Shown here piece by piece: positions 1 to 34,392 of a stretch of DNA of 34,392 bases. Source of the DNA: Raineya orbicola. Lineage in GTDB: Bacteria; Bacteroidota; Bacteroidia; Cytophagales; Thermonemataceae. Below the pieces are notes generated by a model. The model did not search any database, was not told where the DNA came from, and saw only the letters and a program-made list of their open reading frames with translations. Position 1 is the first letter of the stretch, and each line of letters opens with the position of its first letter. Position numbers and translations under genes: made by a program. The stretch spans positions 1 to 34,392 of the forward strand of contig NZ_NKXO01000037.1 of assembly GCF_002843425.1 (NCBI RefSeq), in the 5' to 3' direction.

Positions 1-42
1 TTCTGTTTGTAAAAGCAGGAGGATTTCTAATAAATTTGGCAT
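1..42 (-). CDS. Start of a putative transposase, cut by the window edge
   Basis: The - strand has ATG at 40-42 followed by 13 open codons to base 1, giving a leucine-rich start (MPNLLEILLLLQTE). The identical start occurs at 34351 on the + strand. The frame sits directly downstream of a hairpin that includes the start codon. Its presence in both terminal repeats suggests it is the transposase of the flanking IS, but no catalytic motif is visible, so this is inferred from position. Confidence 0.45.
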   Translation of the reverse strand, partial: MPNLLEILLLLQTE

Positions 43-86
43 TTTTTTTAGGTTAATCGTTGGAAAATTTTCCTAAATAAATGCCA
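37..86. repeat. Hairpin covering the start codon of the putative transposase (left copy)
   Basis: Arms 37-52 and 72-86 are complementary over 15 pairs with one bulged base. The arm at 37-52 contains the complement of the transposase ATG (40-42). The perfect palindrome ggaaaattttcc (62-73) overlaps the inner end of the second arm, so it is an alternative pairing. In a transcript entering from the window side, the start codon would be paired. Several IS families use such a fold to block translation of read-through transcripts; applying that here is inference. Confidence 0.55.
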
Positions 87-174
87 TTTTTTTATTTTTC
101 CAAATACCTCAATTGGCGGTCATATTGAACTTTGCAACAGAATTTTATTACAACTCCAACCCAAATTTTATGTT

Positions 175-477
175 ATGTTAGTAGAAGTTTTGAATTTTGA
201 GCCTGAAAAATTAGAAAAAGCCGCTTACATTTTGAAAGCGATTGCTCACCCTGTACGTATTCAAATCATTGCTTTACTAAATGAAAACAAGCGTATGAAT
301 GTATCGGAGCTATTAGAAATTATCGGCATTGACCAAGGATTACTCTCTCACCACCTTATCAATATGAAAGATAAAGGCATTTTGGGTTGTGAAAGGGAAG
401 GTAAAAATATTTATTACTTTATCAAAGAAACTGCTATTGTAGGCGTTTTGGATTGCATTAGAAAATGTAAAATATAA
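175..477 (+). CDS. ArsR-family helix-turn-helix regulator, probable sulfur sensor
   Basis: A 100-residue winged-helix regulator. The ArsR pattern is clear: AHPVRIQIIALL (residues 24-35), recognition helix around GIDQGLLSHHLINMK (51-65), and the wing EREGKNIYYF (73-82). It is the first gene of a + strand run of sulfur genes and begins 46 bases from the IS end. ArsR proteins at the head of such clusters (BigR, SqrR) sense persulfide through two cysteines, one early in the protein and one late. Here the cysteines are C72, C94 and C98, so the usual early cysteine is missing. Sulfur sensing is inferred from context. The ATG at 170 is closed after three codons, so 175 is the start. Confidence 0.85.
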   Translation: MLVEVLNFEPEKLEKAAYILKAIAHPVRIQIIALLNENKRMNVSELLEIIGIDQGLLSHHLINMKDKGILGCEREGKNIYYFIKETAIVGVLDCIRKCKI

Positions 478-559
478 TCCTTTGAAAAAATTCTACCAAA
501 AATTGAACTTTTGGAAATCCTTTTGAGTTTTACATATAAACAAATAAATATAAGTAAAT

Positions 560-1369
560 ATGCAAGAAATAATCGGTTATATTTTAGCTTCTCTTATTGG
601 AATATCGTTGGGTTTAATTGGTGGAGGTGGCTCAATACTTACGGTGCCTGTGCTGGTATATGTTATGGGTGTAAATCCTACACTTTCTACGGCTTATTCA
701 TTATTTATAGTAGGCATTACGGCATTGGTGGGTTCTTTTGCATATTTTCAGAAAAAATTGATTAGTCTAAAAACCGCCATAGTTTTTTCTGTACCTTCTT
801 TTATTTCTGTTTTTGCTGTTAGGAAATACATAGTACCTGCTATTCCAAAAGAAATCTTGCATATCGGGAGTTTTACTCTGACCAAAGACATTTTCTTAAT
901 GGTAATTTTTGCTTTGCTAATGATTTTCGCTTCGGTTTCAATGATAAGAGATAAAAAGAAAAGCAGTGAAAATTCTGACGAAAATCAAGAACCAAAATTT
1001 AATTTTCCGCTTATATTTGTAGAAGGCTTGGTGGTAGGAGCCATTACTGGTCTTGTGGGTGCAGGCGGAGGTTTTATGATTATTCCTGCACTGGTAGTAT
1101 TTGCCAAATTACCTATGAAAATGGCTGTCGGAACTTCACTACTCATTATTGCCGCAAAATCACTCATTGGTTTTGTAGGTGATGTAATGAACCCCGAACT
1201 AACGATTGATTGGACTTTACTGATTATATTCTCCCTGATAGCAACGATTGGTATTTTTGTGGGTTCGTATCTTTCCAACTTTATTACCGGAGCAAAACTT
1301 AAAAAGGCTTTCGGCTGGTTTGTTGCAGTAATGGGCGTGTATATTTTACTCAAAGAACTTTTGAAATAA
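560..1369 (+). CDS. TauE/SafE (TSUP) family membrane exporter, probable sulfite/sulfonate exporter
   Basis: A 269-residue hydrophobic protein with the two-fold internal repeat of the TSUP family: GLIGGGGSILTVPVLV near residue 19 and GLVGAGGGFMIIPALV near residue 165, each opening a bundle of membrane helices, with a charged cytoplasmic loop (about 135-148) between them. Family members export sulfite or sulfoacetate or move other small sulfur anions across the inner membrane. It lies between the ArsR gene and the persulfide dioxygenase, the usual place of TauE genes in persulfide-detoxification operons, so export of the sulfite made by the next gene is the likely job. Substrate is inferred. 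Confidence 0.85.
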   Translation: MQEIIGYILASLIGISLGLIGGGGSILTVPVLVYVMGVNPTLSTAYSLFIVGITALVGSFAYFQKKLISLKTAIVFSVPSFISVFAVRKYIVPAIPKEILHIGSFTLTKDIFLMVIFALLMIFASVSMIRDKKKSSENSDENQEPKFNFPLIFVEGLVVGAITGLVGAGGGFMIIPALVVFAKLPMKMAVGTSLLIIAAKSLIGFVGDVMNPELTIDWTLLIIFSLIATIGIFVGSYLSNFITGAKLKKAFGWFVAVMGVYILLKELLK

Positions 1370-1417
1370 TGTTGAAATTTTTGCACTTTTTACCTATAAA
1401 TTTAACCTAAAAAACGT

Positions 1418-2845
1418 ATGAAAGTAGAACAAATTTACACAGGATGTTTGGCACAAGGTGCTTATTACATCCAATCTGGCAACGAAGTAGCTATCATTGA
1501 CCCCCTTCGTGAAGTAGATGCTTATATTCAGAAAGCTGAAAAAAATGGTGCGAAAATCAAGTACGTACTTGAAACACATTTCCACGCCGATTTCGTTTCA
1601 GGACACTTGGATTTGGCAAAAAAAACAGGAGCCAAAATTGTTTTCGGTCCTAACGCCAAACCTGCTTATGAGGCTTACATTGCCCAAGATGGCGAAGAGT
1701 TGCCTTTGGGAAATACCAAAATCAAGGTAATTCATACACCCGGGCATACAATGGAATCTACTTGCTTTTTGCTGTACAATGAACAAGGCAAAGAATATGC
1801 CCTTTTCACAGGCGATACTTTGTTTATTGGCGATGTAGGTCGTCCTGATTTGGCTCAAAAAGTAAAAGATGACCTCACCCAAGAAAAACTCGCCAGCCAT
1901 TTGTACGACTCGCTTCACAATAAAATTATGCCCTTGCCTGATGATATTATCGTATATCCTGCTCACGGTGCGGGTTCAGCTTGCGGTAAAAATATGAGTA
2001 AAGAAACCTTTGATACACTCGGACATCAAAAGCAAGTAAATTACGCTTTGCAACCGATGAGCCGTGAAGAGTTTATTCAGAAAGTTACCGAAGGATTACT
2101 TCCTCCCCCCTACTATTTTCCTCAAAATGTAGTGATGAACATCAAAGGCTACACTAGCTTTGATGATGTAATGAAAAATGCCTTGAAACCTCTCAGCCCT
2201 GACGAATTGGAAATGGTAGTAGAGGCTCACGGAGCTTTGGTATTAGACTCTCGCAAACCCGATGACTTTGTGAAAGGTTTTGTTCCCCGCTCTATCAATA
2301 TCGGCTTGAATGGTGATTTTGCCGTATGGGTCGGAACGCTTATTACCGATATTAAGCAACCACTTGTAATAGTTACCTATAACGACCGCATAGAAGAAAC
2401 TATCACTCGCTTGGCTCGTGTGGGCTACGAAAATGTATTAGGATATTTGAAAGGGGGCTTTGAGGCTTGGAAACAAGCAGGTAAAGAAGTTGATGAAATT
2501 GAAACTATCACCGCTCAAGAACTTGAAGAACGCTTGAAAAAAGAAGGCGATAAAGCCAAAGTAATTGATGTTCGCAAGCTCGCCGAATACTACTCTCAGC
2601 ACGTAGTAAATGCTACACACGCTCCTTTGGCGTATATCAATGAGCATATGGCAGATTTTGCCCCTGACAAAACCAACTATGTACATTGTGCGGGTGGTTA
2701 TCGTTCGGTAATTGCTTGCTCTATCCTCAAAGCAAGAGGTATTCACAATGTAGTAAATATTGCAGGCGGTTTCAAAGCCATTTCCGAACAAAGTCAAATT
2801 CCTGTTACTGACTATGTGTGTGCTTCAACAATGACACAACTATAA
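1418..2845 (+). CDS. CstB-like persulfide dioxygenase fused to two rhodanese domains
   Basis: A 475-residue cytoplasmic enzyme. Residues 1-240 are a metallo-beta-lactamase fold of the ETHE1 type: HFHAD (54-58), HTPGH (106-110), TGDTLF (131-136) and PAHG (181-184) supply the single-iron ligands. Residues about 265-355 form a rhodanese-like domain whose active loop reads TYNDRIEE, with no cysteine, so it is a pseudo-rhodanese. Residues about 365-455 form a second rhodanese with active loop CAGGYRS, catalytic Cys424. This dioxygenase, pseudo-rhodanese, rhodanese order is that of CstB, which oxidises low-molecular-weight persulfides to sulfite and turns it into thiosulfate. Length and layout are complete. 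It follows the TauE gene by 48 bases. Confidence 0.92.
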   Translation: MKVEQIYTGCLAQGAYYIQSGNEVAIIDPLREVDAYIQKAEKNGAKIKYVLETHFHADFVSGHLDLAKKTGAKIVFGPNAKPAYEAYIAQDGEELPLGNTKIKVIHTPGHTMESTCFLLYNEQGKEYALFTGDTLFIGDVGRPDLAQKVKDDLTQEKLASHLYDSLHNKIMPLPDDIIVYPAHGAGSACGKNMSKETFDTLGHQKQVNYALQPMSREEFIQKVTEGLLPPPYYFPQNVVMNIKGYTSFDDVMKNALKPLSPDELEMVVEAHGALVLDSRKPDDFVKGFVPRSINIGLNGDFAVWVGTLITDIKQPLVIVTYNDRIEETITRLARVGYENVLGYLKGGFEAWKQAGKEVDEIETITAQELEERLKKEGDKAKVIDVRKLAEYYSQHVVNATHAPLAYINEHMADFAPDKTNYVHCAGGYRSVIACSILKARGIHNVVNIAGGFKAISEQSQIPVTDYVCASTMTQL

Positions 2846-2861
2846 GATAAAATAGGATTTC

Positions 2862-2886
2862 GGAGGCAGGAGTTTCTCCTGCTTCC
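2862..2886 (+). terminator. Hairpin after the persulfide dioxygenase gene
   Basis: Arms 2862-2872 and 2876-2886 pair over 10 of 11 positions around a 3-base loop, 16 bases after the stop at 2845. No T-run follows, so it may be a weak terminator or an mRNA processing/stability structure that lowers expression of the rhodanese genes behind it. Confidence 0.4.
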
Positions 2887-2917
2887 TTACCCAAAGAATA
2901 AACCATAAAAAAGTTTT

Positions 2918-3331
2918 ATGAAACAAATCGCTATTTTATCCCTTGCTTTTCTAATGCTTTTAAGTGCGTGTAGCGACGCTCAAAGAAAATCAGATAATCA
3001 AAACTCTACAACTATGTATAAAAACTTAAGTGCAAATGAATTTGAAAAAGGTATGACTGCCTCTAATGCAGTGATTATTGATGTGCGTACCCCTATGGAA
3101 TACAACGAAGGGCATATCAAGAATGCCAAACTGATAGATATCTATGGCAGAGATTTCGCCAGTGAAATTGAAAAACTGGATAGAAATAAAGCTTACTATG
3201 TGTATTGCCGTAGTGGCAATAGAAGCAGTAGTGCCGCAGGATTTATGGTAAGCAAAGGTTTTACCAAAGTCTATAATCTTAATGGAGGCATTGGAGCTTG
3301 GATTAACAATGGAAAACCTTTGGAACGTTAA
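2918..3331 (+). CDS. Rhodanese-domain lipoprotein
   Basis: A 137-residue single-domain sulfurtransferase. The N-terminus is a lipoprotein signal, with lipobox LSAC and the lipidated Cys at residue 18, followed by a polar linker to about residue 33. The rhodanese domain has IDVRTPMEY (54-62) and active loop CRSGNRSS with catalytic Cys97. It would therefore act in the periplasm, anchored to a membrane, moving sulfane sulfur between donors such as thiosulfate or polysulfide and an acceptor thiol. The next gene encodes a cytoplasmic rhodanese only 12 bases downstream, so the two act on opposite sides of the inner membrane. The acceptor is unknown. Confidence 0.9.
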   Translation: MKQIAILSLAFLMLLSACSDAQRKSDNQNSTTMYKNLSANEFEKGMTASNAVIIDVRTPMEYNEGHIKNAKLIDIYGRDFASEIEKLDRNKAYYVYCRSGNRSSSAAGFMVSKGFTKVYNLNGGIGAWINNGKPLER

Positions 3332-3343
3332 AAAACTACAGCT

Positions 3344-3661
3344 ATGTTTGATTTCCTAAAAAATATTTTTGGAGGTGGCGGAAGCCAAGAAAATTTGGCA
3401 CAAGCCATAGCAGAAGGAGCCTTTTTGGTAGATGTCCGCACCCCCGGCGAGTTTAAGTCGGGTAGTGCCAAAGGTGCTGTAAATATTCCATTGGATAGCT
3501 TACAGGCAAATCTACAAAGATTTAAGGATAAGAATAAAATTGTAGTCTTTTGCCGTAGTGGCAATCGTAGTGCTCAGGCTAAAGCATTTTTAGAAAAAAA
3601 TGGCTTTCAGAATGTAATCAATGGTGGTACTTGGCAAAATGTTGCTCAATACACGAAATAA
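3344..3661 (+). CDS. Cytoplasmic single-domain rhodanese
   Basis: A 105-residue rhodanese of the GlpE/PspE size class with no signal peptide. LVDVRTPGEF (28-37) and the active loop CRSGNRSA with catalytic Cys70 are intact, and the C-terminal NGGTW motif closes the fold. The glycine-rich stretch at residues 10-13 is a flexible N-terminal lead. It sits 12 bases after the lipoprotein rhodanese and one base before the DUF6132 gene, so it is co-transcribed with them. Likely role: sulfur transfer from thiosulfate or persulfide to a thiol carrier, perhaps the thioredoxin encoded nearby. Confidence 0.9.
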   Translation: MFDFLKNIFGGGGSQENLAQAIAEGAFLVDVRTPGEFKSGSAKGAVNIPLDSLQANLQRFKDKNKIVVFCRSGNRSAQAKAFLEKNGFQNVINGGTWQNVAQYTK

Positions 3662-3662
3662 G

Positions 3663-3863
3663 ATGGTGTATCTAAAAAAATATAAATTGTATATTCTTGG
3701 TGCTGTGTTGGGGGCTTTGGCAGGTTGGGCATACTGGTACTATGTAGGTTGCCATAGCGGTACTTGTGCTATCACTTCCAAACCCCTGAATAGCTCCTTG
3801 TATGGCTTGGTAATGGGTATGCTTTTTCTGGGTATTTTTGATAAATCAGATAGTCGGAAATAA
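3663..3863 (+). CDS. DUF6132-family small membrane protein
   Basis: A 66-residue protein with two membrane segments (about 7-24 and 42-60) joined by a loop with two cysteines in GCHSGTCAIT (about 29-38). This loop and the small size match the DUF6132 family of Bacteroidota, often found beside rhodanese and thioredoxin genes; its function is unknown. The frame opens earlier at 3621, but that start lies inside the rhodanese gene; the ATG at 3663 follows the rhodanese stop by one base and gives the usual family N-terminus. The loop cysteine pair could take part in thiol chemistry at the membrane, which is speculation. Confidence 0.75.
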   Translation: MVYLKKYKLYILGAVLGALAGWAYWYYVGCHSGTCAITSKPLNSSLYGLVMGMLFLGIFDKSDSRK

Positions 3864-3917
3864 ATCTCCATTACTCTGTACTAACTACTCAATACTATGT
3901 ACTCAAACTAAAAAACT

Positions 3918-4211
3918 ATGTCATTCCAAGAAATTATCAATTCCGATAAGCCCGTATTGGTAGATTTTTCTGCCGAATGGTGCGGACCTTGCCGAATGCT
4001 TGCCCCTATTTTGCAGGAAGTAAAGGCAGAAATTGGTGATAAAGCCTCTATTATCAAAGTAGATGTAGATAGAAACCCACAAGCCGCCCAACATTACAAT
4101 ATTATGGGAGTGCCTACACTCATTCTTTTCAAAAAAGGGCAAATTCTTTGGCGACAAAGTGGTGTTGTTCCCAAAAATCTTTTAATAAACGTTTTACAAA
4201 AATTTGCTTAA
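3918..4211 (+). CDS. Thioredoxin
   Basis: A 97-residue classical thioredoxin. The active site WCGPC is at residues 21-25, the cis-proline loop reads MGVPT, and the fold ends with GVVPKNLL. There is no signal peptide, so it is cytoplasmic. Thioredoxins reduce disulfides and accept sulfur from rhodaneses. Its place directly after two rhodanese genes and before an SQR gene suggests a dedicated reductant releasing sulfide or regenerating the rhodanese cysteine, rather than the general housekeeping copy. The 54-base gap before it holds two imperfect copies of an 11-base word (3872-3882 and 3893-3903). Confidence 0.93.
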   Translation: MSFQEIINSDKPVLVDFSAEWCGPCRMLAPILQEVKAEIGDKASIIKVDVDRNPQAAQHYNIMGVPTLILFKKGQILWRQSGVVPKNLLINVLQKFA

Positions 4212-4215
4212 TTTT

Positions 4216-4246
4216 TTTGGCAAACAAAAAAAATTTAATATATTTG
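4216..4246 (+). promoter_or_regulatory. Bacteroidota-type promoter for the gene at 4312
   Basis: TTTG at 4216-4219, a 19-base spacer, and TATATTTG at 4239-4246 match the Bacteroidota consensus TTTG-N19-TAnnTTTG at every fixed base. Transcription would start near 4253, giving a leader of about 60 bases. It shows that the next gene can be expressed apart from the upstream rhodanese/thioredoxin operon. Confidence 0.65.
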
Positions 4247-4311
4247 TATAAATAAATATGCTTTTTTAAGCATACATTTTTATGAAAATATTTTAATAAT
4301 TATTGTTGTTT

Positions 4312-4671
4312 ATGGTAGAAATATCAGAGAAATTTCTTTGGCGAAAAATAGAATGGCAATTAGAACTTTGGAACTCCAAACTTCGCTCTTTTCTTTTGGG
4401 CGAAGATAGTTGGGAAAACTACTTAAAAAATGGCAGTAAAGAAGAAAATACTTTTATAGAGATTTTAGAACAACTCAAAGAGCGTAATCCTAAAATAGCT
4501 CAAATATTGACCACTAACTATGAAAACACAAAAATATTTGCTCTAAAACTTATAGAAATGCGAAAAAAGGGATTTTCTTTATTAGAAATTGGCGAAAAAT
4601 ACAAAGAGTACGAGGAAAAATATTGTATGCCTTTCAAGAAATTTTTACAAGAAATGCAATCAAATTCTTAA
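4312..4671 (+). CDS. Uncharacterised 119-residue protein inside the sulfur island
   Basis: I do not recognise this family. The ATG at 4312 is preferred to the TTG codons at 4303 and 4306. The protein is soluble, charged and rich in lysine, glutamate and aromatic residues, with no signal peptide or membrane segment. It looks mostly helical, with two long amphipathic stretches (about 38-70 and 75-118 of the 119), and has one cysteine near the end (KYCMPF). It has its own consensus promoter and is followed 41 bases later by the sulfide:quinone oxidoreductase gene, so it may be co-expressed with that enzyme. A small regulator or partner protein is possible; nothing in the sequence decides. Confidence 0.7.
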   Translation: MVEISEKFLWRKIEWQLELWNSKLRSFLLGEDSWENYLKNGSKEENTFIEILEQLKERNPKIAQILTTNYENTKIFALKLIEMRKKGFSLLEIGEKYKEYEEKYCMPFKKFLQEMQSNS

Positions 4672-4712
4672 TTTCTAAATTTTTTGCTTATTAACCTTAA
4701 AATTCAATCTGT

Positions 4713-5909
4713 ATGGCAAAACATCATCAGATTATCGTAGTAGGTGGCGGAAATGCGGGTATTTCGGTTTCTGCCCAACTTTTGCGTAAAAATGGCAATT
4801 TGGATATTGCCATTATTGAGCCTTCGGATAAGCACTATTACCAACCTGCTTGGACACTTGTAGGTGGCGGCGACTTTGATATACTCAAAACCGTTCGCCC
4901 TATGGAAAGTGTGATGCCTCCTAAGGCTAAATGGATAAAAGAGCGTTGTGCTTCTTTCCAACCCGAAGAAAATCAAATAACACTTGCTAACGGCGAAAAA
5001 TTAACTTACGATTTTCTTATTGTAGCGGCGGGCATTCAATTGGATTGGGACAAAGTAAAAGGTTTGAAAGAAACTCTGGGCAAAAATGGGGTGTGCAGTA
5101 ATTATAGTTTTGAAACTGCTCCTTACACTTTTGAGTGTATCAAAAACTTAAAGCAAGGAAAAGCCATTTTCCACAACCCTCACACTCCCGTAAAATGTGG
5201 AGGTGCTCCTCATAAAATAATGTATCTTGCCGCTGACTACTTCCGCAAACACGGCGTTTTAGACAAAATTGATATTCAATATTGGAGCGGTGCCGCCAAG
5301 CTCTTTGCTGTACCCAAATATGAAAAAACACTTTTAGAAGTAGTAAAACGAGGTAATATCAAGCTCAATTTTATGCAAAAATTAGAAGAAATTGATGCAA
5401 ATAACAAAAGAGCCCGTTTTGTAGGCATTGGGGAAAACAACAAAGACCAAGAAACGTGGGTAGAATACGATATAATTCACGTTACGCCTCCCCAATCTGC
5501 TCCTGATTTTATCAAGACAAGCTCCCTGGCTAACGCAGGAGGTTGGGTAGATGTCAATGTCAATACCTTGCAACATAGTAAATACAAAAATATTTTCTCC
5601 TTGGGCGATAGTTCGGGGCTTCCTACTTCCAAAACAGGTGCCGCCATACGCAAGCAAGCTCCTATTTTGGTAGCCAACTTGTTTAGTGCAATGGAAGGCA
5701 AACCATTAGTAGCTTCTTACAATGGCTATACCTCCTGCCCTTTGGTTACAGGCTACGGCAAACTCGTACTCGCTGAATTTGATTATAATCAACAACCACA
5801 GGAAACTTTCCCCTTTGACCAGTCCAAAGAACGTTGGTCTATGTACCAACTCAAAAGACACGTACTCCCTTGGCTTTATTGGAACAAAATCTTGAAAGGA
5901 ACAGCTTAA
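4713..5909 (+). CDS. sqr: Sulfide:quinone oxidoreductase, type II (SQOR-like)
   Basis: A 398-residue FAD flavoprotein that oxidises sulfide and passes electrons to quinone at the membrane. The FAD-binding GGGNAG is at residues 11-16, and HYYQPAWTLVGGG (41-53) and a second FAD contact SLGDSSGLPTSKTGAAI (296-312) follow. The two redox cysteines are Cys162 in KCGGAPHK and Cys342 in TSCPLVTGYG. The C-terminus has ETFPFDQSKER and PWLYWNKILKG, as in mitochondrial SQOR, which places it in the type II group; that group lacks the third conserved cysteine and usually passes sulfur to a small thiol acceptor. That fits the persulfide dioxygenase upstream. It ends at a hairpin at 5923. Confidence 0.93.
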   Translation: MAKHHQIIVVGGGNAGISVSAQLLRKNGNLDIAIIEPSDKHYYQPAWTLVGGGDFDILKTVRPMESVMPPKAKWIKERCASFQPEENQITLANGEKLTYDFLIVAAGIQLDWDKVKGLKETLGKNGVCSNYSFETAPYTFECIKNLKQGKAIFHNPHTPVKCGGAPHKIMYLAADYFRKHGVLDKIDIQYWSGAAKLFAVPKYEKTLLEVVKRGNIKLNFMQKLEEIDANNKRARFVGIGENNKDQETWVEYDIIHVTPPQSAPDFIKTSSLANAGGWVDVNVNTLQHSKYKNIFSLGDSSGLPTSKTGAAIRKQAPILVANLFSAMEGKPLVASYNGYTSCPLVTGYGKLVLAEFDYNQQPQETFPFDQSKERWSMYQLKRHVLPWLYWNKILKGTA

Positions 5910-5922
5910 TAAGCATACTTGC

Positions 5923-5954
5923 ACAAAGGCATACCCTATGGCGTATGCCTTTGT
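5923..5954 (+). terminator. Strong hairpin after the SQR gene
   Basis: Arms 5923-5934 and 5943-5954 form a perfect 12-bp stem with an 8-base loop, 13 bases after the SQR stop. The following bases are mixed T and A (TAAAAAA) instead of a T-run, so termination may be partial. It separates the SQR unit from the cytochrome unit. Confidence 0.55.
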
Positions 5955-6208
5955 TAAAAAATGCTTGTATTTTTATATGTTTATTATTTTAATTTTATTA
6001 ACTTTGCTCTCGGTTTTTTCTATAGCCCAAACTCAACCGATATGTAAATTTTATGCTTTCAAAAAGTGTTAAAAAATATTTTTATCTAAATTTTTAAACC
6101 AAAAATCAGTAGGGTTACACTTTTAGGTAAAAATATATGCAGAATAAAATAAATTTTCAACTATTAAACCTTTGAGAATTAAACGATTGAACCTAACTCA
6201 TAAAAACT
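5955..6208 (+). other. AT-rich intergenic region before the cytochrome gene
   Basis: These 254 bases hold no gene. TAACTTTG at 5999-6006 matches the -7 element TAnnTTTG but lacks a good TTTG 19-20 bases upstream, so it is only a weak promoter candidate. No palindrome strong enough to call an operator was found. Confidence 0.3.
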
Positions 6209-7279
6209 ATGAAGAGCGACAATCAAAACAACGATACTCTTATTCTTACCATTGCAAAAGCTACTCAAACCATTGTACTCTTGTTTGTGCTAGCTATTTT
6301 GGTGGTTGTTATTGGCATTATTGAAGCAAATACACACGCTATTTATAAAGCCTTCAACCAGCCTGAAATGAACACAACTGATAGCTTGGCTCAAAAACAA
6401 GAAGCTAAACCTGACTATTGGGTTGCCCCTGATGTAGCTACTATTCCCAATAGCCCCGAAGGAGAACTCATTAAATATGGGCGAGAACTGATTGCTCATA
6501 CTGCCAAATATTTAGGTCCCGAAGGTTCGGTAATGCAAATTTCCAACGGAATGAACTGCCAAAATTGTCATTTAGAGGCAGGCACAAAACCCTATGGCAA
6601 TAACTACGGCTCGGTAGCCTCTACTTATCCGAAGTTTAGGGCAAGGTCTGGCACTATGGAAAATATCTACAAGCGTGTCAATGATTGCTTTGAACGCAGT
6701 CTGAATGGGAAGCCCTTAGATACCAACAGCAAAGAAATGCAGGCTATCAAAATCTATATTGAGTGGCTTGGCAAAGGTGTTCCCAAAGGCAAAGAAGCAA
6801 AAGGTTCAGGTATTGTAGATTTGCCTTTCTTGGATAGAGCCGCCGACCCTGTCAGAGGTAAAATCGTTTATGAACAAAAATGTGCTTCTTGCCACAAAAA
6901 AGATGGTAGTGGCGAGCTGAAACCCGATGGTAAAGAATGGCTCTATCCACCTCTTTGGGGCGAGAAAAGCTATAACCACGGAGCAGGTTTGTATCGTCTT
7001 TCTCGCTTTGCGGGCTACGTAAAGTATAATATGCCTTTGGGAGTAAGCTATCCCGAATCGCAACTGACTGATGAAGAGGCTTGGGACGTTGCCGCTTACA
7101 TCAATTCTATGCCTCGCCCAAGCAAAGATTTGAGCAAAGACTGGCCCGATATTTCTAAAAAACCACTTGACCACCCTTTTGGTCCTTTTGCTGATGGCTT
7201 TGATGAAAAACAACATAAGTTTGGTCCTTTCAAACCTATTAAGGAAAAAAGAGAAACAAGAACAAAACAAAGAAAATAA
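6209..7279 (+). CDS. Membrane-anchored diheme cytochrome c, TsdA-like thiosulfate dehydrogenase
   Basis: A 356-residue protein with one N-terminal membrane helix (about 18-40) and no clear cleavage site, then a periplasmic part with two cytochrome c domains. Heme 1 is bound by CQNCH (117-121), heme 2 by CASCH (225-229). RVNDCFERSLNGKPL (156-170) carries Cys160 at the place where TsdA enzymes and relatives have a cysteine axial heme ligand, and NMPLG with Met275 suits the second heme. TsdA joins two thiosulfates into tetrathionate or does the reverse. The C-terminal tail is rich in lysine and arginine. Context (SQR, rhodaneses, YeeE/YedE) supports a thiosulfate substrate; direction of the reaction cannot be read from sequence. 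Confidence 0.8.
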   Translation: MKSDNQNNDTLILTIAKATQTIVLLFVLAILVVVIGIIEANTHAIYKAFNQPEMNTTDSLAQKQEAKPDYWVAPDVATIPNSPEGELIKYGRELIAHTAKYLGPEGSVMQISNGMNCQNCHLEAGTKPYGNNYGSVASTYPKFRARSGTMENIYKRVNDCFERSLNGKPLDTNSKEMQAIKIYIEWLGKGVPKGKEAKGSGIVDLPFLDRAADPVRGKIVYEQKCASCHKKDGSGELKPDGKEWLYPPLWGEKSYNHGAGLYRLSRFAGYVKYNMPLGVSYPESQLTDEEAWDVAAYINSMPRPSKDLSKDWPDISKKPLDHPFGPFADGFDEKQHKFGPFKPIKEKRETRTKQRK

Positions 7280-7325
7280 TTTTACCAGCCCATTATTAAA
7301 ATGCGAATAACTACAAATTTAAGCA

Positions 7326-7601
7326 ATGATGACTACCGCAAATATACAAAGTAATGCTTTTCAGCTTGGCTTGCGACCCAACTGGAAGCAGTTTGCTCTG
7401 CTTGTGGTAGTTAATGCTTTTGTAGGAGCAATGATTGGCTTGGAGCGAAGTATTTTTCCTGATTTTGCAGAAAAAATATTTGGTATTACTTCTACAACGG
7501 CTGTTTTGTCTTTTATCATTGCTTTTGGCATAAGCAAAGCCATAACTAATTATTTCACGGGAAAACTTGTAAATCGTTTCGGTAGAAAAAAATTTTGGTA
7601 A
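7326..7601 (+). CDS. MFS transporter, N-terminal part (frame broken at 7586-7592)
   Basis: The first 91 residues of a major facilitator transporter: two membrane helices and the cytoplasmic loop 2-3 signature GKLVNRFGRKK. The frame then runs into a stop at 7599-7601 just after a run of seven A (7586-7592). Adding one A, or slipping back one base, joins this part to the frame at 7595, which continues the same protein with helices 3 to 12. So this is half of one gene, split by a single-base change, and not a separate protein. See the following entry for the rest and for context. Confidence 0.75.
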   Translation: MMTTANIQSNAFQLGLRPNWKQFALLVVVNAFVGAMIGLERSIFPDFAEKIFGITSTTAVLSFIIAFGISKAITNYFTGKLVNRFGRKKFW

Positions 7602-8551
7602 TAGGCTGGCTTTTAGCCTTGCCCATTCCTTTTTTATTGATTTGGGCTTATAGTTGGTCTTGGGTCATACTTGCCAATATGTTCTTGGGCATCAGTCAGG
7701 GAATTACGTGGAGCAGTGCCGTAATTATGAAAATAGACCTTGTTGGTGAAAGGCAAAGAGGGTTAGCAATGGGTTTCAACGAATTTGCGGGTTACTTTTC
7801 GGTAGGTGCTATGGCTTGGATAAGCACTTGGATAGCAAGTGAATATGGCATAAAGCCGTATCCATTTTATTTGGGCATTGCTATTGCTACAATCGGCTTG
7901 CTTCTGAGTGCCATTTGGGTAAAAGATACCACCCCTTTTGTAAAGATAGAAGCTCAACAAAGCACATTCAGCCATCATCAGAATATTTTTTGGGCTACTA
8001 CCCTCAAAGATAAAAACCTGAGTAGTATCACACAAGCAGGTTTTGTGAATAATTTCAATGATGGTATGATGTGGGGACTTTTCCCAATATTTTTGGCAAA
8101 ACTATTCTTCGAAAACTCTCAAATAGGTTTTTTAGTGGCTTTGTATCCTGCGGTTTGGGGGATAGCCCAACTTATTACAGGCAGGCTTGCTGACCTTTAT
8201 TCCAAAAAGAAAATGCTATTTTGGGGAATGTTGGCTCAAGGGATTGCTATTTCCGCTTTACCTGCCTTCACCGCCTTTACGCCTATTGCCATAGTAGCTA
8301 TTTTACTGGGTTTAGGAACAGCTTGGGTATATCCTACTTTTTTAGCAGGAGTAGCCTCAATGGCTCACCCTACCCAAAGAGCAGAAAGTTTGGGAACTTT
8401 TCGTTTCTGGCGAGATATGGGCTATGCTGTTGGGGCTTTGCTTTCAGGAATTATTGCGGATATCTGGAGTATAGATTGGGCGATTTTGAGCGTAGGTCTG
8501 ATAACTATCTTTTCAGCTTTGATTATTCAAATTCGTATGAACGCAAACTAA
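7595..8551 (+). CDS. MFS transporter, C-terminal part (same gene as 7326-7601)
   Basis: 318 residues with about ten membrane helices, continuing the transporter begun at 7326. It has no plausible start of its own (the frame opens at a TTG inside the upstream frame). KIDLVGERQRGLAMGFNEFAGY and GRLADLYSKKKM (the second-half loop signature) are MFS features. The complete protein would be about 408 residues, normal for the family. It sits between the TsdA-like cytochrome and an OprD-like porin (7 bases apart), so it could carry a small sulfur anion or organic acid across the inner membrane, with the porin serving the outer membrane. Substrate unknown. Confidence 0.75.
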   Translation: MVIGWLLALPIPFLLIWAYSWSWVILANMFLGISQGITWSSAVIMKIDLVGERQRGLAMGFNEFAGYFSVGAMAWISTWIASEYGIKPYPFYLGIAIATIGLLLSAIWVKDTTPFVKIEAQQSTFSHHQNIFWATTLKDKNLSSITQAGFVNNFNDGMMWGLFPIFLAKLFFENSQIGFLVALYPAVWGIAQLITGRLADLYSKKKMLFWGMLAQGIAISALPAFTAFTPIAIVAILLGLGTAWVYPTFLAGVASMAHPTQRAESLGTFRFWRDMGYAVGALLSGIIADIWSIDWAILSVGLITIFSALIIQIRMNAN

Positions 8552-8558
8552 TAAAGCT

Positions 8559-9944
8559 ATGAAACGTATAATTTTCATTATTTTTTGGGCAATGAGTAGC
8601 AGTATTTGGGCACAAGAAAAGGAAACTGCCAAAGATACAAATACATTGCTTTATTATCTCAAAAATGGTAAATGGCAAGGACATATCCGAAATTACTTGA
8701 TGGCTACCGATAATGGTAGAAAAGAACTTACCGACTACTATGCAAATGCTTTGGGCATAGATATTCATTATGAAACCACCCATTGGAAAGGCTTTACAGC
8801 GGGTTTTACAACCAGTTTTGTTTATAATACGGCTTCTTCGGATTTAGGCAAGCCTGATAGCCTCACTCAGCAATTTAATCGTTATGAAATTGGGCTTTTT
8901 GATTTAGCCAAACCCTATCAAGCTCTTATTGGTAGAATTGACGAACTGTATTTGAGCTATGCTTGGGATAAATCTAAATTAGTTTTTGGCAAGCAAAAAC
9001 TAATTACCCCTTGGGTCAATCCGCAAGATGGACGTATGCGTCCTAATTTTCAGGAAGGGATTTATCTGGATTGGCAAGATGTAAAAAACTTACGTGTAGA
9101 AATGGCTTGGCTCTATCGTTTTTTGGTGCGTTCTACTGAAAAATGGTTGTCTATTGCTAATAGTATAGGTCAATATCCTTCGGGAGTAACCCCTGACGGA
9201 GTACGTTCAGGGTATAGCAAGAACCTTTCTAGTGCAGGCTTGGGTATTGTAGGAGTAACTTATACAATTTCCCCGCTAATCAAAACGCAACTTTGGAATT
9301 ATTTTACAGAAAACATTTTCAATACCACTTTTTGGCAGATAGAAACAGAATTTTCTTTACAAAAAGAAAGCTCTCGCAAACTTCTGTTGGGTTTGCAATT
9401 GCATTACCAAACAGCCCTCAGTAACGGCGGTAATTCTGACCCTAATCTGGCATATATTCCTAAAAATCAAAGAAATTGGGCTTTGAGCAGTAGAGTGGGT
9501 TGGAAAAATGAAAATTCACAAATTACTTTCAACTACACGCGTATAGGTAATTTAGGAAGATTTCTACTCCCAAGAGAATGGGGCAGAGACCCCTACTATA
9601 CCTTCTTGCCACGCGAAAGAAACGAAGGCTTTGGAGATGTAAATGCCTTTATGATGCAGTATAGCCAAAATATTTCGAAAATAAAAACTAAAATAGAATT
9701 AGCTTATGGGCATTACATTTTACCTGATGCCCGCAATACTTCGCTGAACAAATATGCTTTCCCCAGCTACAATCAAATTAATGCGAATATTGTTCATCAA
9801 TTCAGAGGGATTCTTAAAGGCTTACAGGGGCAATTTTTATACGTATATAAAGGTGCTGTAGGCGAGTTATATGAAGATCCACGTTTGGAGTTCAACAAAG
9901 TAAATATGCACTTGTATAACCTGATTTTCAACTATAATTTCTAA
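8559..9944 (+). CDS. OprD-like outer-membrane porin
   Basis: A 461-residue beta-barrel protein. A signal peptide ends at about residue 18 (IWA, before QEKE), and the chain ends in phenylalanine (NYNF), as outer-membrane barrels do. GHIRNYLMATDN near residue 41, the following YYANALG segment and GKQKLITPWVNPQDGRM near residue 142 resemble OprD-family porins. Alternating polar/aromatic strands run throughout. OprD relatives pass small anionic or basic solutes. It lies 7 bases after the MFS gene and 12 bases before the DsrE gene, suggesting co-transcription and a shared solute route across the envelope. The solute is inferred to be a sulfur compound from the neighbours only. Confidence 0.75.
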   Translation: MKRIIFIIFWAMSSSIWAQEKETAKDTNTLLYYLKNGKWQGHIRNYLMATDNGRKELTDYYANALGIDIHYETTHWKGFTAGFTTSFVYNTASSDLGKPDSLTQQFNRYEIGLFDLAKPYQALIGRIDELYLSYAWDKSKLVFGKQKLITPWVNPQDGRMRPNFQEGIYLDWQDVKNLRVEMAWLYRFLVRSTEKWLSIANSIGQYPSGVTPDGVRSGYSKNLSSAGLGIVGVTYTISPLIKTQLWNYFTENIFNTTFWQIETEFSLQKESSRKLLLGLQLHYQTALSNGGNSDPNLAYIPKNQRNWALSSRVGWKNENSQITFNYTRIGNLGRFLLPREWGRDPYYTFLPRERNEGFGDVNAFMMQYSQNISKIKTKIELAYGHYILPDARNTSLNKYAFPSYNQINANIVHQFRGILKGLQGQFLYVYKGAVGELYEDPRLEFNKVNMHLYNLIFNYNF

Positions 9945-9956
9945 ACAAAAACTCTT

Positions 9957-10379
9957 ATGAAACGAAGTTTTCTACTTACACTCTTTCTAATATTTGGACT
10001 TGGTGCAACTTGGGCTCAGAATAATAAAACCAAACAGCACAAGGTAGTTATTCAGCTCACTACCCCTGATACAGCGGCTTATAGAGCTTTATCCAAACAG
10101 CTCAATAATCTTATTTCAGTATGGAAAGATGCCGATGTAGTAGTGGTGGTGCATAACAAAGGTATCAATATGCTTAAAAAAAATACCTCCAATGTGTCTG
10201 AAGAAATCAAGCAACTTTCAGGACGTGGTGTGAAGTTTTTGGCTTGCGAATTTACTATGCAACAACAAAAACTCACCAAAGAGGATATGTTAGAAGGAAT
10301 TTTTTACACGCCTTATGGCTTGATAGAAATCATCACAAGGCAAGAAAACGGTTATCATTACCTCAAGGGAGGATTTTAG
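9957..10379 (+). CDS. Periplasmic DsrE-family protein
   Basis: A 140-residue protein with a signal peptide cleaved after about residue 20 (TWA). The rest is a DsrE/DsrF-like alpha/beta fold: KVVIQLTTPD opens the first strand, VVVVVHNKGI the second, and GVKFLACEFTMQ carries the conserved Cys97 that bears sulfur in this family. DsrE-type proteins carry or store sulfane sulfur, and exported versions are common in Bacteroidota sulfur clusters. Here it would work in the periplasm beside the TsdA-like cytochrome and feed or collect sulfur at the YeeE/YedE transporters encoded next. The partner is inferred. Confidence 0.82.
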   Translation: MKRSFLLTLFLIFGLGATWAQNNKTKQHKVVIQLTTPDTAAYRALSKQLNNLISVWKDADVVVVVHNKGINMLKKNTSNVSEEIKQLSGRGVKFLACEFTMQQQKLTKEDMLEGIFYTPYGLIEIITRQENGYHYLKGGF

Positions 10380-10437
10380 CAAAGTTTTTACAAGCAATTT
10401 TAACAAAATACAACCATAACTTAAACCTAATACACCT

Positions 10438-11004
10438 ATGTTAGAACTTCTAAAACAACCCTGGCATTGGGCGGTAGCTGGTATTATTATCGGACTTACC
10501 GTTCCTACTTTGCTTATTTTAGGCAACAAAAAGTTTGGCATTTCCTCTTCAATGAGGCACATATGTGCCGCTTGTATGCCTGCTAATATTCCTTTTTTCA
10601 AATATGATTGGAAAAAGGAAGTATGGAATTTATTTTTTGTGGCAGGTGTGCTTATCGGTGGATTTATTGCTTCTACTTTTCTTTCCAACCCCGAACCTAT
10701 TCAGGTAGCTCAAGCTACGAAAGAACGTTTAATAGAATGGGGTATTCAAGATTTTCAGAGTCTTCTGCCTACTGAAATATTTAGTATCAATAGCCTGCTT
10801 ACACTAAAAGGATTTATTTTCTTCGTAGTAGGTGGCTTCTTGGTTGGCTTTGGAGCCCGTTATGGAGGTGGTTGTACATCAGGACACGCCATTATGGGGC
10901 TTTCTAACTTACAATTGCCTTCGCTTGTGGCTACCATTAGCTTTATGCTTGGTGGCTTTTTCTCTGCTAATGTGATTTTACCCTTATTATTCAAATTGTT
11001 TTAG
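10438..11004 (+). CDS. YeeE/YedE-family thiosulfate/sulfur transporter, first half (PmpA/PmpB-like)
   Basis: A 188-residue membrane protein with about four or five helices. The family signature GFGARYGGGCTSGHAIMG (137-154) has the conserved Cys146, and an extra pair Cys43/Cys46 lies in HICAACMP. In YeeE (TsuA), conserved cysteines line the path along which thiosulfate is passed through the membrane. Here the transporter is split into two proteins, this one and the next gene 24 bases downstream, like the PmpA/PmpB pairs in BigR-type sulfur operons. Whether the imported species is thiosulfate or polysulfide is not known. Confidence 0.85.
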   Translation: MLELLKQPWHWAVAGIIIGLTVPTLLILGNKKFGISSSMRHICAACMPANIPFFKYDWKKEVWNLFFVAGVLIGGFIASTFLSNPEPIQVAQATKERLIEWGIQDFQSLLPTEIFSINSLLTLKGFIFFVVGGFLVGFGARYGGGCTSGHAIMGLSNLQLPSLVATISFMLGGFFSANVILPLLFKLF

Positions 11005-11028
11005 TTACACCTAAAAATTTGTAAAACT

Positions 11029-11529
11029 ATGGCTACTATTCAAACACAAGACCCGCAAATAGATGTACGTCATCAAGATGCAATGTGTACCAACGAATCA
11101 CAACTCAAACACCCTTGGTGGCACAACCTAAAATACACTTTGGTTGGAATTATCTTTGGTATTACTTTCGTAAAAGCCGAAATCATAAGTTGGTACAGAA
11201 TACAAGAAATGTTCCAATTAACTTCCTTTCATATGTACGGGGTAATAGGTACGGCTGTGGTGGTAGGAGCAATTTCTGTGTTTTTTATCAAAAAAACACG
11301 AGCCAAAACGATTTACGGCGAGCCAATCACCCTTGATGATAAAAAATTTAATAAAGGACAAATTTTTGGAGGGCTGATTTTTGGTTTAGGTTGGGCAATT
11401 ACGGGGGCTTGTCCTGGTCCTTTGTATGCTCAAATTGGAGCAGGTTTTGGCGTGGTTTTCGTTACTCTACTCAGTGCCATTTTGGGTACTTGGGTATATG
11501 GATATTTTCGTGAAAAATTGCCTCATTAA
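11029..11529 (+). CDS. YeeE/YedE-family transporter, second half (DUF6691-like)
   Basis: A 166-residue membrane protein with about four helices and a longer hydrophilic N-terminus (1-30) that contains an additional Cys20. The signature GLGWAITGACPGPLYAQIG (119-137) holds the conserved Cys128. It is the partner of the preceding half-transporter; the two conserved GxxxGCxxG-like segments probably face each other to form the thiosulfate path. It is the last intact gene of the sulfur island and is followed by a hairpin at 11549. Confidence 0.85.
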   Translation: MATIQTQDPQIDVRHQDAMCTNESQLKHPWWHNLKYTLVGIIFGITFVKAEIISWYRIQEMFQLTSFHMYGVIGTAVVVGAISVFFIKKTRAKTIYGEPITLDDKKFNKGQIFGGLIFGLGWAITGACPGPLYAQIGAGFGVVFVTLLSAILGTWVYGYFREKLPH

Positions 11530-11548
11530 GGCACACGCTATTCTGGCT

Positions 11549-11576
11549 TTGCCAAGAGCTAACGCACTCTTGGCAA
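11549..11576 (+). terminator. Hairpin at the end of the YeeE/YedE operon
   Basis: Arms 11549-11558 and 11567-11576 form a perfect 10-bp stem with an 8-base loop, 20 bases after the stop at 11529. No T-run follows, so it is a structural end signal of moderate certainty. Confidence 0.5.
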
Positions 11577-11619
11577 GCTACAAAAGATAAGAAGTTATTA
11601 TGCTATAAATTTTTATTGT

Positions 11620-11955
11620 ATGAGAAAGATATTTTGGGCTATTATAACCATAAGCATTCCTATTACTTTTTTCCTATTTCCCAAAGACGAAAAGAAAAAA
11701 GAAAATCCTTATCACAGCAAAACCACTTTGGAAAGGCTCATTGAGGGTAACAAACGTTTTGTAAAAGGAGATTTTATTGCACCCAACCGCAGTGAAGAAC
11801 GCAGATTACAAACCCTTTCAGGGCAACAACCCTTTGCCGCAGTGCTTACCTGCTCTGACTCTCGCATTTCTCCTACCCTATTTTTTGATACAGGTATTGG
11901 AGATTTGTTTATTGTCAGAACCGCAGGTAATGTAAAATGCCTTACCTTCCCATAA
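11620..11955 (+). pseudogene. Beta carbonic anhydrase, truncated after its first half
   Basis: 111 residues. An N-terminal hydrophobic segment (about 4-20) marks an exported or membrane-bound form; then LIEGNKRFVKG (40-50) and CSDSR (78-82, first zinc ligand Cys78 and the Asp/Arg pair) lead to RTAGN (100-104). At this point homology stops: the next residues KCLTFP are unrelated, and the second half with the HxxC zinc ligands is missing. Beta carbonic anhydrases need about 200 residues, so no active enzyme can form. The break at about 11930 is followed by non-coding sequence, suggesting a deletion or recombination joint. Confidence 0.8.
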
Positions 11956-11987
11956 AATTTTCTTGTTAAATAAGCATACTAAAAGTT

Positions 11988-12039
11988 GCCACGAATGCAC
12001 ACAAATAACCTCTCATTTATAATTCGTGTTATTCGTGGC
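11988..12039. repeat. Inverted repeat of a dispersed type in the gap after the broken carbonic anhydrase
   Basis: gccacgaat at 11988-11996 is the exact complement of attcgtggc at 12031-12039; further inward the arms match only in part. It lies at the presumed joint between the sulfur island and the alpha-2-macroglobulin gene. Words of this type (cgaattcacgaat-like) recur as intergenic repeats in many genomes; whether this one does here cannot be tested in one window. Confidence 0.4.
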
Positions 12040-12078
12040 TTACAATAAAAAATTTCACCTAAAAATTTACTTTTACCA

Positions 12079-12108
12079 CAATAATTGCTTAAATTCAGGC
12101 AATTATTG
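12079..12108 (+). promoter_or_regulatory. Perfect 10-bp inverted repeat in the leader of the alpha-2-macroglobulin gene
   Basis: Arms 12079-12088 and 12099-12108 are exact complements with a 10-base loop, 35 bases before the ATG at 12144. No T-run follows. It could be an operator or an mRNA leader hairpin; the sequence does not decide. Confidence 0.4.
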
Positions 12109-12143
12109 CAGATATACATTTTCTTTTCCAAAACTTCAAAATT

Positions 12144-15100
12144 ATGAAATTTTCACGTTTTTTATTGTTTTATGTGCTTCTTGCGGGTCTTGCTTCCTGC
12201 GGTGGCAATCAAGTAAAAATCAGTAGCAAAAACTTTGATTCTGAAATCAGTCAGCAGCAAAATTTGATTTTCAAGTTTAACAAAGACATCATCAGTGACA
12301 GCCTGCTCAATAAATGGGATACCACTGCTTACATCAAATTTTCTCCTTTCGTACGAGGGAAATACAAATGGGTAGCTAAAAATGAACTTCTATTTTCTCC
12401 TGAAATAGGTTTCAAAGGCTCTACGAACTACAAAGCCGAATTTCAGGAAAAAAATTTCAAAACCGCCGAAAAAGTAAGCCTGAAAACTAAATCTATTGAC
12501 TTTCACACGCCTTTGCTTACTCTCAATGAAGTTACTTCGTTTTGGGGCAATCAGAATGGCACTGCGGAAATGCGTTTGCACCTGCAATTTAATTACAAAG
12601 TTAATCCCCAAGAACTGCAAAAGTTCCTCACTATTTCAGTTTCTAACAAAAATATAGCCTATCGTTTAGTTACGCTCTCTCCCGATAGGCTCATTGAGGT
12701 GGCTCTTTCAGAATTAGGAGGCAGTGAGGTAAGCGTAAAAGTTGAAAAGGGACTTCCTTGCGGCGAAAGCGACTATAAAACCCAAGAAACTTTTGAAAAA
12801 AATATCACGCTCACTCGCAAAGAGAATTTGGAAATTTTAGGCGTAGAGAATGAATTTGAAGGTTTAGAACCTTTCATTCTCATAAAAACCAATCAAGCCA
12901 TCGCTACGGAAAATCTTTCTAAACATATCACTTTACAAGTTCAGCAGAAAAGAGCTTCCTATTATTGGGAAACCGATACCGAAGCAAATAACTCAAACAC
13001 TCCAAGCTACGAACAACTCACTTTTACCCCTCACCCGCAAGGTCTGAAAATTACAGGCAATTTTGAGACTGCCAAAACTTACGAATTACGCATTAGCTCA
13101 GAAATCAAAGGCATTGCAGGGGGAGTTTTAGAGCAAGATTACACCCAGACTATTTCTTTTGGCAAAATTCAGCCACAAATAACTTTCACCGAAAAAAAGG
13201 CGATGTATCTCACCTCCAAGGGAGAAAAAAATATTGGTGTGAAAGTTGTAAATATTCCCGAAATTGAAGTTGAAATTTACAAAATCTATGAAAACAACTT
13301 ACTTGCTTTTTTAGAAAACTTTCAGTACAACCTTGAAAGCGAAACCACCTACAATTACGGCAATAGCAGTCCTTACGAAAGATACGGAACGCTTATTTCT
13401 AAACAAAGCTATGAAGTAGAACGCTTACCCGCCACCCAAAACGGCATTCACTTGCTTAACATCAGTACTGATAAACTTAAAGATTTCAAAGGAGTGTATG
13501 CTGTGGTAGTAGGTTCAAAAGAAAATTTATATGAAAAAGCATTTAAGTTAGTGGCTGTTTCTGATGTTGGTTTGATAGTCAAAGAAAATAAAGACGAAGT
13601 GTGGGTCTTTGCCAATAGCATTTTAGATGCTAAACCGCTTAAAAATGTAAAAATTAAAGCGATAAGTTACAATAACCAACTTTTAGCGGAAACCCTTACA
13701 GATGAAAACGGCGTTGCCAAAGTAAGCGGTCTGAAAGAAAAATTCCCTGATTTTCGTTTGGGAATGATAACTGCTACGAGCGAAGATGATTTTACCTTTC
13801 TACACTTAGAAAAAAGCCGAGTAGAAACTTCGCGGTATGATGTAGGGGGCTTACGAAGTAATGAAGTTCCTTATCAGGCTTTTGTGAGTTTGGAAAGAGA
13901 TTTGTACCGACCCGGCGAAAAAATCAATTTTTTAGTACTTGTACGAAACGAAGAGTGGAAAATAGAAAAAATGCCCCTGAAAGTACGTTTCACAACGCCC
14001 AATGGCAAAGAACTCACTACTCTCAAAGGTATGCTCAACGAACAGGGGGCGTGGGAAGGAAATTTGCGTTTGCCCGAAGATGCTCTAACTGGCTCATATA
14101 AAATGGAAATAATGACTTTTAATGATATTCTACTCAATTCGCAAAATATTAGTGTTGAGGAATTTATGCCTGATAGGCTCAAAATTGTGCAAAAAACAAA
14201 TAAATCTATCTATCAAGCAGGCGATAAGATAATTTTACAAGGTTCTGCTTTGAATTTGTACGGCACTCCTGCCTCCAATCGTAGCTATCAGGTAGAATTT
14301 TTCATAAAACGTAAAGTTTTTGCCCCCAAAGGTTATGAAAAATACAAATTTGAAACCATTGACAAAGATAACTATTTTGTTTCTAATCTCGCAGAAGGAA
14401 TTACCAACCAAGCGGGCGAGTTCAAAGCTGAATTTGAATTACCTAAAATTCTTGAAAATCAAGGTCTTTTAGAAGGTTATCTTTATACGACCGTTTTTGA
14501 CGAAACAGGCAGACCTGTTCGCAAAGCTGAAATCGTAGAAATTCCAACGCAAGAAGTTTTTTTAGGTATTGAACAAATTAGCGACTACATTGATGCCAAC
14601 CAAGAACAAAATATCAGTTTGGTAGCTTTGGATAAAAACGGCAAAAGTGTTGAAACTACTGCTATTGTACAAGTGATACGCTACGAGTGGCAAAATACTT
14701 TGGAAAGAGACCCCTATTCGGAAAATATACGCTACGTTTCCAACAAAAAGGAAAAAGTAGTTAGTGAGCAGAAAATTCGCATTAGGGGTAAAGCAAGCTA
14801 CCCACTACGCCTTGTACATTCGGGAGAGTATGAGGTGCGAGTACGTAATGAAAATAGTAGCAGTTACGTATCGCATCATTTATACGCTTATGCTTGGGGA
14901 ATGACCGACTACAGCTCCTTTGAAATCAATAAAGAAGGGCAAGTGGATATTACCGCCGATAAAGAAACCTATAAAATCGGAGAAACTGCCAAATTGCTTT
15001 TCAAAACGCCTTTTGAGGGCAAATTGCTTGTAACGATTGAGCGAAACAAAGTTTTACAACATTTTTATTTAGAAACAGAAAAGAAAGCCGCAAGTTTCAA

Positions 15101-17642
15101 TTTACGAGTAGCTGATGATTATTTGCCTAATATTTATGTTTCTGCAACGCTTATCAAACCCATTACCAATTCAGCAATACCTCTAACGGTAGCTCACGGC
15201 TATTTGCCCCTGAAAGTAGAACCTACCCGCCATAAAATAGATGTGAGCATTCAGGCACAGGAAAGTTCTTATTCCAACATCTCGCAAACCATTAAGGTCA
15301 AAACCTCTGAAAGCAACGCCGAAGTAGTACTTGCTGTGGTTGATGAGGGTATTTTGCAAATCAAAAATTTTCAAAATCCTAACCCTTTGGAATACTTTTT
15401 CCAAAAACGAGCTTTAGAGGTTGAAGCCTATGATTTATACCCACGCCTTTTTCCTGAACTCAAACCCAATAAAAGCAGTGTAGGCGGTGGCGGCGAGGCT
15501 CTAATGGAGCAAAAAAACAAAGCTAGCACTCACAACAACCTTTCCAACAAACGAGTAAAGCTCACTACTTTTTGGAGTGGTATTTTACAGACTAATTCCG
15601 CAGGCGAGGCAAGTTATACTATTCAGATACCGCAGTTTTCGGGCAGTTTGAGAATAATGGCAATTGCCTATAAAGGCTCTCGCTTCGGAGGCAGTGCCCA
15701 ATCAATGAAAGTAGCTGACCCTGTCGTGATTAGTTCGGGAATACCTCGTTTCCTTGCCCCTAACGACGAAGTGATTATCCCTGCTACTTTTGCCAATACT
15801 ACTAACCAAACCATTACAGGTACAGCCCAAATCAATGTAGGAAATGGCTTACAAGTGGTAGGTAACACACAAACCTCTTTTGGTATTGATGCTAATAGCG
15901 AAAATCAAGCCTTTTTCAAGGTAAGGGCTACCGATTTTGTAGGCAATACCCAAATTACTATCAGTTTTGCGAGCCAAAACCGCAGATTTGAGGAAAAAAC
16001 CGATATAGCAGTACGTTCAGCAGTGCCTTTGCAGAAAAAGGTAGGTTTCGGAACTCTGCAAGCAGGTAATCAGAGTATCAATCTGCAACACTCTTTCATT
16101 CCTGCTACTACAAAAGCTACTTTGGTACTTTCCAAATCACCCATAGCAGAGTTTTCGGATAATTTGGATTATTTGCTTCAATACCCCTATGGTTGCGTAG
16201 AACAGACCATTTCTACTGCTTTCCCACAACTTTATCTTACGGAGCTTTCTCGCAAACTCAAAAAATCAGGCAAATACGAAGGCGGTTCTGCTACCGAAAG
16301 TCGCTATTACGTGCAAGAAGCTATAATGCGTCTGCAAGGTATGCAAATGTTTAATGGGGCATTAAGCTACTGGACAGCAGGCAGTTACGAAAGTTGGTGG
16401 GGTAGTGCCTATGCAACACATTTCTTGTATGAAGCTCAAAAAGCGGGTTACAACGTAAATGAAGCCTTTTTAGAACGATTAACCAAATATCTGCAAACGA
16501 AAATCAGAGAAAAACACACGGAACGTTATGCCTTTTATGATGAGCGAAACCGCTTGCAATATCGCACTATTATTGCCAAGGAAATTCCATACACGCTCTA
16601 TGTACTTGCGTTGATGCGTAGAGGCGATATTGCCATTATGAATTACTGCAAAGCTAATAGTACAATGCTCGCTTTGGATAGTCGTTATCTGCTCGCCTCA
16701 AGCTACTTGCTAATGGGTGATAAGGCTTCGTATAGTGCCTTATTGCCTAAAAGTTTTTCAGGAGAACGCTCTCAAAATGCTCTTTCAGGCAGTTTTTACT
16801 CATACCTACGCGATGAAGCGATTGCTCTGAATGCTCTTTTAGAAGTTGAACCACAAAATCCGCAAGTACCTGTAATGAGCAAGCGAATTTCAAATGCTTT
16901 GCGTTCTCAAAACTCACTCAATACGCAAGAAACTGCTTTTGCTTTACTTGCTCTCGGAAAACTTGCCCAGCAAGCTGAAAAAACTGACCTGAAAGCCTCA
17001 CTGAAACTTGATGGTAAAGAAATTGCTCAATTTGCAGGCGAAGATTTGGCTATGGAACTCAATAATTTTGCAGGAAAAACCATCAATGCGAGTATTTCAG
17101 GCAAAGGAAATTTGTATTATTTCTGGAAAGTGCAAGGTTTTGAGAAAAATCCTCAAATCAAGGAACGAGATAGTTATTTGAAAGTTAGACGCACTTTCTA
17201 TAACCGAGCAGGGCAAGAAATCAGAAATGGCGAGTTTGAGCAAAATGATTTGGTAGTAATAAAAGTAAGCATACAAACCGAAAAAGGTGAAATCTTACCT
17301 AATATTGCTATTAGCGATTTACTACCTGCGGGTTTTGAAGTTGAAAACCCACGTTTAATGGACGCCTTGCAACTACCTTGGATAAAAGATGCTTCCCAAG
17401 TTGATTACGTAGATATTCGCGATGATAGAATTCATATTTTCTGCGAAGCCACAGGCAAAGTGAAAAACTACTATTATATGGTACGGGCTGTTTCTTTGGG
17501 AGAGTTTCAGATGGGAGCTATTGCCGCCGAAGCAATGTATGCCGATGAATATCACTCTTATTCAGGAGCAAGAAAAATCAAGATTTCAAGTAAAAATTTG
17601 AAATTAGCCACCAAAAACGAAACCGCAGAAGCCAAAAATTAG
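12144..17642 (+). CDS. Giant alpha-2-macroglobulin lipoprotein with thioester
   Basis: An 1832-residue protein. The signal ends in lipobox LASC with lipidated Cys19. It shows the bacterial alpha-2-macroglobulin order: N-terminal macroglobulin-like domains, MG2-type segment near residue 580 (ERDLYRPGEKINF), the A2M core (TTFWSGILQTNSAGEASYTI near 1140), then the thioester domain with GCVEQT, Cys1351 and Gln1354, and a C-terminal receptor-like region (DLLPAGFEVENPR). Such proteins trap foreign proteases in the periplasm and bind them covalently through the thioester. The common partner, penicillin-binding protein 1C, is not next to it here. It is monocistronic, with a 10-bp inverted repeat before and a hairpin after it. 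Confidence 0.92.
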   Translation: MKFSRFLLFYVLLAGLASCGGNQVKISSKNFDSEISQQQNLIFKFNKDIISDSLLNKWDTTAYIKFSPFVRGKYKWVAKNELLFSPEIGFKGSTNYKAEFQEKNFKTAEKVSLKTKSIDFHTPLLTLNEVTSFWGNQNGTAEMRLHLQFNYKVNPQELQKFLTISVSNKNIAYRLVTLSPDRLIEVALSELGGSEVSVKVEKGLPCGESDYKTQETFEKNITLTRKENLEILGVENEFEGLEPFILIKTNQAIATENLSKHITLQVQQKRASYYWETDTEANNSNTPSYEQLTFTPHPQGLKITGNFETAKTYELRISSEIKGIAGGVLEQDYTQTISFGKIQPQITFTEKKAMYLTSKGEKNIGVKVVNIPEIEVEIYKIYENNLLAFLENFQYNLESETTYNYGNSSPYERYGTLISKQSYEVERLPATQNGIHLLNISTDKLKDFKGVYAVVVGSKENLYEKAFKLVAVSDVGLIVKENKDEVWVFANSILDAKPLKNVKIKAISYNNQLLAETLTDENGVAKVSGLKEKFPDFRLGMITATSEDDFTFLHLEKSRVETSRYDVGGLRSNEVPYQAFVSLERDLYRPGEKINFLVLVRNEEWKIEKMPLKVRFTTPNGKELTTLKGMLNEQGAWEGNLRLPEDALTGSYKMEIMTFNDILLNSQNISVEEFMPDRLKIVQKTNKSIYQAGDKIILQGSALNLYGTPASNRSYQVEFFIKRKVFAPKGYEKYKFETIDKDNYFVSNLAEGITNQAGEFKAEFELPKILENQGLLEGYLYTTVFDETGRPVRKAEIVEIPTQEVFLGIEQISDYIDANQEQNISLVALDKNGKSVETTAIVQVIRYEWQNTLERDPYSENIRYVSNKKEKVVSEQKIRIRGKASYPLRLVHSGEYEVRVRNENSSSYVSHHLYAYAWGMTDYSSFEINKEGQVDITADKETYKIGETAKLLFKTPFEGKLLVTIERNKVLQHFYLETEKKAASFNLRVADDYLPNIYVSATLIKPITNSAIPLTVAHGYLPLKVEPTRHKIDVSIQAQESSYSNISQTIKVKTSESNAEVVLAVVDEGILQIKNFQNPNPLEYFFQKRALEVEAYDLYPRLFPELKPNKSSVGGGGEALMEQKNKASTHNNLSNKRVKLTTFWSGILQTNSAGEASYTIQIPQFSGSLRIMAIAYKGSRFGGSAQSMKVADPVVISSGIPRFLAPNDEVIIPATFANTTNQTITGTAQINVGNGLQVVGNTQTSFGIDANSENQAFFKVRATDFVGNTQITISFASQNRRFEEKTDIAVRSAVPLQKKVGFGTLQAGNQSINLQHSFIPATTKATLVLSKSPIAEFSDNLDYLLQYPYGCVEQTISTAFPQLYLTELSRKLKKSGKYEGGSATESRYYVQEAIMRLQGMQMFNGALSYWTAGSYESWWGSAYATHFLYEAQKAGYNVNEAFLERLTKYLQTKIREKHTERYAFYDERNRLQYRTIIAKEIPYTLYVLALMRRGDIAIMNYCKANSTMLALDSRYLLASSYLLMGDKASYSALLPKSFSGERSQNALSGSFYSYLRDEAIALNALLEVEPQNPQVPVMSKRISNALRSQNSLNTQETAFALLALGKLAQQAEKTDLKASLKLDGKEIAQFAGEDLAMELNNFAGKTINASISGKGNLYYFWKVQGFEKNPQIKERDSYLKVRRTFYNRAGQEIRNGEFEQNDLVVIKVSIQTEKGEILPNIAISDLLPAGFEVENPRLMDALQLPWIKDASQVDYVDIRDDRIHIFCEATGKVKNYYYMVRAVSLGEFQMGAIAAEAMYADEYHSYSGARKIKISSKNLKLATKNETAEAKN

Positions 17643-17674
17643 AAAAGAATAATTTTCTAATGACTTTCGCCTCG

Positions 17675-17697
17675 CAAGCCATAAGTTTATGAGCTTG
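17675..17697 (+). terminator. Imperfect hairpin after the alpha-2-macroglobulin gene
   Basis: caagc-cataa (17675-17684) pairs with ttatg-a-gcttg (17687-17697) with one bulged base and a very small loop. No clear T-run follows. It is a weak terminator candidate, 32 bases after the stop. Confidence 0.3.
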
Positions 17698-17726
17698 TAA
17701 AAGGTTATTTTGTTAGATATTTTTTC

Positions 17727-17734
17727 TATTTTTG
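17727..17734 (+). promoter_or_regulatory. Candidate -7 element before galE
   Basis: TATTTTTG matches TAnnTTTG of Bacteroidota promoters and lies 20 bases before the galE ATG. The -33 box at the right distance is poor, so this is a weak call. Confidence 0.3.
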
Positions 17735-17754
17735 AAACCCAAATTTAATTCTGT

Positions 17755-18792
17755 ATGCAAATTTTAGTTACAGGTGGATTAGGCTTTATTGGTTCTCATA
17801 CGGTAGTGGCTCTTGCTGAACAAGGCTTTACGCCCATTATCGTGGATAATTTGAGTAATTCGGAGTTATTCATCAAAGAACGTATTGAAAGAATTATCAA
17901 CAAAAAAGTAGTTTTTTACCAAGCAGACTGCAACGATTATGTTGCAATGGAAAAGATTTTTCAAAAACACGCTTTACAAGGAGTTATCCATTTCGCCGCA
18001 TATAAAGCTGTGGGTGAGTCTATTACCGAGCCGCTCAAATATTACGAAAATAACCTTTTTTCTCTTATTACCTTGCTGAAAATAATGCAGAACTTTTCTG
18101 TACAAAAGTTAGTATTTTCTTCCTCTTGCACTGTGTACGGACAAGCCGAAAAATTACCCGTTGATGAAAATAACGCTGTTTTACCCGCCTTTTCGCCTTA
18201 CGGAAATACCAAACAAATCTGCGAAGAAATCTTGCGAGATGTGATAGCCAGCCAAGTTCTCTTACAAGTGATTTCTTTGCGATACTTTAACCCCATTGGG
18301 GCTCACCCTTCGGCACTGATTGGCGAGTTACCTCGTGGAGTGCCTAATAACCTTGTGCCGTATATTACACAAACCGCTATTGGCAAACGCCCTTTCCTGA
18401 ACGTTTTTGGGAATGACTACCCCACTCCCGATGGTACGTGCATACGCGATTACATACACGTATGCGACCTTGCCGAGGCTCACGTAAAGGCATTAGAATT
18501 TTTACAAAAACAAAATGGTAGCTTTATTGATTTTATTAACGTAGGTACAGGAACAGGCAATTCGGTATTGGAGGTCATTCAAACTTTTGAACAGGTCAGT
18601 GGCAAACCTCTCTCCTATCAGTTTGCCCCTCGCCGTAGTGGCGATGTTACAGCCATTTATGCCGATGCTCAAAAAGCGGAAAAAGTTTTAGGTTGGAAAG
18701 CCCAAAGAAGCCTTGCCGATGCCCTTGCCGATGCTTGGCGTTGGGAACAAGCTATCTGCAAACAAACACAAGAACTTGAAAAGCAAACTTGA
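17755..18792 (+). CDS. galE: UDP-glucose 4-epimerase
   Basis: A 345-residue extended short-chain dehydrogenase that interconverts UDP-glucose and UDP-galactose (or the N-acetyl forms) for surface polysaccharide. NAD binding is through GGLGFIGSH (7-15), and the catalytic triad is visible as Ser124 in SSSCTVYG and Tyr149-x3-Lys153 in YGNTK. RYFNPIGAHPS, and LNVFGNDYPTPDGTCIRDYIHV downstream, are the GalE substrate-binding motifs. Length is normal. It faces the - strand gene at 18802 with only 9 bases between, so the pair converge. Confidence 0.95.
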   Translation: MQILVTGGLGFIGSHTVVALAEQGFTPIIVDNLSNSELFIKERIERIINKKVVFYQADCNDYVAMEKIFQKHALQGVIHFAAYKAVGESITEPLKYYENNLFSLITLLKIMQNFSVQKLVFSSSCTVYGQAEKLPVDENNAVLPAFSPYGNTKQICEEILRDVIASQVLLQVISLRYFNPIGAHPSALIGELPRGVPNNLVPYITQTAIGKRPFLNVFGNDYPTPDGTCIRDYIHVCDLAEAHVKALEFLQKQNGSFIDFINVGTGTGNSVLEVIQTFEQVSGKPLSYQFAPRRSGDVTAIYADAQKAEKVLGWKAQRSLADALADAWRWEQAICKQTQELEKQT

Positions 18793-18801
18793 AAAAAACA
18801 C

Positions 18802-19026
18802 TTATTTTCCTCTAAAATCTTCATAAAAAGCCTCCTCAAAAGTAAATTGAGAAGGCTCTCCTTTTTTCAAAACTACCCAAACCAAATACAATACTACCAA
18901 AGGCGAAAGAAAATACATTGTCGCAGTGATACATTCAGGCGTCCAGTAGGGCGTTGTAGCATATACCAACACATACAAGGTTGATAATAGCAATGGCAAA
19001 CGAATTTTTTGCATAATAATAAGCAT
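18802..19026 (-). CDS. Small two-helix membrane protein, unknown function
   Basis: 74 residues (70 if the second ATG at 19014 is used). Two hydrophobic segments (about 8-24 and 35-53) are followed by a charged tail ending in FEEAFYEDFRGK. I do not recognise a family. It is downstream of the AAA ATPase on the same strand, 54 bases away, and may be co-transcribed with it. Its coding look (hydrophobic helices, positive N-terminus, acidic tail) argues that it is real. Confidence 0.6.
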   Translation of the reverse strand: MLIIMQKIRLPLLLSTLYVLVYATTPYWTPECITATMYFLSPLVVLYLVWVVLKKGEPSQFTFEEAFYEDFRGK

Positions 19027-19080
19027 TTTTAGGTGTAAAACTCAAAATACAACTCTTAAACTTCATCTTATTTCTTGCCT

Positions 19081-20613
19081 TTACTTTCTCTTTTTCCAAT
19101 CAAATTCATCATCATCTTCATCATCAAACTTTCCAAAATCTTTGGTATTAAACATTCCCGAAAGTAAATCCGAAAACTGCAAGCTACGAGTAAGCATTTT
19201 TTTAGAAAGTTGCGAATATTCAGCAAGTCCGTGTAGAGCAAATTCCATCATCAAAAATTTTTCATTTTCGCTAATGTTTTTGAAGGTGCTTTGCACTAAA
19301 TTTTCCAGACCTTTTACTTTACGCAATTCTCGGCGATAAGTTTCATTAGAAGCATCATTGAGTAAATCCAAAGTATTTCCACTGCCAAACCATTCTAAAA
19401 CTTCGTGATAAGGATTTTTTTCCTTCATTTTTTTGGCTTTTTCGGGTTCGGGGAAATATTGTACAAACTGACTGCGAATAGCTTTGGAAATAAGATGCTG
19501 GGCAACATTGGCTGTTCCTTCTTGCTCTCCTTCGTATACAAGCTCAATTTTTCCTGTAATAGAAGGTATTACACCTATCAAATCATTGATGCGGGCGTAA
19601 GTTTGTGTTTCATTGTTCAGTAGCAAGCGTCTTTCAGCGGCACTTACCAAATTTTCCAAAGCCGAAATCGTCAGGCGTGCCGAAACACCACTTTTGGCAT
19701 CTACATATTCACTCTGACGAGCTTCTACGGCAATTTGTTCAATAAGATTACGCAAAAGTTCACTTATTTGCACCCTATCTTTTTGCTGTGGAGCTAAATG
19801 AGCCTCTTGGGCAGTAATCTTTTTTCCAATTTCAATACTTTTTGGATAATGCGTAAGAATTTGACTATCAATGCGGTCTTTAAGCGGCGTAACAATAGAA
19901 CCTCTATTGGTATAATCCTCGGGATTAGCAGTAAAAACAAATTGAATATCCAAAGGCAAACGCATCTTAAAGCCTCTAATCTGAATATCACCCTCTTGCA
20001 AAATGTTAAACAATGCAACCTGAATGCGAGCCTGCAAATCAGGCAGTTCGTTGATAACAAAAATACAACGATGAGAACGAGGAATAAGCCCAAAATGAAT
20101 AACACGCTCATCAGAATAAGGCAGTTTGAGACTGGCGGCTTTGATAGGGTCAGCATCACCAATCAAATCTGCTACTGATACATCAGGCGTAGCTAATTTT
20201 TCGGTATAGCGTTCCGACCTGTGAAGCCAAGCAATAGGCGTTGCATCACCTTTTTCGGCAAGCAAATCTTTCGCATAACGAGAAATAGGACAAAAAGGGT
20301 CATCATTTAGCTCTGAACCTGCCACCACAGGGATATACTCATCAAGCAAATTGACCATTAGGCGAGCAATGCGAGTTTTTGCCTGCCCTCGCAAACCCAA
20401 AAGAATAATATGATGTTTGGAAAGAATTGCCCGCTCTATATCGGGAATAACACTTTCCTCATAGCCCCAAATACCTTCAAATGGGTTTTCGTGATTACGA
20501 ATTTTGCGAATAAGGTTTTCTCGTAATTCCTCTTTAATAGAACGCACCTGATACCCTGCGGCTTTCAGTTCGCCGAGTGTTTGTATGGAAAGCAAACTTT
20601 GAGTAGATTTCAT
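19081..20613 (-). CDS. MoxR / magnesium-chelatase-type AAA+ ATPase
   Basis: 510 residues from the ATG at 20613; the frame stays open up to 20733, but the extension lies in the divergent promoter region and is not family-like. The nucleotide site is GLRGQAKT (73-80), a Walker A variant with Ala in place of the usual last Gly. IFVINELPDLQ is the Walker B strand, and RIQVALFNILQEGDIQIRG and VFTANPEDYTNRGSIVTPLKDR are the chelatase/MoxR sensor region. The tail is acidic (DDEDDDEFDWKKRK). Members of this group remodel or mature partner proteins, often with a von Willebrand A-domain protein; no such partner is visible nearby. Confidence 0.82.
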   Translation of the reverse strand: MKSTQSLLSIQTLGELKAAGYQVRSIKEELRENLIRKIRNHENPFEGIWGYEESVIPDIERAILSKHHIILLGLRGQAKTRIARLMVNLLDEYIPVVAGSELNDDPFCPISRYAKDLLAEKGDATPIAWLHRSERYTEKLATPDVSVADLIGDADPIKAASLKLPYSDERVIHFGLIPRSHRCIFVINELPDLQARIQVALFNILQEGDIQIRGFKMRLPLDIQFVFTANPEDYTNRGSIVTPLKDRIDSQILTHYPKSIEIGKKITAQEAHLAPQQKDRVQISELLRNLIEQIAVEARQSEYVDAKSGVSARLTISALENLVSAAERRLLLNNETQTYARINDLIGVIPSITGKIELVYEGEQEGTANVAQHLISKAIRSQFVQYFPEPEKAKKMKEKNPYHEVLEWFGSGNTLDLLNDASNETYRRELRKVKGLENLVQSTFKNISENEKFLMMEFALHGLAEYSQLSKKMLTRSLQFSDLLSGMFNTKDFGKFDDEDDDEFDWKKRK

Positions 20614-20751
20614 CGGATTGCTGGTTATTTTTAGTAAAACGCTTTTTACAAAAGATTGTTTTGCAAAAGAAAAAATTGCTATCTTGCAGAAGTTTCTTGC
20701 AACGTAAAAATTAAAAAAATATTGTTTGCTCACTTAATTTTTTTCAAAATT

Positions 20752-21474
20752 ATGTGTAAAGTTATCATCACGCAATCTAATTACATTCCTTGGAAGGGTT
20801 ATTTTGACGCTATCAACCAAGTTGATGTAGTAGTTTTGTATGATGAAGCTCAATATACCAAACGAGATTGGCGAAATCGCAATATCATCAAAACACCCCA
20901 AGGAACGCAGTGGCTCACTATTCCTGTAAAAGTGAAAGGTAATTTTTTTCAAAAAATACAAGAAGTAGAAATCAGCGAAAAAGATTGGGCTAAAAAACAC
21001 TGGAAAACCCTTGAATACAACTATAAAAAAGCCAAATATTTTGAACAAATAGCCTCCCTTTTGGAAGAATTTTATCAAAACACCCAGCATTTACTACTTT
21101 CTGAAATCAATATAGAACTCATTCGTTTGGTTTGTAAAATATTAAGTATTCAAACCCCTATTTATTTTTCAAAAGACTTTCCTATTTACCAAAATGGCAA
21201 AAATGAAAGACTGATTGATATTTGCAAACAACTCAATGCTACCGAGTATTACACAGGGGCTTCTGCCAAAAATTACCTTGATGAAAATCTTTTTCAAGAA
21301 AATGGTATTGAAGTGAGGTATTTAGATTATAGCGGTTATCCTAAATATGCTCAACTCTATGGCGATTTTATTCACGAAGTTTCTATCGTTGATTTGCTGT
21401 TTAACGAAGGCTATAATGCCCCTAATTTTATGAAAAGTTTTTCAGCAAAAAGAAATCTTGAACCTGCCTTTTGA
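20752..21474 (+). CDS. WbqC-like family protein
   Basis: 240 residues from the ATG at 20752; the earlier open frame from 20656 overlaps the divergent promoter region and lacks family similarity. The N-terminus, ITQSNYIPWKGYFD (6-19) followed by VVVLYDEAQYTKRDWRNRN (26-44), is the hallmark of the WbqC family, whose genes occur in O-antigen and other surface-glycan clusters. The family's biochemical role is not settled; involvement in amino-sugar or acyl transfer has been proposed from context. It overlaps nothing and is followed 6 bases later by a glycosyltransferase gene. Confidence 0.85.
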   Translation: MCKVIITQSNYIPWKGYFDAINQVDVVVLYDEAQYTKRDWRNRNIIKTPQGTQWLTIPVKVKGNFFQKIQEVEISEKDWAKKHWKTLEYNYKKAKYFEQIASLLEEFYQNTQHLLLSEINIELIRLVCKILSIQTPIYFSKDFPIYQNGKNERLIDICKQLNATEYYTGASAKNYLDENLFQENGIEVRYLDYSGYPKYAQLYGDFIHEVSIVDLLFNEGYNAPNFMKSFSAKRNLEPAF

Positions 21475-21480
21475 ATCTGT

Positions 21481-22437
21481 ATGAAAATATCTGTGCTTAC
21501 TACGCTATACTATTCCGAAAATTACATACAAGAATTTTACAACAGAACCCTTGCTTGCCTACAAAAAATTCAATGCTCCTACGAATTTGTTTTTGTAGAT
21601 GATGGCTCCCCTGACCGCTCTTTGGAAAAAGCTATCGCAATAGCACAAAAAGATAGCAACGTAAAAGTCATAGAGCTTTCTCGTAATTTTGGTCATCACC
21701 CTGCTTTGCTAACTGCCCTGCAAAATGCCACAGGCGATTGGATTTTTTTGATTGATAGCGACCTTGAAGAAGCCCCCGAATTGCTCTTAACCTACTGGCA
21801 AAACTTGGAGCAAAATTCCGATTTTGATGTTATTTATGGTGTTCAAGAAAAACGAAAAGGAAATTGGTTTGAAAAAGTGAGTGGGAAAGTTTATTACAAA
21901 TTATTCGGTCTTATTTCTAACATCAACTATCCCGCCGATACGCTCACTGCCCGCCTGATGAGCCGAAAATATGTACAAGCTCTCCTACAATTTCCCGAAC
22001 GTGAAATGGACTTATGGTGTATCTTTCAGATGGCAGGTTTCAGGCAAAAAGCTATTATCGTAAATAAAGGCTTCAAAGGGAAATCTACTTATACGCTTAA
22101 ACGCAAGTTACAAATCGCTCTCAATACCATTACTTCGGTAAGTCATAGACCTCTGTATTTTGTTTTTTATTTAGGCTTACTCATTACTCTATTCGCTTTG
22201 GGTTATATTACTTGGATTATTTATCAATATTTTGCCTATGACGAAAAAATAGAAGGCTGGACAAGTCTTGCTGTTTCTATTTGGGCAATCGGTGGGTTGG
22301 TTGTTTTCAGTATAGGCATTGTAGGTATTTATTTGGCAAAGATTTTCTTGGAAATCAAACAACGTCCAAGAAGTATTATCAGAAACGTGTATGAAAAGGA
22401 TAGTATAAAAATCAAAGATGATAGCTTGGAAAGCTGA
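21481..22437 (+). CDS. Family 2 glycosyltransferase with C-terminal membrane helices
   Basis: 318 residues. The GT-A fold shows VDDGSPD (39-45) and the metal-binding LIDSDLEEAPE (90-100), as in polyprenyl-phosphate sugar transferases (DPM1/GtrB type), followed by two membrane helices (about 227-249 and 264-290). These enzymes put a sugar on a lipid carrier at the inner membrane for later transfer to a surface glycan. It lies 6 bases after the WbqC gene and 27 before a methyltransferase, forming one transcription unit. Confidence 0.88.
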   Translation: MKISVLTTLYYSENYIQEFYNRTLACLQKIQCSYEFVFVDDGSPDRSLEKAIAIAQKDSNVKVIELSRNFGHHPALLTALQNATGDWIFLIDSDLEEAPELLLTYWQNLEQNSDFDVIYGVQEKRKGNWFEKVSGKVYYKLFGLISNINYPADTLTARLMSRKYVQALLQFPEREMDLWCIFQMAGFRQKAIIVNKGFKGKSTYTLKRKLQIALNTITSVSHRPLYFVFYLGLLITLFALGYITWIIYQYFAYDEKIEGWTSLAVSIWAIGGLVVFSIGIVGIYLAKIFLEIKQRPRSIIRNVYEKDSIKIKDDSLES

Positions 22438-22464
22438 TATTTTAAGCCTTTACTACCAAAATTT

Positions 22465-23103
22465 ATGCAAAAGATTTTAGAAACACTGAACGAATTTTAT
22501 GCCGAGCAGTTATCATTGCACGGCTCTACTGCCCAAGGGGTCAATTGGAAAGATGAACAAGCCCAAACAGGTAGATTTGAACAACTGCTGAAAATTCTGC
22601 CACAAAATACCCATTTCAGCCTTGCAGATTTAGGTTGTGGTTATGGGGCATTAGCCGAATTTATGCAAAAAAAAGGATTTCAAAATTTTACCTACTACGG
22701 CTACGACCTTGCCCCTGCAATGATTGAACAAGCTCAAAAAACTTATGCTCATCTTGATTTTGCAACTTTTACACTCATACAACACCCTTCTGAAATGCAA
22801 GAAACTGATTTTGTCGTGGCAAGTGGCATTTTCAATAAAAAATTAGACCTCAAAGAATATGAGTTTTTGAGCTATATTTTAGAGACACTGGGGATTATGA
22901 ATCAGAAAAGTCGTAAAGGGTTTGCATTCAATATGCTCACAAGCTATTCGGATAAGGAAAAACAACGCTCCGATTTATACTATGCAAATCCTTGTTTTAT
23001 GTTTGACTATTGTATGCGAAATTTTTCCCGTGATGTTGCTCTTTTGCACGATTACCAAATGTTTGATTTCACTATTTTGGTGAGAAAATTTAACAAATAT
23101 TAA
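22465..23103 (+). CDS. Class I SAM-dependent methyltransferase
   Basis: 212 residues with the SAM-binding motif LADLGCGYGAL (53-63) and the acidic ribose ligand Asp81 in YYGYDLAP. The remainder is a normal Rossmann-like fold without extra domains. Position as the third gene of a WbqC, glycosyltransferase, methyltransferase unit suggests it methylates a sugar or its carrier in surface-glycan synthesis; the substrate is inferred. A shared terminator hairpin follows at 23124. Confidence 0.85.
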   Translation: MQKILETLNEFYAEQLSLHGSTAQGVNWKDEQAQTGRFEQLLKILPQNTHFSLADLGCGYGALAEFMQKKGFQNFTYYGYDLAPAMIEQAQKTYAHLDFATFTLIQHPSEMQETDFVVASGIFNKKLDLKEYEFLSYILETLGIMNQKSRKGFAFNMLTSYSDKEKQRSDLYYANPCFMFDYCMRNFSRDVALLHDYQMFDFTILVRKFNKY

Positions 23104-23123
23104 GCGATTTATTGAAAAACAAA

Positions 23124-23157
23124 AGCGGTAATATCACGCAATACTGATACTACCGCT
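23124..23157 (-). terminator. Shared terminator between the methyltransferase and the histidine kinase
   Basis: Arms 23124-23135 and 23146-23157 form a 12-bp stem with one mismatch and a 10-base loop, midway between two converging genes. Read on the - strand, the stem is followed by a T-rich run (TTTGTTTTT), so it is a good intrinsic terminator for the kinase gene and may also stop the + strand transcript. Confidence 0.65.
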
Positions 23158-23176
23158 CATAGTTCAAATGAGAGTA

Positions 23177-26100
23177 TTAAATTCTTTCTTTGGGCAATTG
23201 AATAACAAATTCTGTTCCTTTACCTTCCTCACTATTTACGAAAATTTGACCGCCGTGCTTTTCAATAATACCAAAAGTAATGGAAAGCCCTAAACCTGTA
23301 CCTACTCCAACAGGTTTGGTAGTAAAGAATGGCTCAAAAATTCGGCGTTTTACCTGTTCGCTCATTCCCACACCATTGTCTTTGATACGAATAATCACAT
23401 TTTCAGCCTGATTTTCGGTATAAATGGTAATTTCTCCATCTTTTCTATCCTCAGGTATCGCCTGAATAGCATTGTTAAGGATATTCATAAATACCTGATT
23501 GAGCTGACCGGGATAGCAAAGAATTTCAGGCATTGTTTCGTCATAATATTTTTTCACTTCTATTCTACCTTTCATTTTATTATTGAGTAGAATAAGTGTT
23601 GATTCAAGAGCTTCTTTGATATTTGCCATTTTGCGTTCTTCCTCATCAAGACGGCTGAATATACGCAAACCTTTCACGATTTCCATAGTACGTATCGCCC
23701 CTTTCTTGATATCGGCAACCAGATGTTCAATATCTTGGGTCAATTCCTCAAAACCTAATTGTTCTTTGAGCTCTTTGGCTTGTTGGATAATTTCTTCTTT
23801 GTTGCCGTTGGCAGAGTCTAATTCATTGTATTTCTTGACAATTTCCATCAGGTCGTCCAAAGAGATTTTGAGTGTATCAATACCATTATACACAAAGTTG
23901 ATAGGGTTATTGATTTCGTGAGCAATGCCCGCCGTAAGCTGACCCAAAGAAGCCATTTTTTCGTTATGCACGAGTTGCCCTTGGGTTTCTTTAAGCTGTG
24001 CTACGAGTCTATCAAGCTCTTCTTTTTGTTTCTTTTCAAGTTCAAGGGTTTCTTTAAGTTGTTTTTCAGCCATCATCAATCTTTCATTTGCCTCTAATTG
24101 AGCTTCTGCCAAAGCACGCATATCTTCTTCGGCACGACGGGCTTTTTCCAATGCATTTTGAAGCTCTATTTCAACTTGCTTGCGTTCAGTGATGTCGCTT
24201 TCAATAGCAATAAACCCAGTGAGGTTATTTTGCTCATCAAAGAGCGGTGTGATATTGATGCCAAGCCAGTAGCCCCTACCCGATTTTGAATAATTATAGA
24301 TTTCCTGATAGAAAGATTTGAGCGAGGCGATTCCCTGACGTATGGCAAACACATCAGCAGGGTTTGTTTTTTCGCCTTGCAAAAATGAACCCGGTTTTTT
24401 ACCTTTTACTTCTTCAAGTTTATACTCTGTCAATCTTTCAAAACCTTCGTTTGCCCACTCTATGAAACCATTGGCATCAGTGATAATAATAGCATTGTCC
24501 GTTTTGGAAGCTACAAGAGCCAAACGTTCAATTTCTTTTTGAGATTTTTTAAGACTTTCGAAAGCAATTTGTAGCTCTTTTTCCGCCTTTTTACGCTTAT
24601 CTGCCTCAATCATTAGCGAAATAATTTCAGAAATAGAACGAGCAAAGTTTTCATCTTCCAAAGTCCATTCTTTAAAATCTGTACCTACATACTCACAACA
24701 AACTACTCCTTTCAGTTCCCCTGCTACACGAATAGGTACATCAAGCATAGAGTTAATTCCCAAAGGTTTCAGATACACTTCCGAAAACTCAAAAGTATTA
24801 GGATGTGTATGAGCATTGTGAGCCACAATAGCCAACCCACTTTGTACCCCTTCAAAGTATGCAGGGAAGTCTTTGGCAAAAAGCTCAAGCCCTGCCGAAT
24901 GTTGGTTTTTAGTTTTTTCAAATAAGTCTTTGGAAACGAGGCTTGTTCCTGTATAATCCCAAATACTTGCTCTTTCAATACCTAAACCCTCTGCTACGGC
25001 TTCTGTAATGGCTTGGAGAGCCTTTTCCAAGTTTTCGTATTTTTCAAAAGGTGTAGTGGAGAGATTTGTTAGAATAGCATTGTACTTTTCTATTTTGGCG
25101 GTACGCTCTTTTTCAATTTTCTGAGCTAAAATCAGCTTTTCATTGGCTTCTATTTGAGCTTCGGCAAGTTGACGCATTTCACGCTCTGCTTTTTCAAGTT
25201 CTTCAGCACGTCTGCTTATCTCTTTTTGAGCAAGAACCAAACTGCTAGTAATTACTTTCTGCTGTTCCAGAGTTTCTTCCAGTTCTTTTTTAGATTTTTC
25301 AGCTTCTCTTTGAGCCAAAAGTAGCTTTTCATTTGCCTCTAACTGAGCTTCAGCAAGCAAACGCATTTCTTGTTCAGAGCGAGCTACTTTTTCCAAAGTA
25401 GCTTGCAGTTCTTTTTCATTTTTTACTTTAATGTAAGTAGAGGCTATAATGTTGGCAACCGCTTCCAAAAAGTTAATTTCAGCTTGCTCTCGTTTATGTC
25501 CGTGAGGTAAATAAACTACCACTGCCCCCAAAGCTTCTTCTTGGTACAGAATTGGAATATTGTAATGTCCGTGCTCTTCGATGCCTTCAAAACGTATGGT
25601 ATGGCGTTCATCTACACAATGAGCATATTGTGTTTCTTTGGTTTTAATAGCCAAACCACACAAACATTGCCCTGTTTTGATATTATGACAAAGCTCTTGA
25701 ATTTTAGGACTGATATTTTTTTGCCTTACCATTTCATACACTTCGCTTTCTCCTTCTTTCTTTAAGAAAATACCCACCCCCGGCAAAAGTTCCAAAAACT
25801 TAATTTCACTCAAAACATCTATGCTATGCTCCAAAAATTCATTGAAATTGCTTGAATTCGTAAGAATTGATTTTTGTAAAATTCTATTGAGAGCTTCTTG
25901 TTTTTGAGCCGTAATAGCCAATTCTTGCCTTACCTTCTCTTCTTGCTTTTGAGCCAAGAGTAGCTTTTCATTTGCCTCTAATTGAGCTTCGGCGAGCATA
26001 CGCATTTCTTGTTCAGAGCGAGCTACTTTTTCCAAAGTAGCTTGCAGTTCTTTTTCATTTTTTACTTTAATGTAAGTAGAGGCTATAATGTTGGCAACCG

Positions 26101-27616
26101 CTTCCAAAAAGTTAATTTCAGCTTGCTCTCGTTTATGTCCGTGAGGTAAATAAACTACCACTGCCCCCAAAGCTTCTTCTTGGTACAGAATTGGAATATT
26201 GTAATGTCCGTGCTCTTTGATGCCTTCAAAACGTATGGTATGGCGTTCATCTACACAATGAGCATATTGTGTTTCTTTGGTTTTAATAGCCAAACCACAC
26301 AAACATTGCCCTGTTTTGATATTATGACAAAGCTCTTGAATTTTAGGACTGATATTTTTTTGCCTTACCATTTCATACACTTCGCTTTCTCCTTCTTTCT
26401 TTAAGAAAATACCCACCCCCGGCAAAAGTTCCAAAAACTTAATTTCACTCAAAACATCTATGCTATGCTCCAAAAATTCATTGAAATTGCTTGAATTCGT
26501 AAGAATTGATTTTTGTAAAATTCTATTGAGAGCTTCTTGTTTTTGAGCCGTAATAGCCAATTCTTGCCTTACCTTCTCTTCTTGCTTTTGAGCCAAGAGT
26601 AGCTTTTCATTTGCCTCTAATTGAGCTTCGGCGAGCATACGCATTTCTTGCTCGTTTTTTTCAAGTTCCTTTCTTTTCTTTTCAGCTTCCTCTTGAGCCG
26701 CAATAAGTTGCTGATTGATACGATTTTGCTCAATGAGTGTTTTCTGTAATTCTCTTTGTGCCACCAGCAATTTCTGATTGGTACGCTCTTGACGCTCAAG
26801 AGCTTTACGAGTTTCCTCCTCCGCTTGTTTGAGTTTTTCGTTCTGTTCTTGGGCTTGCTTTTGGGCTATAAATAAATCTTCATTTAATTTGAGTTGCTCT
26901 TCGGAAATCTTTCTTAATTCCATTTCCGAAGCCGCTAATTTTTTATTTTTATTTTCAATCTCTTCTACAAAATTTTCTAACTTTTTACTTATGGGAGCGA
27001 AATAAAAAATAGCTAAAAGTACTAAAACCCCTAAAATAATAATTCCAACACTCCAAGCTATTAAAGCAGTAGTATCTGTACGTCCCTTAGCTTCCTTTTC
27101 GTACTGATCGACAATTTCATTCATAATCGGGAAATACTTGGCTTCATTTTCCAAAATAATTCCCGTATTGTTTTTTATTTCAAGTTTTTTAGTTTCATCA
27201 CTTATCACCAAAGAATAATCGTTGGCGGCAATAGCCATTGCGGCAGTTTGAATTTGCTCGTAAAAAGGCTGTAAATCTTGAAACCTTTGTATAGTAGCAG
27301 GAGAGTTTTTGGGGCTTTTAATTCCTATCACCAAATCCCCTTTCAAAAGTGCCTGATGAGATTTTTGCCATAAATCCAAACTTTCCGCTAGTTCTTTTTT
27401 GTAAATTTGAAAGGTATCTACATTAGTAGTTTGGGATAAAATTACAGAGCTTTTAGCAATTTTTTGAACCAAAGCCCTTTGTCTACTAGCTATATTGATA
27501 AGTCTAGCGTCTTCTTCTGAAGCTGTAAAACCGAGTTGTACAGCTATTTCTGCTAAAATCACAAAAATAGCTACAATCACAAGAGCTACAATGTATGTAG
27601 TTCTAAAACGTTTCAT
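23177..27616 (-). CDS. Large multi-sensor histidine kinase with duplicated GAF modules
   Basis: 1479 residues. Membrane helices at about 9-29 and 183-207 enclose a periplasmic PilJ-type sensor (INIASRQRALVQKIAK). A long coiled coil (210-340) leads to two nearly identical GAF modules (about 340-535 and 553-748), a different GAF (about 869-1009), and a PAS domain with PAC (about 1026-1149). The kinase has the phospho-acceptor His1233 in IAHEINNPINF, a DNGVGM G1 box, FEPFFTTKP and GTGLGLS. No receiver domain follows, so its response regulator is elsewhere. A linker of the type EMRxLAEAQLEANEKLLLAQ recurs between domains. Only one residue differs between the twin modules (GIKEHGH versus GIEEHGH). 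Confidence 0.9.
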   Translation of the reverse strand: MKRFRTTYIVALVIVAIFVILAEIAVQLGFTASEEDARLINIASRQRALVQKIAKSSVILSQTTNVDTFQIYKKELAESLDLWQKSHQALLKGDLVIGIKSPKNSPATIQRFQDLQPFYEQIQTAAMAIAANDYSLVISDETKKLEIKNNTGIILENEAKYFPIMNEIVDQYEKEAKGRTDTTALIAWSVGIIILGVLVLLAIFYFAPISKKLENFVEEIENKNKKLAASEMELRKISEEQLKLNEDLFIAQKQAQEQNEKLKQAEEETRKALERQERTNQKLLVAQRELQKTLIEQNRINQQLIAAQEEAEKKRKELEKNEQEMRMLAEAQLEANEKLLLAQKQEEKVRQELAITAQKQEALNRILQKSILTNSSNFNEFLEHSIDVLSEIKFLELLPGVGIFLKKEGESEVYEMVRQKNISPKIQELCHNIKTGQCLCGLAIKTKETQYAHCVDERHTIRFEGIKEHGHYNIPILYQEEALGAVVVYLPHGHKREQAEINFLEAVANIIASTYIKVKNEKELQATLEKVARSEQEMRMLAEAQLEANEKLLLAQKQEEKVRQELAITAQKQEALNRILQKSILTNSSNFNEFLEHSIDVLSEIKFLELLPGVGIFLKKEGESEVYEMVRQKNISPKIQELCHNIKTGQCLCGLAIKTKETQYAHCVDERHTIRFEGIEEHGHYNIPILYQEEALGAVVVYLPHGHKREQAEINFLEAVANIIASTYIKVKNEKELQATLEKVARSEQEMRLLAEAQLEANEKLLLAQREAEKSKKELEETLEQQKVITSSLVLAQKEISRRAEELEKAEREMRQLAEAQIEANEKLILAQKIEKERTAKIEKYNAILTNLSTTPFEKYENLEKALQAITEAVAEGLGIERASIWDYTGTSLVSKDLFEKTKNQHSAGLELFAKDFPAYFEGVQSGLAIVAHNAHTHPNTFEFSEVYLKPLGINSMLDVPIRVAGELKGVVCCEYVGTDFKEWTLEDENFARSISEIISLMIEADKRKKAEKELQIAFESLKKSQKEIERLALVASKTDNAIIITDANGFIEWANEGFERLTEYKLEEVKGKKPGSFLQGEKTNPADVFAIRQGIASLKSFYQEIYNYSKSGRGYWLGINITPLFDEQNNLTGFIAIESDITERKQVEIELQNALEKARRAEEDMRALAEAQLEANERLMMAEKQLKETLELEKKQKEELDRLVAQLKETQGQLVHNEKMASLGQLTAGIAHEINNPINFVYNGIDTLKISLDDLMEIVKKYNELDSANGNKEEIIQQAKELKEQLGFEELTQDIEHLVADIKKGAIRTMEIVKGLRIFSRLDEEERKMANIKEALESTLILLNNKMKGRIEVKKYYDETMPEILCYPGQLNQVFMNILNNAIQAIPEDRKDGEITIYTENQAENVIIRIKDNGVGMSEQVKRRIFEPFFTTKPVGVGTGLGLSITFGIIEKHGGQIFVNSEEGKGTEFVIQLPKERI
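25361..26650. repeat. 639-bp tandem duplication inside the kinase gene
   Basis: Bases 25361-26011 match 26000-26650 with an offset of exactly 639 bases (213 codons). The only difference I found is C25579 versus T26218. To the left of 25361 similarity falls off through scattered changes in a linker copy, and to the right of 26650 it stops within the linker. The unit keeps the reading frame and carries one GAF module with its linker helix. Confidence 0.9.
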
Positions 27617-27858
27617 AATAACAAACTTTTATCTATGTGGAACGAAAACAAAAACCTTGTGAAATTTACAAATCCTAAATGAATTTGCCAAATATTTCAG
27701 CTGTGTTTTAGAAGTTGTCCAAAATTTATGAAAACAGATTTTGAATAAATCTCGAATAACTTGGTTTGAAACCTTCAATTTTTAGCCCCGCAATAGAATT
27801 GTGTTCAAAACGCTTGAAAAACTTTTAGACAAATATTTACTTTTGAAGTAATTACTTT

Positions 27859-28251
27859 CTATCTTTTCAAATATACGAAAACAGCAAGCGAGTCAGAACG
27901 CAAAACTAATGCGTTACAATTGTATTCTGCCTTAAAACGATAAGCCTTAGTGGTATCTGTAAAAAAACTGCGTGTAGCAGGGATAAAAGTTATATCTAAT
28001 GTGTTGGCATCAAATTTATACTCTCCAAATTCTTGTATCACTTGGTTCTTATCTTTCCATTCGTAGTTTTTTTCTGCTAAAAGTAAAGACCATTCTTGTA
28101 TAGCATAGGGTACAAAAGGCAATCCACTTGGGTCAGTGATACGCTCTACTACGAAAGGTTCGGTAGTTCTACATACATTCACTTCCTCTTTTTTCTGACA
28201 AGTTACTGCTATGTAAAACAAAATACCAAAAATTCCAAACCTCTGCAACAT
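27859..28251 (-). CDS. Small exported protein, possible lipoprotein, unknown function
   Basis: 130 residues from the ATG at 28251. The N-terminus is a hydrophobic signal (about 5-17) ending in AVTC with Cys18 and a charged QKKEE, so it may be a lipoprotein, though Thr before the cysteine is unusual. Two more cysteines follow later. The body has a predicted beta-rich pattern (DITFIPATRSFF, KAEYNCNALVLRSDSLAVF). I recognise no family. The frame stays open to 28296, but the promoter at 28267-28297 starts transcription after that, which fixes the start at 28251. Confidence 0.65.
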   Translation of the reverse strand: MLQRFGIFGILFYIAVTCQKKEEVNVCRTTEPFVVERITDPSGLPFVPYAIQEWSLLLAEKNYEWKDKNQVIQEFGEYKFDANTLDITFIPATRSFFTDTTKAYRFKAEYNCNALVLRSDSLAVFVYLKR

Positions 28252-28266
28252 ATTAAAATTTTGAAG

Positions 28267-28297
28267 CAAATATAAAAAAAAATTGTAATAAAACAAA
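28267..28297 (-). promoter_or_regulatory. Bacteroidota-type promoter for the gene at 28251
   Basis: On the - strand TTTG (28294-28297), a 19-base spacer and TATATTTG (28267-28274) match the consensus at every fixed position. The leader would be only about 8-10 bases. Confidence 0.6.
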
Positions 28298-28307
28298 ATC
28301 TACAAAG

Positions 28308-28328
28308 CTGGCAATTTTATTTTGCCAG
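28308..28328 (-). terminator. Terminator overlapping the end of the helicase gene
   Basis: ctggcaa (28308-28314) pairs with ttgccag (28322-28328), 7 bp with a 7-base loop that contains the helicase stop codon. On the - strand T-rich sequence (TTTGTAGATTTTGTTTT) follows. Confidence 0.6.
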
Positions 28329-29936
28329 TTCTATATTTACAGGTTTCCCCTTGATAGTCGCATTTTTCATTTTCTTGATAACTTTGGGGGCATCTTCCTT
28401 GGCTACTTCTACAAAAGAAAACTTTTCCAAAACATCAATTTGTCCGATATTTTTGAAGGCAATTCCTGTTTCACCTGTAAAAGCTCCTACAATATCATTA
28501 GGACGAACCCTATCCATTTTACCTACATTCAAAAACAAACGAACCATATTTTTGTTTGTTGTTCTCCTTTCTTTTTCTTTACTAAAACCTCTTTCTTTGG
28601 AATTTTCTTTGTTTGACTTAAAATCTTGAATTTCTATATCCAAATACTCTGTTTTTTGATGTTGCCATTGCATTTGTATCAGGGCTTTAATAATAGCCTC
28701 GTCTTTTAAGCCTGCGTGGCGAAGTTGTGTGAGCAGAGGTTCAAAAGTACTTAAATCCTCGTTTTGTGCAATAGAAGCAACTTTTTCTACAAACTGAGCC
28801 TGTTTGATGCCTATCAAATCTTCTATAGAAGGTACTACCCCTCTTTTGATTTGCTTTTTAGTAAAATCCTGAATTTCACGCAAGCGGAAAAATTCTCTAC
28901 CTACTACAAAAGTAAAAGCTTTGCCCGATTTGCCAGCCCTACCTGTTCTGCCTATCCTATGTACATAATATTCAGGGTCTAAGGGAATATCGTAATTAAA
29001 AACTGCATCAACTCCTGAAACATCAATACCACGAGCCGCTACATCAGTAGCCACCAAAATATTGATAGCCCCTTCGCGAAACTGCTTCATTACCTTTTCT
29101 CTTTGTCTTTGACTCAAATCGCCGTGTATCGCTTCAGTTTTGTAGCCACGCTCTAATAGCTCCAAAGCTACTTCATCAGATTTTTTCTTGGTATTGCAGA
29201 AAACTATTACTTGCTGCAAATTGTAAAAATCTATCAAGCGACACATCACCTCCAATTTGGCAGTAGCTTTAATTTCATAAAACAGTTGCTCAATGTTTTC
29301 AGCGGTTAGCTCGTTGCGAATAACCTTTACGATTTGCGGTTCGTTTTGGAACTTCTGAACAATCGCCAAAATAGGTTTAGACATAGTAGCCGAAAAAAGC
29401 AAAGTTTGACGTTCAAAGGGCATTTCTTCCAAAATAGCTTCAATATCCTCTCTAAATCCCATATCCAGCATTTCGTCTGCCTCATCTAATACAACAGTAT
29501 GGATATGCTCTGTTTGAAAAGTGCCTCTTTCCAGATGGTCAATAATACGCCCAGGCGTACCTACTACAACCTGCACACCCGCTTTTAAGGCACGAATTTG
29601 GCGGTCAATGGGGTCTCCGCCATAAAGTGTAACTACACGGATTTTTTTGTATTTAGCAAGTTTTTCAAATTCTTCGCTTACTTGTAGAGCCAACTCGCGG
29701 GTAGGACAAAGTACCAAGACCTGCGGATTTTTGCTTTTTTCATTGATTTTTTCTAATGAAGGAATAGCGAAAGCGGCAGTTTTTCCTGTGCCTGTTTGTG
29801 CCATTCCAACTATATCTTTTCCTTGTAAAGCCAAAGGAATAGCTTCCTTCTGAATGGGAGAAGGTTCTGTAAAGCCCATATCAGCAACTGCCTTTAATAG
29901 GCTTTCAGAAAGGTTTAATTCTGTGAATTTCATCAT
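28317..29936 (-). CDS. DEAD-box RNA helicase with DbpA-type RNA-binding tail
   Basis: 539 residues. The helicase core is complete: Q motif (PSPIQKEAIP, 25-34), AQTGTGKT (46-53), DEAD (151-154), SAT (182-184) and HRIGRTGR (about 331-338). After a charged linker rich in lysine and glutamate (about 430-460), residues about 465-537 form a DbpA-like RNA-binding domain (VRLFLNVGKMDRVRPNDIV). It unwinds short RNA duplexes, probably in ribosome assembly or cold adaptation, as in the DeaD/CsdA and DbpA families. Two ATGs open the frame; either may be used. The gene is flanked by terminators on both sides. Confidence 0.93.
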   Translation of the reverse strand: MMKFTELNLSESLLKAVADMGFTEPSPIQKEAIPLALQGKDIVGMAQTGTGKTAAFAIPSLEKINEKSKNPQVLVLCPTRELALQVSEEFEKLAKYKKIRVVTLYGGDPIDRQIRALKAGVQVVVGTPGRIIDHLERGTFQTEHIHTVVLDEADEMLDMGFREDIEAILEEMPFERQTLLFSATMSKPILAIVQKFQNEPQIVKVIRNELTAENIEQLFYEIKATAKLEVMCRLIDFYNLQQVIVFCNTKKKSDEVALELLERGYKTEAIHGDLSQRQREKVMKQFREGAINILVATDVAARGIDVSGVDAVFNYDIPLDPEYYVHRIGRTGRAGKSGKAFTFVVGREFFRLREIQDFTKKQIKRGVVPSIEDLIGIKQAQFVEKVASIAQNEDLSTFEPLLTQLRHAGLKDEAIIKALIQMQWQHQKTEYLDIEIQDFKSNKENSKERGFSKEKERRTTNKNMVRLFLNVGKMDRVRPNDIVGAFTGETGIAFKNIGQIDVLEKFSFVEVAKEDAPKVIKKMKNATIKGKPVNIELAK

Positions 29937-29952
29937 CTTGTTATATTAAATG

Positions 29953-29975
29953 AAAAAACGAGAGGCTAACTCTCG
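29953..29975 (-). terminator. Intrinsic terminator after the DUF5606 gene
   Basis: cgagag (29959-29964) and ctctcg (29970-29975) form a GC-rich stem with a 5-base loop. On the - strand a run of six T follows (29953-29958). It lies 9 bases after the DUF5606 stop. Confidence 0.75.
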
Positions 29976-29984
29976 CTTTGGGGG

Positions 29985-30686
29985 TTATGCTTCTTTTTGA
30001 GTTTTGGTAGATTTCTTTTTGGGCTTTTCTATTTCCGAAGTGGTTTCTTGCTCTTGGGTAGTCTCGGTTTTCTTTTTAGTAGAACGTGCCTTCTTGGGTT
30101 TTTCTTCGCTTGCAGGCTCTTCTACTTTACTTTCAACTTCGGTAGTTTCTGACTTCTTTTTAGTGGAACGTGTTTTTTTAGGTTTTTCTACTTCGGTATT
30201 ATTTTCGTTTGAGGTTTCTACGGCTTTTTTATCTATGGTTTCGGGTTGAATTTCTGCCTGTGTAGGACTTTCGGCAACTGGTTCAGCTTTTCTCACGAGC
30301 ACATCAGGAACTTCACGGAACAAAATTTCATACCATTTTACAAGTTTCTTAACATCAGAAGGATATACTTTTTCGCTATTGTATTCAGGTAAAATTTCCT
30401 CAATGAAAGCCATCAAATCGGCTGTATCGGCTTTGGCATTGATAGGCAAAGAGCCTTGATATTTTTCGTGCATCTTGTACAAAACCTCCTCCAATGCAAC
30501 AGAGCCTTCTTGGGTAGTAGTGTAGATAGAAATTTCTTTCAAGATAGAAACTTTTTCGGAAACGCCCACAGCCATTTTACGTTTTTGAGCGTCTAAAGTT
30601 TCTACAATTACCCCTGAACGAGCAGGCTTTAAGATACGAAATAAACCTTCTTTTCCCGAAATTGCGGCGATTTCTTTTAATTCCAT
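29985..30686 (-). CDS. DUF5606 protein with a lysine-rich repeat tail
   Basis: 233 residues. The first 140 or so match the DUF5606 family of Bacteroidota: LKEIAAISGKEGLFRIL (3-19), GVIVETLDAQKRKMAV (25-40) and YPSDVKKLVKWYEILF (107-122). Function is unknown. After about residue 140 the chain is a low-complexity acidic-then-basic tail in which a unit of the type KPKKxRSTKKKxET occurs two to three times, like histone H1-type tails, so nucleic-acid or ribosome contact is possible but unproven. It has a clear promoter (30715-30746) and terminator of its own. Confidence 0.85.
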   Translation of the reverse strand: MELKEIAAISGKEGLFRILKPARSGVIVETLDAQKRKMAVGVSEKVSILKEISIYTTTQEGSVALEEVLYKMHEKYQGSLPINAKADTADLMAFIEEILPEYNSEKVYPSDVKKLVKWYEILFREVPDVLVRKAEPVAESPTQAEIQPETIDKKAVETSNENNTEVEKPKKTRSTKKKSETTEVESKVEEPASEEKPKKARSTKKKTETTQEQETTSEIEKPKKKSTKTQKEA

Positions 30687-30714
30687 AATTACGCTATTTT
30701 TTCAAAAAGGGCTA

Positions 30715-30746
30715 CAAAGCTAAAACATTCCTTGCGAAAAGACAAA
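30715..30746 (-). promoter_or_regulatory. Bacteroidota-type promoter for the DUF5606 gene
   Basis: On the - strand TTTG (30743-30746), a 20-base spacer and TAGCTTTG (30715-30722) match TTTG-N19/20-TAnnTTTG. It sits just behind the engB stop codon and gives a leader of about 20-25 bases. Confidence 0.65.
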
Positions 30747-30747
30747 T

Positions 30748-31341
30748 TTATCTGTTGAAATTTTGATTTAATTCGTACAAAAAGAGTTTTAGCTCCTCCA
30801 ATCCTTGCTTTTTTTCTGCCGAAGTAACAAAATAACGAGGAAATGTCTCAAAATATTGCAAAAGCTCTTCTTTATACAAGTTTTCTTGTTTGGCTTGTTG
30901 CAAATGAGAAAGTTTATCGGCTTTCGTAAAAACTATTACAAAAGGCAAAGTATTCTGCCCCAACCAAAGCAAAAATTCAATATCATTCGCTTGTGGTGGC
31001 AGGCGTAAATCTATGAGTGCAAGCGTACAAAGCAAGTTTTCACGTTTTAATAAGTAATTTTTTATCATTTTTTCCCAATGCTCACGTTCTTTCTGGCTTA
31101 CTTTTGCATAACCATAGCCGGGCAAATCTACCAAATACCAAGTATTTTCTACAAGAAAATGATTGATATGCTGTGTTTTACCCGGTGTTTGCGAGGTTTT
31201 AGCTAAACCTTTTTGCCCTACCAAAGCATTTATCAAAGACGATTTACCCACATTAGAACGCCCTATGAAAGCATATTCAGGTTTATTGGCAGGAGGACAT
31301 TGCTCCAACGTAGTGCTACTCTTTACAAATTTGGCTTCCAT
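30748..31341 (-). CDS. engB: Ribosome-biogenesis GTPase EngB (YihA/YsxC)
   Basis: 197 residues. The GTPase motifs are intact: GRSNVGKSS (27-35, G1), the TPGKT switch (51-55), DLPGYGYAK (71-79, G3) and TKADK (138-142, G4). EngB acts in assembly of the large ribosomal subunit. Length is normal for the family. It follows an alpha/beta hydrolase gene by 14 bases on the same strand, so it is probably the last gene of the ccoG-fixH-hydrolase-engB run. Confidence 0.95.
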   Translation of the reverse strand: MEAKFVKSSTTLEQCPPANKPEYAFIGRSNVGKSSLINALVGQKGLAKTSQTPGKTQHINHFLVENTWYLVDLPGYGYAKVSQKEREHWEKMIKNYLLKRENLLCTLALIDLRLPPQANDIEFLLWLGQNTLPFVIVFTKADKLSHLQQAKQENLYKEELLQYFETFPRYFVTSAEKKQGLEELKLFLYELNQNFNR

Positions 31342-31355
31342 CGTAATTCAAAGTA

Positions 31356-32153
31356 TCATTTAAGATTGTTCATAAATTCTGCAAATCTATTATCTTTCAG
31401 AACTTCTTGCAAAATTCGGTGATGTTTATACGAAGTAGCTAATAGCTCAACCGACTTTTGTTTTTCTGCGAAAGCAATAATAGGTTTTTCATCGCAAAGT
31501 TCATCTTGATAAGCTAAAAAAATCTGCATTTTTATCTTTTTCTGTGAAAGTACTTCCTCAATGCTTTTCAAAATAGGAGAAAAGTTTTTCTGCGAAAGCC
31601 AAGTTTTCCATAAAAGCAATCGCTTGGGAGGTGTATCTGTAAAGTTTTTAATTTGTCTATATTTTGCTTTGGAAATTAAAGATATTTTACTTAATAAATC
31701 AGCAATGGGATAAATCCATTGAGGATAGCGAATAAATTGCCAAAAAAGAGGTTTCCCCCAAACCGAAGTAGCAAATTTATACCAAAATCGCTTTTGAAAG
31801 CCATCAGGAGCTACAAGCGTAATTTTTTCAATTTTTTCACTAAAATTTTCAAGCAAACATAAAGCTATTTTCGCCCCAATGCTAAAAGCAAGTAAATTGA
31901 ATTTTTCTATTTGCTGGTTTTGGAAAAATTTTTCAAAAAGTTTCAAAACCTCACTTTTAGAAGGTTCTCTACCAAAGGAAAGCAAATCAAAGCTAAAAAT
32001 AGTGTATTCGGGTAGAATATTTTCTAATTGTTCAAATATTTGTGGGGTTTGTCCAAAGCCGTGAAAAGCTACGAGAACCTTTTCTCCTACCCCTATTTGT
32101 AAGCATTGCAGATTTTCTATTTGAAGATATTCACCCGTTTGAGGCATAGCCAT
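31356..32153 (-). CDS. Alpha/beta-hydrolase
   Basis: 265 residues of the alpha/beta-hydrolase fold. HGFGQ (31-35) forms the oxyanion region, the nucleophile is Ser91 in AFSIGAK, and the catalytic His is probably His244 or His245 near the end (SYKHHRIL). The acid is probably the Asp of AYQDEL in the strand before it. There is no signal peptide, so it is cytoplasmic. The substrate cannot be told; ester or thioester hydrolysis is the usual range. The start at residue 1 or 3 (both Met) is open. Confidence 0.82.
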   Translation of the reverse strand: MAMPQTGEYLQIENLQCLQIGVGEKVLVAFHGFGQTPQIFEQLENILPEYTIFSFDLLSFGREPSKSEVLKLFEKFFQNQQIEKFNLLAFSIGAKIALCLLENFSEKIEKITLVAPDGFQKRFWYKFATSVWGKPLFWQFIRYPQWIYPIADLLSKISLISKAKYRQIKNFTDTPPKRLLLWKTWLSQKNFSPILKSIEEVLSQKKIKMQIFLAYQDELCDEKPIIAFAEKQKSVELLATSYKHHRILQEVLKDNRFAEFMNNLK

Positions 32154-32181
32154 AGGTATTTGAGGGCTAATTTAGCAAATT

Positions 32182-32637
32182 TCAGGGAATTAGCCACTCA
32201 AATACACGACTTTGAAATTTTTTTTCACTATCTTGCCATTTTACTTGCACTTTCCATAAGCCTTTTGCAAGATTACCCGCATAAACAAACTGCCTGGCGT
32301 TATTATCCAAATTCAACGGAATAACAAAATCTTTCTTGCTGTTATCAGGACGAAAAAAAGAAATTTCTCCTTTTTCGTAATTTATTTTTTGCTCAAATTG
32401 TACCCATAGCGTATCTTGATGAGTATAAAATTTTATCGGAAATTCAGAAGCATTTCGTTGAGCTTGTATTTCCTCTTCATAACGCAAATCTTTTTCATAA
32501 TAATCTTTCTCCACGCTTTCGGTTTGTTTGCTTATCATTATGAGCGAAAGCACCAAAATAAAAACTACAAAAACTGCTACCGATATAGCTATTTTCGTTC
32601 CGAAATTCATTTGAGTAGATATTGGACTTTTAGACAT
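32182..32637 (-). CDS. FixH family protein (CcoH)
   Basis: 151 residues. One membrane helix (about 13-35) is followed by the family mark VEKDYYEKDLRYEEEI (42-57) and a periplasmic beta-domain with KGLWKVQVKWQD. FixH/CcoH helps assemble the cbb3-type cytochrome c oxidase. It is encoded 39 bases after ccoG on the same strand. The oxidase genes ccoN, O and P are not in the window. Confidence 0.88.
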   Translation of the reverse strand: MSKSPISTQMNFGTKIAISVAVFVVFILVLSLIMISKQTESVEKDYYEKDLRYEEEIQAQRNASEFPIKFYTHQDTLWVQFEQKINYEKGEISFFRPDNSKKDFVIPLNLDNNARQFVYAGNLAKGLWKVQVKWQDSEKKFQSRVFEWLIP

Positions 32638-32676
32638 TAGACATTGAGAAGGTTAAAATTGAATAAAAGGTTATTT

Positions 32677-34089
32677 TTATTCCGCAGGAGCAAGAAACGA
32701 AGTTTCCGTATTGTATAAAGTTTTTTGGGTTTCAGTATTGAAAGCCTTAATTTTCACCTTCATTGTACTGGCTGTAATTGAACTTTTGGGTATTTGTACA
32801 AAAAAAGTAATTTTTCGTACTTCTTGGGGTTGCAGAACCAGCTCTTGCGAAGTAGCCACCCACTGAATTTTTCCTATTTGCCCTTCGGCAAGTTCCAAGC
32901 GAATTTTTTGCGTATTGAAGGTTTTATTTACCAAAGTAGCATTGTAAAGGTTAGATACGGTGTCTTTGTTTGTACCAACTTCTTGATAAAGCATTCCCGG
33001 AGTTCGCATAATATTGATTTGCACGTCCTTACGCACAGCCAGTGCTGTAGCCATTATACCCAATAGTATTGTAAGCACCACCGAATAGCCAATCATTCTA
33101 CCTGTAACCCTAAATTTTTTACCTGTTTTTATGCCATTCATTGAATCATAGCGAATAAGCCCCTTAGGTTTATCAATTTTTTCCATTACCTCATCACAGG
33201 CATCTATGCAAGCAGTACAATTTACACATTCCAGTTGTGTTCCATTACGAATATCTATACCCGTAGGGCAAACTTGCACACACAATTTACAATCGATACA
33301 ATCGCCTTTGGGAGTAGCGTCTCCTTTTTTCATTTTTCCACGAGGTTCGCCTCTTACAAAATCATAAGCAACTACAATAGAATTGCTATCCAGCAACACG
33401 CCTTGCATACGCCCATAAGGACAAATCACAATACAAACAATTTCACGAATAAATGCAAATACTGCATAAAAAGCCCCTGTAAATACTCCTATCACAAGCC
33501 AAGCAACCCAATTTTCTGAAAAACTACCTGTAAATATCTCTTTAAGTCTATCTATTCCAACAATATAAGAAGCAAATGTAGAAATAAATACAAAGGAGAG
33601 CATCAAAAAAATGGCGTGCTTCAATGTTTTTTTGAGTATTTTTTCTCGTGTCCAAGAACTTTCAGCAAGTCTTTTTTGAGCAGAGGCATCGCCTTCTATC
33701 CAATATTCAACTTGTCTGAAAACCATTTCCAAGAAAATAGTTTGTGGGCAAGCCCAACCGCAAAACAACCTACCAAATACTACTGTGAAAAGTGCTATAA
33801 ATACCACAAAACTCACCAGTAGCAAAGCGAGCAAGAAAAAATCTTGTGGGAAAAAAGCTTGCCCAAAAATAATAAACTTACGTTCAATAAAATTCAGTAA
33901 AAAGAAAGGGTGTCCATTTATTTTGATAAATGGCATACCAAAAAGTATGGCTAAAAGCAAAAAGGCAAAAATTTTACGTAAGTTGGTGTAAAATCCTTGT
34001 GGTTTTTTGGGGAAAATCCAATGCCTTTTACCTGTTTTTTCCAAAACACCTAACTGCTCACGAAAAGTAGGTTGCTCTTGGGTTATCAT
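32677..34089 (-). CDS. ccoG: cbb3 oxidase accessory protein CcoG (polyferredoxin)
   Basis: 470 residues, with membrane helices at about 38-58, 84-106, 158-178, 193-218 and 333-351. CGWACPQT (110-117) and VICPYGRMQG (221-230) are the membrane-side motifs, and two 4Fe-4S sites are formed by C264/C267/C270/C274 and C288/C291/C294/C298. The C-terminal region (about 360-470) is an immunoglobulin-like periplasmic domain. CcoG handles copper reduction for cbb3 oxidase assembly. It heads the - strand run into fixH; a weak promoter lies 16 bases before its ATG. Confidence 0.95.
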   Translation of the reverse strand: MITQEQPTFREQLGVLEKTGKRHWIFPKKPQGFYTNLRKIFAFLLLAILFGMPFIKINGHPFFLLNFIERKFIIFGQAFFPQDFFLLALLLVSFVVFIALFTVVFGRLFCGWACPQTIFLEMVFRQVEYWIEGDASAQKRLAESSWTREKILKKTLKHAIFLMLSFVFISTFASYIVGIDRLKEIFTGSFSENWVAWLVIGVFTGAFYAVFAFIREIVCIVICPYGRMQGVLLDSNSIVVAYDFVRGEPRGKMKKGDATPKGDCIDCKLCVQVCPTGIDIRNGTQLECVNCTACIDACDEVMEKIDKPKGLIRYDSMNGIKTGKKFRVTGRMIGYSVVLTILLGIMATALAVRKDVQINIMRTPGMLYQEVGTNKDTVSNLYNATLVNKTFNTQKIRLELAEGQIGKIQWVATSQELVLQPQEVRKITFFVQIPKSSITASTMKVKIKAFNTETQKTLYNTETSFLAPAE

Positions 34090-34105
34090 AGCGTTTTTTT
34101 TGTTT

Positions 34106-34136
34106 CAAAAGTAGCTTGAATGCTCCGTTGGGTAAA
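34106..34136 (-). promoter_or_regulatory. Candidate promoter for ccoG
   Basis: On the - strand TACTTTTG (34106-34113) matches TAnnTTTG. A 19-base spacer precedes it, with TTTA (34133-34136) in place of TTTG. One mismatch, so moderate certainty; the leader would be very short. Confidence 0.4.
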
Positions 34137-34242
34137 TGACAAAAATCATTTCATTCTTTGAGTATGAACAGAAAAATACTTGTAAGTTTTTTAGCTTTTT
34201 TACATTAAAATTTCTAAATTTAGGCATTAAATCAGCAAAGCA

Positions 34243-34284
34243 ATGAAAAAACTCATTTTTTCTTTCAATATGACCGCCAATTGA
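34243..34284 (+). pseudogene. Start of an exported-protein gene, cut by the IS insertion
   Basis: ATG at 34243 opens MKKLIFSF, typical of a signal peptide, and the frame ends at TGA 34282-34284. The unique part spans only 34243-34263; from 34264 the sequence is the IS repeat. The likely history is that the IS inserted about seven codons into a gene whose rest lies beyond the element. It is divergent from ccoG. Confidence 0.4.
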
Positions 34285-34306
34285 GGTATTTGGAAAAATA
34301 AAAAAA

Positions 34307-34356
34307 TGGCATTTATTTAGGAAAATTTTCCAACGATTAACCTAAAAAAAATGCCA
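34307..34356. repeat. Hairpin covering the start codon of the putative transposase (right copy)
   Basis: Arms 34307-34321 and 34341-34356 pair over 15 positions with one bulged A. The second arm includes the ATG at 34351-34353. Same structure as at 37-86. Confidence 0.55.
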
Positions 34357-34392
34357 AATTTATTAGAAATCCTCCTGCTTTTACAAACAGAA
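34351..34392 (+). CDS. Start of a putative transposase, cut by the window edge
   Basis: Fourteen open codons from the ATG at 34351 to the last base, identical in sequence to the - strand start at 42. Product inferred from its place in a repeated, IS-like end; no transposase motif is reached. Confidence 0.45.
   Translation, partial: MPNLLEILLLLQTE

Follow-up and report, generated by a model that had tools for sequence, protein, structure and literature searches.

Does the run of genes near the start of Raineya orbicola contig NZ_NKXO01000037.1 (assembly GCF_002843425.1; the window is the whole analysed stretch of 34,392 nucleotides) encode a complete sulfide-persulfide-thiosulfate system, as a preliminary description had it? 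Sixteen genes lie between positions 175 and 11,955, all on the + strand as that description stated, and thirteen belong to families that it named; the three that it did not mention encode a DUF6132 protein, a 122 aa protein and a carbonic anhydrase fragment (Table 1). The named assignments (ArsR, TauE, CstB-like, two single rhodaneses, thioredoxin, SQOR-type SQR, TsdA-like dihaem cytochrome, MFS, OprD-like porin, DsrE and two Sulf_transp/YeeE halves) were backed by Pfam, NCBIfam and PDB comparisons. We consider it reasonably probable that the locus represents a sulfide, sulfane sulfur, thiosulfate and tetrathionate gene cluster that recurs in many Bacteroidota, and that this copy has been partly eroded.

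Table 1. Features in and around the gene run, with positions in the window.
Feature	Position	Strand	Evidence or remark
Multicopy repeat end at contig edge, IS-like	1..129	.	second copy 34264-34392
ArsR-family regulator	175..477	+	HTH_5 5.6e-10; Cys72, Cys94, Cys98
TauE/SafE exporter	560..1369	+	PF01925 9.5e-42
CstB-like persulfide dioxygenase-rhodanese	1418..2845	+	MBL + 2 rhodanese stretches (Pfam)
Rhodanese, lipoprotein-like N-terminus	2918..3331	+	PF00581 2.3e-23; hydropathy; Cys97
Rhodanese without signal	3344..3661	+	PF00581 5.4e-16; Cys70
DUF6132 protein	3621..3863	+	PF19628 1.1e-07
Thioredoxin	3918..4211	+	PF00085 1.8e-28
Promoter-like site TTG-N19-TATATTTG	4217..4246	+	both elements kept in L127 and L237
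122 aa hypothetical protein	4303..4671	+	no Pfam match
Sulfide:quinone oxidoreductase, human SQOR type	4713..5909	+	412 bits to human SQOR 6mo6
Hairpin, 11-bp stem, terminator-like	5924..5953	+	sequence; conserved with changes in L127, L237
Deletion scar, SoxB-like and DUF2490 genes missing	6010..6208	.	alignment to L127, L237
TsdA-like dihaem cytochrome c, N-terminal hydrophobic anchor	6209..7279	+	PF21342, PF00034
MFS transporter, split (7326-7601 and 7595-8551)	7326..8551	+	PF07690 on both pieces
OprD-like outer-membrane porin	8559..9944	+	PF03573 2.8e-09
DsrE-like protein, signal-like N-terminus (our reading), Cys97	9957..10379	+	PF02635 2.5e-11
Short YeeE/YedE half, PmpA-like	10438..11004	+	PF04143 1.1e-18; TsuA model positions 271-326 (C-terminal part)
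Short YeeE/YedE half, PmpB-like	11029..11529	+	PF20398, PF04143; TsuA model positions 6-109 (N-terminal part)
Truncated beta-carbonic anhydrase	11620..11955	+	PF00484 positions 2-33 of 156
Dispersed palindromic repeat	11986..12040	.	13 further matches in same genome

The regulator scored 46.6 bits against the BigR family model, under the cut-off of 155. Its Cys94 and Cys98 lie close to the C-terminus, and the Cys98 column is invariant in the 4/4 aligned sequences; in the comparison for the redox Cys pair of BigR/SqrR, made with YgaV, an Ala stands opposite a Cys. CstB consists of an MBL dioxygenase followed by one Cys-less and one active rhodanese domain. The window protein has this architecture: PDB entries 3tp9 and 3r2u match residues 4–454/455, that is, its full length, Cys424 sits in the rhodanese loop, and no Cys occurs between residues 190 and 423. 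The placement of rhodaneses on both sides of the inner membrane, proposed in the preliminary description, stands as a prediction, the N-terminal stretch being hydrophobic and lipobox-like at 2918–3331 and lacking such a feature at 3344–3661. The SQR is closest to human SQOR (410–412 bits to four SQOR sequences, other chains ≤97 bits) and keeps both redox Cys contexts, KCGGAP and SCPLVTGY; type II is the name of this SQOR-like form. The 122 aa protein encoded before it is 74% identical to its L237 counterpart over residues 3–118, and the L127 and L236 matches cover residues 26–65 only.

The TsdA-like protein scored 172.6 and 170 bits against A. vinosum TsdA entries and carries two c-type haem motifs in SoxA/TsdA-type and cytochrome c domains. 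Both motifs (Cys117, Cys120, His121 and Cys225, Cys228, His229) are present in 125/125 relatives, as are Cys160, the haem 1 distal ligand, aligned with DCFERSLNG of A. vinosum TsdA, and Met275; Asn274 is found in 124/125. The two CXXCH haems, the haem-1 Cys ligand and the haem-2 Met are shared with the C. jejuni and A. vinosum enzymes, and the Asn-Met pair with that of C. jejuni. Unlike both, the window protein has an N-terminal membrane anchor (hydrophobic stretch at residues 10–46), which in our reading is lipoprotein-like in some relatives, and unlike A. vinosum TsdA it has a conserved C-terminal tail past the aligned part. Turnover of thiosulfate or tetrathionate by the protein is predicted. 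What looked like a fused TsdA in genome G068 (open frames of 704 and 713 aa) was explained by N-filled gaps in the scaffold, and a link between a 750 aa neighbour and the TsdA tail was dropped, this neighbour resembling, by eye, a catalase-peroxidase. Farther downstream, the two short YeeE proteins are adjacent and match the C- and N-terminal parts of TsuA, respectively, as expected of a PmpA/PmpB pair, described as YeeE halves (PMC11582611). The genome has two COX1 genes, and the window encodes FixH and a FixG-like protein.

The gene order is kept in both cluster-bearing congeners, L127 (an uncultured Cytophagales whose TsdA is 90% identical to that of the window) and L237, where extra genes are present: both have SoxB-like hydrolase and DUF2490 genes between sqr and tsdA. 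Here, the alignment to L127 jumps from 6034 to 6115 where L127 goes from 7524 to 9909, that to L237 jumps from 6009 to 6208 where L237 goes from 3310 to 5754, and a 5′ remnant of the DUF2490 gene is left near 5977–6034. A SoxB-like gene was not found in the window, and the genome held no orthologue at E ≤ 1e-60, just one 31% partial match. Because these two genes are missing relative to both congeners, the system cannot be called complete; the frameshifted MFS gene and the truncated carbonic anhydrase gene also speak against that word. A one-base frameshift within an A7 run (7586–7592) breaks the MFS gene in two, with the PF07690 score of the first piece under its cut-off; the gene is open in L127 (408 aa ORF) and L237 (single tblastn match over 408 residues). 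The frameshift and the deletion may be signs of decay.

To what extent does the cluster recur? We compared 80 named TsdA loci, chosen as the best 80 of 591 and therefore biased to the closest type, with 45 phylum and 20 background stretches. Beside TsdA, among the best 80 of 591 and the 45 phylum loci, respectively, we found yeeE1 (55/80, 14/45), yeeE2 (55/80, 14/45), oprD (52/80, 15/45), SoxB-like (47/80, 10/45), cstB (45/80, 13/45), dsrE (40/80, 11/45) and tauE (35/80, 12/45) genes, each with 0/20 in the background. Rhodaneses also recurred. Orientation was nearly always that of tsdA in the best 80 of 591 (yeeE1 53/55, yeeE2 53/55, oprD 51/52, SoxB-like 47/47, cstB 44/45, dsrE 38/40, tauE 34/35). 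TsdA and its cluster partners thus occur together in relatives, and the proposed association survived a gene-neighbourhood comparison that could have refuted it. SQR was rare beside TsdA (8 of the best 80 of 591, 0/45 phylum loci at the threshold used, and one further case, G068), which may mean that it was added locally. The yeeE pair is missing from 31/45 phylum stretches, and other TsdA groups have quite different neighbours. Two genomes from another genus of the same family (L238, L239) read tsdA-oprD-yeeE-yeeE with no SoxB-like gene in the stretch, and such a gene was in the stretch in 0/11 loci titled Algoriphagus. In 11 of 18 genomes, by our count, a SoxB-like gene (E ≤ 1e-150) was no more than about 12 kb away from TsdA. 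Three SoxB-like proteins were scanned and scored 244–273 bits, under the SoxB TIGR04486 cut-off of 550, yet this was their best NCBIfam match, and for the L127 protein the top PDB match was SoxB 2wdc. SoxY (PF13501) had no match in the R. orbicola genome or in the control genomes.

The proposed single run holds for strand. For transcription, the genes probably form several units rather than one operon, because a promoter-like site conserved in three species precedes the genes for the 122 aa protein and SQR, and a hairpin, likewise conserved in three species, follows sqr; a single operon was considered and is unsupported given these two elements. The site was read against a promoter consensus. 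The hairpin was not among the sites of a consensus terminator scan (15 terminator-like sites vs. 11.0, sd 2.8, in shuffles); neither that scan nor a sigma-70 scan (30 promoter-like sites vs. 35.9 in shuffles) was used for conclusions. As to the IS said to adjoin the run, a Pfam scan of 28 protein entries from the window showed no transposase. The edge repeat, however, is present 12 times in the genome, on 11 contigs (96–100% identical), every one at a contig end; the contig therefore borders on a multicopy element, probably an IS.

How might such a locus work? Gene families, catalytic residues, recurrence and the deletion are observed; every activity, transport substrate and direction in the following scheme is inferred. 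In the cytoplasm, SQR would oxidise sulfide, with quinone taking up the electrons and a thiol the sulfane sulfur; CstB would convert persulfide to sulfite and then couple this with sulfane sulfur to yield thiosulfate, rhodaneses and thioredoxin would move or reduce sulfane sulfur, and TauE would export sulfite or some similar anion. On the periplasmic side, the anchored TsdA would interconvert thiosulfate and tetrathionate, with electrons going to cytochrome c and haem-copper oxidases, and the OprD-like porin would allow anions across the outer membrane. In many relatives, tetrathionate would then be cleaved by a SoxB-like hydrolase, and the sulfane sulfur would reach CstB again by way of the DsrE protein and the PmpA/PmpB-like YeeE halves. 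Since the SoxB-like gene is deleted and no orthologue was found elsewhere in the genome, the route should here end at thiosulfate/tetrathionate. It is tentatively possible that these steps close a SoxYZ-free cycle of thiosulfate oxidation, in which anchored TsdA forms tetrathionate, the SoxB-like protein splits it, DsrE as a periplasmic carrier and a PmpAB-type importer return the sulfane sulfur to CstB and CstB remakes thiosulfate, the window being a natural deletion of the hydrolase step. The functional reading first proposed, in which sulfide becomes persulfide and then thiosulfate and sulfur oxyanions are transported, is partly supported and is the best available, although the set is incomplete here, is probably divided into several transcription units and includes in SQR a rare partner; that energy is gained from sulfide we can only infer.

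The same genes could serve detoxification only, SQR, CstB and TauE clearing sulfide and persulfide and the TsdA part disposing of thiosulfate with no useful energy. The content of the first unit resembles that of the bigR/cst sulfide detoxification operons, which share with the window an ArsR-type regulator, TauE, an MBL-rhodanese dioxygenase, short YeeE halves and SQR, and CstB-like genes (E ≤ 1e-40) are found in 218/395 genomes vs. 44/395 for TsdA (E ≤ 1e-60). Unlike those operons, however, the window has TsdA, an OprD-like porin and a DsrE protein with a signal, relatives add a SoxB-like gene, and the regulator is under the BigR model cut-off; the recurrent TsdA core of porin, importer-like halves and hydrolase suits uptake over disposal, and we regard detoxification alone as unlikely. 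That the locus is a relic, decaying in this genome and no longer a working pathway, would fit the absence of SoxB-like and DUF2490 genes, the frameshift in the MFS gene and the truncated carbonic anhydrase. It is nevertheless improbable, since SQR, TsdA, CstB, OprD-like, DsrE and both YeeE genes are open and their products 86–94% identical to L127 proteins, and a frameshift in a homopolymer could be a sequencing error.

We also judge it quite unlikely that TsdA acts as a tetrathionate reductase, so that the cluster would supply an extra electron acceptor and thiosulfate would be returned rather than oxidised. The haem-2 Asn-Met pair of 124/125 relatives resembles Asn254/Met255 of C. jejuni TsdA, reported to act as a tetrathionate reductase, whereas A. 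vinosum TsdA has Lys-Met (PMC5146829, PMC6879331). Yet TsdA enzymes are described as bidirectional, exchange of Asn254 for Lys did not confer A. vinosum behaviour (PMC5146829, PMC6879331), and the partners SQR, CstB and SoxB-like protein belong to the oxidative side.

A TsdA-SoxB-SDO pathway is supported by mutants in Erythrobacter flavus 21-3, in a report that also mentions Bacteroidetes genomes with both tsdA and soxB homologues and refers to SoxB as having a part in the oxidation of tetrathionate by A. kashmirensis (PMC7608252). The cluster of the relatives may be the Bacteroidota form of this pathway: TsdA and an MBL-fold sulfur or persulfide dioxygenase are shared with E. flavus TsdA-SoxB-SdoA/B, and relatives, including both cluster-bearing congeners, have a SoxB-type hydrolase, which the window and its genome lack. 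In contrast to E. flavus, the genes of relatives lie together in a single locus that includes a CstB-type fusion enzyme, PmpAB-like halves, DsrE and an OprD-like porin, their SoxB-like protein is under the SoxB cut-off, and the window copy has lost it. Among Bacteroidota with tsdA, Cecembia is reported, with tsdA transcripts in soda-lake sediment (PMC6704655), and Algoriphagus is listed as a tetrathionate-route genus (PMC12584484); in Bohai Sea sediment, tsdA transcripts of the whole community, rather than of this cluster, are described as unresponsive to added sulfide (PMC12345210). Among the matches listed, mostly open-access literature, we found no published description of this cluster in Bacteroidota.

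With a compact locus that recurs in culturable Bacteroidota, the TsdA-SoxB route would become testable in another phylum, and the window and its congeners provide a natural comparison of the presence and absence of the SoxB-like step. Such a locus would also point to roles for the DsrE, PmpAB-like, OprD-like and SoxB-like proteins and aid the annotation of sulfur cycling by heterotrophic Bacteroidota.

Gene calls placed every credible gene of 175–11955 on the + strand, as the preliminary description had stated, and profile and PDB searches upheld its names: ArsR, TauE, a CstB-like MBL-rhodanese, two single rhodaneses, thioredoxin, SQR, a TsdA-like dihaem cytochrome, MFS, an OprD-like porin, DsrE and two Sulf_transp halves. 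The run also contains a DUF6132 protein, an unknown 122-aa protein and a carbonic-anhydrase fragment. The window is all of contig C37 (34,392 bases), from a genome of 3.07 Mb in 104 contigs. In PDB comparison the SQR was closest to human SQOR, and both Cys contexts of human SQOR are kept in its sequence. A model search matched the two YeeE halves (yeeE1 and yeeE2) to the C-terminal and N-terminal parts of TsuA, likewise the parts that the source consulted in part reports for PmpA and PmpB (PMC11582611).

Features of the window and of the congener stretch L127 aligned to it
Feature	Position	Remark
Terminal repeat	1–129; 34264–34392	one repeat, opposite orientations
rhodP, rhodanese	2918–3331	
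rhodC, rhodanese	3344–3661	
Promoter-like site	4217–4246	TATATTTG at 4239–4246, TTG 19 bases ahead
Hairpin	5924–5953	11-bp stem, downstream of sqr
Alignment gap	6034 to 6115	L127: 7524 to 9909
Dispersed palindromic repeat	11986–12040	
Bacterial alpha-2-macroglobulin gene	12144–17642	large; directly downstream of the run
1479-aa protein	23177–27616	reads like a sensor histidine kinase
Proteins outside the Pfam scan	29985–30686; 31356–32153	
L127 genes past second YeeE half	L127:15353–17205	methyltransferase, CZB-domain and Tll0287-like proteins

The TsdA query was run against 395 genomes drawn from the phylum. Matches at E ≤ 0.001 were found in 72 of them; at E ≤ 1e-60 the table counts 46 matches, the window's included, in 44 genomes. 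About 20 kb around each of 45 other TsdA matches (a few stretches are shorter) formed the phylum set. A TsdA relative was encoded in 591 stretches of named genome contigs, and the best 80 were kept as the named set, 54 of them holding >20 kb; this set leans towards the closest type, a bias that is smaller in the phylum set. Twenty stretches away from TsdA, from 18 TsdA-bearing genomes, served as background, and one query set and one threshold were used throughout.

Stretches with each gene beside TsdA (background: away from TsdA)
Gene	Named (80)	Phylum (45)	Background (20)
yeeE1	55	14	0
yeeE2	55	14	0
oprD	52	15	0
SoxB-like	47	10	0
cstB	45	13	0
dsrE	40	11	0
tauE	35	12	0
rhodC	20	5	0
thioredoxin	20	4	0
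rhodP	18	7	0
MFS	10	3	0
SQR	8	0	0
DUF6132	6	0	0
ArsR	4	0	0
carbonic anhydrase	2	1	0
122-aa protein	1	0	0

All seven core genes (tauE, cstB, oprD, dsrE, yeeE1, yeeE2 and the SoxB-like gene) are present in 13 of the 54 long named loci. SQR, CstB and TsdA occur together in 8 of the 80 named loci (L127, L146, L148, L155, L172, L173, L182 and L193), and also in L243 of genome G068. Among the 395 genomes, 154 have an SQR match at E ≤ 1e-30 and 218 a CstB-like match at E ≤ 1e-40.

Other neighborhoods of TsdA were also seen. In L070, L071, L074 and L076–L079 a TsdA group of 38–41% identity stands without the sulfur genes, within a SusC/SusD-like block with an arylsulfotransferase-like protein of ∼470 aa (names by reading only). 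In L049–L052, L057 and L058, TsdA is followed by dsrE and a 303–306-aa protein, of which the one member scanned matches ModA; a LysR-like gene (by reading) lies nearby in five of these six. Near TsdA in L053, L056, L060, L061, L069, L157, L192, L199, L201 and L203 there is a ∼230-aa protein with a Tat leader; a scan of one member gave no other NCBIfam match.

The commonest enzyme beside TsdA in the named set, a SoxB-like protein of 560–600 aa with a Tat-like leader, is missing from the window. SoxB was the best NCBIfam match of the three such proteins scanned (244–273 bits, below the cut-off of 550), and SoxB 2wdc the best PDB match of the L127 protein. A family search found TsdA in five of the eight genomes of the window's family; within the genus, the window genome, G398 and G399 have it, and none was found in G397. 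The system had been described as complete. This does not hold, since both congener loci, L127 (assigned to G399 on identical proteins) and L237 (G398; a 9.9-kb contig running from the tail of cstB as far as dsrE), carry SoxB-like and DUF2490 genes between sqr and tsdA that the window lacks. The alignment is interrupted at this place; of the DUF2490 gene, the window retains a remnant of the start. The congener SoxB-like protein reached a best E of 0.37 against the window by tblastn, and the window's own genome gave no SoxB-like match at E ≤ 1e-60, only a 31% partial match to a SoxB-like query. By parsimony, both genes were probably lost in the window lineage. Two loci of another genus of the family (L238 and L239; TsdA identity 44–45%) read tsdA-oprD-yeeE-yeeE, and no SoxB-like match was found in either stretch.

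At E ≤ 1e-150 the SoxB-like protein occurs in 18 genomes. In 11 of these it lies ≤ ∼12 kb from a TsdA match or fragment (G068, G339, G218, G142, G290, G190, G371, G292, G049, G186 and G300); in the others no TsdA match is listed within about 12 kb (G111, G194, G076, G375, G269, G367 and G103). It was absent from the stretch in all 11 named loci titled Algoriphagus.

Compared with L127, an A7 run in the window's MFS gene lacks one base; the gene is in a single frame in both L127 and L237, and the frameshift is possibly a sequencing error. The carbonic anhydrase is cut off past its first part, and the dispersed palindromic repeat follows. This repeat matches the genome at 13 further places, and on contig C19 five of these are spaced 83 bases apart. 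In L127, the genes past the second YeeE half occupy the place of the carbonic-anhydrase fragment, and an alpha-2-macroglobulin gene lies downstream of the cluster there too. The translation of the 1479-aa protein contains a long internal duplication.

The run had been placed next to an IS. The terminal repeat recurs once on each of at least ten further contigs, and all copies listed lie at contig ends (scoring covered 40 of 101 candidates, and further copies may exist). These positions place a multicopy element, which is probably an IS, directly against the contig at either side, in line with the preliminary description; no transposase was found among the 28 protein entries scanned with Pfam, a scan that excluded the large histidine kinase-like protein, two further proteins and small frames. 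The element breaks the assembly at both window ends.

The single run may comprise several transcription units. Upstream of the unknown gene and sqr stands a site judged against the Bacteroidota promoter consensus; its TATATTTG and TTG are both kept in L127 and L237, there, by our own reading, at a spacing of 20. Because the window has many copies of TANNTTTG (76 matches vs. 52.5 expected), the promoter-like reading rests on conservation and not on the motif match. The hairpin past sqr is kept with changes in both congener loci, and was not among the sites of a mechanical terminator scan of the window. The conserved site and the conserved hairpin suggest that three units, (i) regulator to thioredoxin, (ii) the unknown gene and sqr, and (iii) tsdA to the second YeeE half, are more likely than one operon.

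The haem-1 ligand of TsdA, Cys160, is kept in all 125 relatives (80 named and 45 phylum loci). In place of the Lys-Met pair of A. vinosum TsdA, the window protein carries Asn274-Met275, with Asn274 kept in 124 and Met275 in 125 of these relatives. According to the portions of the sources consulted (PMC5146829, PMC6879331), the pair is also Asn-Met in C. jejuni TsdA, which works as a tetrathionate reductase, TsdA enzymes are bidirectional, and an Asn to Lys exchange in the C. jejuni enzyme gave no A. vinosum behavior. Given the last two points, the window enzyme may work in either direction. The absence of a tsdA transcript response to sulfide added to Bohai Sea sediment, reported in the part of the source consulted (PMC12345210), counts against an oxidative role, though it concerns a whole community. 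The window TsdA has a hydrophobic stretch at residues 10–46, and several relatives have, by our reading, a lipoprotein-like N-terminus instead; anchoring seems to be kept while the anchor type varies.

Neither the parts nor the core route is new. The literature searched, consulted in part, holds no description of this Bacteroidota cluster; in the excerpts consulted, a Bacteroidota TsdA was seen, with transcripts, in Cecembia (PMC6704655), a tetrathionate route is assigned to Algoriphagus (PMC12584484), and the Erythrobacter flavus authors note tsdA and soxB homologues together in Bacteroidetes genomes (PMC7608252).

Gene families, residues, recurrence and the deletion are directly shown, and we infer activities, transport substrates and direction. 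SQR and CstB would turn sulfide into thiosulfate in the cytoplasm, and TauE would export sulfite or a related anion. Periplasmic TsdA would interconvert thiosulfate and tetrathionate, with cytochrome c and oxidases as the predicted electron sink; the genome has two COX1 genes, and the window encodes FixH and FixG-like proteins. The window is an eroded example of the Bacteroidota cluster. Many relatives may also have a loop back to CstB, completed by the SoxB-like enzyme, DsrE and the PmpAB-like halves; such a loop would resemble the TsdA-SoxB-SdoA/B pathway of E. flavus 21-3, which mutants support there according to the part of the source consulted (PMC7608252).
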